From Mya arenaria (Eukaryota > Mollusca > Bivalvia > Myida > Myidae): a DNA stretch of 64,000 nucleotides. Below the pieces are notes generated by a model. That model saw only the letters and a list, made by a program, of their open reading frames with translations. It did no database searches and was not told the DNA's origin. Made by a program: the position numbers and the translations under genes. Below, piece by piece: positions 1-64,000 of the stretch (position 1 is its first letter; the number at the start of each line of letters is the position of its first letter). The stretch lies in NCBI RefSeq assembly GCF_026914265.1, contig NC_069124.1, forward strand, positions 32,573,383-32,637,382, given 5' to 3'.

Positions 1-823
1 TAAGCTATTGGAATTATATAAATACAGACAGTATACTTAAAGTTAAAATGCTAATTTGTGAGTTCCGGCCATTATACACCTTGACGGAATTCACGTTCAA
101 ATACTTAAGTTTATTTCATAATCAAACTCGTAAAGCCCATTTGGGGCTATGAAAAACTGCTGCTTTGCCCTTTGGGGCGGTCGCCAGTAATACGCCAAGT
201 TGGCAGGTGACCAGATTGCTTCGTTCGCTGTTCATGCTTGTGAATTCGTGCTTGTGTAAATAACATGGAGCCTCGCCATTAAATCCAAACTTTAAATGTA
301 AATAAAACAAAATTAAATTTTGACAAGTTATTTGCTCTGTTGTTTTATATAGCAAAAACGTATGGTTATGGTTGAACTTAGAGTAAGAGAAGCTAAGCGC
401 TCCAATCGTTCTTGTAAGTTGAGGATTTATCGATAACGAGACATACTTGGTATAATGATGTCCGCTCGTGTCGTGGCTCAAGCTCGGACGTGTCACTTTC
501 ACCCGTGAAGTTGCGTTTTGCACTGGGATCAATAATACTTATTTTACTCTCAAGTTTGCAGTGTTTGCTGATAAAACTCCATGCTATATTACATGGCATC
601 AATATATGCCTGAAACAGTACTGTTGTATTCCTTGGGATGGGTGTGAAATGTACAAAGCCACAAGGCCTTGGTTACACCTTCTACTGTGTGAAGTCCGAT
701 ATACAAGTGCTATGAAAGTGTACAACATCAGTTTATAATAAACAATACATGCAACAGAGTTTATGATTAAAGGGACGTAATGTAATTTAACACAATGCCT
801 ATTTTAGTATTAAAATTTTGGAA
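1..823. other. Upstream flank, nothing recognised
   Basis: Open frames here are short and overlap on both strands, and none shows a recognisable domain. The last part (about 770-823) weakly resembles the DNA just upstream of the first exon of the paralogous genes H2 and H3, so it may hold the distal promoter or 5' UTR of H1. Confidence 0.4.
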
Positions 824-830
824 GTCATTT

Positions 831-1117
831 ACCATGTATTTGGACGGTTTACATACGGTACGTTTAAGTCCGATGCAATAAGTACACGTAGTAATTTTAT
901 ATAGCAGTTAAACTTTATGAATTATCTCTTGGGAATCTTTAAAATGTTTGCATTAATACACTTCACTGGCAATCAATTTAAACTTAGATCAATAAATACA
1001 ACTTTAAAGCACTACATTTAATTATTGGTATGATTAAAAAATACGAACTACTTCAACTGATGTCCCGGCATACATACGAGGTTGTTTTCGATAAAACTGG
1101 CCGAGGAGCTCCGAATG
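831..1117 (-). mobile_element. Mutator-like MITE, copy 1 (one end lost)
   Basis: This stretch is a diverged, reverse-oriented copy of the element at 15989-16324. The shared parts include the motif GTATGTAAACCGTCCAAAT (as read on the - strand) and the terminal repeat GGCCGAGGAGCTCCGAATG at the right end. The left terminal inverted repeat seen in the other copy is missing. GTCATTT occurs on both sides (824-830 and 1118-1124), which may be what remains of a target duplication. It lies directly upstream of the conserved 5' UTR of H1 and seems to interrupt the promoter-proximal DNA seen in H2 and H3. Confidence 0.7.
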
Positions 1118-1130
1118 GTCATTTTCTTGT

Positions 1131-1211
1131 TCAAAATCGAAAGCAGTGGAAATTGATCAAGCTCTAGTTGTGTTCATGTTTGGCTGAATATGAGTTCTAA
1201 TTAGATATGGA
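1131..1211 (+). promoter_or_regulatory. H1 5' UTR and 5-nt coding exon
   Basis: The stretch from about 1131 to the ATGGA|GTAAGT donor aligns with the same region before H2 (24020-24108) and H3 (31080-31189). The shared features are a TCAAAATCGAAAG-like block, a TGTTCATGTTTG-like block and the terminal ATG. Conservation in a non-repeat context marks it as the transcribed leader. Confidence 0.6.
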
Positions 1212-4200
1212 GTAAGTTCAAGTTTTCATATCTACTGTTTGGTTTAACTTGACTGGAGTGTGTGTGTATATATATATATATCAAATCTAGATATTATCTA
1301 GAGCAAAACACGTTTCCAATTTGTTTACTATACAGTATATTTTCTTTTTCTTGCACCATTATTTTGATACTTTCTCAAAACAACTCATCTGAACTGGATC
1401 GTGATCCGTAGTAGAAACACCTTGATCTAATATCTGGCTTCTGTATCTCTAAATATCCCTTGGAACGATTTTGAACATCTGAAAATCGACATTTAATAAT
1501 TTGACCTGGATTGCGAGACGTGTTTGGTTAGTATTATTTTAGACACAACCAGGGGTTGAACTGGAGTAATGACTACGGGCATGAAATATTAGCTGCTGAA
1601 ATTCTTATAAATGGTTACCATCAAAGCAGGTATATAAATCAGGCATTCGCAAAACATACTGAAGCAACTTTCTGTACGAGTGTCCGACTATGCTGTCCGT
1701 ATGAAAATATAACATAAACTGACTCGTTGGAGTTAGAACTAGCATGGACTCCTATTAGACTTAAACAGTTAATATTCAAATTTTGATGAACTCTTAATCG
1801 CGAATGGCCTATTTTTACTGCGTTTTATTAGTCAGGGGTGCTCATCCAGTCGATATGCACTCGGTGATCCCTCTATATATTCTATATAAAACCGCCATCT
1901 TGAATGGCGTTGAAAATGAGTCGCAGAAAACTCGAGCGTGACTTTATCGGAGAGTTTACATATGTAGCAGACCACGCGCATGATATTAAACCCTAGGACC
2001 TTCGTGTTTATATAAGTCAAAACAAGTACAAACTTGTTTATGTCTGCACATCGCGAAGACATACATGTATTTATGAATTAATCATTTAATCGTATAGACG
2101 GTGGCGAAGAGACACCCTTCACTAAATCACTTTTTGTGTGTTTTAGATGAAACATGTTCTTTGGGTTTAGCGCAATTTTCCAACATTATTTCAGCTATAT
2201 ATGACGACCGGTTCAACTAACCAGTTTCCTGGACTGTATTCTAACCAGTACTAACTTGCCCTTCCTCAAGAAGCCGGCAACTTTTCCACATGTGGAGGAA
2301 AATCGACTTCTTTGTCAAATTTTCATGAAACGGTATGACCAGCCACGACCGGGGATCGAACCCGTATCGCCCGGTTACAAAACGAAAGCACTAATCACTT
2401 TGCCACGTCCGTGGCTTACTTCACTTATCACTAGTTATTCAAGAGGACGACCTCTTTACAACATTCCCTTTTCAGTGTCAATGCTTAATTTAATCGTGTA
2501 CACTCGGTTATCAAGTATAAACAGAATATCCAATGGTTTTTTTTAATAATATTTGCCACGATACCACGACTATTTCAGTAATCTATATCGTTAATCTTTC
2601 TTTTAAACGACTTATCTTCACCATTGATCTCACCATAACCCATCTAAATGAAGCCACACATTCTTTTTTTTACTTTGTTTATACACCAATTATCATAAGA
2701 AAAACTTTAAACCGTCAATCACTCCATCACATCATATGTACATAAAATATTTAGTTCAAACTTAGCAAGATGGTTTACTCCGCAGCTATCGCGATTTAAA
2801 CTTGACTATTTAAAACTACTATGAAAATATACTACAGAAATGATTGGCGCGAAATGGTTTAAGCGATATTAGTGGCACGCGCCAGAGTGTATTTTATGTG
2901 ATCATCAAAGCAAGTAGAGACATGTTTTACAACTCATCCAATCAAATTGCCTGACTTAACATCTTATCGATAAACAACCTGAAACATTTATCATTTTAAC
3001 GCAGTCCGCTGACAAGTACACTACGTTAAATCGCACTTTTTAAAGAAGACATCAAGCGGAAAAAGAAAGGTGTCAAATCAGGTAAGGGTCCTATATTTTT
3101 ATTTAAGCAGACGGCAGTTTTAATATAAGGTCTATGGTTAAGTTACTGATATTATCGCCGTACTATATAGTATTTTGACCGCTCTGCATTATCAATGAGC
3201 GTTAAGTTTGATAAATGTCTGGTTTTATCATTTTTACCACAGTGACGCACGTCTGTGTATAATTTAGGGTATAGAGATATTTGTAAAAAAACACAGAATA
3301 GCCATTTTTTATATAATTTATTTACATATATACATTAGTTATATACAGAAGAAACAATTTAAATATTATAGGTTCATTTACTCAAAGTCACTAGCTTTGA
3401 TCCAACTATTGAATTTCTTCGGATAATATTTCCATTTCACAAAATACTGTTTATATTTTCCTATTCCTTTTGTCTTTTCGATTTTATCAATTTTAAAAGT
3501 CTGATCTGGATCAAACGTTATTTATGCAGTTCAGATTAATAAATTGTTCCTTTAATTTCCTCATCTTGTAAGTCACGTAGTCTGTAGATAGGTAAAGTTC
3601 CTCTATGATATCTTTTGTGAATCTGGAAGATCTCGCCCGTGTAAGTCTCATCAGAAGCTGGTGTAAAGACATTTCTCAGATGACTGATTCTCACGTAATT
3701 CCCGACTTTGAATTTGAAAGGCTTAAGTTTTGTGTCTGGTTTCGCATACTTTCGATTTTGGGTAAAGTAGGTAGCTAGTCGCACTTCCTCCTGGTTACTG
3801 TCTATGACTTTGGAGGGTGGCATTCCAATAATTCTGTGATACGTATGATTGTAGCTGTATGCTATGTCTTGTAAGACAGGCAGATAGGAGTAACTGTCGT
3901 TGTGGGTGAAATATCGGTACAATCTACGCTTGATGGGATGGTTAGAATGACTCTCTCCCGAGTTGAGGCTTTTGTTTCGTTTTGGGTCGGAAAATATCTG
4001 ACATCATATTCACGCATCAGCGTCTGGACTTTGTAGCTCGAAACTCCTGACCTGTAATTGAAAATTATTTTCAATTTAGAATGGCAGGTGAATTCAAAGT
4101 TGAATTCCCTTTACAATACTTTCTAATTGACATACTATAAGTAATGGTATATTGTTTATAAGTAATGTGTTACAAATAATTCGTGATAAATTAGCGCAAA

Positions 4201-7200
4201 CGGAAATTGATACACATTTTGTAAAATTAACAATGTTTATGAAACATACCTTTGTCAGTTATAAGCTTTGCAGGAGATCTTTTGGATGACGTGAAGATGT
4301 CTTTGAAAGCTTTGGTCACCTCCTCTCCCGTTTTTGCTTTTAAGGGTCGTAACTATACGTACTTGGAAACGTGTCTATGACTAACAATATATACTTGTAG
4401 CCCTGGTTCAAGTCCACAAATTTAACCATATCAATTAGATCTCCCATCCACAAATCATCTTTTCCTGCACTGGTTTGTGTAGACTGTAGGATTCGTGATT
4501 ATGCAAGAACTTTCGTATTCTGTGCATTCCTATATTATATTTTCCTTCTTCTCTTACTACTTTATACAGTTTCTGTGGCCAAGCAAAACTACCGGGATGC
4601 TTAGGATCGTCATAAATTGTTTTTAGATAATCCTCCCACGGAGCCATGTCTTCTCAGTTCCGTGTTCAACCAACAAATGAATGAAGAACTCAGTTTGAGC
4701 GTTTTTATTCTACGTCCTGACTATCCATGTATTCTTCTTCGTTTTCATCTTCTTCGCTTTCTTCACTATCCTCCAAGTCAAATAAGTCTTCAAAGGCAAT
4801 CTTCTTTTTCTTCAATACGCGTTTTACTGCGGATGTCAAACTGATTCCTTTACTGCGGAACTCGTTAACTTGTTGGACAATCTCACGAAGGGTAGAATTT
4901 GTCATCAGTGGAAACCAGTACGTTTCCAACAACGTTGGGTATCTATCGAAGAAGTTTTTTTTCTTTATGTGGTTGCATATGTTTTCCTGCCATATCCGTT
5001 GCATAATATTCGTTTTCTCCATCGTCAATAAATTTGTCGTACAGCTTGTTGAACTTGTTTTGGCTACAACTTTGAGCAAGGTCTCATATATGTCTATATC
5101 TCTTATTATCTTCTACATCATTATCCCTTTCATTTTCATCTTCTTCCGTTCTTGCCCTTTTAGCAGGAGGTTCCCTATTTTCTGAACACCAACCACTTTT
5201 CACGTGCCTCTGGACGTCGTGCTCTGAATCAAACAAGAGTCCACAATCATCACAAGCATGTGCTTTATTTGCCATGACATTTTCCTTTTCTTCGTCGATG
5301 TGAACATCTTGAAATCCAACCGATGAATGATAAAGTTATGGTACACTCATCTCTTTTATAGTTTCGCACTGACCTGCGTGAATATGATTGGTTATGCCAA
5401 GTCGGTTTTGGCGTTATGGCATCTGATTGATCAGCCTTGTCTGGTTCCCTGTTTGAGTGTCTATCCATGTCAAATCGTATATTAATCTATCATTTTCTGA
5501 CGTAAAGGGTTTCAAGTCTACGAACAAATACATGTTAGGATTCTTAATGGCTCTTGCGAAGGCTTTTTGGAATTTTTCGGTGTTACCGGGGTACATCTGT
5601 CGAGCTAGTGTCATGATTGTTTGTCGATCTTCTGGGTTGTTAAACAGCACTAGGTAATGACAATTCCTCATTTGAGTCGCGTCCTTGTTGCCAAATAAAT
5701 TTTGGTTGATGGAAATCACAGATAAAGACCTATGATGTGATCCCTCGGTAAATTAATCAGTTATCCATTTATCCTTGCCCGATTCCTGTACAATTCGTCC
5801 AATATCAGTAAATTGTTGATTCTGGGATCAAAGAAATCATCGTTCTCTATATTCGTTGGAATGCCTTGAACAAATTTCACTCTTGGAAATACTGTACTCT
5901 GACCTAACGTGTGTGGTTGCCATCTTTTGTAAAGCCACACTATTCTCTGTATGTTTGGCTGGATTCTAGTGGTATTGTGCAGCATCATGTCCTTAACAAA
6001 TGTTGTCTTTCCACAAGCTGAAATATATCAATTAAGAATGCGATTTAACATGTGATAAGGTAGCTACCGATATTACAAAATTCAAAAACATTGTGATTAC
6101 TCGATTTTTACAAAAATCTTTGGAAGATAACTACCTGTGGGTCCCGATATCATCATGGTAAACGGATGTAGAAATACCATGCTTCTGCTCATAACTGTCC
6201 TCTCTTGGTGGTGGTGATGGTGGCGCTCCCTGTGGTGGTAGTGGCGCTCCCGGTGGTGGCGGTCCCAGATGTGGTGGTGGTGGTGGTGGTGGCGCTCCCT
6301 TTGGTGGTGGTGGTGGTGGTGGTTGTGGTAGTAGCGCTCCCAGATGTGGTGGTGGTGGTGGTGGTGGTGGTGCTCCCTGTGTTGGTGGTGGTGGTGGTGA
6401 TGGAGGAGAAGACACACTATGTTTCTGTTTGAAGTGTTTCAACATCGTATCCTTTCTACTATAATCCTGATTACATTCCGGGCACTTGTTCATGATTTCT
6501 CTCTGGCGGTCAGCTACCAACTGATACTTTATTAGTGATTTCCTAAATATTATATCATAATGAAAATATAAGACGTATCTATGTCGATTTTAACCAATCA
6601 AATGCTTTTGTCAAATCATCTCTACGCGTGCGCAACAATATGATTACTAAAGAGAATGCAGTCATTTTAAATTTCATTTTTAGATCAAGAGCTATCGTGA
6701 TCGGATGTAAAATCGTATACGGAAACACAGCAAACAAATTAAGATAAGGTAATTATTTAGCACTTCTTTAGTCTCGCCTGGCTCTATCTTAGTCTCGCCT
6801 GGCTTTTTTTTCGGGCGTAATTTTTGACTAGTTCTTGTTAGATCTACTATTTATTATACAATATATATGTTTTATTATGTTGAAAGTTAGATGTTTCAAC
6901 ATAAATATTTATAGCATTTAAAAAGAGACTAATGAATGTCATTCTAATTACAGAACTCATCATGGTTTACCAATGTGAACAATGTGGTAGTAACTTCCAA
7001 AAGCTTAGTCAACTGTTGCAGCATAGGCGCACCACGAATCACTGGAAACATATGTGTGATTCCTGCAAGAAGTCATTTTCCAGATAGCAGAATTTCGATA
7101 GACATTTGCGAAAGCACAATGATGAAAACAGCCATCACTGTCCTAAGTGCCTAAGAGCGCTTACAAGGGATGACGCATTAGACGAACTCTTGCATCATGA

Positions 7201-10200
7201 ACATAGTTGGTCAAAGACTAAACGTTCTTCGGATAGTCAAGAGGGTGGTGGAGCTGCGAAAAGGCAGAAACTAGAAGACAGCACAGCAAGTTTCTATGAC
7301 ATTGAGAAAGTTGGTGTAAATAAGATAGAACAGTTTAGAACTACGGCCATTTATTACAAAGTGAATGTCAAAAACCTGGAAATACAAGAATTACCATCTA
7401 TATTGAAAACACTGAAAACGATTTTCCAGTCTATCCTTGAACACATCACAGAGATGATAATGGATACTGATTTGGTACGGATTTCCATTGACAATCCTGA
7501 GTTAGACTTTCCAATCACACTGGAATTCATGCCACGCCGGGAACTGACTGTTGAGGAAATACTATCGGAAATCGAAGATGTTCTTCAATCGTACCAACAA
7601 TTCGTCCTGGACGAAACCTTTCGCATCGATATTGTTCATGTTAAGGCGCCCTATGGGAAGGGGCATTAACAGAAAGCATTCGTAGATATAGTAAGGCTAC
7701 TACAAAGTAAAGGAAGTGGCATCCAGATTAGAAATAACGATGAACTTTGCTGTGCTCGTGCCATAGTGACAGCGATAGCCAGGGTAGAAGAACATCCTCA
7801 GTGGGATAGTATACGTAGAGGATATGGTCTTCAAAACGTAATGGCAGTAGACTTACACAGGAAGGCTTAAGTATCACTGAGACAATGTGGAATTGAAGAA
7901 GTGAAAAGGTTTCAAGCTGTACTCCCAAACTATCAGATACATGTCGTGTCAAGAACGTTTCAATGGTATTATCTACGAGGGCCCAGAAGGAGGCGTTCCT
8001 ATCTACCTTTACTACCACGACGAACATTTTGACGTCATCACCAAGATGACTGGCTTTCTAAACAGAAGTTACTACTGTGAAACTTGTAAAAAAAATGTTA
8101 TTCTAACAAAGAGCGACGTGTTTGTAATAACCCCTGTGTGTACTGCCATCAACTGCATACAGATGAAACAGAATATTGGCGGTTCTGTGACAAATGCAAC
8201 AGATACTTTAAGAATGGCATCTGCTTTCAAATGCATCTGAAGAAGAGTAGCGAGGATGTTAAAAACACATGTGAAATATATTTTAAATGCAAGGATTGTG
8301 ACCAGACTATTAATTTGAAGAGACACAAAAAGGCTCACGTCTGCCATGAAGTGTGTTGTAAGACATGCAGAGATTTTTTCTCAGAAGACCACCAATGTTA
8401 CATGCAGCCAGTTGAGAGAGAAGAGAAAACTAACAAAACAACCAGCAAGAATGAACGTACTTCATACATATTTTCTTTGATTTTAAATCGACACAGGATG
8501 ATCGTTTGGAGTGTGATCAAGGCTTTGTTGAGGGAAAAACCAATAAATGCAACAACTGTAGAAAATCGTGGTGTGGATCCAATGAGAACAGGCCTAATCT
8601 GTGTGTAGCACACAGAGTTTGTGACGTGTGTCTTCACAGCCCTGTTACATCAGAATCATCGTGTAAAACATGCGGTAAAAACGAAAGAATATTTCAAGGA
8701 CTTGAGACGACAGAAGGCTTTTGCAAATGGTTGTTCTCTGAAGAAAACGTTGGAGCTACAGTGATCTGTCACATTTTCAAAGGGTATGACAGCTACCCGA
8801 TCCTCCAGTATCTACATAACAACTCTATCCTTCCAGACGTGATCACAACGGGATCTAAATACATGTCTGTTAAGGTATCCCTGTGCAACATTCGAATGAT
8901 AGACTCACTAAACTGTATTCCCATGCCCTTGGCGGATATGCCGGTTTTTTTGGCGATACTGAGTAAGCAAAAGGTTACTTTCCTCATTTGTTCAATCGTA
9001 AGGAAAACCAAAGCGCAATTTTACCACACCTTCCTGATCTACAGTTTTACGCACCAGACAGCATGAAACCAGAGGCCAGACGAACGTTTTTACAGTGGCA
9101 CGAGATAAACAAGACTAAACCATTCGACCTCCAGAAATAATTATTACGTTACTGCCAGTCAGATGTGGATATTCTTAGAAAATGCTGTTTGAAATTTCGA
9201 GAGTTGTTCATGGATTTAACAGACCCGTTCGAGAATGTATCACTATTGCGTCCGCATGTCATCTTGTATACAGAACAAATTTTCTAGAGCACGAGAGCAT
9301 TGCCGTGATACCACCGCATGGCTACCGGCCAGAAGAAAAACAGTCCACCATGGCTTACCAATGGATGTCGTATCTAGCACACACAAAGCAGATTAACATC
9401 CAACACGGGAGAAACATGGGAGAAAGGCACATTGGTCCTTTCAAAGTGGACGGTTACTACGAAACAGATTCTGGTAAAAAGGTGGTAATGGAGTTCCACG
9501 GTTGTTTCTGGCACGGGTGTTCAAAGTGTTTTTTCTAAGACAACAGTCAATCCGGTGACTAATATGAACATGGGAGATTTGCATGATAGGACCAAAGAGA
9601 AACAACAATTCTTAGCAGAAAATGGCTATACGTACATCTCTATATGGGAGTGCGATTTCATGCAAGATATAGCGACGAATGCCGACTTGAAACAGTATAT
9701 ACAAAACCTTGAGTTGGTAAGTCCACTAGAACCTAGAGATGCTTTCTTTGGGGGTCGCACAGAAGCCTTTAAACTGTATGAATAAACATCAGCGACAAAC
9801 CAAATCATATATTATGACGTGACCTCTCTTTGTCCGTTCGTCAACAAGACAGGAAAAATACCTGTTGGGCACCCACATATAATTTCAGGGAATTTCCAAG
9901 ACATCAGCCACTATGAAGGTTTGATTAAATGCAAAGTGCTACCACCTAGGGGATTACATGTCCCAGTGTTATCTATGAAATGGAATGGAAAACTTTTGTT
10001 AAGTTTATGTCGCGTATGCAGTGAAAACTTTCAACAGAGCCCGTGTGAGCATACCGATGGTGAGAGAGCATTTGTTGGTACTTGGGTCACTGATGAGCTG
10101 AAAGAGGCATTGACACAAGGTTATATCCTTCAAACCATCTATGAAGTCAGGCATTTTGAGTAAGTGTCCCAGTATGATCAAGAGTTGCAATCTGGTGGAC

Positions 10201-13200
10201 TGTTTACCGAGTATGTTAACACCTTTTTGAAAGTAAAACAACATGCGAGTTGCTAGCTAGATTGGTGTATCGATAAAAATACCAAACTAAAGTACATTCA
10301 ACAATATCACGAGGAGGAGGGCATTCTGCTAGACTACAACAAGATTGAGAGAAATCCTGGATTGAGATCACTGACCAAACTTATGCTGAACTCCTTCTGG
10401 GGTAAATTTGGTCAACGAACAAATTTGACCCAAACCTCATTCATAACAGACCCTGCATAATTCTTCGAAATGATGACTTCTGACCAGCAGAGAGTGAAAA
10501 ATGTACGCTTCCTGAAAGACGAGTCTGTGAAGTAAGAATGGGTGTACAACGATGACTTCATTGAGGCTTCTGCTAGAACCAATGACATTATCGCAGCCTA
10601 TACTACAGCACACGCACGCCTCAAGCTCTACGGCTACTTGAAACAGCTTGATAGGCGGGTATTCTATTGTGACACTGACTCTATCGTATTCAAGACAGCC
10701 CCGGGACAGTGGGAGCCACCACTCGGGGACTACCTAGGAGACCTCACTGACGAGGTTCCTAATAACAAGATCACAGCATTTGTTACTGGTGGTCCTAAGA
10801 ATTATGCCTTCAAACTCTCCTGTCCAAACAAAAAAGGGCAAAAGTCGATTTGCAAAGTGCGCGGTATTACTCTGAATTTCAAAACCTCTATTGATATCAA
10901 CAACCAAACAGTTAAAGACATGGTAACTGGACATAGTAATGTGGATCATACATCTGTCATTGATGAAAACAGGATTGTTAGAAACCCTTCCACAGGACAT
11001 GTGCTTACAAAACGAGAAATTAAAGATTATATTGTGTTTGACAAGCGCGTGATTAAATATGACTATCAAACTGTTCCCTACGGAATATAATTACGAACTA
11101 TTACTTATGAACCTTATAACAATTGCATATATGTTATGTACGTTTGTCATTGAACCTGTATGTTGTATTCTTAGTTTGTTGTGTTGGTACTGTATGCTTG
11201 TGTTGTATATCATACATTAATAAATAAATACTTATATACTACAACTGGCTCTCGTTATTTTGTAAAATATAAAAAAAAAACGCTAATAAAACAATGCCAT
11301 CTTTAAGCATATTTGACTGCTATATAAATATGTGTTGTTATAAAGCGATGTACATAGCGCTGATATTATTTACACTCCTACGCGACAGTCCATATAGAGA
11401 AGTATACATGCTGACCTCCACTGACCTGACGCTCTAATAGTGAGATATTGAAAAGGTCGTCTGCTCAATGAATTGATTATATTTAAATATGGCGGCTTAT
11501 ATCGTCTGCTCTATTTAACCGCCCACGACCTGTTCGACCCAGAAAAGGTCACGGGCGAGCAGGTCCAAAAAGCGACTCATTTTCTACGCCATCCAAGATG
11601 GCGGTTTTATGTAGAATATATAGAGAGGTCACCGAGTGCATATCGACTGGATGAGCACCCCTGACTACTTATACTCTTATATAGACATGAGGTTATCAGT
11701 TTATTGAGTTGGTAGTTATATTAAAACATTTGTTGTAAGTAGATGTGATGAATTAGGTATGATTGTTCTTTCATTTTTTTAGTATGTTTAAATAAGAATA
11801 TTGTTTTAGTTTATTGTATCGAAAATGACCATAAACCAATCAGTCGTTCGTTATCATTTTCCACTTTATTGAAATAAGTATAGATTTTTACTTTTTACAA
11901 ATTTATACAAAACTAAAAAACGACATCTTCCGATGAGCTATAAATCTGGTTCATTTCTAGGCATTCCAGTTCAAGAAATGGTTCCACAGACAACTTTGAG
12001 GTAACTTGGCAGGACAAGCTCATTGTGGCAGCAATAGACTTTGGGACAACATTCAGTGGTTTCGTTGTGTCATTTCTCGATGAGTATCAGCAAGATAAAA
12101 CTGGTCGCTTTATCTCACACGATTGGTCTAGTGGAGAGGGAGTTAGGTAGAGTGTTATTTCAACATTATCAAGGTCTGAATAGCAAGGACTTAAATTACT
12201 ATCCAAGCAACGGAAACACGCTTCCCTATAATTCGTTATAGTACTTTTTTTGTTTTGTCTAAAACTGATATATTCTTATATCATTTAACACTGCGGTATA
12301 TTATGCTGGTAACCATAGCATAGCATGTTCACAATTAACTTGTCACATCAAAATCTCACAGTCGTGTTTAGAAATGAGACGAAATTAATAAAAAAAATGT
12401 CCATTCATACGCAATTTATATAAACCATATTTAGAACAACCAAGACGCCGACTGCTGTCTTGCTTAGACCTGATACAACGTTGGATTCTTTTGGTTATGA
12501 AGCAGAGGATCGGTTTCTTGCTGAAAACATTGAAGACGATGAAAATAATGAAAAAAGTGTTGATCGAGAGACCTGGTACTTCTTCCGACACTTCAAAATG
12601 AAACTGTATGGTGACAAAGTACGTAAGGTCATTCATCTGTTTCTGGCGTCTGCTCTGAAACTTATTAATTAATATTAATTTTGATATTATAGTATAACGT
12701 TATTGAGCGTCTGTTCGTAAATGTATTTAAACTTTATACAATATAACTACATAGGTGTTGATATATTACAGCGTCTCAAACCAATCACTTTGGACAGTAA
12801 AATACCGGACGAGAGAGGACGGGAGCTCCCTGCAATCTTAGTTTTCTCGAGAGCAATCGCCTACATGAAGACCAAGATATTCGAAGTCGTATCGGATAAG
12901 TTTCCAAACGTTAGAGAAGATGACATTTACTACGTTCTGACATGTCCTGCCATTTGGTCAGACACTTCCAAGCAATTTATGTCTAATGCTGCTGAAAAGG
13001 TACAACTGTTTTTTTTTTCGTTTTAGAATGTGCTGCATTTTATGTACTTTCGTGAACATAAGTAGAAACACGTAGTTTATCGAAGTTTGTTTCTGCTTTA
13101 GGCTGGAATTCCGTACGACCACCTGCGTATTGCTCTTGAGCCAGAGTGCGCCGCTGTGTATTTGCTGACAAAAGAAGTGCCGTCTGTTAGTTCCTCATTT

Positions 13201-14628
13201 CGAGAGCGTTTCCCAAGGAACGAAGGAGATTGCTACATAGTTGCTGATCTTGGAGGTAATGACTGATATACATATGTAATTTACTATATATCAGAAATTT
13301 AATTTTCGATAACAAGTGTTTTAAATTGAAGTTTGATCTTTTGTCTATAAAGTTTTTTAAAGGAAATTATTTTACGAAAAATGGCCATTTAAAAAAAGAT
13401 TGTCCCTAACATATAAAAATATGAGAAATGTAAGCCATGTTGTCAATTTAAGTATGCGCACCTGTTATTTTGTATTTAAAAAGCCGATTTGAATACCACA
13501 GTAATTCTTATCCAAATAAGGTGTGTTGTTCAAGTTGCTTTTGCTCCAGGTGGTACTTTGGACATAGCAGCACACAGAATCAACAAGAACCACAAATACG
13601 ATGAAATAATGATTCCAGATGGGGGACCTAGCGGGGGCAACAACATCAACTTTAAGTTTGAGCAATTACTGGTGTCCGTTTCAGGTGCCCAGGCATTTTT
13701 ATTATTTAAAGATAAAAACTCGCAGGATTACCTCTATTTTATGAGGACTTTTGAACACAAGAAGTGTGGGTTTCCAGGTGATGCAGGCAAAAAAAGTGTT
13801 ACCATGCTAATGCCATTAACATTCGCCGAACGTCATATAGAAGAAAATCACGAGACATTAAAGGATTCTGTTCGCCAGACCTCGTTTTCACAGTCTGTTG
13901 TCTTGATCCCCGGTAAGATTACAGTGAAGAACTCCCTTTTTGAGAGTTTCTTTGAAGAAACTTTGGTGCAGATTGAAGATAAGCTGGTTGAGGTCATGGA
14001 AAGGCTTTCGAAACGATACAATATCAAAGCCATATTTTGTGTTGGAGGTTTTTCCGATTGTAAACTCGTTAAAGAGAGAATTAAAGCCAGATTTTCCGAA
14101 AAGCACCTCGTGGTTATCCCCGCCGAGGCAAACGTTGCCATCATGAAGGGAGCAATAATCTACGGAAGGGATGAAAGGTTAATAGAAACGCGCATCAGCA
14201 AGTACACTTTTGGTTTGGATTGGAATGAAGATTTCGATCCTAAAGTCCACCCTGTAAGCAAGCAGGAAAACACGGATGACGGATACATGTGCAAAGATAT
14301 TTTTAAGGTGATCGCTAAAGTAAATGAACCAATACCAACTAACAGACCTACTCAAACGTTCGATTCTTATGTAAAGACAGCTTCCCAGACAGCTATGGAG
14401 TTTCCGTTCTATAGAACTCTTACTGATCCCCCGCCAAGGTTCATTGATGAGCCAAACTGTTATTTTATGGGCTCAATGAAGGTATCTTTGGAAGACACTG
14501 CAGGAGGAACAGATCGGTTTGTGACGTTAAAGATATACCTAGGAGCGACGACGCTTCGAGCTGAAGCCATTGACAACAAGGGCAGGACCCATAGGGTTAC
14601 ATTTTTGCTTGGACAAACACAGGTTTAA
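1207..14628 (+). CDS. H1: HSPA12-like HSP70-family ATPase, six coding exons
   Basis: Predicted exons are 1207-1211, 11961-12146, 12435-12618, 12772-12999, 13102-13255 and 13550-14628, giving 611 aa with every junction in phase and GT-AG introns. Exon 1 codes only ATG plus GA, and the donor reads ATGGA|GTAAGT. What is seen: phosphate-1 motif AAIDFGTTFSG (about residues 20-30), an acidic loop in exon 3, phosphate-2 motif VADLGGGTLDI (Asp about 250) split by the last intron, and adenosine motif IFCVGGFSDCKL (about 413-424). The family is the atypical HSP70 branch HSPA12A/B: cytosolic nucleotide-binding proteins without the classical substrate-binding domain, often expanded in bivalves and linked to stress and immunity. 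The length fits (600-675 aa). Intron 1 is 10.7 kb because a Polinton lies in it. A candidate AATAAA is at 14934. Exon 1 rests on alignment with H2 and H3, so the start is less certain than the rest. Confidence 0.85.
1213..1829 (+). other. H1 intron 1, left part
   Basis: This is intronic DNA homologous, with gaps, to the intron 1 sequence of H2 (for example 1550-1829 against about 24710-24990). It carries a short TA run near 1265. No gene is seen. Confidence 0.55.
1830..1924 (+). repeat. Polinton left terminal inverted repeat
   Basis: It begins AGTCAGGGGTGCTCATCCAG and ends GAAAATGAGTCGC. It matches the reverse complement of 11572-11666 with about five mismatches and no gaps. Confidence 0.9.
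2145..2415 (-). mobile_element. tRNA-derived SINE, molluscan type, inside the Polinton
   Basis: Read on the - strand, it starts with a tRNA-like head containing the perfect B box GGTTCGATCCC and a looser A box around TGGCAAAGTGATTAGTGC. The body follows, with CAGTCCAGGAAACTGGTTAG, and the tail contains GTTGGAAAATTGCGCTAAAC. This 3' domain resembles the conserved end of widespread molluscan tRNA-SINEs (the MetaSINE group), which is recall and not a search result. It lies in the non-coding left arm of the Polinton, so it inserted later. Confidence 0.7.
2420..3535. other. Polinton left arm, non-coding
   Basis: AT-rich sequence between the SINE and the integrase gene. The open frames are short and no product was recognised. 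Confidence 0.5.
3536..4650 (-). pseudogene. Polinton integrase (rve type), fossil
   Basis: Protein fragments in order on the - strand match the integrases of Polinton-like elements. The N-terminal part contains FAWPQKLYKVVREEGKYNIG and IRKFLHNHESYSL. The C-terminal part contains YSYNHTYHRIIGMPPSKV and a chromo/SH3-like tail with FKVGNYVRISH. The role would have been strand transfer of the element into chromosomal DNA. It is broken, with several breaks. Confidence 0.8.
4705..5275 (-). pseudogene. Polinton zinc-finger accessory protein, fossil
   Basis: The N-terminus has a C2H2 finger (CDDCGLLFDSEHDVQRHVKSG) and a basic KRAR patch. The middle has FFDRYPTLLETYWFPLM. The C-terminus is an acidic Glu/Asp-rich tail. 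The same arrangement sits between integrase and ATPase in related invertebrate elements, but its function is unknown to me. It is broken. Confidence 0.55.
5414..6520 (-). pseudogene. Polinton packaging-type ATPase with zinc-finger and polyproline N-terminus, fossil
   Basis: The N-terminus has a C2H2 finger (CPECNQDYSRKDTMLKHFKQKH). A long polyproline tract follows, coded by a GGT/CCA-rich simple repeat at about 6205-6410. Next comes a P-loop region (HPFTMMISGPTG), a Walker-B-like strand (NNLLILDELYRN) and a C-terminal half with RNCHYLVLFNNPEDRQTIMT. This matches the A32/FtsK-HerA-like ATPases of Polinton-type elements. It is broken, with a few breaks. Confidence 0.7.
6521..6962. other. Polinton divergent promoter region
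   Basis: AT-rich spacer between the divergently transcribed ATPase (- strand) and polymerase (+ strand) genes. The phrase TAGTCTCGCCTGGCT is repeated in tandem at about 6769 and 6791. No coding sequence was seen. Confidence 0.4.
6963..11090 (+). pseudogene. Polinton family B DNA polymerase, fossil
   Basis: The N-terminus carries C2H2 fingers (YQCEQCGSNFQKLSQ and onward) and a conserved leader with FPITLEFMPRRELTVEEIL. Cysteine-rich zinc knuckles lie in the middle. The exonuclease region has the DSYPILQYL block. The palm has LMLNSFWGKFGQRTN and the catalytic block YCDTDSIVF. A leader with fingers fused to a protein-primed PolB is typical of these elements. It is broken, with roughly ten breaks, and covers most of the usual length. 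Confidence 0.85.
11091..11571. other. Polinton right arm, non-coding
   Basis: AT-rich sequence after the polymerase gene and before the right terminal repeat. AATAAATAAATA near 11220 could have served as a polyadenylation signal. Confidence 0.45.
11572..11666 (-). repeat. Polinton right terminal inverted repeat
   Basis: It ends CTGGATGAGCACCCCTGACT and is the reverse complement of 1830-1924 at about 95 percent identity by eye. H1 intron sequence resumes at once after it and aligns to H2 intron 1 (TATCAGTTTATTGAG, near 25000). Confidence 0.9.
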
Positions 14629-15329
14629 AACATGGAAGACTAACGGTTGGAGTAAGATCATAACGAGGATCCTTAGTTTGCCATATGGTGTTGATAGTAT
14701 GTTAGTGTTATTTTAGGATAATTAAATGTGGAAATAAGTTTACGATTTTTACTTAATGATACTGCTGTTTGTAGAAAATATAATTATATATACGCATTGT
14801 AATTACACAAAATCATGACATAATTTATTTATAGAAACAATCGAAAAGAGATGAATATTGTATTGTGTTATGTCCGTTTTGACATATTATTTAGTTTTAC
14901 AGCTTAAACATGTTATAATAATTGTGTTGTTGAAATAAATTGTATTGTTTTTTGACTATAAATATAGAATTTTAAGTGGATTAATTTGACCGTCGCATGC
15001 ATACGAAAATGAATTGGTACCATTTGAAAGAGTAATATATATGCAAAAAGCTACAGAAACATGCTCAGTAGCAAAAAGTTTAAACGTAAACCCGGTTTAG
15101 TGGCAATGGGCAAACGCCAAAGACATAGAACACAAATTCACAAACAAGAAACATAGAACAGCACAAAACCTTTTTATATTTACTGCCTTGATTGGAATAG
15201 CATGGCCTAGCATAGTGCGAAACAGCATGATATAATGCAACCATAGTAACGCGCTACCGGTCCAGGTGACGTTTTGTCGTATGTATGCTGAATTAAAAAC
15301 TTAATAAAATAAATATAAGCTGCAGAAAT
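14629..15329. other. H1 3' flank
   Basis: AT-rich 3' UTR and intergenic DNA. The first 40 bases align with the H2 3' flank, which resumes near 28560. AATAAA is at 14934-14939. No other gene was seen. Confidence 0.45.
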
Positions 15330-15812
15330 TCTTTAAAAAATCGGCGATTCTGTTTGACGACGTTTGTGCGACGTCACCTGAAAATATGACGTCAATCGGC
15401 CGTTGCATTTTGAAATAAACAACGTTTGCTCTATAACAGTCAAGCATGCTATGAATGTCGATATGTCGTCACAAGAAAGTTTGGAAATTCGCGCAAACAT
15501 TAAGTTTTGCAAAGAAATAGGGAAAACACCATCCGAAACGTATAAGCTACTAATGCTGACACGGGGAGACAGCTGCGTTTGCCGTGCACTGGTTTTCAAG
15601 TGGCATCGACGCTATTCTGATGGCCGACAGTCCCTTGAAGATGATGCAGGTCGTGGACGGAAGTCAACAATCGGACCGTCAGCTGTGACGTCAATTGATG
15701 AGAAACTGGAAGCGGATTGCAGAATGACTGTACGGGAGCTGTCAGAGGCTGCCACTGTCAGCTATGGAACCGCACACAGCATTCTGACCACCGAATTAAA
15801 CATGCGGAAGGT
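15330..15812 (+). mobile_element. mariner transposon, 5' part (helix-turn-helix half of transposase)
   Basis: The transposase frame opens near 15451. It reads SSQESLEIRANIKFCKEIGK, then VFKWHRRYSDGRQSLEDD and GRGRKSTI, the N-terminal DNA-binding half of a mariner transposase. It runs to LNMRKV at about 15812, where homology stops at the DIRS-type insertion. The other half resumes at about 20388. Terminal inverted repeats could not be fixed with confidence. Confidence 0.8.
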
Positions 15813-15988
15813 ATTTAGCAGTATTCACTTCTCTTGTATAATGATATTTATTTGTATGATTAAGCTAGACTTACCTTCGGAGAAGGTAAGGCGAAGGTTG
15901 ATCTTAATTTCATCCGACACAAAACTCCGTCAGGGCTCACACAGATTCCGGACGCAGTATTCAGCGAATCAAATACATTCATATTTTA

Positions 15989-16324
15989 CATTCGGAACTC
16001 CTCGGCCATTTTTTCCAAAAACAACCTCGGATGTATGCAGGTACATCAGTTGAAGTAGTTCGTAAAATTTTGAATTATATCATTAATTAAATGTAATGTT
16101 TTAGAGTTGTATTTATTGATCTAAGTTTAAATTGATTGCCAATGAATTGTATTATTGCAAACATAATTAAGAATCCCAAGAGTTAAGTCACAAAGTTTAA
16201 CTGCTAAATAAAATTACTACGCGATCTACTTGCAGCGGACTTAAACGTACCACTTTTTGAGTATGTAAACCGTCCAAATACATCCGAGGTTGTTTTCGAT
16301 AAAATGGCCGAGGAGCTCCGAATG
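15989..16324 (+). mobile_element. Mutator-like MITE, copy 2, with 10-bp target duplication
   Basis: This 336-bp element has long imperfect terminal inverted repeats, beginning CATTCGGAACTCCTCGGCC and ending GGCCGAGGAGCTCCGAATG. Identical TCATATTTTA lies on both sides (15979-15988 and 16325-16334). A 9-11 bp duplication with long terminal repeats fits the Mutator-like superfamily. It is non-coding and lies inside the DIRS-type element, so it is the youngest of three nested layers. Confidence 0.85.
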
Positions 16325-16559
16325 TCATATTTTAAAGACGAAAATATGTCAAAGACAAATTTTCGAAAACATTTGGAAAGAAATCATTATATTATTCGGG
16401 TGGATGTGGGTGATGTTTTCTTGTGCTATTCCTCCAGGACTTAATAATGATCGTTTGAGCGTTTTCCGGTAATCCTCGCTGTCGCAAAAACGTCCTGATA
16501 TATTCAAAACAATCAACCACATCTTCGTCAATGGATGCTTTGTTGTGTGGTTTGTGTTC

Positions 16560-18480
16560 GAGTTTTAACACGCCTCTGGTAGGAGCTTATATCAATCCCG
16601 GTCCTTTGATCAGCTTTAACAACATTGGCCACCACACCTGAATCGGCCAAATTGGAACTATTATTATCGCTTCTGTGCGGTCCCTTTCGATTTTTTGCAG
16701 GATACGAGTCAGTAAATTGAAAGGAGCAAATATGTAATATAGTTGCCCTGTCTATCGCAATGAATTGCGTCTTAGCCTATGCAATCTGTATCAGGAAAGC
16801 GACTGACAAGTTGTTTCAGTTTTGCATTTAATTTTGATGCAAATAAATCTATAGATATGTTCGGATATATGTTCATTAAAGTTTTGAAAATGGATGACTC
16901 AAGCGACCATTCCGTGTCATCGTTTTGTGATCTACTCAGTTTATCTGCTTTCTTATTGTCTACCCCTGCAATGTGGGAAGTCGACACTTGAATACTTCTA
17001 GTAATGCACCAAAACCAAAACCGTCGCGCAATTTCATCTTATGAGGTTATCTTTCCCCCATATCTGTTTAGATATGAGCAACATGTGATATTGTCCGTAT
17101 ATATTCTAACATGTACATGGCTCGTATTTTTACAAAACGTACGTATTGCAATGTCACACGCCTTCAATTTTAAAACGTTTATATGCAACTCTTTTTCTTG
17201 TGGTGACCAATAACCATTTGTTCGCGAGTTATTTGTTTGGTCATATGCTCCATACACGTCTTGAGAAGCATCAGAAAAAATAACAATGTCAGTGTCAAGT
17301 GATCGTGGTACGTTCATAAAACCGTCAAAATTTCCACGGTTAATACGTAATTGTTTTTCTTTTACCTTTTCCATGGGTCTTATGTGTAAAGGTGCATGCG
17401 TCACCCCTGGCTCTGCGGCGATTAATTTCCCTATCATTTTTGCAAAATCACGAATACTTGTTCGTTTTTTCTGAATCATTTCTTTACATAATTGCAAAAT
17501 GTCCTGGCATTTTTCATGTGTCAACCGAATAGTCATCGAAGTTGAACACAAAATGAAACCTAGAAAAGTTATTTTTTGGCACGGGACTAAAACTGATTTT
17601 CCTACATTTACCGTAAGTCCCAGTTGATCCAGAAGGTGAATCGTATCTCTAACATTGTTTAAATATGAATTGAATGTATCACCTAATAAACACGAATCGT
17701 CAATGAAGTATACGCTAATATGTCCTAATGACCGTAAGTATGCGAACACCGGTTTCATGCACTTTGTCCAAATTTTTGAGCTGCAACTGTAACCCATGAC
17801 TTAAGCGTAAATTTGATATTTCACACCATCGAACATAAATCTAAAATAACGACGATCCTGTTCTCTTTTCATAATCGAGTTATAAGCGTCTGATATATCA
17901 GATGATGCAAGATAACAGTCTTTCCTCATTGCATTGATAGCTTGGCGAAGAGATTCCATTTTAAAATGTGTTTTCTCCACATATGTTTCATTAAACGATT
18001 TTAAATTTAGAATAATTCTTACACGACCGTCTTTTTTATGTCGAATAAATATATTTGAGATAAATTCGTTAACTGAATCGTCTGGAGCCCATTATATTAT
18101 ACCACTTTGTAAAAAAAAACGTTCAAGTTTTGCCTCAATTTTTTGAGAATCCTCAACATCAAAATTAAAAGGTTTTGGTACAAAAATTTGTTAAGGGGTT
18201 TCCGTAAGTTCGACACTACATCCACGTATTGTGTTTAATACCCATGTATCACTTGTGATGGATTCCCACAATGCAATTCTTTGAGCTGTCTTTCCTGCCG
18301 AAAAATTGCCTGGAGTATTGTAAAGGCGTATTTGAATTTCATTACTTACATTTAAGATTTTTTCACCGATTTCCCCCTTTTTAAAAAAAAAACTGGTTTC
18401 GATGGAAAGAGCGGCTGTTTCTCGGGATGTTCGTCGAATTTGTCTTGAAGTTGGAGTTGTTGTAGCTCGCGCTGTTGACG
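16560..18480 (-). pseudogene. DIRS reverse transcriptase/RNase H, fossil
   Basis: The RT palm is marked by ISVYFIDDSCLLG and the downstream block KITFLGFILCSTSMTIRLT. RNase H follows, with DIVIFSDASQDVYGAY and HINVLKLKACDIAIRTF, and ends in AGVDNKKADKLSR. A short conserved tail with SIDLFASKLNAKLKQLVSRF comes last. This set is diagnostic of DIRS/Pao-side YR retroelements. It is broken. Confidence 0.8.
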
Positions 18481-18509
18481 TAATCCCGTGGATTGTACCT
18501 GGACGCCCC

Positions 18510-19399
18510 TCACCGTCGCGCTAATAAAGGCTTTCTCTGTGATTGGTTTGTGACGGTGGCTTCTTTCAATTGTTTGATTTTGTCATTTAATTTGTCGCCG
18601 AAAAGAAATGTTGTCGAAGACACGTTTGAGCACAATGGCCGATATGCAGGTTGTAAATCCTTTTTGATTTTCTCCATCCTGCCTTCATTTGACTGCACCA
18701 CAGCTTGTGTTAACATTTTGAATGTGTCATTTGCCAGTTCCCCGATTTCTTGGCGAGGTCCGTTTTGTTTGATGTTTTGAAGTAGTTTCAAAACCGGCAC
18801 GATTGCTTGGCAAATATATCCTTGTGTTTTCTGCATTGCAAAGTCATACGCTTTCGTTTCTCGTCTAAGTTGGTTCCAAATAGTCTCGTCAACTTTTGGA
18901 ACTTGGAGATTATCAATTTTTTTTGGTCTACGATGTTTTTCATTTAATTGTTTTAATTTTTATTCCTTAGGTTTTAATCTTAAAACCTTGTTAGTGACAT
19001 CCGCTAAACCAGAAATAATATCTTCGCCAGTTTCAACACTGTCCTAAAAAAAGTCGACAAATCGGACCACTCGTCCCCGTTGGGTGCCTATTGTCCCGCC
19101 TGGTTTTTAGCCATGAAAGAATCAATGTCTCCTGATTTGTCTGACTCATAGTCATCCGCTGATAAGCGCGGCCGCTTTGCTTGTTGTGGGACTGTTTCTT
19201 CGACCGGCCTTTTCAAATTATCTAGGTCAGAACGCATCGACTGCATGGTCTGATTAATTGTTTGTAAAGATAGAGCTAGATCTGATAAGCCTGGCCCTGC
19301 CGACAAATTGCTTGTTTTGTTCCCCATAGCTTCAAGCTGCGCAAACAACCCGTTCCTTACTGTATGCGCAGGGTCATTTCCGCCCTGGCAATGTGCCAA
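18510..19399 (-). pseudogene. DIRS gag-like protein, fossil
   Basis: The N-terminal part has LQTINQTMQSMRSDLDNLK, then a basic PQQAKRPRL patch. The C-terminal part has MQKTQGYICQAIVPVLKLL, RMEKIKKDLQPAYRPLC and TTFLFGDKLNDKIKQL, the usual signature of DIRS gag-like proteins. It lies upstream of the RT region in the element's own direction. It is broken. Confidence 0.65.
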
Positions 19400-19501
19400 C
19401 TGAAAACAAATTGGACTTATTGATATAAACTTTGTAATGCTTACGACTGTAGAATTTCGATAATGTATTTTGTCTTATACATGTAACTAAGTTACCCGGA
19501 T

Positions 19502-19838
19502 GATTTATATCCATCATAAACCGGTGGTCATTGCGCATATTGTCTTGGTGACGTAAATCCATCACACAAGATACTTAAGTAACAAAGTATCCACTATCCG
19601 TTATTTATATGATGAACATTTTTAAATAAACGGATACGGCCGACTGACGTAAATCCATCAAATCGGGTCTTGTTCAACGGTTCTGAACGACGTACATCCA
19701 TCGTATAATTCAGAATGTCATACTCGCGACGTACATCCATCGCGTAATCAACTTAAAGTGACTTCCAACCCGTGATAAAAAGACATAAGTGACATATATC
19801 CATCGGGTGATCAGGACATTGACGACGTACATCCATCG
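19502..19838. repeat. Seven iterated copies of a GACGTAMATCCATC motif
   Basis: Copies start near 19502, 19550, 19646, 19689, 19728, 19791 and 19824. The best ones read GACGTACATCCATCG. Spacing is irregular (about 33-96 bp) and the spacers are not alike. The array lies in the leader upstream of the gag-like region of the DIRS-type element, in the position of a regulatory or recombination region. Confidence 0.75.
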
Positions 19839-20389
19839 CTCAAAAATGTCTTATGATTATTCTGACCATAATGGTTATCATTGTAAAACAGAAATTGAAA
19901 TGTGCCAACCATTTCAACTTATATCCAGATAAATAAATAATTAAAATAAATACATATAATTTTGGTCATATATCATGTAAATTGACATACCTCTTCGTCT
20001 TCGTTCATAACTAATGTATCCTTCTTTGTTATACACTTTTCGTTTAAACTTTATATAAATATTCACTTTGATTGTTAAAATCTACTTCTGTACCCTTTTC
20101 GCTGAAACCTCGTTATGAATGTACTTGATTCGCTGAATACTGCGTCCGGAATCTGTGGGGCCCTACACGGGAGTTTATGTGTTGGATGAAATTCACAGTA
20201 GTATAATAATGCCTTAATATTGGATCGATTGGGGAATATTCAAATAGTTGCAAAATATTGTGATGAACACTAAAATGTTATAAATTGTTCCAAGTTAGGA
20301 AACCGCAAACAGTTATTCTTATCAATTAAAAAAAATCAAAATCACTCTTTATTATTCTGATAGCTGATGTATATGCATTTGCAAGTGCA

Positions 20390-21130
20390 CGCGCGCTGGG
20401 TGCAACGCATCCTGACCGACATCGAGAGAAACAGGCGCGTGAAGGAGTCGGGGAAAGTTTAACGGCACATCAGAAAGAGCAAAGCCTTTCTGAACTACGT
20501 CATCACGACTGATGAGACCTGGCTATCTGAGAGACCCAGAGACCAAGGAGCAGTCGGCTGTATGAAAGAGAGAGCTGGGTCACCGCCACCTGAGAAAGCC
20601 CGAGTTTCACGCTCCGCTCACATTTCTAACTATAATGTGACAGTATGACTCATAAAACGTTTTTACATTGTGAACAGGTACTCGGCCGTGATCTCATCCG
20701 GGCGCTAAGAAAGAATAGGGGTGACATCTCGGTTGATCAGTTCATCCTCCATCAGGATAATGCCCCACCTCATACTGCGGCGACCACTCAGCTTGAGATA
20801 AGCGTCCTAGGACTGGAGGTCATTCCACTTCCGCTGTACTCACCTGACTTGGCCCCGTTCGATTTTGCTATTTTCCCGAAGTTGAAATCCCACCCCAAAG
20901 GTCGCAGAGTACTGTCGGGATATCATTTTCAACAAATGGCCAAAGAGACACGAACGCATTTTACAATGGTCCGGTGCCTACTTTGAGAAGAAGTGAGATC
21001 ACACCAGACGTATCTCGAGCACCTACAGGATATGCATCGTCGTTGACGTCGTTGAACCGATCACGACGCGAGCCGACGGCGCGATAGTGTACGTCTTCAA
21101 GTCGCCATGATTAGATGTAGGAGAGACAGA
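20390..21130 (+). mobile_element. mariner transposon, 3' part (DD34D catalytic half)
   Basis: The frame resumes with ARWVQRILTDIERNRRVKE and a stop follows at about 20459. Next come TTDETWLSERPRD, then LHQDNAPPHTA (about 20752) and YSPDLAPFDF. Thirty-four residues separate the second and third catalytic Asp, which makes it a DD34D mariner. The copy is dead: it has an in-frame stop and a 4.6-kb insertion between the DNA-binding and catalytic halves. The 3' end is unclear and is placed near 21130. Confidence 0.8.
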
Positions 21131-21255
21131 CATTTCTGATATTTACATCCACAGTTGAAGGTAGAACGACGTTTTTGCTGATATATTTTTTATTAATGCA
21201 TGTGTTATACAATTATTGATATAGAGGCAGTCTACGTAAATATTGATCATCCCTC

Positions 21256-22399
<1,144 letters not shown>

Positions 22400-22652
22400 C
22401 AACACGTGTATAGGGTAACCCTGACAACAAAGACAAAAAGGATGAAGGCGACTTCGTTTCCGTCAATGAATCGGAAGCAAACGATGTCAATGTCTGTGAC
22501 AGTTTCAATATTGAGATGAAAGTTGCATCTATCTCGGATCAACAATTCCATTACAATCTCACGACAGCTATATGTAGATGTCGATGGAAATGAGAAAGGT
22601 ATCAAGGACACTGACAGCGAGCCGAAGAAGACACGGCAAATTGAAGAAGCAG
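22400..22652 (+). pseudogene. Possible relic coding exon of an unknown gene
   Basis: Codon-like, hydrophilic sequence reads NPDNKDKKDEGDFVSVNESE in one frame. About 160 bases later, in another frame, it reads DGNEKGIKDTDSEPKKTRQI. It ends at a good donor, GAAGCAG|GTATGC. This could be one acidic exon with a shift between the two frames, or chance. No family was recognised. Confidence 0.25.
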
Positions 22653-24019
22653 GTATGCCACTGTCAACGGATCAGAGTCTCATTTATGCATTTGTATATA
22701 CCCGTGTTAATACCATATACAGATGCATTTTATCAACGGGTCTCGCTGTTTTTTTTAACCTGTAAAAGTCAATTGTCGCATTTCAATTATAAACTTGTGA
22801 TAGCTAGTATGCTATAACCAATTCTTCTTTCTGTGGTTAAGACATTATTCCTAAACCAGAAGTAAGAGTGCATCGTTAACGACGGCGATATCGATGACGT
22901 CACTTCCGTAGCCAGCTTTGCCTCCTAGGGAGAAGAACATTTGTTGTGACCACAGAGACAATGTAAAATTTTACTCACTTTTTGGACTTGTCACTATTTC
23001 ATTCTTCTACAGTCGCAATAAAATCCGTTAAGATCTTATATATAGAGGATAATGTATTCTTGTATTATGCAACAGAGGATATTGGTTGATTTCAATCATC
23101 GGAAAGCTAGATGACCATTTGTGGAATATATTTTTCTATGATCACGAGTATAATAAAATACGATCTAACACTAAAATCAACAGACTTTCTTTAGTTTTTA
23201 TGCCTATTTTTGGAGATTTATCAATAGTACTATAATTCCACATTGCATACCCTTTTGCGCCTCTCGTACTTTTTTCTTGGCGTTGACTGTAATTCCTACT
23301 CCGGCTAATGGAGAATTACAGCTGTTCAACATATTATGTTTTATACATCTTCATTAATTCATTTTGATTAATGTAAACAGCGCAGGAAATAATATGGCCA
23401 AATGTAAAGGTCAAAGGTGTCAACAGAACAACTGTGGATAAACAGCAACATTTTGTGTTTGTTTCATGGCATTCACTATCACAGTCATTCACTTGTAGTT
23501 GGGTTGTTTTCCAGCTGAAGAGTGAAGACGACGCTTCGTTGTTGACATTTGTCCAAATTGTTCGGGAAGTTCGTATTTATATATCATCAAATTTATGTTC
23601 GAGCAATTGTTTTCTTTTATTATGATTTTGTACGAAAGCAAATGCTCGAGAATTCAGCTTCAAGAAAACGTTTTAAAAGTATGATTACCATTTCCCTAAT
23701 AAAAGTTTGATATATTTATATCCCAAAAAGTCTTTATTTAAACATATATATGCAGTCTTTTTTAATACCAAGTTATTATTTTTGACCTTATTTGCCTTTT
23801 CAAAATGCAAGGTAATCACTTTTGTTAAAGAAAGTAACTACAATTTTCAAAAGCTTATTATAAGTTGTTATTTTCATAACATTTGTATAACATTTGGATC
23901 AATATAAATATACATCATAATCCAAGTTTTAAAAAGTAACATGTTATTAACTATTTATGTCTTTCACAGAGCGGCATCGTCTTTTTACAACTAGGAAGTT
24001 ATTACTAGCGTCCAAATCG
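22653..24019. other. Intergenic to H2 promoter, nothing firm
   Basis: Most of this is featureless. CTATTTATG near 23950 occupies the place of the H3 TATA box, and CGGCATCGTCTTTTTACAA near 23972 matches the H3 leader, so the H2 promoter probably lies at 23940-23980. Confidence 0.4.
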
Positions 24020-24108
24020 AAAACGCAGTGGATATCATACTGATTAAATTACTCTAGTTGTTTTCATGTTTGGGTGAATATTAAACAATATCTAAATGGA
24101 AATATGAA

Positions 24109-25260
24109 GTAAGAACCAGTTTTCTTCTTTCCTGTATGTTTTAAAAAACCCAAAAAACTTTACTTAAACCGCTTTATTAATTCTTCTCAGTCAAACTTCA
24201 ACGTTAACTAAAACGGATCGTATCTAAAAAGGCGTGATACCACAGTTGTTTTACTATGTTTCATATGGACACTATCTTGGCTATTAACTTTAAAACAGTC
24301 CGATTAAAAACAAGCAACTGGCTGCTGTAGAACAATCCAAGACACAAACATTATTCACACATGAAAAAATAGCGTTGACCAATTCGGCGTCTCATAAAAT
24401 TGAGTAGAAATACATGACTCTGAGGTCAAAACGGAATAAGGCAACACACAATAAATTTTACAGAGTTTTTCGGCCATGATTTTTTTTCCCAATATTGACA
24501 CTGGAAACTATCATTTGTTGCAATACATTGTCAAATTATGTTAAGCTCTATACAAAAAGAGCACCCATTGCCATTTAGATTTAATGAAATAGTGTTACTT
24601 GAGCACTCCTTTTTGTATTAACACCCGGGTCCTAGTCAAATATCCTATCGACGTTCAATTATTCGGACTAGATCATATGCGAGACATGATGTTTTGTTAA
24701 TGTCATTTGAAACACAGCCCAAGGTTGAGTACTGACTGCTGAAATTGTTTAAAATGATTATCATATCAGATATTAAACGTGCATCCGAAAACCATATCAC
24801 ATGGTATGGACCGAGCCAACAATATCTGTCTGATTATGCTGTTTGTACGGTTTGTACGAAATATACCATAAAAAATGACTTTTTCGAGTTAGAAACAACA
24901 TCTGAAAACAGTTAAATTCAAATTGTGTTTAAATTTTGATCTGTCAGTGCGTTACTGTGACTACATACTACTATTTGATTTATACTGTTTATATCAGTTT
25001 ATTGAGAAGGCAGTAACATTCATATCTTTGTTTAAGTAAGCGTGATAAATTAATCATAACTGCACTTTGATATGAATTACCGCTAAATCGGGACATATTT
25101 GAGTGTTATTGTAACTAAAATGACTTTAAACAAATCGGTTGTTCGATACTGTTTGCCACACATTTAAAATGAGTGTCAAACAATAACATTTCACAAGTTA
25201 ATAAAAAATATTCCAGAAGAGTAAAATCGATCGACGACCTATACATATTTATTTTTTTAG
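24109..25260 (+). other. H2 intron 1
   Basis: This is the paralogous counterpart of H1 intron 1 without the Polinton. Matching blocks flank the insertion point near 24970-25010 (TTATATCAGTTTATTGAG). Confidence 0.6.
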
Positions 25261-25773
25261 CGTTCTAGTTCAAGAGAGGATCCTACCGTATCCATGGGGA
25301 CAACTTGGCAAGACAAGCGCATTGTTGCTGCAATAGAATATGGGACAACCTTTAGTGGTTTCGTTCTGTCAGTTAACGAAGATAATGGTCATGATAAAAC
25401 TAATCGAATACTTTCACATGAATGGTCAAGCGGAGAGGGGAGTCGGTATGGCGTTTGACCCTGTAACATTAAATTGCCCATTACATTTTAGTTTAGATAC
25501 ACGTTTTTGTATTACACTGATTTTTTTTACATTCGACATATAAAAGTATCACGGTAGTAAATCATTAAATGAAACATAACACAGCTAGTCTGAAAAAATA
25601 AATAAAAACATATTAGGATGCAATAGCTGTATGTCTCATGCAACCTTAGCCTGTGGCAAACTATGCATCCATTTTAGAACTGCAAAGACTCCGACTTCTG
25701 TCTTATTGAAGCCTGATACATCATTGGACTCATTTGGCTATGAAGCAGAAAATCGGTATCTTTCTGTATATAT

Positions 25774-25786
25774 TGAAGACGACGAC

Positions 25787-25878
<92 letters not shown>
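25774..25878. repeat. (GAT)n trinucleotide expansion in H2 exon 3
   Basis: About 34 GAT units with one interrupting T at 25841. It lies where H1 and H3 code an acidic Asp/Glu loop (ENVDDDEDDEQSD in H3), so the microsatellite grew from codons for that loop. Confidence 0.95.
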
Positions 25879-25879
<1 letters not shown>

Positions 25880-27928
25880 GCAATCTCACCACAGTGACAA
25901 TGTTGATCCTGAAACCTGGTACTTCTTCCAGAACTTCAAAATGAAACTGTATGCAGACAAAGTACGTGCAATGTTTATTTTTTATGTTAAGAGTTTCCGT
26001 TACGGAACTTAATATTCATCGTTTGTCCGGATTTGATAAAAATTTGTACAGTAACATAACAATCTTGTAACCAAATTGCACAATGCCATCAATCCTGACT
26101 GAGGAGATTTAATTTTGAAAATTTAAATATGTAATAACGTTTGTGTTTATTTTATCCAGCTTCGCAAATCACTTACGACAGTAAAATACCGGACGAGAGA
26201 GGACGGGAGCTTCCTGCTATTTTAGTCTTCTCAAGAGCAATTGGCTACATGAAGTTTAAGATATTCGAAATCGTATCGGAGATTTTTTCAAATGTTAGAG
26301 AGGATGACATTTACTACGTTCTGACATGTCCTGCTATTTGGTCAGAAACATCCAAGCAATTTATGTCTGAAGCTGCTGAAACGGTATTTTTCTGAGTATT
26401 TTGTTTTAAAATATACTTTACCATGTTCTTTCGTATGAATGCATTTCAATTTTGCTTTAAAAGATAAGATTGTTATCGAAATTTTGTTGTTGTTTTAGGC
26501 TGGGATTCCTTACAACCATCTACGTATCGCTCTTGAACCAGAGTGCGCCGCTATTTATATGTTGAAAACGGAAATACCGTCTTTAAATTGCTTACTACGA
26601 GAGCGTTTCCCAATGAACGAAGGCGATTGCTACGTTGTGGCTGATCTTGGAGGTAAAGACCAGTTTCATTAATGTGCAATTTATGATGTGTCAGAAAAAT
26701 ATCTTTCGGAAATACATATTTAAAATATGCGACACATTGTCATACTTAGTATGTTCCCTGCAATAAATATATATATTTAAAAGTCAAATTACTTATCATA
26801 GTAATTCTAAATCCAAATAGGGTGAAAATGCCAGCTGTTCTGTTTTAGGTGGTACTTTAGACATAGCAGCGTATAGAATCAACAAGAACCGAAAATACGA
26901 CGAAATAATGACTCCCGATGGAGGATCTTGTGGGGGCAACAACATCAACCATAAGTTTGAACAATTTCTGATATCCGTTTCAGGTGTCGAGGCATATGCA
27001 AATTTTAAGGAAAAATACTCACAGGATTACCTCTCTCTTATGAGGAAATTTGAACACAAAAAGTATGGCTTTCTAGGTGACAAGGGTCAAGCAGTTGTTG
27101 CCATTCAAGTCCCGTTAGCAATAATTGAATGTCATAGCCAAGCAAATCACGAGTCATTTCAGGAATCTATTCGCCAAACTTCATTTTCAAAATCTGTTAT
27201 TCTGAAAGGAGATTCTATAAAAGGAGAGATCACTGTTTGAGAATTTCTTTAAAGAAACTTTGGTGCAGATTGAAGATAAGCTTGCTGAAGTTATAAAAAA
27301 GCTGTCGGAATGATACACTATTAAAGCCATATTTTGCGTTGGGGTTTTTTCTGATTGTAAACTCGTTAAAGAAAGAATAAACGCAAGATTTTCCGACAAA
27401 CACCTTGTGATTATCCCTGCAAAGGCAAACGTTGCCATAATGAAGGGAGCAGTTATCTACGGAAGAGAAGAGAATTTAATAGAAACACGCATCTGCAAGA
27501 ACACGTTTGGTTTGGATTGGAATGAAGACTTTGATCCTAGAATCCACCCTGTGAGTAAGCGAGAATGCACGGATGACGGATACATGTGCAAAGATATTTT
27601 CAAGGTGATCGCAAAAGTAGGTGACGCAATTGCTTCCAACACACCTACACAAATTATAAAATCCTATGTGAAGACAGCTTCACAAACAGTGATGGAGTTT
27701 CCGTTTTACAGAACTCTTACTGATCCCCCACCTATGTTCATAGACGATGAAAGCTGTACTTTTATGGGCTCCATGAAAATATCTTTAGAAGACACTACAG
27801 GAGGAATAGATCGGTTTGTGACGTTGAAGATATTCATAGGAGCAACAACGCTTAATGCCCAAGCCATTGACAACAAGGGCAGGACCCATAGAGCTACCCT
27901 TTTGCTCGAAAAAAAACAACAGGTTTAA

Positions 27929-28560
27929 AGCTGCACTCTTACACACTGAATGTTTTAACAACTTTTTATTTTTGTCTTGGAACGAGCCAATTTTTGCGAA
28001 AATCCATGGAAAACAGTCATATAATACTGCTGACTAAATATTAGATCGCAGATTTTTATGTTTAAGTTCAAAAATTGATGTTTTATGCATTATTCTTAAA
28101 GGGGCTTAAAAGAAGAAAATTGTCGAAAACTGACATAAACTTGGTATCGATGTGTACAATGCATTGACACTTACTTACTGAAGTACCACATAGTTTACAA
28201 TTAATTTATTTTTCGCAGTTTTTTCTTATTTTTCCATTAAAAAAGATTACTAGGTATGTCTACCTAGTAGAATTCAGTCATTATGCGTGATTGGCTAGTC
28301 GATGTTATCACGTGATATTACCAAGTTAGGTATATAGTTTAAATATTCCAATTGCTTAGTGTAAGCTACTAAAGCACAGTGGATACAACACTGGACTGCA
28401 ATTTTGGCGACATCGGTTCGAATATAAAATATATGATCTGATATTTTGTCAACAATCTTATATCATTGGTTTGCAGAAATTTACGCAAAAATTGGCTCGT
28501 TCCAAGACAAAAAATAAGATAGTTGTAAAAATGATATATCTGTGAGAGTGCATATGTAGG
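27929..28560. mobile_element. TTAA-flanked MITE (copy a) at the H2 stop codon, with a nested insert
   Basis: It starts AGCTGCACTCTTACAC straight after TTAA at 27925-27928, and those bases include the H2 stop codon TAA. It ends with TGTGAGAGTGCA near 28552, and the H2 3' UTR resumes at about 28560. H1 shows the empty site (GTTTAAAACATGGAAGAC, then CTAACGGTTGGAG). The arms fold back on each other and match the copy at 52166-52510. The middle holds about 330 bp of unrelated DNA at about 28096-28425. Confidence 0.8.
28340..28432 (+). mobile_element. Possible tRNA-derived SINE head nested in the MITE
   Basis: AAGCACAGTGGATACAACAC followed about 25 bases later by GGTTCGAATA resembles the A and B boxes of a tRNA-related SINE. 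It is short and unsupported by a second copy in the window. Confidence 0.35.
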
Positions 28561-29130
28561 TTTGAAAGTCTAACGGTTGGAGTTAATGAATTAAGAGAAA
28601 CTTATGATTGCTACACAGGTTTATATGATGTTTACTACAATCATCATGATTTTTGTAAAAGAAAATATTCCTAAAGTACATTTACGATTTGTATAAATAG
28701 AATGTAGTAAATTGAAGAACATATCAATTGTATATTTTTGTAATTGAAATTTTGGTACTAATCAAATATTCTAGTTTGAAGGATATATTTGGAGTGTATA
28801 TAATAGTGTCCGTCTGCATTAGCAATTATCCTGAATTATGAGTACCAAATTAATGCAACTTAGTCAACTTAACTGCTAATTATTCCACAATAAAATATAC
28901 GTTTGGCATTGAACTTTCATCCACTGACCAGCAAAATAGTTAAGATCTGTCGACCACTGATATCATTAGTCAACATTATTTCATCACCGAAATACTGCTT
29001 GAAATATTGAACAATATGATTGTGACCTTGACATTTCACCCACTGCCATCGACAACAATATCAACCATAAAGTTTATGCGAAATTAACACTTGTGTTTCG
29101 TATCATCGTCCAACAAAATGTATGGTTCGT
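28561..29130. other. H2 3' flank
   Basis: AT-rich 3' UTR and intergenic sequence, at first homologous to the H1 3' flank. Nothing else was seen. Confidence 0.4.
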
Positions 29131-29131
29131 G

Positions 29132-29270
29132 GTCACCAAGCCGGACAAGTGGGTTTTCTCCGGTTTTCCGGTTTCCCCCACAACACAAGACCAAACTCTC
29201 GCGTAAAATCGGGCCAACGAGAGTGAATAATATAATGTTCTAATAACTTGTTTCACAATCGTTGTAAAAT
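29132..29270 (+). mobile_element. SINE 3' fragment (same family as 43651 and 49982)
   Basis: GTCACCAAGCCGGACAAGTG and the tail CACAATCGTTGTAAAATAAA match the 3' half of the SINE copies in blocks D1 and D2. The tRNA-like head is absent. Confidence 0.75.
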
Positions 29271-30904
29271 AAATATGTTTAAATTAACAAAATATATACA
29301 TAGTACTATTCCGAACTAGATCAAGTTATACAGCAGTCGCATACCAGGTACTATTACTATCCGGCACAGAGTTCAGTCGATTTGCATGTATTTGTTTAGA
29401 AGTCATACGCCGTGAAAAGCTAGTCTTTTATTTTTTTAAAGAATAGCAAATCATTCATAATTAACAAAATACGTGGTCGATTGGAAAAGCGCTAGAACAC
29501 GCTGGTTCCTCCCACGCTCATAGTAATGATCTCAAACCGAGGTCACTTTGGAATTTGCGAAATAAACAGTGGTGTCTACGTAGTCGGCATGCATTCTGTA
29601 AATTTCAGGTAGGTGAATTTCTAAACTTAAAACTCCGCTCTACGAAGTTTTAGATTTGAACTCGGGCCCGGCATTGAATGTAAAGAAGATCGCCAGTAAG
29701 ATTGCAGAATTAAGGCGCTCGAACTTTCCAGAGATACCTAGTAGTTTTCATCTACGAATGGCTGATCTCTGACGTTTATGCTGACGTAAATGTTGTTAAC
29801 CGTGTTGCTGATTCAAAAAATAACATTTAGACTATTATCATTAAAACTTTAATGTTGAAATGTTGTCAGGGTCAATGTTTCGACTAGATCAGATTTTGGT
29901 GAAACTCAGAATTAAGTAGAAACAGGTCTTAAATATTAAGTTTATTATTTCCTCGTGTTTTATTCAAACATTTTATAAATATTTTATTATTAAACTTTCG
30001 TTTATGCATATACGTTCAAATAATAAAAGTTAATGTATAAAACAAATTAAACTGTGCATGAATATGTATGACCATAAAACACTGGTCGCAATTTACGAAA
30101 TGTAAGTTTTCGAGTTTGTTTCATAATATTCAATCACAAATACTGTTAAATATCAGTCTGGTTCGCTTGTAGAAGATTTATTTTTCAAGCTGAGTATTGT
30201 ACAAATTAAGCGATTCTCAGTGTTTTCTTCTTTCGAGACAACACGTCTACAAGAAAACTTGGCATTGTTTGTACTGTTGCATTCTTAATCTTAATGTATC
30301 TAAGGGACACAATTCTTTATATACTACAACATATTTCTCTTTTGTAGTTATTCATACTGAATACTATGTTTCCTATATAGCTATGCCTGTAGTATTGTAT
30401 TTCACTTGATGCTTGGGTAAGAATGAATAAACATGTAACTCCATTTGAGATCTTATGAATCTAACCCATTCCACAGGTTGTTGTAAGAATTAAACCAACA
30501 ACGCAACATGTACAACCGGTGCTTGCTCTTTTCGTCAAATTAAATACTGCTTAAATAATAAAATATAGTTATTAGATTGAAATCACAGCAATACCGTGAC
30601 CTCCGTACGTCATTGTATGAAGACTGATTTTTGTTTGGTTTCTTGCTTTATAGATCCGTCCGCTTATTTTATACTAGTACTCTTAGTCTTACTGTTTGTT
30701 TACTTTAAATTGTCAGTCACTCCAAATACACCCCTTATTGTGTCTCGAAAATTCGTGGCAAAATCGGACGTTATATATACTCATTAAGACTTCTGAGACA
30801 GATAAGAGAATTACTAAAAACATGAAATATTTTGGCAAATCTTTTGGAAATTGTTTCCAAATACACATGTAATTGTTTTTGATGTCATTAGGATCATGCT
30901 TTTT
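29271..30904. other. Intergenic, nothing recognised
   Basis: AT-rich. Only short open frames without domains were seen. Confidence 0.4.
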
Positions 30905-30973
30905 AGACTGGTACCCTACATTACTTTTCTTACAAATATATTTGTGAGGAAAAGAAAATTAGGGTACCAGTCT
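30905..30973. repeat. 69-bp palindrome upstream of H3
   Basis: The arms begin AGACTGGTACCCTA and end TAGGGTACCAGTCT, with inner arms CTTACAAATA and TATTTGTGAG. The whole stretch is a near-perfect inverted repeat with almost no loop. It ends 38 bp before the H3 TATA box. Confidence 0.85.
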
Positions 30974-31011
30974 AGCGTTTTATCTGACACCCGTTATATC
31001 ATCGATTAACC

Positions 31012-31020
31012 TATAAAAAC
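31012..31020 (+). promoter_or_regulatory. H3 TATA box
   Basis: TATAAAAAC lies about 170 bp before the H3 ATG. It is followed by CGGTGTCGTCTTCTTACAA, a leader block shared with H2 (CGGCATCGTCTTTTTACAA). No canonical heat-shock element array was seen nearby. Confidence 0.55.
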
Positions 31021-31184
31021 AGTACGGTGTCGTCTTCTTACAAAAAGGAAGTAGTTTAATTACATATATAGTTATTTGAAGTCCAAAATAGAAAGAACAT
31101 ATACGAAGGTTAAGGATCAAACTCCAGTGATGTTCACGTTTGAGATAATGTTGGTTTATGTTAAAATGAATGCTGAATGGAAAC

Positions 31185-34100
31185 ATGGAGTAAGTGAAAA
31201 ATTATGTTTGTCCTTTTAGGTGTTAATGTAAACAACACATTTCACAAGAATAGATCAAAACAAAACAGTTAAATTGTAAGACATAGGTTATAGAAACAAA
31301 TGCTCAAACATCAAACATGGCAGCTTTCTTTGGTCGATGTCTGAATTTAAGATATTAAGCCATGCTTTTACGTCTTCTGAATTTTGCCGTATCCAAGACA
31401 TGATTTATTCACCAACAAAGTTAAAACACAAGCCTAATTAGGCCTGCTCCGAAATTGATGTTTTTCCAATCAATGTTTTGAGACAAAACCTGGGGATGAG
31501 CAAAAACATCGTATTGTACATGGGAAACCAGCTTGCTAAAAAGTAATATTAGTTATACATAAAAGAATATTTGTACTCGGACAACAACTCGTCAAGAGTA
31601 TGCTGTTTCGTTTTAAGATATAACATAACATTGGCTTTTTTGTAAGAACCAGCCTTGTCTCCTAGAACATTCAATAGTTACATGTACATTTTAACATTTT
31701 AATTACTCGGGGCGTTATTGTTATCGCGTAGTATGATTTTATTTATACGTGTGGGTTATCTTAAGCATGATTACTGATATCAATTAAGAATAATACTTTA
31801 GTTTTATTGTGCTAAAATTATTTTATTTTTCCTATCAGTCGTTCACCACTTGTTTGAATCATTTTTAATTAAATATGATATATTTTACTTATACGAATGA
31901 ATCAATCGATCGACTCCCTATATACATGTATATATTTATTTAATATTTTGTAGACGTTCTAGTTCAAGAGAAGGTTCGACAGTCTCAACGGAGACAACTT
32001 GGCAAGACAAGCTCATTGTTGCAGCAATTGACTTTGGGACAACATTTAGTGGTTTCGTTCTGTCCTTTCTCGATGATTATCGGCAAGATAAAACTAGTCA
32101 TATTCTTTCACACGAATGGTCTAGTGGAGAGGGTAGTCGGTATGGTCATTGACTTGTAGTTATAAAATGCCCCATTATGTTTTTATTCTAATGCATGGTT
32201 GTGTATTGCACTTAATTTTATTTTCTATCAGATGTTTCTACAACATTCGACATTCGACTAATAAAAGTATTACGGTAGTCATTAATTAATATCATTTGAT
32301 GAAAGATAACACACCTGGTCTGATAAAACACACGCCGACCCTTAGGATGCAATTGTTGCAATCTCTGCCATCAGAAAAAAAAAAACAAATCCATTTTAGA
32401 ACTGCAAAGACTCCGACTGCTGTCTTGCTGAAGCCCGATACGTCGTTGGACTCCTTTGGATATGAAGCGGAAAATCGGTTTCTTTCTGAAAACGTTGATG
32501 ACGATGAGGATGATGAGCAATCTGACCGTAGTGATATTGTTGATCCTGAAACCTGGTACTTCTTCCGAAACTTCAAAATGAAATTGTATGGTGACAAGGT
32601 ACGTTAGGTTCATCTTCTGTTTTACGTTCCTGTTTTTAAAGCTATATATTTATCGTTTATATGACTATGTTATAAGCTTTAGGTTTTGTTTGTGAAGTAC
32701 CATTAGTGTGATTCTTGTGTTCAGGTTCATTGACTCTTGACTGAGGCGATGGTTAGCGATAGCTATTCTCAAATCGTTCTATTTAATCTGAAAACTTAAG
32801 TAGATATAAAATTGTGCATGCTTATATTTGTCCAGCTTCGCAATCCTATCACTTTCGACAGTAAAATACCGGACGAGAGAGGACGGGAGCTTTCTGCAAT
32901 TTTGGTGTTCTCAAGAGCAATTGCCTATATGAAGATGAAGATATTCGAAGTCGTATCAGAGAGGTTTCCAAAACTTAGAGAGGATGACATTTATTACGTT
33001 ATGACATGTCCCGCCATTTGGTCAGAAACTTCGAAGCAATTTATGTCTGATGCAGCTGAAAAGGTATGATTATGTTTAATTAAATTTTACAATGCGCCTT
33101 ATTTAATGTCTTTTCTTGAAAAAATAATTTTTATTTTGCTTGAACAAATAAGTTGATTTATAGAAGGTTTTTGTTGCTTTAGGCCGGAATTCCATACAAC
33201 CACATACGCATCGCTCTAGAGCCAGAGTGCGCAGCTGTTTATATGTTGACAAAGGAAGTACCGTCTCTAAGTTCCTCATTACGAGAGCGTTTTCCAATGA
33301 ATGAAGGAGATTGCTACATAGTGGCTGATTTGGGAGGTATAATTTATTAAATGTCACAAAAATCATTTAGATATTATTCAGTTATTGAAATTATGTAAGA
33401 CATGTCATCATACTAAGTTTATGTCCCTGTAATGTTTCTTTAAAAAGCCTAATTGAATTCCACAGTAATTCTTAGCCCAAATAAGGTAAAAAGTGCAAGT
33501 TGACTTGTTACAGGTGGAACTTTAGACATAGCAGCACATAGAATCAACGAGAACCGAAAATACGACGAAATAATGACTCCCGATGGAGGACCTTACGGGG
33601 GCAACAACATCAACCATAAGTTTGAGCAGTTCCTGATATCCATTTCAGGCGCCCCGGCATATGTAAATTTTACGGAAAAACACTCACAGGATTACCTCTA
33701 TCTAATGAGGAGTTTTGAACACAAGAAGTATGGGTTTCCAGGTGATGCAAGTAAAGCAAGCGTGACCATGAGAATGCCGTTTTCATTCGTCGAATGTCAT
33801 AGGGAAGAAAACCACGAATCATTTCAGGAATCTGTACGTCAAACTTCGTTTTCAAAATCTGTTATCCTGAAAAGAGATACCATAACAGTTAAGAAACCAC
33901 AGTTTGAGAGTCTCTTTGAAGAAACGTTGGTGCAGATTGAAGATAAGCTTGCTAGGGTGATGGAAAAGCTTTCAAAACGATACAATATCAAAGCAATATT
34001 TTGTGTTGGAGGCTTTTCCGACTGTAAACTCGTTAAAGAGAAAATTAAAGTGAAATTTTCCAACAGACACCTTGTGATTATCCCTGCCGAGGCAAACGTT

Positions 34101-34592
34101 GCAATCATGAAGGGAGCAGTTATATACGGAAGAGATGAAAGAATAATAGAAACGCGCATCAGCAAATACACGTTTGGTTTGGATTGGAATGAAGACTTCG
34201 ATCCTAAAGTCCACCCTGTAAGCAAGCGGGAATACACGGATGACGGATACATGTGCAAAGATATTTTTAAGGTGATTGCTAAAGTAAATGACCCAATACC
34301 AACCAGCAAACCAACGAAAATAATCGAGTCATATGTGAAGACAGCTTCACAGACAGCTATGGAGTTTCCGTTCTATAGAACTCTTACTGATCCCCCGCCA
34401 AGGTTCATTGATGAGCCAAACTGTTATTTTATGGGCTCAATGAAGGTATCTTTGGAAGACACTACAGGAGGAACAGACCGGTTTGTGACATTGAAGATAT
34501 TCCTAGGAGCGACGACGCTTCGAGCTGAAGCCATTGACAACAAGGGCAGGACCCATAGGGTTAAATTTTTGCTTGACGAATCACAGGTTTAA
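31185..34592 (+). CDS. H3: HSPA12-like HSP70-family ATPase, intact
   Basis: Exons are 31185-31189, 31954-32139, 32400-32598, 32836-33063, 33183-33336 and 33514-34592, giving 616 aa. All junctions are GT-AG and in phase. The protein starts MERSSSREGSTVSTETTWQD. Phosphate-1 AAIDFGTTFSG is at about 25-35 (Asp28), and the acidic loop ENVDDDEDDEQSD lies in exon 3. TCPAIWSETSKQFM in exon 4 is the HSP70 lobe I strand-helix. Phosphate-2 VADLGGGTLDI has Asp255, and adenosine motif IFCVGGFSD is at about 419-427. The C-terminus ends TLDESQV-like, without the EEVD tail of canonical cytosolic HSP70s, as expected for HSPA12. It is the best reference copy of subfamily I. A candidate AATAAA is at 35077. Role inferred: nucleotide-regulated stress or immune factor; the substrate is unknown. 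Confidence 0.92.
31190..31953 (+). other. H3 intron 1
   Basis: A 764-bp intron, much shorter than H1 intron 1, with no element recognised. Confidence 0.6.
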
Positions 34593-36239
34593 TGCATGGA
34601 TTTGGAAGATTTCAGTTTGTCATATGGTGATGATCTTTTGTTTGAAGAATTCCAACGATTATACTAAGTGAAGAAAATATTTGTTCAGTAATATAATTGC
34701 TTTTTTTCGTTTAGACATTTAACATATATGTCATGAATGATATTGTTGAAAAAGTAGTTATATTTAGAGCGAAACCCATGACATTTTTTCAACATAAAAA
34801 ACGATTGAAAAGTGTAAAAAGCAAATACATTGTGTAATGTCGGTTGTGATATTTTTTTATTATGCCGGTTGAACATGTTTTTATATTTCTGTTGTAAGAG
34901 GCAATTGCTTTTCTAATTTGTTGTAAAAAAATAGAAACTGACCGTGTTTCTTTTAATTTTTGCGGGTATAGATCTTTATTGGGTTATGAAATATTATGAT
35001 CCCTTTCGTACACCAGACCCTTTATAGTTCTCATAGATGTGAATTGACAAAGAGTCAACTGTAAACTATTAATACAAATAAATACGTTATCGATCGGTTA
35101 TACATTGTACTTGTGCAAATGTAATAGTATACACTCATACTATTCTGTTTTATTGAAATTATTATATGTATAGTACTAGTCAAACAAACTACAATTGAAT
35201 ATATACGTCAATCATATTGATAAAACAAAACAATGAAGTAACATGTTGTATTCAGCAACAAGTGTACAATGTTTACTTGCTAGGATGATTGGGTAACGCA
35301 CTTTTCGTTGTTTTCTCAACGTAGACCACGACGCATACGTCTGATAATACACGGCTTTGAGTGTGGTGAGAAAACATATGAAGCCTTACTAAACTGACAG
35401 GTTTAATATTGGCTTTGGTCTGCTGTTAAAAACAGGTCGTGATTTCCGGAATTTGCTATATCATATGGTATGGTAAAACCATTGAAGATTCATCGGTTAT
35501 TCAATATTAATCCGGAACGAATCGATGTAACGGTAAGGCAATCACAGGATAGCTCGTTTTTTAAAACACCCATTTGAAAATATAGGCCAATTTTGGAATC
35601 ACCAATCATCTTACCTTTCGACACTTGCTTACAGCGTTGATTGGCAAATTATATCGAAGGATTTTGTTGTTGTATAAAACCAGCTCGTCAGTTATCATCA
35701 GTGGCGCGCTTATTGTCTAAATATTACAACACTAAATTAAGCGCTTACTTATTTGCTATTTTTTTCTTCCGATCCTTGGTCATTTTTCTTCCAAACTTTA
35801 CCGTAATATCGCAATTAAGTTGATATCCATTTCATTAAATTATAATAGGCCGCGTCTATAGGGACATATGTTAACAATTTCAAATGGTCAAGTGCCAATG
35901 GAAAAACTTTTAGATAGTAAGAAAAGTTAATACTTAACGATAACATATTTCTTTCAACTATCCTTAAACTCTACTGTAAAGGAATCGTTATGATGTTTGT
36001 GAATAGATAAAACACCGATATAAGAATGTTTTATAAAGAAATTTTAACCCGATAAAACAATACGCCTTCAATACGAAAATTTATTAGCTTTACTTAATTC
36101 CCATTTTCAAGGGAAAGCACTGTGCTTGAATATTGATCTTTCGGTGTCCAAATAAAAAAAAACATTTTGAATAAATATGTTGATGAGAACTTATGAATTT
36201 CAACAATAAATGGTTTAATGAAACAGAGTCTTAAACAAT
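34593..36239. other. H3 3' flank and spacer between subfamilies
   Basis: AT-rich. AATAAA is at 35077-35082. From about 36130 it becomes homologous to the H6 upstream region (51100 onward). No gene was seen. Confidence 0.45.
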
Positions 36240-36859
36240 GCGTTATCGCAAACTCTGATCTCTTATATTTAAGACAAATTTATGAAGGCTTTTGATTTAT
36301 TCGTTTTGCCTGAAAAAAAAGCCACGTTCGTAAAGTTATAATTTTTTTAGATTGCTTCTACTACGTTCGCGGGTCGTACGTTTGTCTAGTAATAATTTAC
36401 ATCCAAATTACTGAATCGCCTTTAAAACGAGTTACTAAAATAGCAAAACATAAATCAGGTGCGTTAAGTACAACCCAAGTATTGATAAGGCATATTGACA
36501 TGAATAAATATAACATTTAGTTTCGTTTTCCACTAGAAAGAACGTGTATTTAGGTTGAGTTATCTCTATGAACTTAACATTGATAGCATTGTCTCTATCA
36601 TTTCTGACGATTTTCAAACAGTTTCTAAATGAAATAATATACGTAACGTATTAGAAAATGGAAATTAACTGGTATGTGTAAAGTATAATCTTTTTTACAT
36701 TTTACAAATATATTCATTAAAATCAAAACGAAATTATTTTACTTCCTGTTTCACGTAGTATTTCGTTATTTAAGTTAAAATGAAAATATTGATGAAACAT
36801 TGTTATTCACTTATAAGGAACAGTTAACAACTTATTCCGTTTTATTAAAGCATACGAGG
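36240..36859 (+). promoter_or_regulatory. H4 upstream region shared by H4, H5 and H6
   Basis: About 600 bp are conserved before all three subfamily II genes (36240-36859, 44590-45196, 51210-51771). TATAAG is at 36812. H5 has TATAAAG at 45149 and H6 has TATAAAAAC at 51721. Each lies 48-51 bp before the ATG, so a short leader from a TATA promoter is likely. A donor-like AACTG|GTATGT near 36671 is also conserved, so a spliced leader cannot be excluded. Confidence 0.5.
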
Positions 36860-39800
36860 ATGAGCTCAACTTGGGTCGACAAGAAGGCAGTGGTTGCCAT
36901 AGATTTTGGGACAACCTTTTCCGGTTATGCCTACTCACTCTCAGGCGACTACCGTGCTGATGAGAAAACGGAGAAGATTCATACCCCCTATTGGCCAACG
37001 GGGAGCGGTCCAAGGTCATTTACTACGATTTAATCAGATTTATCTTTTTTATATGACTTGCTTACTAAAAGTGTTTAAAAAGGCTCTGGTAGACGGATCT
37101 TATTGAATTGCAAGACACAGGTTTTGATTTTTAATCGAAAATTGTAATTGAAACACTGTCATAGTCCTGTCCTAAGCAGTATTTCTAGAATTACCATATC
37201 AGTAATGTTTATAATTTTACGCATTGTTCGGTAGGATATATACTTTGCGGTAACACATTGTTTACCAAATGAATCGCCACCCCTATATCTGTAAACAGGA
37301 TCATACACTGTCTAACAAAATATACGTTGGATGAAGTACCAACATTCGGATGTACGTTAATACGTTGATAAAACTCAAAACGTACTATTTCAGTTTATTT
37401 CAGTTATTCATACAGTGATCCTTCTATTTATAAGCCTAATAATAGGACCGATTACCATGTGTAGATGTCTTAAATGCAAGTTTCAATAAATAAACAAAGG
37501 CCATTGTGTATGAACAGTTTAAGATAAACTCACATGTTCTGTCCTACGCAATATTTGGTCTTAGCTAATTATTTTCACAGAACTACGAGTAATATGTTCT
37601 TAATTGTTTTTAAAATGGTGGCCCTTTACAAAATAATGAGCAACGGTTCTTTCGTGGCGTAAATATAGAAACAACATCTGTTTATAAATACATGGGTATA
37701 TTGTTTAGTCCACAGTTGTCATTGACCCCAGCACAAGACAAACTAGCAGCTCAAGCTGAAAAGCTATTTTTGCTATTAAACGTTTCCAAAAACCTCTTGG
37801 TTATTTTCCAACGAAAGAACTGTTTAAAATGTTTGACACTATGATTAAACCTGTTCTATGTTATGGTCCCAGATTTGGGGCTATACATTCTGTCCTAAGA
37901 TTGAATATGTACAAAACGATTTCTGTAGGAAGCATATTGGTGTAAATAAAAGCACTAATTAATACATGTATGTTTCTTGGTAAATGTGGAAGATTGCCTT
38001 TATGTATAAATTATTTTTCTAATTGTATTAGATATTTTTGCAAATTATTATAACTTTCTTATAATAGATACCCTAAACAATGTTACTTAATGCTCAAGCC
38101 GTTGGATAAAGTTTGAGGCACTCTGAACATTTACGAAAACTAGTCTATTATGTATACCATCTCATTCTGAACACAAATGGTTAAATGGAAGTAATCATGA
38201 ATTTTATTTACACTTTGCTTGTATCGATTAATTACCCTGACACAACTCGTGCCTTTCTTGTATGTTATGTATTTTGGGCCACTGACCTTTAATTACCCAA
38301 TAAACTGTTGAATTGACTTGACTTGACTTGTTCTCACATTGTTTTTTGTTTATTTTAGCATGAGTAAAACTCCAACAGTGTTACTTCTTAGTCCTGACAA
38401 AGGCTTTGTGGCATTTGGTTACGATGCAGAGTCGCGTTTTGCAGAGTTGGCCGATGATGAAGACATTGATGAAAGCAAATACCACTATTTCAAACATTTT
38501 AAAATGGAGTTATATTCAGACCAGGTATGATTGTCATACTGCGTAAATGCTTGTATCAATGTTCCTGATAATGTATCAAGTACTATTTCGTTCTCTTTGA
38601 AATGCATATGCTTATTAAAGAAATGCGAAAGGTTAAAACTTTGTGAATTACAGAAGTGCAAGTCCAACAATTTTCTTGGAGAAATCAAAGACCAGAAAGG
38701 ACGGAAATTCAGAGCTGTTGACGTATTTGCAAAATCAATTGAATACATGAAGAAGAGAGCCTACGAGACAATTCACAACACAAGTGCAGTCGGAGAACAA
38801 GATGTTTATTTTGTGCTTACATGTCCGGCTATTTGGTCAGATTGGTCAAAGCAATTTATGAGGGAAGCTGCCGAAAAGGTACAAATCAAATTATTTTCCA
38901 CAATCGTGTTCTTTAGTGCGCAATCTTACCAACCTAATAACACGTACAGATATATCTTATATTGCATGGTTTGCATTCATGCATAAGTGATAGGGCTGTG
39001 ATTTTATAGGCTGGAATCTCTCACGATCATTTGAGAATTGCTTTGGAACCCGAGTGCGCGGCCGTTTACATGCACACCAATAAACTTCCAACGCTCAGTG
39101 CATCGTCCAGAGAGCTGTTTCCCATGGCTGATGGAGATTGCTACTTCATACTGGATATGGGTGGTAAGTACGACGTGGCCAAATAAGAGGCGTATTTGTA
39201 AAACCCGAGATATAAATGTACGTTCTAATTTTGCATATAGTTTTGGTTTGTTTTGTTGGGACGAATGGAATAATTATATGAAAATAACCAAGCATTGCTT
39301 GACATTAAACGAGGCCAGTGATATTTGGTTAGAGTTTACACTTTAGCACTTTTTGTCAAGATTTGTTCATGGATTTTTTTTCAAATATTTAAAAGATTGT
39401 TTAACCATTTGTTTATGTGTTCTCATTCAGGTGGTACTGTTGACATAGCGGTGCACAAAATAAACCGACAGGGAAAGTTTGAGGAAATAATGCATCCAAA
39501 CGGTGGTCCTTGGGGCGGCATAAACATCAACCTGAGATTTGAACAAGCGCTCGTAGCAGTTTCAGGTGCGCCGACATTTGAGCGATTTCGAAAAGAATGT
39601 ACAAACGAATATCTTGATTTGATGAGAGATTTCGAGATAAAGAAACTTGCATTTCCCAGCGAAAGTTCAAATGTGGTTTACATGAAGATTCCAAGAGCTT
39701 ACATTGATTGCCACACGGAAGAAAACAGTGAAGACTTTAAAATGAGTTTGCGGGGTTTAGCACCGACTGCAATATTAGCTGGGTCAACTTTTAAAAACGG

Positions 39801-40512
39801 CAAACTCAAGATAACCAACGAAAGATTTGAAATGTTATTTCAGGACACTTTTAAACATATCATTGGCAACGTGGGCCTGCTTCTAGAACGGTTACGTCAG
39901 AAGTATAACGTGAAGACAATATTTTGCGTTGGTGGATTTTCGGATTGCAAGCTGCTTTCAAAGAAAATCAAAGATACCTTTCCCAACAAAACGGTTATCA
40001 TCCCCTCTGAAGCCGTCGTCGCAATAATGAAAGGGGCAATTATCTATGGCCGTGACGAAAGCATCATCCAGTCAAGAATAAGCAAGTTCACATATGGGCT
40101 TGACTGGAACGAAGATTTTGACCCAAATAAGCACCCTGTTAGCAAGAAAGAAACAACAGAGGATGGAGAAATGTGCAAAGACATTTTTCTGACCATAGCT
40201 AAGAAAGGTGACTCCGTCCCGACCGACATCCCGACTAAATGTCTCAAATCTTATGTGAAAACAAGCATACAGACGGCCATGGAGTTCCCCTTCTACCGAA
40301 CCGACACAATAACACCACCGAGGTTCATCGATGAACCAGGCTGTGTTCTGGTTGGATCCATGTTGGTACCAATACCTGACATTGAAAAAGGCTTGGACAG
40401 ATGCGTGAAACTGGAGATTTATTTTGGGGCTACAGAGTTTAGGGCCATTGCAAAAGTAAACGGAGGTGCTACACATGAAGTCACATTTAACCTCGAGGAA
40501 ACACAGGTTTGA
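36860..40512 (+). CDS. H4: HSPA12-like HSP70-family ATPase, intact
   Basis: Exons are 36860-37014, 38359-38524, 38654-38878, 39010-39163 and 39431-40512, giving 593 aa. It starts MSSTWVDKKAVVAIDFGTTF, and I chose this ATG because H5 and H6 share it at the same distance from a TATA box. Phosphate-1 Asp is residue 15. Exon 2 has TPTVLLLSPDKGFVAFGYDA. Exon 3 has FVLTCPAIWSDWSKQFM. Phosphate-2 ILDMGGGTVDI has Asp231, and the adenosine motif TIFCVGGFSDCKL is at about 396-408. Compared with H1 and H3 it lacks the separate 5-nt start exon and most of the acidic loop. Intron 1 carries a LINE. A candidate AATAAA is at 40723. Family and role are as for H1; this is the first gene of the tandem triplet. 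Confidence 0.92.
37597..38332 (+). mobile_element. 5'-truncated LINE in H4 intron 1
   Basis: The sequence is the decayed C-terminal part of a non-LTR reverse transcriptase. Pieces include VYKYMGILFSPQLSLTPAQD, KMFDTMIKPVLCYG and a YVQNDFCRKHIGVNKS-like block, with many frame changes between them. It ends in a TTGACT-type 3' repeat (about 38313-38331), usual for Jockey/CR1-side LINEs. TGTTCT-like sequence flanks it (about 37593 and 38330). H5 and H6 lack it at the same place, so it arrived after the copies separated. Confidence 0.75.
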
Positions 40513-41392
40513 ATGCGTTACCGGAGACTGTTCTCAATACCTGACGAATCCCAACAACGCAAGGAAGCAACTGCAAGAAGTCATTTTTATGATGTTATGT
40601 TTAATCTGCCGAACACCAGACACGGGTACATTTATTAATGCTTTATTGAAGAAATCCGTCCGATGGAATTTTATGCTCGTTTTGTTGCGTTTTGCGGCCA
40701 CAATTTACCACTCAATTGATTTAATAAATTAAATTAGTTGTCATTTTCATGAGATGAGTTGCCACCTGTATGCGTGTATATTAATTTGAATTGAAAATGT
40801 TCTCTGATCTCTTTGTGTCCTACTCAATTTCATCATCTCTTTTAGTATCAAGATTTGACTTGAAAGAGTCATCACTTCTTGCTCATGTCACTTATGGATT
40901 TTCAACACTCTTAGACGTGATGGAACATGGTGGGGTCAAACCGTAATATAGCCAATTTGAACACAGCCCTTTATAAACTCTACAGATTTAAGAGTTTTTT
41001 GTGTGACCTTTTTGTTATATTTTATAAAAATTCATAGATTAATGAAGTGAAAAGTGACTTAGTTGCACACTATTTCTTCTACTGAGCAGGGCAGGACACC
41101 AACGGTAACTCTGTGACCTCCTGTTGTTCACTAAAATCAAACGGCTGGTGAATCCACCAGGTCACCAACCATTCAAAATGCCTTTCTTTAAATTAGAATT
41201 CAAAACAAATCATTTAAAGCACTAATTCACCATGAACATGTTTAAAGTGTTAATTCTAAGACACTCAATAATAAGAGCTGTCGAAGGATAGTGCGCTCTA
41301 ATATCCGACGCTTTGTCTTAAAAATGAAAACAATAATGATGTAATATGTGCCTGTCAAAGGCAATAGAATGTAAACTTTAAAAAATAAATAA
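40513..41392. other. H4 3' flank
   Basis: The 3' UTR is homologous to that of H5 as far as about 40860 and has AATAAA at 40723-40728. Beyond that no match within the window was found. Confidence 0.45.
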
Positions 41393-42430
41393 ACAAGAAA
41401 CGCCGCGATGCGATACATCTAAATGTTCAATGAATGAAAGAAGAACTTCGGCAAATGTTGTGAGAATCAGTTTCAACTGTTTTTTTTCTTCTTCTCTTAT
41501 TTTAAGTAACAGCGACATTAAAGTCTTCCTACTTACCAAGTTTGGTCACAATATGCCAACACTCACTAAAGTTATTCAGTACCAAACGGTTATTCATTTT
41601 AGTAGCTGTGAGGTTGACGCTAGTGGTCAGTTTTTTCACAATATGTCAACCCTAACTTACGTTATTTATTACTTGCCATTTTTAGTAATAGTGACCTTGA
41701 CCATGACTCCCGGGTCACAAAATACAATATAATAAAAGGTTTCTATAAACTCTTTTGATATACCAAGTTTGGTCGCAATATGTCGACCCTAACTTCTGTT
41801 ATTCAGTACCGACCATTTATATCTACATTTACAGTGACTTTGGCCCATGAAAGGTCTCCATACTCTTCCTACATATCAAAGTTGGTAACTATATGTAAAA
41901 CCTGACTAAAATCATTCGATACCAAAGGTGAGTTAGAGGCCGCTCTCCCGCCGGCCTGTCCAAACAACAATGCACGTGATTTTTAATGTAAAAATGTGCC
42001 TATTAAAAGCAAAAAATAAGATAAAAAAGTAAAAAAAGTAAATCAATGACCATTATTTGCATTAAGGTTTGTTTTGTAAATTGTAAGATTCTCACTAATG
42101 AGTGTGTGAAGTGTTTAGTCAATTAAATGAAGGGTATAGAAGTTACCCATAAAATCCCAGCTTGCTCTAAAACTTAAACACAACACAATGTGCACTAAAA
42201 TTTTATATAATTTCCTTAGTCAATTTAAAACCATAATTAGTATTTAGGATAAATTGGAGTTATGTTACCTCATTGAGCGATGGTCCTAAACAACTGTCTG
42301 ACGTATTGAGTGAATTGAATGAAGGGTAGTGTGAGTTATAAGTAAAAATACATACTTTCTCTTGAACTTTGACCCGACGCCGACGCCAACGCGAGTAGTA
42401 AAGCCTCTTTATTCTTCGAAAAGTCGAGCT
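41393..42430 (+). mobile_element. Pearl/HINE-like non-autonomous element
   Basis: It starts ACAAGAAACGCCGCGATGCG. A core of three or more diverged repeats of roughly 130 bp follows (41535-41930, each with AAGTTTGGTCACAATATG- and GTGACCTTGACC-like blocks). It ends with GCCGACGCCAACGCGAG and TTCGAAAAGTCGAGCT. A head with a tandem core and this tail recalls the pearl-type or Helentron-associated elements of bivalves, by memory only. The H5 downstream region lacks it. Confidence 0.45.
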
Positions 42431-42459
42431 CAGACAGACAGGAACCTCTGCTTACACCC

Positions 42460-44300
42460 GATGAGGCTAGGATGACGTCATCCCTTTGTTATTGTGTTTA
42501 CTAAAACGGGGGCTCCATTATTAACAGGGAAGCTGCATTTAATGATACAGTAAGCAAATTGTAACCGTTTATCTTTGTGAGTGATCTAAAAGAAATAACA
42601 TAGTTTTAAATTTAAAAATACCATGAAAACAAAAAGTAAACACAATAAAATAAAGATACCAGTGTTTAACACAACGGAAAATAGTCTGGAGTTCCTTCCC
42701 CTAACACTATCGTTATCGGTATGGAATATCAGCAAGCAGGGAACCAGACTTAACAGAAAATATTATCGCAATGTGGAACAGATTCCGGGAGTGTTCCGTT
42801 TTTTACGGGTCACTCAGTCTAGGTCAGTGATCAGACAGGTCACCAAATAAAAGAGGTAAGATAGTATATCACATTAATTAAACATACAGATAAAACAATA
42901 AAGACCCGCATTATAAGTGTGTTTATTTATTTTATGTAACGCATTCACATATCTAACAATTACTGCAAAAATATTTCAAATTTCATGAACTCTTTCAAAT
43001 ATTATGCATTCTAATGTTACACAACGGACATAAAATACATATTATCTTTCTCATATTACTATGAGTATATGCTGGCATGCACAATTGTGGTTCAAAGCAT
43101 TTACCAGGATTTCAAAAGCTTCAAACAAGAATTAAAATTAAACAATTAAATTAAACAACTGTTTCAATGTATTTTTGCAAATCATAGTCCAAGATTATCC
43201 AGACCGAGTAACCTGTATTTTTCATTTTAAGTCCAAGACAAGGTCACTTGCATTCCTCATTTTAAGTCCAAGACAAGGTCACTTGCATTTCTCATTTAAA
43301 GTCCAAGACAAGGTGTCCGTTCTTTCAAATAAAACTCGATATCCTTCATGAAAACCATTGCTTTCATCATATATTCATCCTTTTGGAATGTTAAAACAAA
43401 ATTATTGATGTGGTAAATCTTATTTGAGAGTAAGAGTGCATCTTAAAAGTTAAAGTAATGGGCCTTCCTATTTATGAACATTTTGTTTGTGGCAACATGT
43501 GCACCAAGTTTAATTTGAATATCATGAACAATTTTGGAGTTAAAGCCATCAGTTTTTTGCCGAAACAAATTGTAATACAAAGGGCATAGCGCAAGAAGGC
43601 AGAGTTATGGGCCTTGCTTCACAAATCTTCGACAACAACTTAACTTTTGGTTGTCCGGTTAGCGCACTCGCTTTTCACCAAGGCAACCGGGGTTCAATTT
43701 CCAACCTGGGTGCATGTGAGTTTGGTAAGAAGTCACCAAGCCGGACAAGTGGGTTTTCTCCAGGTACTCCGGTTTATCCCACAACACAAGACCACACTTT
43801 TGCTCAACATCGTGCCAACGAGTGTGACTAAGAATAAGTTGTCATGACTTTCTTCACAATCGTTGTAAAGTGTATTTTTTCCCAACTTACTTTTTGGTTT
43901 AATCAACAGACAAGCACGAAATGAGACGAAACAAAAACCTAGCAGAATTAAAACAATCTACAGTGAAAGGCTTTTTGCCAATTCAAGGGACATAATTTAA
44001 ATTAAGTCAAGTTTTTGTTGTTTGGGTTACTGCAAACAGACACTATTTTACAGAGGGACTGATTTAAAATTTTACCTCAACAATCATTTAATGATAATCA
44101 TCATAACATTGTGGAAATGTAACCGTTTATGTTGATTACTTTTAAAATAAGTAATAAAATTCTAGTAACTGAAAGTGCTTTGCATGAAATTTACAAATAT
44201 CATAGAAGTCAATGGTAAAAAAATAACCAAGTTACATACTTGTCAATGAAAGCAGTCATGATCGTGCGGGCAGACAAGGGAAAGTAGCTTTGTATAACGA
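42460..44300. repeat. Block D1: duplicated gene X 3' region
   Basis: D1 matches D2 (48862-50640) closely along its whole length. From about 42878 it also matches D3 (57838-59585). It holds three units of the 36-bp minisatellite (about 43225-43315), a SINE, and near 44240-44290 a decayed piece of gene X exon B (GATCGTGCGGGCAGAC). The match to exon B stops inside the exon, which fixes the duplication breakpoint. Confidence 0.85.
43651..43883 (+). mobile_element. tRNA-derived SINE in D1
   Basis: The head has an A box GTTAGCGCACTCG and a B box GGGGTTCAATTTCC. The body has AAGCCGGACAAGTGGGTTTT and the tail CACAATCGTTGTAAAG. It is flanked by AACTTAACTTTTGGTT and AACTTACTTTTTGGTT, a probable target duplication. 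D3 has the empty site near 59035. Confidence 0.8.
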
Positions 44301-45196
44301 TGTTTTAAGCAATCGCGAAAATTAAGTGGTAATCACGAAACAATTCGCGAACTTTAACAGGTTATCTTACGGCAGTTATATGCCACCATATTGAACTTAT
44401 GCCACCTTCATTCGAATTATGATAAAGTATATATTCACATTTAAACCTTTTCAGTCGCGTCTCTGATGTCTTGCATCAAAGGTCGTCTTCTTGGTATTTT
44501 TGATTACCAACGTGCACTGATGACGGCGTATTATATCGCCTCTCGGTATACTTGTTTAAGTTGCAATGCATAACGTACATTACCTCTCCTTCTGATGTAA
44601 AGGATCTCTTATATTGAGGACAAATTAATGAAGGCTCTTGATTTATTCGTTTTGCCTGAAAAACAGCCACGTTCGTAAAGTTATAGCATTTTTAGATTGC
44701 TTCTACTACGTTCGCGAGTCGTACGTTTGTCTAGAAATAATTTACATCCAAATTACTGAATCGCCTTTAAAACGAGTTACTAAAATAGCAAAACAAATAT
44801 CAGGTGCGTTAAGTACAACCCAAGTATTGATAAAGCATATTGACATGAATAAATATAATATGTAGTTTCGTTTTCCACTAGAAAGAACGTGTATTTGGGT
44901 TGAGTTATCTCTATGAACTTAATATTGATAGCATTGTCTTTATCATTTCTGACGAATACAAATAGTTTCTAAATGAAATATTATACGTATTGGAAAATGG
45001 AAATTAACTGGTAAGTGTTAAGTTCAATCGATGTTAAAATTTAAAAATATATTATTTTTTTTAAATCAAAACAATTTACTTCCTGTTACACTTAGAATTT
45101 CGTAATTTTAGCTAAAATGAAGCTGTTGTCGAAATATTGTTCTTTACTTATAAAGAAGAGATAACAACTAATTCCATTTTGTAAAAGAATACGAGG
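44301..45196 (+). promoter_or_regulatory. H5 upstream region
   Basis: From about 44590 it is homologous to the H4 upstream DNA. The stretch 44400-44590 is shared only with the H6 side (50750-50935). TATAAAG at 45149 lies 48 bp before the ATG. Confidence 0.45.
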
Positions 45197-48100
45197 ATGA
45201 GCTCAACTTGGGTCGACAAGAAGGCAGTGGTTGCCATAGATTTTGGGACAACCTTTTCCGGTTATGCCTACTCACTCTCCGGCGACTACGGCGGCGATGG
45301 AAAAACTGAGAAGATTTATACCTCCTTGTGGCATCCTGGAAGCGGTCCAGGGTCAGTATTACTGCAATTCACACTGTGATATCATTTTTACATTACTAGT
45401 ATTTGCTTACTGTAAGTGTTTCAATATTACACAGAAGTGGTTTCTGTCCAGGAAACGTATTCGAGAGTGATTATATATGCTTAAAGCTTTCGTCACAATC
45501 GAGCTATAATAAATTACGATGTAGTGTATTATAAAACAGTGGACAAAGTATAAACTTACGAATGTAAATTAATACGTAAATGTAACTGAAAACATTCTGT
45601 TTCCATTTAGTACAGTTATTCATTTCTGTTATACGATTATTTTTATGGCCTAGTTTAAAGGCCTAGTTTAAACCTTCTATAAGTGACCCCTCCCCAAAAA
45701 CAACAACTACAACAACAAACAAACAACATCAACAAACTGTGTATAGTGAACAACCTCTGTTTATTGATCTTAATCTACTTGCCTTGATCCCTCTTATCAG
45801 ATTTCTGATCAGAGTATCCTGTTGTACAGTTTTAGTTTTATTATAGAAATGGACCCTGAGCCAATAAACGAATACACAGGAAATCGGCCCCTACTGTGAC
45901 ACCAGTGCAATTAGCAGGAGATTATCATGCCAAACATTCCTTAAACTAGCCCTTTAAGGCCTTTGATCGGAGATCAATGATCAAGGTCTATTGTGTGTGA
46001 TCCATTTAAAAATAAATAAACTGTTCTGCTCTATGTAATATTTCGTGTAAGCTAATTATATTATCAAAACTTTTAGTAGTATTTTGGTTCCATTGTTCTG
46101 TTTTTGTATATTTAAGCATGACTAAAACCCCAACAGTGTTACTTCTGAAGCCTGACAAAAGCTTTATGGCGTTTGGTTTTGATGCGGAAACGCGTTTTGC
46201 AGAGTTGGCTGAGGATGACGACATTGATGAAAGCCAATACCACTATTTCAAACATTTTAAAATGGAGTTATATTCAGACCAGGTAGGTATACAAGACGTC
46301 AACATTGTCATACTGTGGAAATGCTTGTATCATTAATCTTTAGATACTCTTCCCTTTTCTTTGAAATGCATATGCTTATTAAAGAAATGCAAATGGTTTA
46401 AAATATGTGAATTGCAGAAGTGCAAGTCTAACAATTTTCTTGGAGAAATCAAGGACCAGAAAGGGCGGAAATTCAGAGCTGTTGACATATTTGCAAAATC
46501 GATTGAGTACATGAAAATCAAAGCCTACGAAACAGTTCACAAGACAACCGCAGTCAGAGAACAAGATGTTTATTTTGTGCTTACGTGTCCGGCTATTTGG
46601 TCAGATTGGTCAAAGCAATTTATGAGGGAGGCTGCCGAAAAGGTACAAATAAGAGTATACTCCATTTTCGTGTTCTTTAGTGTGCAATCTTCTCAACATA
46701 ATAACACATACAGGTATATCTTATATTGCATGGTTTGAATTCTTGCATTAGTGATATATGGCTGTGGTTTTATAGGCTGGAATTTCTCACGATCATTTGA
46801 GAATTGCTTTGGAACCCGGGTGTGCGGCTGTTTATATGCACACAAATAAGCTTCCAACGCTAAGTGCATCGTCCAGAGAGCTGTTTCCCATGGCTGAAGG
46901 AGATTGCTACTTTATTCTGGATATGGGAGGTTAGTACAGCATTAAACATGATAAGGGGTTATTTCTTAAACCCGAGATAGAAATAAACAGTCAAATTCTG
47001 CATATTATGGTTTTGGTTTGTTTTGTTTGGAAGAATTGGATCGTGATATCAAATTAACCAAACATTACTTGAAATGAAACGAAGCCAATGATAATAAGTT
47101 AGAGTTTACACTTCTGCATTGTATGTAAGTATTTTTTCCATAGATTTTTCACAAATATTTTAAAGCGGTTTTTTTACCATGTGTTTATGTTTTCTTTACA
47201 GGTGGTACTATTGACATAGCGGTGCACAAGATCAACCGGCAGGGGAAGTTTGAGGAAATAATGCATCCACACGGTGGTCCTTGGGGTGGCATAAACATCA
47301 ACCTGAAATTTGAACAAGCGCTCGTAGCAGTATCAGGCGCGGCAACGTTTGAGCGATTTCGGACAGAATTTACAAACGACTATCTTGATTTGATGAGAGA
47401 TTTCGAGTTAAAGAAACTTGCATTTCCCAGCGAAAGTTCAAATGTGGTTACCATGAAGATTCCACCAACTTACATTGAGTGCCACACGAAAGAAAACGGT
47501 GAAGAATTTTCAACGAGTTTACTGGATTTAGCATCGACAACAATATTAGCTGGGTCAACTTTTAGATATGGCAAAATCAAAATACCCAACGAAAGATTTG
47601 AAATGTTCTTTCATGACACTTTTAAACATATTATTGACAACGTGGGCCTGCTACTAGAACGATTACGTCAGAGGCACAACGTGAAGACAATATTTTGTGT
47701 TGGTGGATTTTCGGACTGCAAGCTGCTGTCAAAGAAAATCATAGATACGTTTGCCGACAAAACGGTCATCATTCCCCCTGAAGCCGTCGGTGCAATAATG
47801 AAAGGGGCAATTATCTATGGCCGTGATGAAAGAATCATCCAGTCAAGAATTAGCAAGTTCACATATGGGCTTGACTGGAACGAAGATTATGACCCAAATA
47901 AGCACCCTGTTAGCAAGAAAGAAACAACAGAGGATGGAGAAATGTGCAAAGACATTTTTCTGACCATAGCTAAAAAAGGTGACTCCGTCCCGACCGACAG
48001 CCCGACAAAATGTCTCGAGTCTTATGTGAAAACAAGTACGCAGAGGGCCATGGAATTTCCCTTCTACCGTACCGACAAAAAAACACCACCGAGGTTCATC

Positions 48101-48283
48101 GATGACCCAGATTGTATTTTGGTTGGATCCATGTCGGTACCAATACCTGACATCGAAAAAGGCTTAGACAGATGCGTGAAACTGGAGATTTATTTTGGGG
48201 CTACAGAGTTTACGGCCATTGCGCGAGTCAACGGAGGCGCTACGCATGAAGTCACATTTAACCTTGAGGAAACACAGGTTTGA
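45197..48283 (+). CDS. H5: HSPA12-like HSP70-family ATPase, intact
   Basis: Exons are 45197-45351, 46117-46282, 46418-46642, 46776-46929 and 47202-48283, giving 593 aa, the same length and phases as H4. Phosphate-1 AIDFGTTFSGYAYSL is kept, as are phosphate-2 ILDMGGGTIDIA and adenosine motif TIFCVGGFSDCKL. Exon 4 reads LEPGCAA where the other copies read LEPECAA, so a Glu near residue 197 is Gly. This is close to the conserved EPxAAA region of HSP70s and could affect nucleotide-linked movement. A candidate AATAAA is at 48393. It is the second gene of the triplet and the closest relative of H4 and H6. Confidence 0.92.
45352..46116 (+). other. H5 intron 1
   Basis: It contains a purine-poor CAACAA-rich stretch near 45700-45740 and a dispersed repeat at about 45845-45965 (next entry). 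Confidence 0.5.
45845..45965 (-). repeat. Dispersed repeat R3 (also at 52511-52625, inverted)
   Basis: On the - strand it reads GGAATGTTTGGCATGATAAT, then CAGTAGGGGCCGATTTCCTG. The same order is on the + strand in H6 intron 1, where a TTAA-flanked MITE interrupts it. It is probably part of a larger transposon with CCTAGTTTAA-like ends. Confidence 0.65.
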
Positions 48284-48607
48284 ATGCGTTACCGGATCAA
48301 CACAATGCAAGATAGCAACTGCAAGAAGTCATTTTTATGATGTTTTGTTTGATCTCCCGAACACTAGACATACATTGATTAATGCTTTATTGAATAAATC
48401 CGTCCAATGGGATTTTACGTTCGTTTTTTGCGGCCACAATATACAACTCAATTGTTTTAGTAATTGTAAAATAGTTGTTAAATCATTCTCATGAGATTAA
48501 TTTCCACCTGTATGCGTGTGTATTGAATTTGAATTAAAAATGTTCCCGGATAGCTTTGTGTCCTACTAAATTTCTTCATCTTTTCTGGTATCAAGATTTG
48601 ACTTGTA
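48284..48607. other. H5 3' flank
   Basis: 3' UTR and flank homologous to the H4 flank. AATAAA is at 48393-48398. Confidence 0.5.
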
Positions 48608-48751
48608 ACTGGTAACTGTAACTTGTGAAAATTGGCAAAAAAAAATATTTTTTTTAATTTTTTTATTTTATTATCTTTGTATCTAAGATAATAAAATAAA
48701 AAAAATAAAAAAAATATTTTTTTGGCCATTTTTCACAAGTTACAGTTACCA
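48608..48751. repeat. Long AT-rich hairpin
   Basis: The arms begin GGTAACTGTAACTTGTGAAA and end CACAAGTTACAGTTACC. The A/T-rich inner halves also pair, giving arms of about 65-70 bp around a very short loop. The H4 flank lacks it. It is either a small foldback element or an inverted duplication. Confidence 0.85.
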
Positions 48752-48861
48752 CATTTTATTCTTACTAAAATTTGATAAAAACTTCTTTTTATAAAAAAAA
48801 AAAAAACAAAAAAACGGACGGGGGCGTGGTGTGTCAAAACAACGCCACCTGCCCCTGTGGA

Positions 48862-50640
48862 TGAGGCTAGAATTACGTCATCCCTTTGTTATTGTGTTTA
48901 CTAAAACGGGGGCTCCATTATTACAGGGAAGCTGCATTTAATCATACATCTCTGGTAAAGTATTTCATAAATGTGAAGTAAGCAAATTGTAACCGTTTAA
49001 TTTTGTGAGTGATCTAAAAGAAATAAAATACCATGAAAACAAAAAGTAAACACAATATAATAAAGAGACAAGTGTTTAACACTACGGAAACTAATTATCG
49101 CAATGTGGAACAGGATTCCGGGAGTGTTCCGTTTTTACGGGTCACTCAGTCTAGGTCAGTGATCAGACGGGTCACCAAATAAAAAGAGGTAAGATAGTGA
49201 TTATATCACATTAATTAAACATACAGATAAAACAATAAAGACCCGCATTATAAGTGTATATATTTTTTTATGTAACGCATTCACATATCCTACAATTACT
49301 GGAAACATATTTCAAAATTCATGGACTCTTTCAAACATTATGCTTTTCTAATGTAAAACAAAGGACAAAACATACCTATTATCTTTTTCATATTACTATG
49401 AGTACATGCTGGCATGCACAATTGTGGTACAAAGCATTTATCAGGATTTCAAAAGCTTCAAACAAGAATTAAAATTAAACAATTAAATTAAACAACTGTT
49501 TTTGCAAATCATAGTCCAAGATTATCCGGACAGAGTAACCTGTATTTCTCATTTAAAGTCCAAGACAAGGTCACTTCCATTTTTCATTTAAAGTCAAAGA
49601 CAAGGTCACTTGCATACCTCATCTAAAGTCCAAGACAAGGTCTCCGTTCTTTCAAATAAAACTCGGTATCCTTCATGTAAACAATTGCTTTCAACATTAA
49701 TTCATCCTTTTGGAATGTTGAATGTTAACAAAATTATTAATGTGGTAAATCTTATTTGGGAGTAAGAGTGCATCTTAAAAGTTAAAGTAATGGGCCTTCC
49801 TAGTTATGAACATTTTGTTTGTGGCAACATGTGCACCAAGTTTAATTTGAATATCATGAACAATTTTGGAGTTAAAGCCATCAGTTCTTTTGCCGAAACA
49901 AATTGTCATACAAAGGGCATAACGCAACAAGGCAGAGTTATGGGCCTTGCTTCACAAATCTTCGACAACAACTTAACTTTTGGTTGTCCGGTTAGCGCAC
50001 TCGCTTTTCACCAAGGCAACCGGGGTTCAATTTCCAACCTGGGTGCATGTAAGTTTGGTTAGTTGTCACCAAGCCGGACAAGTGGGTTTTCTCTGGATAC
50101 TCCGGTTTACCCCACAACACAAGACCACACTTTCGCACAACATCGTGCCAACGAGTGTGACGAAGAATAAGTTGTCATAACTTTCTTCACAATCGTTGTA
50201 AAGTGTATTTTTTCCCAACTTACTTTTTGGTTTAATCAACAGACAAGCACGAAATGAGACAAAACAAAAACCTAGCAGAATTAAAACATCTACAGTGAAA
50301 GGCTTTTTGCCTACTCAAGGGACAGAATTTAAATTAAGTCAAGTTTTTGTTGTTTGGGTTACTGCAAACAGACAATATTTTACAGAGGGCCTGATTTAAA
50401 ATTTTGCCTTAACAATCATTTAATGATAATCATCATGACACTGTGGAAATGTAACCGTTTATGTTGATTACTTTTAAAATAAGTAATAAAAGTCTAGTTA
50501 CTGAAAGTGCTATGCATGAAATTTACAAATATCACAGAAGTCAATGGTAAAAAAATAACCAAGTTATATACTTGTCAATGAAAGCAACCAGATCGTGCGG
50601 GCAGACCTTGGAAAGTAGCTCTGTCTAACTATGTTCTAAG
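48862..50640. repeat. Block D2: second copy of the duplicated gene X 3' region
   Basis: Nearly collinear with D1, including the SINE, three 36-bp units (about 49540-49645) and the decayed exon B piece near 50580-50625. D2 is much closer to D1 than to D3. Confidence 0.85.
49982..50216 (+). mobile_element. tRNA-derived SINE in D2
   Basis: The same insertion as at 43651-43883, at the same point within the block, so it was copied by the block duplication and did not insert on its own. Confidence 0.8.
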
Positions 50641-51771
50641 CAATCACGAAAATTAAGTGGTAAACACGAAACAATTCGCGAACGTAAACAGGTTATCTTA
50701 CGGCAGTTATATGCCACCATATTAAACTGATGTCAACTTCATTCGAATTATGATAAAATATATATTCACATTTAACCATTTTCAGTCGCGTCTTTGATGT
50801 ATTGCATCAAATTCGTCTTCTTGGTATTTTTGATTACCATCGTGCAGTGATGACGGCGTATTACATCGCCTCTCTGCGTACTTGTTTAAGTTGCAATGCA
50901 TTACGTGCATTACCTCTTCTTCTGATGTAAAGGGCTGTCGACAAAATTCAGATTTAGCAGTTTGTCTTGTATTCAAAATTACATTTTGTTAAGGATTTTT
51001 CAAAGAAAACCGAACATATTCAAAATAATAAAAGCTTGTTCTTACATGAAAATATCGTATTATGGGACTTTTGATACTGACTTCTTATCCGTTGATACAG
51101 ATCGTTCGGTGTCCAGTGAATATATAACATTTTGGATAAATATGTTGATGAGAATTTATGGATTTCACTAATAAATGACTGAATGAAATAATCTAAAACA
51201 ATGCGATATCGCAAACTCGGATCGTTTATATCAAGGCCAAATTAATGAAGGATCTTGATTAATTCGTTTCGCATGGAAAAGGAAATGACACGTTCGTAAG
51301 GTTTTATCGCGTTTATTTGATTGTTTCGATTACGTTTGCGAGAAGTCCAAGAAATAATTCACAGCCTAATTACAGAATAGCTTTAAGAACGAGGTACTAA
51401 ACAAGCAAAAAATATCAGATGCGTTTTATACAACCCAAATATTGATAAAGAATACTGACAGAAATAAATATAATCGGTAGTCCCGTTTTCCACTAGAAAG
51501 AACATGTATTTGAGTTGAGTTATCTCTATGAACTTGACATTGATAGCATTGTCTTTATCATTTCTGACGAATTTAAACAGTTTCTATATGAAGTATTATA
51601 CGTATTGGAAACTACCTAACTGGTATGTGTGAAGTAAATCATTATTAAAATTTACAAATATTTTCTTTTAAATCAAAACGAAATTATTTTACACTTTCTG
51701 TTTAACGTTTGCTCTTAACTTATAAAAACAGTTAACAACTAGGTAATACCATTTTGTTAAAGCATACGAGG
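50641..51771 (+). promoter_or_regulatory. H6 upstream region
   Basis: 50750-50935 matches the H5 side. 50936-51090 is unmatched. 51090-51771 matches the H4 upstream region, further out than H5 does. TATAAAAAC at 51721 lies 51 bp before the ATG. Confidence 0.45.
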
Positions 51772-52165
51772 ATGAGCTCAACTTGGGGCGATAAGAAGGC
51801 AGTGGTTGCCATTGATATTGGGACATCCTATACCGGTTTAGCCTACTCACTTTCTGGAGACTACCATGCAGATAAGAAAACGGAGAAGATTTATACCGTC
51901 TTTAGGTATTCGTGGAGCTATTCAAGGTCAGTATTACCATGATTACAGCGCTTTAATCAGATGTATCATTTTTACATTAATTGCTTATAATAAGTGTTTA
52001 TAAAGGTTCTTATGGAGTGATCTTATCGAATTGCAAGACACAGGTTTTGGCTGTTAATTAAGAAACATTGTAAGCGCAACACTGTCGTTGCCCTGACCTT
52101 AGAGATATTTCTGTTTTTAAGAATTACCATGTCAGTTATATTCATAATTCAAAAGCCTAGTTTAA

Positions 52166-52510
52166 AGCTGCACTCTCACAGATTTACCATTTTTACAACC
52201 TTTTTATTTTTTGTCTTTGAAAGGGCAAAATTTTGCGGCGAAATCTGCAAACCAATAATATAAGATTGCTGACAAAAAACAGATCGCAGAATTTCATATT
52301 TCCGTTCGAAAATTAATATTTTATGGCTTAAACCGTTACTAACAGTTTAGGAAAAATGCATAAAACATCATTTTTTGTACTTATATGTAAAAATCTGCGA
52401 TCTAGCTTTTTGTCAGCAGCTGGTTTCCATGGGTTTTTGCTAAAATTGACTCGTTCCAAGACAAAAAGAAAAAAGTTCAAGCAAAACATTCAATCTGTGA
52501 GAGTGCAGCT
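52166..52510. mobile_element. TTAA-flanked MITE (copy b) in H6 intron 1
   Basis: This is a complete 345-bp foldback element. It begins AGCTGCACTCTCACAG, ends CTGTGAGAGTGCAGCT, and has TTAA on both sides (52162-52165 and 52511-52514). It interrupts repeat R3, whose uninterrupted form is in H5 intron 1. TTAA duplication is typical of piggyBac-type transposition, though the termini differ from classical piggyBac ends. Confidence 0.88.
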
Positions 52511-52832
52511 TTAAGGAATGTTTGGCATGATAATTCCCTGCTGTGTATCTCCTGTTTAGTGCACTGGTGCCACAGTAGGGGCCAATTTCCTGTTTTTTTA
52601 TTGACTCAGGGCCATTAAGGGCTGATACTTTTAGAGTAGATAATCTCATTGTCTCACTAATGCATATAAACAATAGCATTAACTAATGTATGTATTTATT
52701 AAACTGATTTGAAATAAATATTAAACAAATAAGAGTTATACATTTTTATATACCACATATATCTAAATCCACTTTAAATGCATGGTCATCATTGTTATAT
52801 TCAGATTGTGAAGCATCATGGTTAAATCATGT

Positions 52833-53119
52833 TAAAGCTACAACTTGCTATTTTTTTGTCTTGGAATGAGCAAATGTTGCGTAAATATCTGCAAACCAGT
52901 GATATAATATTGCTGACAAAAGATCAGATCGCAGATTTTCATATTTAAGTTCGGAAACGAATGTTTTATAACTTAAACCGTAACTAACGGTGTAAGAAAA
53001 ATGCATACAACATCAATTTTTGAACTTAAATAGTAAAATATGTGACTAATTTTTGTCATCAGCACTATATGAATGGTTTAAATGTATTTTCGCATAAATT
53101 GGCTGGTTCCAAGACAAAA

Positions 53120-53130
<11 letters not shown>
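52833..53130. mobile_element. TTAA-flanked MITE family (copy c, decayed)
   Basis: GTTAAAGCTACAACTTGC begins a diverged copy of the same family. It keeps TTTTTTGTCTTGGAATGAGC on the left and TGGTTCCAAGACAAAAAATA on the right. The right end runs into a TA microsatellite (53131-53166) and its terminal repeat is lost. Confidence 0.75.
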
Positions 53131-53165
<35 letters not shown>

Positions 53166-53775
53166 ATATTAACTCTTCTAATGCATTGTAATAATAATAT
53201 CATTATTATTTGAAAACAACAAACCTCAACAACTAAATGACAAGATGTATTGTCCATTGCTATAATAAAACCTTCAGAACTGCACAGGATCACACTCCGA
53301 TCGGAGGTCTGATAGACAGCAAAGGACAATTAAGATTAATACACAAAATGCGTAAACTATGTATTTTACGCTTTGTTCTGTACAACATACTACAGTGTAT
53401 ACTTGTTGGTATGAATGCAAATTAGGAACCAAAAGAATCGCCACCCTATAAATGATCATACAATATCTAGCACACTATACTGTGGACGACGTACCAACTA
53501 ACGGATGTAAAATAAATACGCTGATAGAACTAAAAAGGTGTATTTCCATTTATTTTAGTTATTCCTAAAGTTATCCTTTTATTTATAAGCCAAACAATAG
53601 GACCGATTGCCATGTATAAATGTCTTAAATACAATGTATAAATGAACAAGGGCCATTGAGTACGGACTGTTTAAGAAATAAATAATGTTTTGTTCTGTGT
53701 AATATTTTGTTTAATTATTGTTACAGAACTACGATAAATATTTTGGATTCGTTGTTTTTTTTTGGTTAATTTTAG

Positions 53776-53818
53776 CAGGACTAAAACCTCGACAGTATTA
53801 CTTATGAAGCCTGACAAT
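53776..53818 (+). pseudogene. Partial duplicate of H6 exon 2
   Basis: After a TTTTAG acceptor the sequence matches the first 43 bases of exon 2 (ACTAAAACCTCGACAGTATT), then diverges. Upstream, 53420-53775 resembles 54300-54632, so intron 1 of H6 contains an internal tandem duplication that copied the exon start. Confidence 0.75.
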
Positions 53819-54290
53819 GAAATTGCAGATATGCAATCATTAAGTTCTAGGCTTGATCATTAAGAATTTCAACTTTCGCGCGTGCTTAAAGGTCTGCCTA
53901 CTGCCACTCAACCGATACACACTTCCTGCGTCAGATCATTTTGCGTGCACAATGTATCTGCCAATCAGGTTGTATTCTAAGTCAGATGAACCGTATAAGT
54001 GAGGCATCTTAAGAACATTTTCCATATTTTAACTGGAGTGCAAAATATGGAATGGTTAAAAATAGCATCGCTTTGTCAGTATGTGGTATTTGGCTCACCA
54101 TCGGCGCAAATTAAAGAAAATGGCATGTGCTAAAAAACATACGTCATCAAATAATACACAATTTTATTCAACTCGTCCAGGAAATATATTAGTAAGATCG
54201 CTTACTTATATATTTCCTAATTTCGTTGAATAAAAGTTTGTAATATATGACAACTCGTGACAGATCCTTTGTATGTTCATACGTGTTGGA
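53819..54290. other. Insert between the two exon 2 copies of H6
   Basis: No match within the window. It contains an inverted repeat around 54161-54236 (ATTTTATTCAAC and GTTGAATAAAAG, with AGGAAATATAT and ATATATTTCCT inside). Confidence 0.5.
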
Positions 54291-55189
54291 ATAAATGTCA
54301 ATATTGGCCAATCAAAATAGAAACCAAAAAAATAAAATCACCACGTTATATGGGACCATAACATATCTGACCGCATATACTGTGGACGTGATACGAACTT
54401 ACGGGTGTAAATTAATAAGTTTATATATAAGACAATGCATGATGTTATTTCCATTTTTTTCAGGTATTCATATATTTATCTTCCTCTTCATATGCGATAC
54501 TCTTAGACTGATCGCTATGTATAAATGTATGAAATAAAACGAAATAATCTTTGTTCTGTGTAATAGGTCGTATTTTTGGCTAATTACTGCTACAGCACTA
54601 TTTTGGTTTCATTGTTTTTTGTTTATATTTAGCTTAAATAAAACACCGACAGTATTACTTCTGAACCCTGACAAAAGCTTTATGGCGTTTGGTTATGATG
54701 CGGAAAAGCGTTTTGCAGAGTTGGCTGAGGATGGCATTGATGAAAGCCAATACCACTATTTCAAACATTTTAAAATGGAGTTATATTCAGATCAGGTAGG
54801 TATATTAACTGTCAAAATTGTCATATTGTTTAAATGCTTACAAGTATCATTTATCTTCAGATTATCTTCGCTTATTTTTGAATTACATATATGCATATTA
54901 AAGGAATGCGAACGGTTCAAACTTTGTGAATTACAGAAATGCAACTCTAACAAGTTTCTTGAAAATATCAACGACCAGAAAGGACGAAAATTCAGAGCTG
55001 TTGACGTATTTGCAAAATCGATTGAGTTCATGAAAATGCAAGCCTACAACTCAGTTTACGTATGTAGAGAAGTCGGAGAGGAAGACGTTTATTTTGTGAT
55101 TACGTGTCCGGCTAATTGGTCCGACTGGTCAAAGCGATTTATGAGGGAGGCTGCCGAAAAGGTACGAATTAATATAATTTTCTGTGTTT

Positions 55190-55605
55190 GAAAGCAGTTA
55201 ATTAGAAGAAAATTAGTTATCCCTGTGTATTTCCAATGGATTGGTAGGTTGCGCGTTCTGCGCACGAGGATTTCAGGTTTCTTTACCGCATGGTCATTTA
55301 GTGCTTGGACAGCCGACAATGACGAATGAAAATTTCATTTATTATCAAAATAATTCTTAAAAATAAACACATGAACGAGTCCTTTTTTGATCATTTTATT
55401 ATCAATGGATTTCATTCAATACAATGTATTGTACACTTCTCAGGATATTTTTCAAGTTGAAAGTGATATGATTATTAAATTTATTGTATATCTATGTAAC
55501 GATGTTTGTTATTGTCAGTCGGCATCTAAGGTCGCTTCAAACAAAATAAACATGTCGAAATGTTCAATTCCGTGCTTCATTAAAGCTTTGCCTAAATAAA
55601 TCCCA
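55190..55605. other. Extra DNA in H6 intron 3
   Basis: The matching introns of H4 and H5 (about 130 bp) lack this stretch. The flanking intron sequence is otherwise collinear. The family of the insert is unknown. Confidence 0.6.
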
Positions 55606-56901
55606 AATCAGATTATTTTCCACTATCGTGTTCTTCTTCAGTGTGCAATCTTACCAACAAAACAATACATACGAGTACAGGTATATCTTATATTGCATGG
55701 TTTGCATTCTTGCACTAGTGATATATGACTGTGGTTTTATAGGCTGGGATCTCTCACGACCATTTGAGAATTGCTTCGGAACCCGAGTGCGCGGCCGCTT
55801 ACATGCACACATATCAGCTTCCAAAGCTTAGTGGATCGTCCAAAGAGCTGTTTCTCATGGCTGAAGGAGATTGCTACCTTATTCTAAATATGGGGAGTAA
55901 GTACGGCTTTAAACATGATCAAATTAGAGGCGTATTTGTTTAAACCAGGACAGAAATATTCTTTCTTAAACATTATGCACATTATGGTATGTTTTTATTG
56001 TTGGGTAGAATGGGATAATAATATGAAATTCAACCAAACATTACACGAAATAAATTGAAGCCAATGATTTTTTATTTAGACATGTAAAAACGACTGCAGT
56101 GTATGTCAAGATTGTTCATAGATTTTTGTCAAGATTGTTCATCGACTTTTCACAAATATTTTAAAGCGTACTTAGATCAAGTGTGTATGTTTTCTATGCA
56201 GATCGTACCGTTGACATAGCGGCGCATAAAATCAACCGACAAGGAAAGTTTGAGGAAATAATGCATCCACACGGTGGTCCTTGGGGTGGCATTAACGTCA
56301 ACCTAAAGTTCGAACAAGCGCTCGTAGCAGTATCAGGAGCGGCAACGTTTGAGCGATTTCGGACGGAATTTTCATATGACTATCTTGATTTTATGCGTAA
56401 TTTCGAATTAAAGAAACTTGCATCTCCCAGCGAATGTTCAAATGTGGTTAACATTACAATTCCAAGAGCTTACGTTGATTGCCACACGGAAGAAAACGGT
56501 GAAGATTTTTCAACGAGTTTGTTGGGTTTAGCATCGACTGCAATATTAGCTGGGTCAACTTTTAAAAAGGACAAACTCAAGATAACTAACGAAAGATTTG
56601 AAATGTTCTTTCATGACACTTTTAAACATATCATTGACAACGTGGGCCTGCTACTAGAACGGTTACGTCAGAGGTACAGTGTGAAGACAATATTTTGCGT
56701 TGGTGGATTTTCGGACTGCAAGCTGCTGGCAAAGAAAATCAAAGAGACCTTTTCCGACAAAACGGTTATCATTCCCCCTGAAGCCGTCGGTGCAATTATG
56801 AGAGGGGCAATTATCTATGGCCGTGACGAAGGAATCATCCAGTCAAGAATAAGTTAGTTCACATATGATATTGGCTTGACTGGAACGAAGATTTTAACCC
56901 A

Positions 56902-57837
56902 ATGAACTCTACTAATCTTATTTGGTATTCGCACTCAATTGACCTACTAGCTCTGCTCGGCGTAGTTACGTGGTTATTTGGCGCGTAAGTTTAACCGCCC
57001 AAGCGTTAGTTTCGTTAATGATGGTAAACTGTCGCGACTTTATGATTTTATTTTTTTTATAAAAGTAAACAATTTAAAAATGGATTGACATTTGTACAAA
57101 AATAGAAAATACTTTTGGTTTTAAAATCAGCAAAATGATGATATTTAGGTTATTAGAATTTCCTAGGTATGTTTGCATAATACAGAACTTTACTTGATTG
57201 ACCTCGTAACGTTTTTTATTCATAATGATCACCAAAAGATTGCACAGATTTGGTATTGAATTTGCTCGATTGGTTGTACATTAAACAGAGCATATTAAAA
57301 GAAAAAAATGCAAATGAGATTTGTATTTGAATATTGTCATAGACATATTTTAATTATGTACTGAATAGAAGTCAATACGATTTTAAAAAGCTGATTACAT
57401 ATAAATTTCTACTCGGGTACAAGACGTAAGCTTTAACAGCCCCTAGACATCGGCATCCTTAACTGTCAATCATAGGTACTTCACGCATCCGCAGAGGAAT
57501 CTATGTAGCCTGTGTTACCTGCCCTTACCATTTCATTATTTGTTGTACCTTTCATTTTCTGTTGTGCCGAGTACGCCGAGTACCAGACAACAATCTATAC
57601 ACATGACCAAATCATGGACAATATGCTCTCCACGGAATAAATGTTTTATATTCACCGTCAAGTCTGCCCTACATGATATGGAGCTACAGGAAATAGGGTA
57701 AACCCTATGTGCGAATACCAAAAAAATCCAACGGTTTTTCGTGTAATTTGTTTGCTCATTTTCAAATAATCAGAAAACAGAAGTTTTACGTAAAAACTTA
57801 TTTGCACACGATTTCAACCACTGAGTGATTACTTCAC
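56902..57837. other. Non-homologous DNA at the H6 truncation
   Basis: From about 56901 the sequence has no match to the H4 or H5 3' ends. It reaches D3 at about 57838. No gene was recognised. Confidence 0.5.
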
Positions 57838-59585
57838 ATTAAATAAACATACAGATAAAACAATATAGATCCGCATTATTTTATTATTTGGTTTATTTAT
57901 TTTATGTAACGCATTCACATATCTAACAATTACTGCAAAAATATTTCAAATTTCATGAACTCTTTCAAATATTATGCACTTCCAATATAACAGAACGGAC
58001 ATAAATACAAATTATCTCATAACACTGCGAGTATATGCTGGCATGCACAATTGTGGTACAAAGCAATTACCAGGAATTCTAACACTTCAAACAAGAGACA
58101 TACAAATAACAGTTTTGTGAAAGAACTATGCATTCATTTGGAAAACCAAGTTATTCAGTATGCTTATACAGTGAATATTCGTCTAAAATAAAATAATTGG
58201 AATTATCAAATGTTTTATTGAATGGTCAAAGTAATCATAGAATTGTTTTGTTTTTTTTTGCAAATCATTTATGTAGAAATAATATTCCCTTATATTCTCA
58301 TTTAAAACCAAAGACAATGTCACTTGCATTCCTCATATAAAGTCCAAGACAAGGTCACTTGCATTCCTCATATAAAGTCCAAGACAAGGTCACTTGCATT
58401 TCTCATTTAAAGTCCAAGACAAGGTCACTTGCATTTCTGATTTAAAAGCCAAGATAAGATAAATTGCATTTCTGATTTAAAGCCCAAGACAAAGTAACTT
58501 GCATTTCTGATTTAAAGTCCTATACAAGGTCACTTGCTTTATTCACTTTAAGTCCAAGACTTTGAAGACAAAAGTTACTTGCATTTCTGATCTAAAATTC
58601 CAGAACAAATTCACTGGCATTTCTCATTTAAAGTCCATTCAAAGTTGACAGAAGCTGGCTTTTTATGGCCACCAAATTGTTCATCAAATTACTATTCTTC
58701 TTTTCAATCCTGTTCAAAATGCATACAGTGTTGATAATAGTTTGCTTCTGATGGCCATCGACTTGTTGAGCAAAGGATGTGGCCTGAAATAAAAGAAAAC
58801 AAGTATGACTTTCAGAAAATGGCGCTATCTGTTACATTGATAACCAAATAAAATACAGATAATTCATTGCGTTTTGTGTGTGGCAATATGTGCACCAAGT
58901 TTCATTTGTTTATTATAAACAATTTTGGAGTCATGGTTAACGTTCAAGTTCTTTGCCAAAACAAATTGTAATAGAAAGGGGAAATACTCAACAAGGCTTA
59001 GAATTATGGGCCTTGTTTAAAAGTCTTCGACAACAACTCAACTTTTTGGTTTAAACAACAGACAAGCTAAAAATTAAACAGAACAAAAATCTAGCAGATT
59101 TAAAAGAATCTACAGTGAAAGTTGTTCCTTTTAAAAGTTGTTTGTCTGCAGTGGTCAAATCCAGTGTATTCCGTGGGTTGGTATGTCGAGAGTTATCTTT
59201 CTATGGCTCATAATGATTTTATTTAAGATTAAAAAGATGACAAATTGTTATATTTTGCCTGCTCCAGGGACAGACCTTAAATTCAGCCAGGTATTTTTGT
59301 TGTTTGGGTCCCTTCAAACAAATTTTTTTTTACAGAGGGCCTAAATTCAAATTTTAACAATCATCTATAAAAAATCATGACATTGTGGGAAATGGAACTG
59401 TTTATGTTGATTAACTTTAAAATAAGTAATAAAACCCAGTTAATGAATGCGTTATGAATGAGATTAACAAATATTACAGAAATATATGGTCAAAATAGAA
59501 ACTATGACACTTACTTGTCAATGAAAGCAGCTATGATCGTGCGGGCAGACCTGGGAAAGTAGCTCTGTCTTACTATGTTTTCAAG
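57838..59585. repeat. Block D3: source-type copy of the duplicated region
   Basis: It is homologous to D1 and D2 but lacks their SINE and continues without a break into gene X exon B. This makes D3 the ancestral arrangement. The 36-bp minisatellite is expanded here. Confidence 0.8.
58290..58627. repeat. 36-bp minisatellite, about nine to ten units
   Basis: The unit contains AAAGTCCAAGACAAGGTCAC and TTGCATTTCTCATTT. D1 and D2 have about three units each. It starts right after the candidate stop codon of gene X, so it would lie in the 3' UTR. Confidence 0.9.
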
Positions 59586-60750
59586 CACTAGCAGAGGGCC
59601 TGATATGTCGTTGGGCGGTCGATACTTTTTGTCCTCACCCTGAGGGAAAAGTAAAATAAACTATAGTAAGATCAAGGATCATGATTGCTTATATTAAAAC
59701 ATAATAATGTTACAATTACTCATCATAGAGAATGTCTTGACTTTGTGAGCTCATTTAAGTGCAGATGCTGGTTTCACAATGTTTAAACTCAGTCAAGATT
59801 TTCTGCACCAGATGCTGGATTTCAAATGTCAAAACTCTGTCAAAATAGTCAATATCCTGCACCAGAAGCTGGGTCTAAAATCTGAAACTCAGTCAAGATA
59901 TCCTGCACCAGAGGCTGGGTTTACAATGTTGAAACTCAGTCAAGATTTCCTGCACCAGATGCTGGGTTTATAATGTTGAAACTCAGTCAAGATTTCCTGC
60001 ACCAGAGGCTTGGTTTACAATGTTGAAACTCAGTCAAGATTTCCTGCACCAGATCTATAATATCTGTTATATGTTTCCAGTCCGAATAAAAAATCTAAGT
60101 GAACATGGTTAAGCCGGTAATGAGGCAATACAGCAAGGGACTGAGATTATGATTCAAACTTGTAACAGATCATTGATCTTTTTTCCTGCATACCATTTTT
60201 TATACTTTTGTGTGAACATTGACAGACAAAAACGAACTTCTGGACATTTTAACAAATATCACATTAAAGTTGACTGGCGTCATGATGCACACTTATTTTA
60301 ATTTGTGCTATCATTTCTCATAGAAATCTATATAGGATTACACTGCATTGAAGTGTTATACTTTACGTTCCATATACTTTACAGTAAAAGTGGCAATATG
60401 TTGCACATATACCATCTGGCATTGGGTTGTCAGATGGATTTTTTACAGTACGACTATGGTTACCCAAAATGCCTGACTGGTGTGCAGGAAACTCTTTTCA
60501 TACATGTATCGTGCCATCCAACACCAAGTAGGATATCAAGAAATGGATAAATTTAATAACTAGTTTAGAAAATGACAATTTGTAAGTAGGTCTCTAGAGC
60601 CCCTACAGTGAAAGAAAGGTTACATTTTTGTTGATCAAGTTACTGCCCATTGCCATACCTTCAGTATTCCCATGTAAACAAGATAAGCATTTGCCATCAT
60701 CATCCCAGTATTGTCATCTCCAGATTTAAACACCTCTTGTAATATGTCAT
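58628..60750 (-). CDS. Gene X: last exons of an unrecognised host gene (partial)
   Basis: Three exon-like segments lie on the - strand. Exon A (60750-60659) reads DDILQEVFKSGDDNTGMMMA then NAYLVYMGILK and joins in phase to exon B (59639-59515), GEDKKYRPPNDISGPLLVLE then NIVRQSYFPRSARTIIAAFI. Both have good AG and GT borders. Exon B either stops at once after IDK (TAA) or uses the donor GACAA|GTAAGT. Exon C (58783-58628) follows a strong TTTTATTTCAG acceptor and is open as ATSFAQQVDGHQKQTIINTV and onward for 51 aa to a stop. That frame is not the one exon B would enter, so an exon may be missing or C may belong to another isoform. Upstream exons lie beyond what I can recognise. The family is unknown. 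The 3' end of this gene was copied twice into the HSPA12 array. Confidence 0.55.
59764..60056. repeat. 45-bp minisatellite, about six units
   Basis: The unit contains TTGAAACTCAGTCAAGATTT and CCTGCACCAGATGCTGGGTT. It lies in the intron between gene X exons A and B. Confidence 0.92.
60057..60658. other. Gene X intron
   Basis: No other feature was seen. Confidence 0.4.
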
Positions 60751-62118
60751 CTGCAATGGAAAAGGATTTTTTTGCAAAAAAAACCCCAAAACACTTAAAT
60801 ATGCATATAAAATTACAAATTTAAAAGCACTGAAAGGTGCAATCAACACTTGTCTGCTTTTCTCTGAGATCGATTTGGTACCAATTAACTCCAAAATTAC
60901 TTTTGCCAGAGTCATGGGATTGTCAACACATATGTCAACTGTCACTGTTAACAGTGTCAAAGAACACAAGGATATCAAAAATAAGAGTTTAAATAACAAT
61001 AAATTTCTTATTTCCATTTACATATAATCTTAATAGACATGGCTTTATTAACCCATACATTTTGTTTCTAAACCACATGTCTTAATTCTAAATTGCCATG
61101 TAAATTAATTTTTTTATGTTGAAACAAATCTTATCCATCTTACATAAGAACTAATTTATTTCCTTTACACACAAGCCAAAATGTAATAAAGCGAGAGCTG
61201 AACATCCACACACCAACACAGCGCTTGGTTGTAAAGAGCATACCTCAACAACAGATTATCATAAACATTGTAACAATGTTTCATGTGAATATCGAGAAAC
61301 AGTCATTTTGAAGACAACATTAATGTTTTACATGCTGCTTCAAAAGGACACCAAGGTTGCAGGCAATAGTTCATGTTTATTTCAACTCATGCCATACAAC
61401 AGATAATAACACTTAAAAGTGAACATAAGACTGGTTTCAAACTTTTAATCTTCCTATTTTTTAAAGTAAAATATAACTACTAGTCAGAACTCCTTATAAA
61501 CAATCAATTTGGTGAAGCTTTAGAGACTTTATCCGAAACTTGTTATAAACACAATACATTAGAAGATTAATTAATTTTTATCAAGCGTTCAATTTTCTCT
61601 CTATTTAAATTGATACTTATTTTGAGCATTTAGCATCTGAGACAAGAACAGCCCATATTTGAAATATTGGTAAGTTACCAATAACCATTGGTCAAATTAC
61701 ATTGCTTTTGACAAAACAGGTGGCAGAAATGAAATAAACAAGCAGTTACTACAAAATGAACAAATAAAATTCTGTATACAGAATGCTAGGGCACAATATA
61801 TTGTTATATGACTAGTACTCATTTACAAGTTTTATTCTGTATGGATATTGGGCCTTAAAAAAAAATATGTCTGTTTCGGGTAACCCGACCCTACCTATAA
61901 AAATGCGCCGACCCTTACTAGTTTTTTTTCCGTTTCTGAGCAAAAAAATATTCTTTAGCGAATAGAGAGTTACGAAGGGCAGATAAATGCAGATTTTAAT
62001 CAGAATTATTGTTTATATGATAAATTAAAGTCAGGCAATGACAGTAATGTAGGAAAGACGGCCATGTGCATGAAAACATGCTGAACTTACGACAGATTTT
62101 GAAAAAAAATAAATAAAA
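60751..62118. other. Probable gene X intron, mostly featureless
   Basis: AT-rich. A stretch near 61865-61935 (GGTAACCCGACCCTACC and GCGCCGACCCTTACTAG) looks like a dispersed repeat but has no second copy in the window. No further exon was recognised. Confidence 0.35.
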
Positions 62119-64000
62119 ACAAGAGATGTTTGTCAAACATTATGCCCCCCCTGAGCGCCATGTTGTCAGGATTATATGGACAATTGAATGAAATATGCAT
62201 GGACCGAAATGACAGCTGATTTGTCACTTACATTGTATGCCGTTGAGGCAGTTTTAAGATTATGACCATTCAAAGTTTGAGGATAGAGTGTGTTATGACC
62301 ATGACCTTTGACTCTATGACCTCAAAATCCATAGTAGTCATCAGCTGGTCACCAAAAATCTAAATGTTAAGTTTGAGGGCCATGGGTGCAGGCATGGACA
62401 AGTTATCACACAGACAAGCATTTTTCGTTCAAGGTCACTGTAACCTTGACCTTTGATCCAATGACCCCTTAAATCATAAGGGGTCATCTACAGGTCAGAC
62501 ACAACTCCAAGTCAAGTTTGAGGGCCATGGGTGCAGGCATTGTCCAATTATCACTTGAAACATTTTCGCATTCAAGGTCACTGTGAACCTGACCTTTGAC
62601 CCAATGACTCCTAAAATCAATAAGGGTCATCTCCTGGTCAGGCCCAACTTACATGTCAAGTTTGATGATCATAGATTCAGGCATTGTTGAGATATCACTG
62701 GGAGAAGATTTGTTAACTTTTTTGCGTTAAAGGTTTCTGTGACCTTGACCTGATGACCCCCAAATTCAAGAGGGGTCATCTACTGGTCAGGCCCAACCTT
62801 CATGTCAAGTTTGATGACCATAGGTCCAGGAATTGTCGAGTTTGCTTTCAAGGTCACTGTGACCTTGACCTCTGACCCCTTAAATCAATAGGGGTCATCT
62901 ACTGGTCAGGCCCAACCTCCAAGTCAAGTTTGAGGGCCATGGGTGCAGGCATTGTTGAGTTATCACTCGGGCAACCTTTAATCGTTCAAAGTCACTGTTG
63001 CCTTGACCTTTGGCCCAATGACCCCTAAAATCAATAGGGGCCATCTACTGGTCAGGCCAAACCTCCAATTCAAGTTTGAAGGCCATGGGTGCAGTCATTG
63101 TCGAGTTATTACACAGACAACCTTTTACCATTCAAGGTCACTGTGACCTTGACCTTTGGCCCGATGACCCCCAAAAACAATAGGGGTCATCTACTGGTCA
63201 GGCCCAACCTCCAAGTCAAGTTTGAGGGCCATAGGTGCAGGCATTGTCGAGTAATGACACGGACAACCTTTTACCATTCAAGGTCACTGTGACCTTGACC
63301 TTTGGCCCAATGATCCCCAAAAACAATAGGGGTCATCTACTGGTCAGGCCCAACCTCCAAGTCAAGTTTGAGGGCCATAGGTGCAGGCATTATCGAGTAA
63401 TGACACCGAAACCTTTTACCATTCAAGGTCACTGTGACATTGACCTTTGGCCCAATGACTCCCAAAAACAATAGGGGTCATCTACTGGTCAGGCCCAACC
63501 TGCAAGTCAAGTTTGAGGGCCATAGGTGCAGGCATTGTCGAGTAATGACACGGACAACCTTTTACCATTCAAGGTCACTGTGACCTTGACCTTTGGCCCG
63601 ATGACCCCCAAAAACAATAGGGGTCATCTACTGGTCAGGCCCAACCTCCAAGTCAAGTTTGAGGGCCATGGATGTAGGCATTGTCGAGTTATCACATAGA
63701 CAACCTTTTACCATTCAAGGTCACTGTGACCTTGACCTTTGGCCCGATGACCCCCAAAAACAATAGGGTTCATTTACTGGTCAGGCTCAACCTCCAAGTC
63801 AATTATGAGGGCCATGGGTGCAGGCATTGTTGAGTTATCACTCGGACAACCTTTTACCATTCAAGGTCACTGTGACCTTGACCCGATGACCCCCAAAAAC
63901 AATAGGGGTCATCTAATGGTCAGGCCCAACTTCCATATCAAGTTTGATGACCATAGGTCTAGGCATTGTTGAGTTATCACTCGGACAAGCTTTTAAATTA
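62119..64000. mobile_element. Pearl/HINE-like element with 146-bp tandem core, incomplete
   Basis: It starts ACAAGAGATGTTTGTCAAAC after AAATAAAA, much like the head at 41393. From about 62431 a tandem array runs to the window edge. AAGGTCACTG anchors fall near 62431, 62574, 62730, 62850, 62989, 63134, 63280, 63425, 63571, 63717 and 63863. The period is 145-146 bp in the later units and looser in the earlier ones. Open frames here are products of the repeat and not genes. The other end lies outside the window. Confidence 0.7.

What the first reader, a model, noticed from the sequence alone, without database searches (positions are those of the whole stretch)
1207..11960. A fossil Polinton makes up most of intron 1 of an otherwise intact HSPA12-like gene
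Seen: H1 exon 1 (ATGGA|GTAAGT) at 1207 and exon 2 at 11961 enclose a 9.8-kb element with 95-bp inverted ends. H2 and H3 have the same splice pair with introns of 1.15 and 0.76 kb, and H2 intron 1 aligns on both sides of the insertion, acting as an empty site. H1 stays open across 611 aa, so the gene seems to tolerate a 10-kb intron load.
Basis: partly seen in the sequence, partly recalled or inferred. Interest (0 to 1): 0.7.

Follow-up and report, generated by a model that had tools for sequence, protein, structure and literature searches.

The report
Decayed Polinton-like element in chaperone intron
A dead virus-like jumping element of about 10 kb sits in the first intron of a heat-shock-protein-like animal gene whose coding sequence still looks intact, which is a clear but fairly ordinary case of a gene living with a large mobile-DNA insertion.

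Summary
The anatomy holds up. H1 has six exons (1207-1211, 11961-12146, 12435-12618, 12772-12999, 13102-13255, 13550-14628), five GT-AG introns and 611 aa without a stop. A 9,837-bp element (1830-11666) with 95-bp inverted ends (90/95 identical) fills most of the 10,749-bp intron 1. H2 intron 1 aligns to both flanks, so an insertion is well supported. Corrections: H2 is itself broken and its exon 1/2 pair differs (ATGAA|GTAAGA, one base missing at exon 2, out of frame); H3 does share ATGGA|GTAAGT and is open. No clean 6-bp target duplication. The element holds a broken family-B polymerase (Pfam, PHROGs), a chromodomain beside an integrase-like region, and an ATPase-like region with Walker motifs. 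No capsid or protease gene was found in the part searched, and 9.8 kb is short for a Polinton. It is decayed: five in-frame stops in 1.6 kb of polymerase. One apparent break, in the ATPase P-loop, looks instead like a 117-nt GT-AG intron. Transcription from exon 1 across the element is inferred, not shown. Ordinary overall; the seemingly capsid-less, intron-bearing element is the more interesting lead.

The parts
1207..1211 (+). H1 exon 1, five coding bases (ATGGA) followed by GTAAGT
   Evidence: same motif at H3 31185; ATGGAGTAAG occurs only at these two places on the + strand and nowhere on the - strand of the window
1212..11960 (+). H1 intron 1, 10,749 bp
1830..11666 (.). inserted Polinton-like element, 9,837 bp
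   Evidence: inverted ends, H2 paralogue without it
1830..1924 (+). left terminal inverted repeat, 95 bp
11572..11666 (-). right terminal inverted repeat, 95 bp, 90/95 identical
3378..3500 (-). chromodomain, taken as C-terminus of the integrase
   Evidence: Pfam Chromo PF00385, E 1.2e-6, 28.7 bits against cut-off 25.1
3536..4653 (-). integrase-like region in several frames, broken
   Evidence: six-frame reading and recalled resemblance; no Pfam match
4705..5112 (-). acidic ORF of unknown kind
   Evidence: Pfam only a DUF2605 match far below its cut-off
5414..6160 (-). ATPase-like region, frameshifted, with Walker A and Walker B motifs
   Evidence: six-frame reading by eye; no Pfam or PHROGs match
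6018..6134 (-). putative 117-nt GT-AG intron inside the Walker A motif of the ATPase-like region
   Evidence: sequence printed; boundaries read by eye from it
7088..11090 (+). family-B DNA polymerase, broken; C2H2-like finger matches below Pfam cut-off at and just before its N-terminal side (6905-7160)
   Evidence: Pfam DNA_pol_B_2 E 9.3e-8 and 3.7e-6; PHROGs DNA polymerase E 6.8e-14; five in-frame stops between 9489 and 11090; fingers
11961..12146 (+). H1 exon 2
12435..12618 (+). H1 exon 3
12772..12999 (+). H1 exon 4
13102..13255 (+). H1 exon 5
13550..14628 (+). H1 exon 6 and stop
   Evidence: HSP70 Pfam match of the whole protein E 1.5e-5
24109..25260 (+). H2 intron 1, 1,152 bp, paralogous site without the element
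   Evidence: first base corrected by one
31190..31953 (+). H3 intron 1, 764 bp, paralogous site without the element

Best explanation
A Polinton-related element (family-B polymerase plus chromodomain integrase) inserted into intron 1 of the HSP70/HSPA12-like gene H1 after H1 and H3 had separated, and is now decayed. H1 most likely still starts at its five-base coding exon 1 and splices the whole 10.7-kb intron out, so the insertion is a passive passenger under which the coding sequence stayed constrained. Shown: anatomy, inverted ends, absence at the paralogous sites, open reading frame, decay. Inferred: transcription from exon 1, splicing across the element, neutrality.
For:: H1 gives 611 aa with GT-AG at all five introns. 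Exon 2 cannot start alone: reading upstream in its frame meets a stop at 11941 without an ATG, and in the first 125 residues the only methionine after residue 1 is residue 119, beyond the DFGTT loop. H3 shares the exon 1 motif; positions 1203-1217 match 13 of 15 against 100 of 190 around them for H3, and 12 of 15 against 115 of 190 for H2. H2 aligns on both sides. Terminal repeat divergence is 0.055 (0.018-0.129), below H1-H3 dS of 0.40 (NG86; 0.37 by YN00), so the insertion is younger than the split. H1-H3 dN/dS is about 0.25. H1-only and H3-only amino-acid changes in exon 6 are 10 and 12, counted only at gap-free columns where H4 and H5 agree, so H1 is not accelerated.
Against: No transcript data. 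One alternative mini-exon (ATG 11687, GT at 11692) would also give the right phase between the element and exon 2, with a poor donor context; the inside of the element was not scanned for such exons. The open H1 frame is weak proof of post-insertion constraint: expected nonsense 2.2 at the point estimate, P(none) 0.11, range 0.49 to 0.005. No clean target duplication. H1 and H3 appear to have exchanged sequence at the 3' end of exon 6, which lowers their overall dS and could have kept or made H1 open.
Confidence: 0.8

Rival explanations
1. H1 now uses a new first exon or promoter inside or just downstream of the element, and exon 1 at 1207 is a relic.
For: The intron is 10.7 kb with the element and 0.9 kb without it. 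One in-phase ATG/GT candidate exists at 11687-11692. H4-H6 have an ATG in the exon that corresponds to exon 2, so starts have moved within this family.
Against: The exon 1 motif and donor are kept in H1 and H3. The candidate donor has a poor context.
Confidence: 0.12
2. H1 is a young pseudogene, silenced by the insertion but not yet broken.
For: P(no nonsense) under neutrality is 0.11 at the point estimate of insertion age and 0.49 at its lower bound. The neighbour H2 is broken.
Against: Five stops in 1.6 kb of the polymerase against none in 1.8 kb of H1, if the polymerase was intact at insertion. H1 exon 6 protein is no faster than H3.
Confidence: 0.12
3. The inverted ends and element are an assembly error or chimera joined into the intron.
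For: Single assembly, no reads; no clean target duplication.
Against: Both flanks align to H2 intron 1 right up to the element.
Confidence: 0.03

Closest known systems
Polintons/Mavericks (PMC4028283, abstract and Findings part 1 read; PMC8097293, passages)
   Same: Family-B polymerase, integrase-like gene with chromodomain, ATPase-like gene, terminal inverted repeats; most vertebrate copies are also decayed (96% of loci, PMC8097293).
   Different: 9.8 kb against the 15-20 kb stated in PMC4028283; no MCP, penton or protease found here; no clean 6-bp duplication; a putative spliceosomal intron, whereas intact vertebrate elements are reported intronless (PMC8097293).
Adintoviruses (PMC11071296, passages)
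   Same: That paper states an rve integrase with a C-terminal chromodomain and a PolB for them.
   Different: No hexon or penton gene found here.
Transposon fragments in long first introns of animal genes (PMC9783078, passages: TE fragments in cytochrome P450 introns of an aphid, including a 21-kb first intron)
   Same: Large transposon load in a first intron.
   Different: Here one element with both ends and an open host frame; there many fragments and a pseudogene.

Membership tests
Polinton/Maverick | protein-primed family-B DNA polymerase | tested here: met
   Pfam DNA_pol_B_2 above cut-off in two pieces; PHROGs DNA polymerase in 3 of 10 pieces at E below 0.01. Protein priming itself not testable.
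Polinton/Maverick | RVE-family integrase | tested here: inconclusive
   Chromodomain met; no rve match in any of the five distinct integrase pieces searched plus one overlapping piece; single-sequence fold of one piece uninformative, pLDDT 29.2.
Polinton/Maverick | FtsK-like packaging ATPase | tested here: inconclusive
   Walker A and B motifs by eye; no Pfam, PHROGs or meaningful PDB match.
Polinton/Maverick | major capsid, penton and protease genes (MCP intact or split in more than 80% of 72 elements, PMC4028283) | tested here: inconclusive
   None found, but only 18 of the 49 ORFs and 4 further fragments went to Pfam; remnants could be too decayed.
Polinton/Maverick | terminal inverted repeats | tested here: met
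   95 bp, 90/95; ends AGT...ACT.
Polinton/Maverick | 6-bp target site duplication | tested here: not met
   TTTATT / ACTTAT, not identical; decay could explain it, so I say Polinton-like rather than filing it as a proven member.
Polinton/Maverick | 15-20 kb length | tested here: not met
   9,837 bp; full-length or slightly truncated copies of 5-14.9 kb are reported in an aphid (PMC9783078, passages).
HSP70/HSPA12-like gene | HSP70 domain | tested here: met
   Pfam HSP70 E 1.5e-5, 23.9 bits against 20.6, over residues 179-264; NCBIfam HscA/DnaK models match down to E 1.3e-10 but far below their cut-offs. No PDB match at E 0.01. The HSPA12 subfamily name is recalled, not tested.

The most novel reading that the evidence does not exclude
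The element belongs to a compact, roughly 10-kb Polinton lineage that has lost its virion genes, keeps polymerase, chromodomain integrase and an ATPase, and has gained a spliceosomal intron in the ATPase P-loop. That would make it a virus-derived element fully adapted to a chromosomal life with nuclear expression. Of the 72 elements of PMC4028283, 13 had no MCP, and nine of those also lacked both protease and ATPase, so an MCP-less element that keeps the ATPase would belong to a small minority there.
Probability: 0.15. Interest if true: 0.5.

Novelty: new member of a known kind. Interest (0 to 1): 0.27.

Why it matters
It gives a datable insertion of a large virus-like element into an open animal gene with paralogous sites as controls. 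If the element family proves capsid-less and intron-bearing, it would bear on how virus-like Polintons turn into plain transposons.

Tried and rejected
Three scans of viral contigs with a polymerase, an ATPase-like and an integrase-like piece found 0 confirmed relatives (3, 1 and 6 pattern matches, none confirmed). PDB sequence searches gave nothing meaningful for the ATPase-like piece (best E 0.27), the integrase-like piece (none), an H1 ORF (best E 0.24, Hsp105) and whole H1 (none at 0.01). Rfam at gathering threshold and the tRNA scan were empty. The bacterial promoter scan does not apply to a eukaryote. AlphaFold of two single pieces gave mean pLDDT 42.7 and 29.2, too poor for a fold search, so none was run. 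No other element fragment was found in the window: 13 of 13 protein pieces matched only themselves, and the DNA pieces only themselves or the other inverted repeat. A first register for the inverted repeat was misplaced (67 mismatches); the alignment and BLAST in the same call, give the right one. H2 exon 1 was set one base too high (the ATGAA is 24104-24108); the joined length is the same, so the out-of-frame result stands. 'All breaks are decay' was rejected for the ATPase P-loop, where a GT-AG intron fits better (that script's own donor search missed, and the coordinates were read from the printed sequence). The organism was not identified; a mollusc is only a recalled guess.

Full report
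Gene. H1 reconstructs to six exons and 611 aa with GT-AG at each of five introns. The whole protein matches Pfam HSP70 (E 1.5e-5, 23.9 bits against 20.6). Exon 1 adds five coding bases. Without it exon 2 has no start: its frame closes upstream at 11941 without an ATG, and in the first 125 residues the only other methionine is residue 119. H3 shares exon 1 and the GTAAGT donor exactly and reads 616 aa. ATGGAGTAAG occurs in the window only at 1207 and 31185 on the + strand and not on the - strand. In alignments around exon 1, positions 1203-1217 match 13 of 15 (H3) and 12 of 15 (H2), against 100 of 190 and 115 of 190 around them.

Correction on H2. H2 has ATGAA|GTAAGA and lacks a base at the start of exon 2, so the pair does not splice in frame; exon 6 has a frameshift and a stop. 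It is a broken paralogue. Its intron is still informative: left flank 1263-1832 aligns with 24401-24998 (score 802; 200 shuffles, mean 514, maximum 568) and right flank 11667-11971 with 24963-25270 (no shuffle control on this side). The insertion point lies within about 24963-24998 of H2. No exact 6-bp duplication is seen.

Element. It spans 1830-11666, 9,837 bp, with 95-bp inverted ends differing at 5 sites. Twenty-two pieces of the element went to Pfam (10, 7, 2, 3; some overlap), and 18 of these are among the 49 ORFs listed. Three of 22 passed a curated cut-off: two polymerase pieces (DNA_pol_B_2) and the chromodomain. In PHROGs, 3 of 10 pieces matched DNA polymerase with E below 0.01, and one further piece a weak endonuclease (E 0.013). 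The integrase and ATPase labels rest on the neighbouring chromodomain, Walker motifs and recalled resemblance; neither reached a Pfam model. No capsid, penton or protease was found in what was searched, and the longest ORF wholly within the left 1.4 kb (1925-3377) is 113 aa.

Decay and a possible intron. The polymerase has five in-frame stops between 9489 and 11090 and frame changes further upstream. The ATPase-like region has a frameshift and a stop. Its P-loop is interrupted by 117 nt with CAG|GTAGTT at one end and TTTCAG|C at the other (6134-6018, - strand); excision would leave a G-x4-G-K-T motif. I read this as a spliceosomal intron rather than decay; no transcript or relative was available to test it. 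PMC8097293 (passages) reports no introns in intact vertebrate elements.

Age and constraint. Terminal repeat divergence is 0.055 (0.018-0.129), below H1-H3 dS of 0.40, so the insertion came after the H1/H3 split if rates are alike. The five polymerase stops fit the upper part of that range (expected 2.0 at the point estimate, P of five or more 0.05; 4.6 at the upper bound; an assumed nonsense fraction of 0.045), unless the element was already defective when it inserted. For H1 the expected nonsense changes are 2.2 at the point estimate, P(none) 0.11, range 0.49 to 0.005. So an open H1 favours constraint without proving it. H1 and H3 proteins evolve at similar rates in exon 6 (10 against 12 lineage-specific changes at columns where H4 and H5 agree). 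H1 and H3 share a 114-nt identical run near the end of exon 6 (0 of 5000 permutations reach it; for third positions alone 12 of 5000), with dS falling to 0.07 in codons 541-600, which suggests gene conversion.

Literature. PMC4028283 (abstract, and Findings part 1 of 2) gives the family features used above. PMC8097293, PMC10294476, PMC11071308, PMC3671162, PMC9783078 and PMC11071296 were seen as passages only. PMC10294476 reports Mavericks across all mollusc genomes it analysed. Searches with Polinton, intron and mollusc terms (15 of 15 papers listed), Polinton and oyster (12 of 16 listed), adintovirus, mollusc and integrase terms (10 of 348 listed), and Maverick, intron and bivalve terms (10 of 67 listed) showed no title or abstract start that describes this insertion; only open-licence PMC papers are held, so this is not proof of absence in print.

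Verdict. A sound observation with one wrong detail. The kind of event is ordinary; the element's gene content and possible intron are worth a family-level look.

Noticed in passing
834-1117 and 15989-16283: Inverted 85% repeat copies, one just upstream of H1 exon 1; probably a small transposon.
   Followed up: no
14386-14499 and 34350-34463: 114 identical bases in exon 6 of H1 and H3 where the exon differs at 139 of 1079 sites: a likely gene conversion tract.
   Followed up: partly
2230-2440, - strand: tRNA-like A box (2406) and, by eye, a near-consensus B box inside the left arm of the element (the strict B-box pattern did not match; ARAGORN found no tRNA): candidate nested SINE.
   Followed up: partly
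15403-16053 and 17039-17797: Mos1-like transposase helix-turn-helix matches, and a reverse transcriptase with Pao peptidase match, all below Pfam cut-offs.
   Followed up: no
about 25781-25880: GAT trinucleotide expansion in H2 exon 3; its effect on the frame was not tested.
   Followed up: no
36869, 45206, 51781: H4-H6 carry an ATG within the exon that matches H1 exon 2, so the five-base exon 1 may be peculiar to H1-H3; upstream exons of H4-H6 were not searched.
   Followed up: partly
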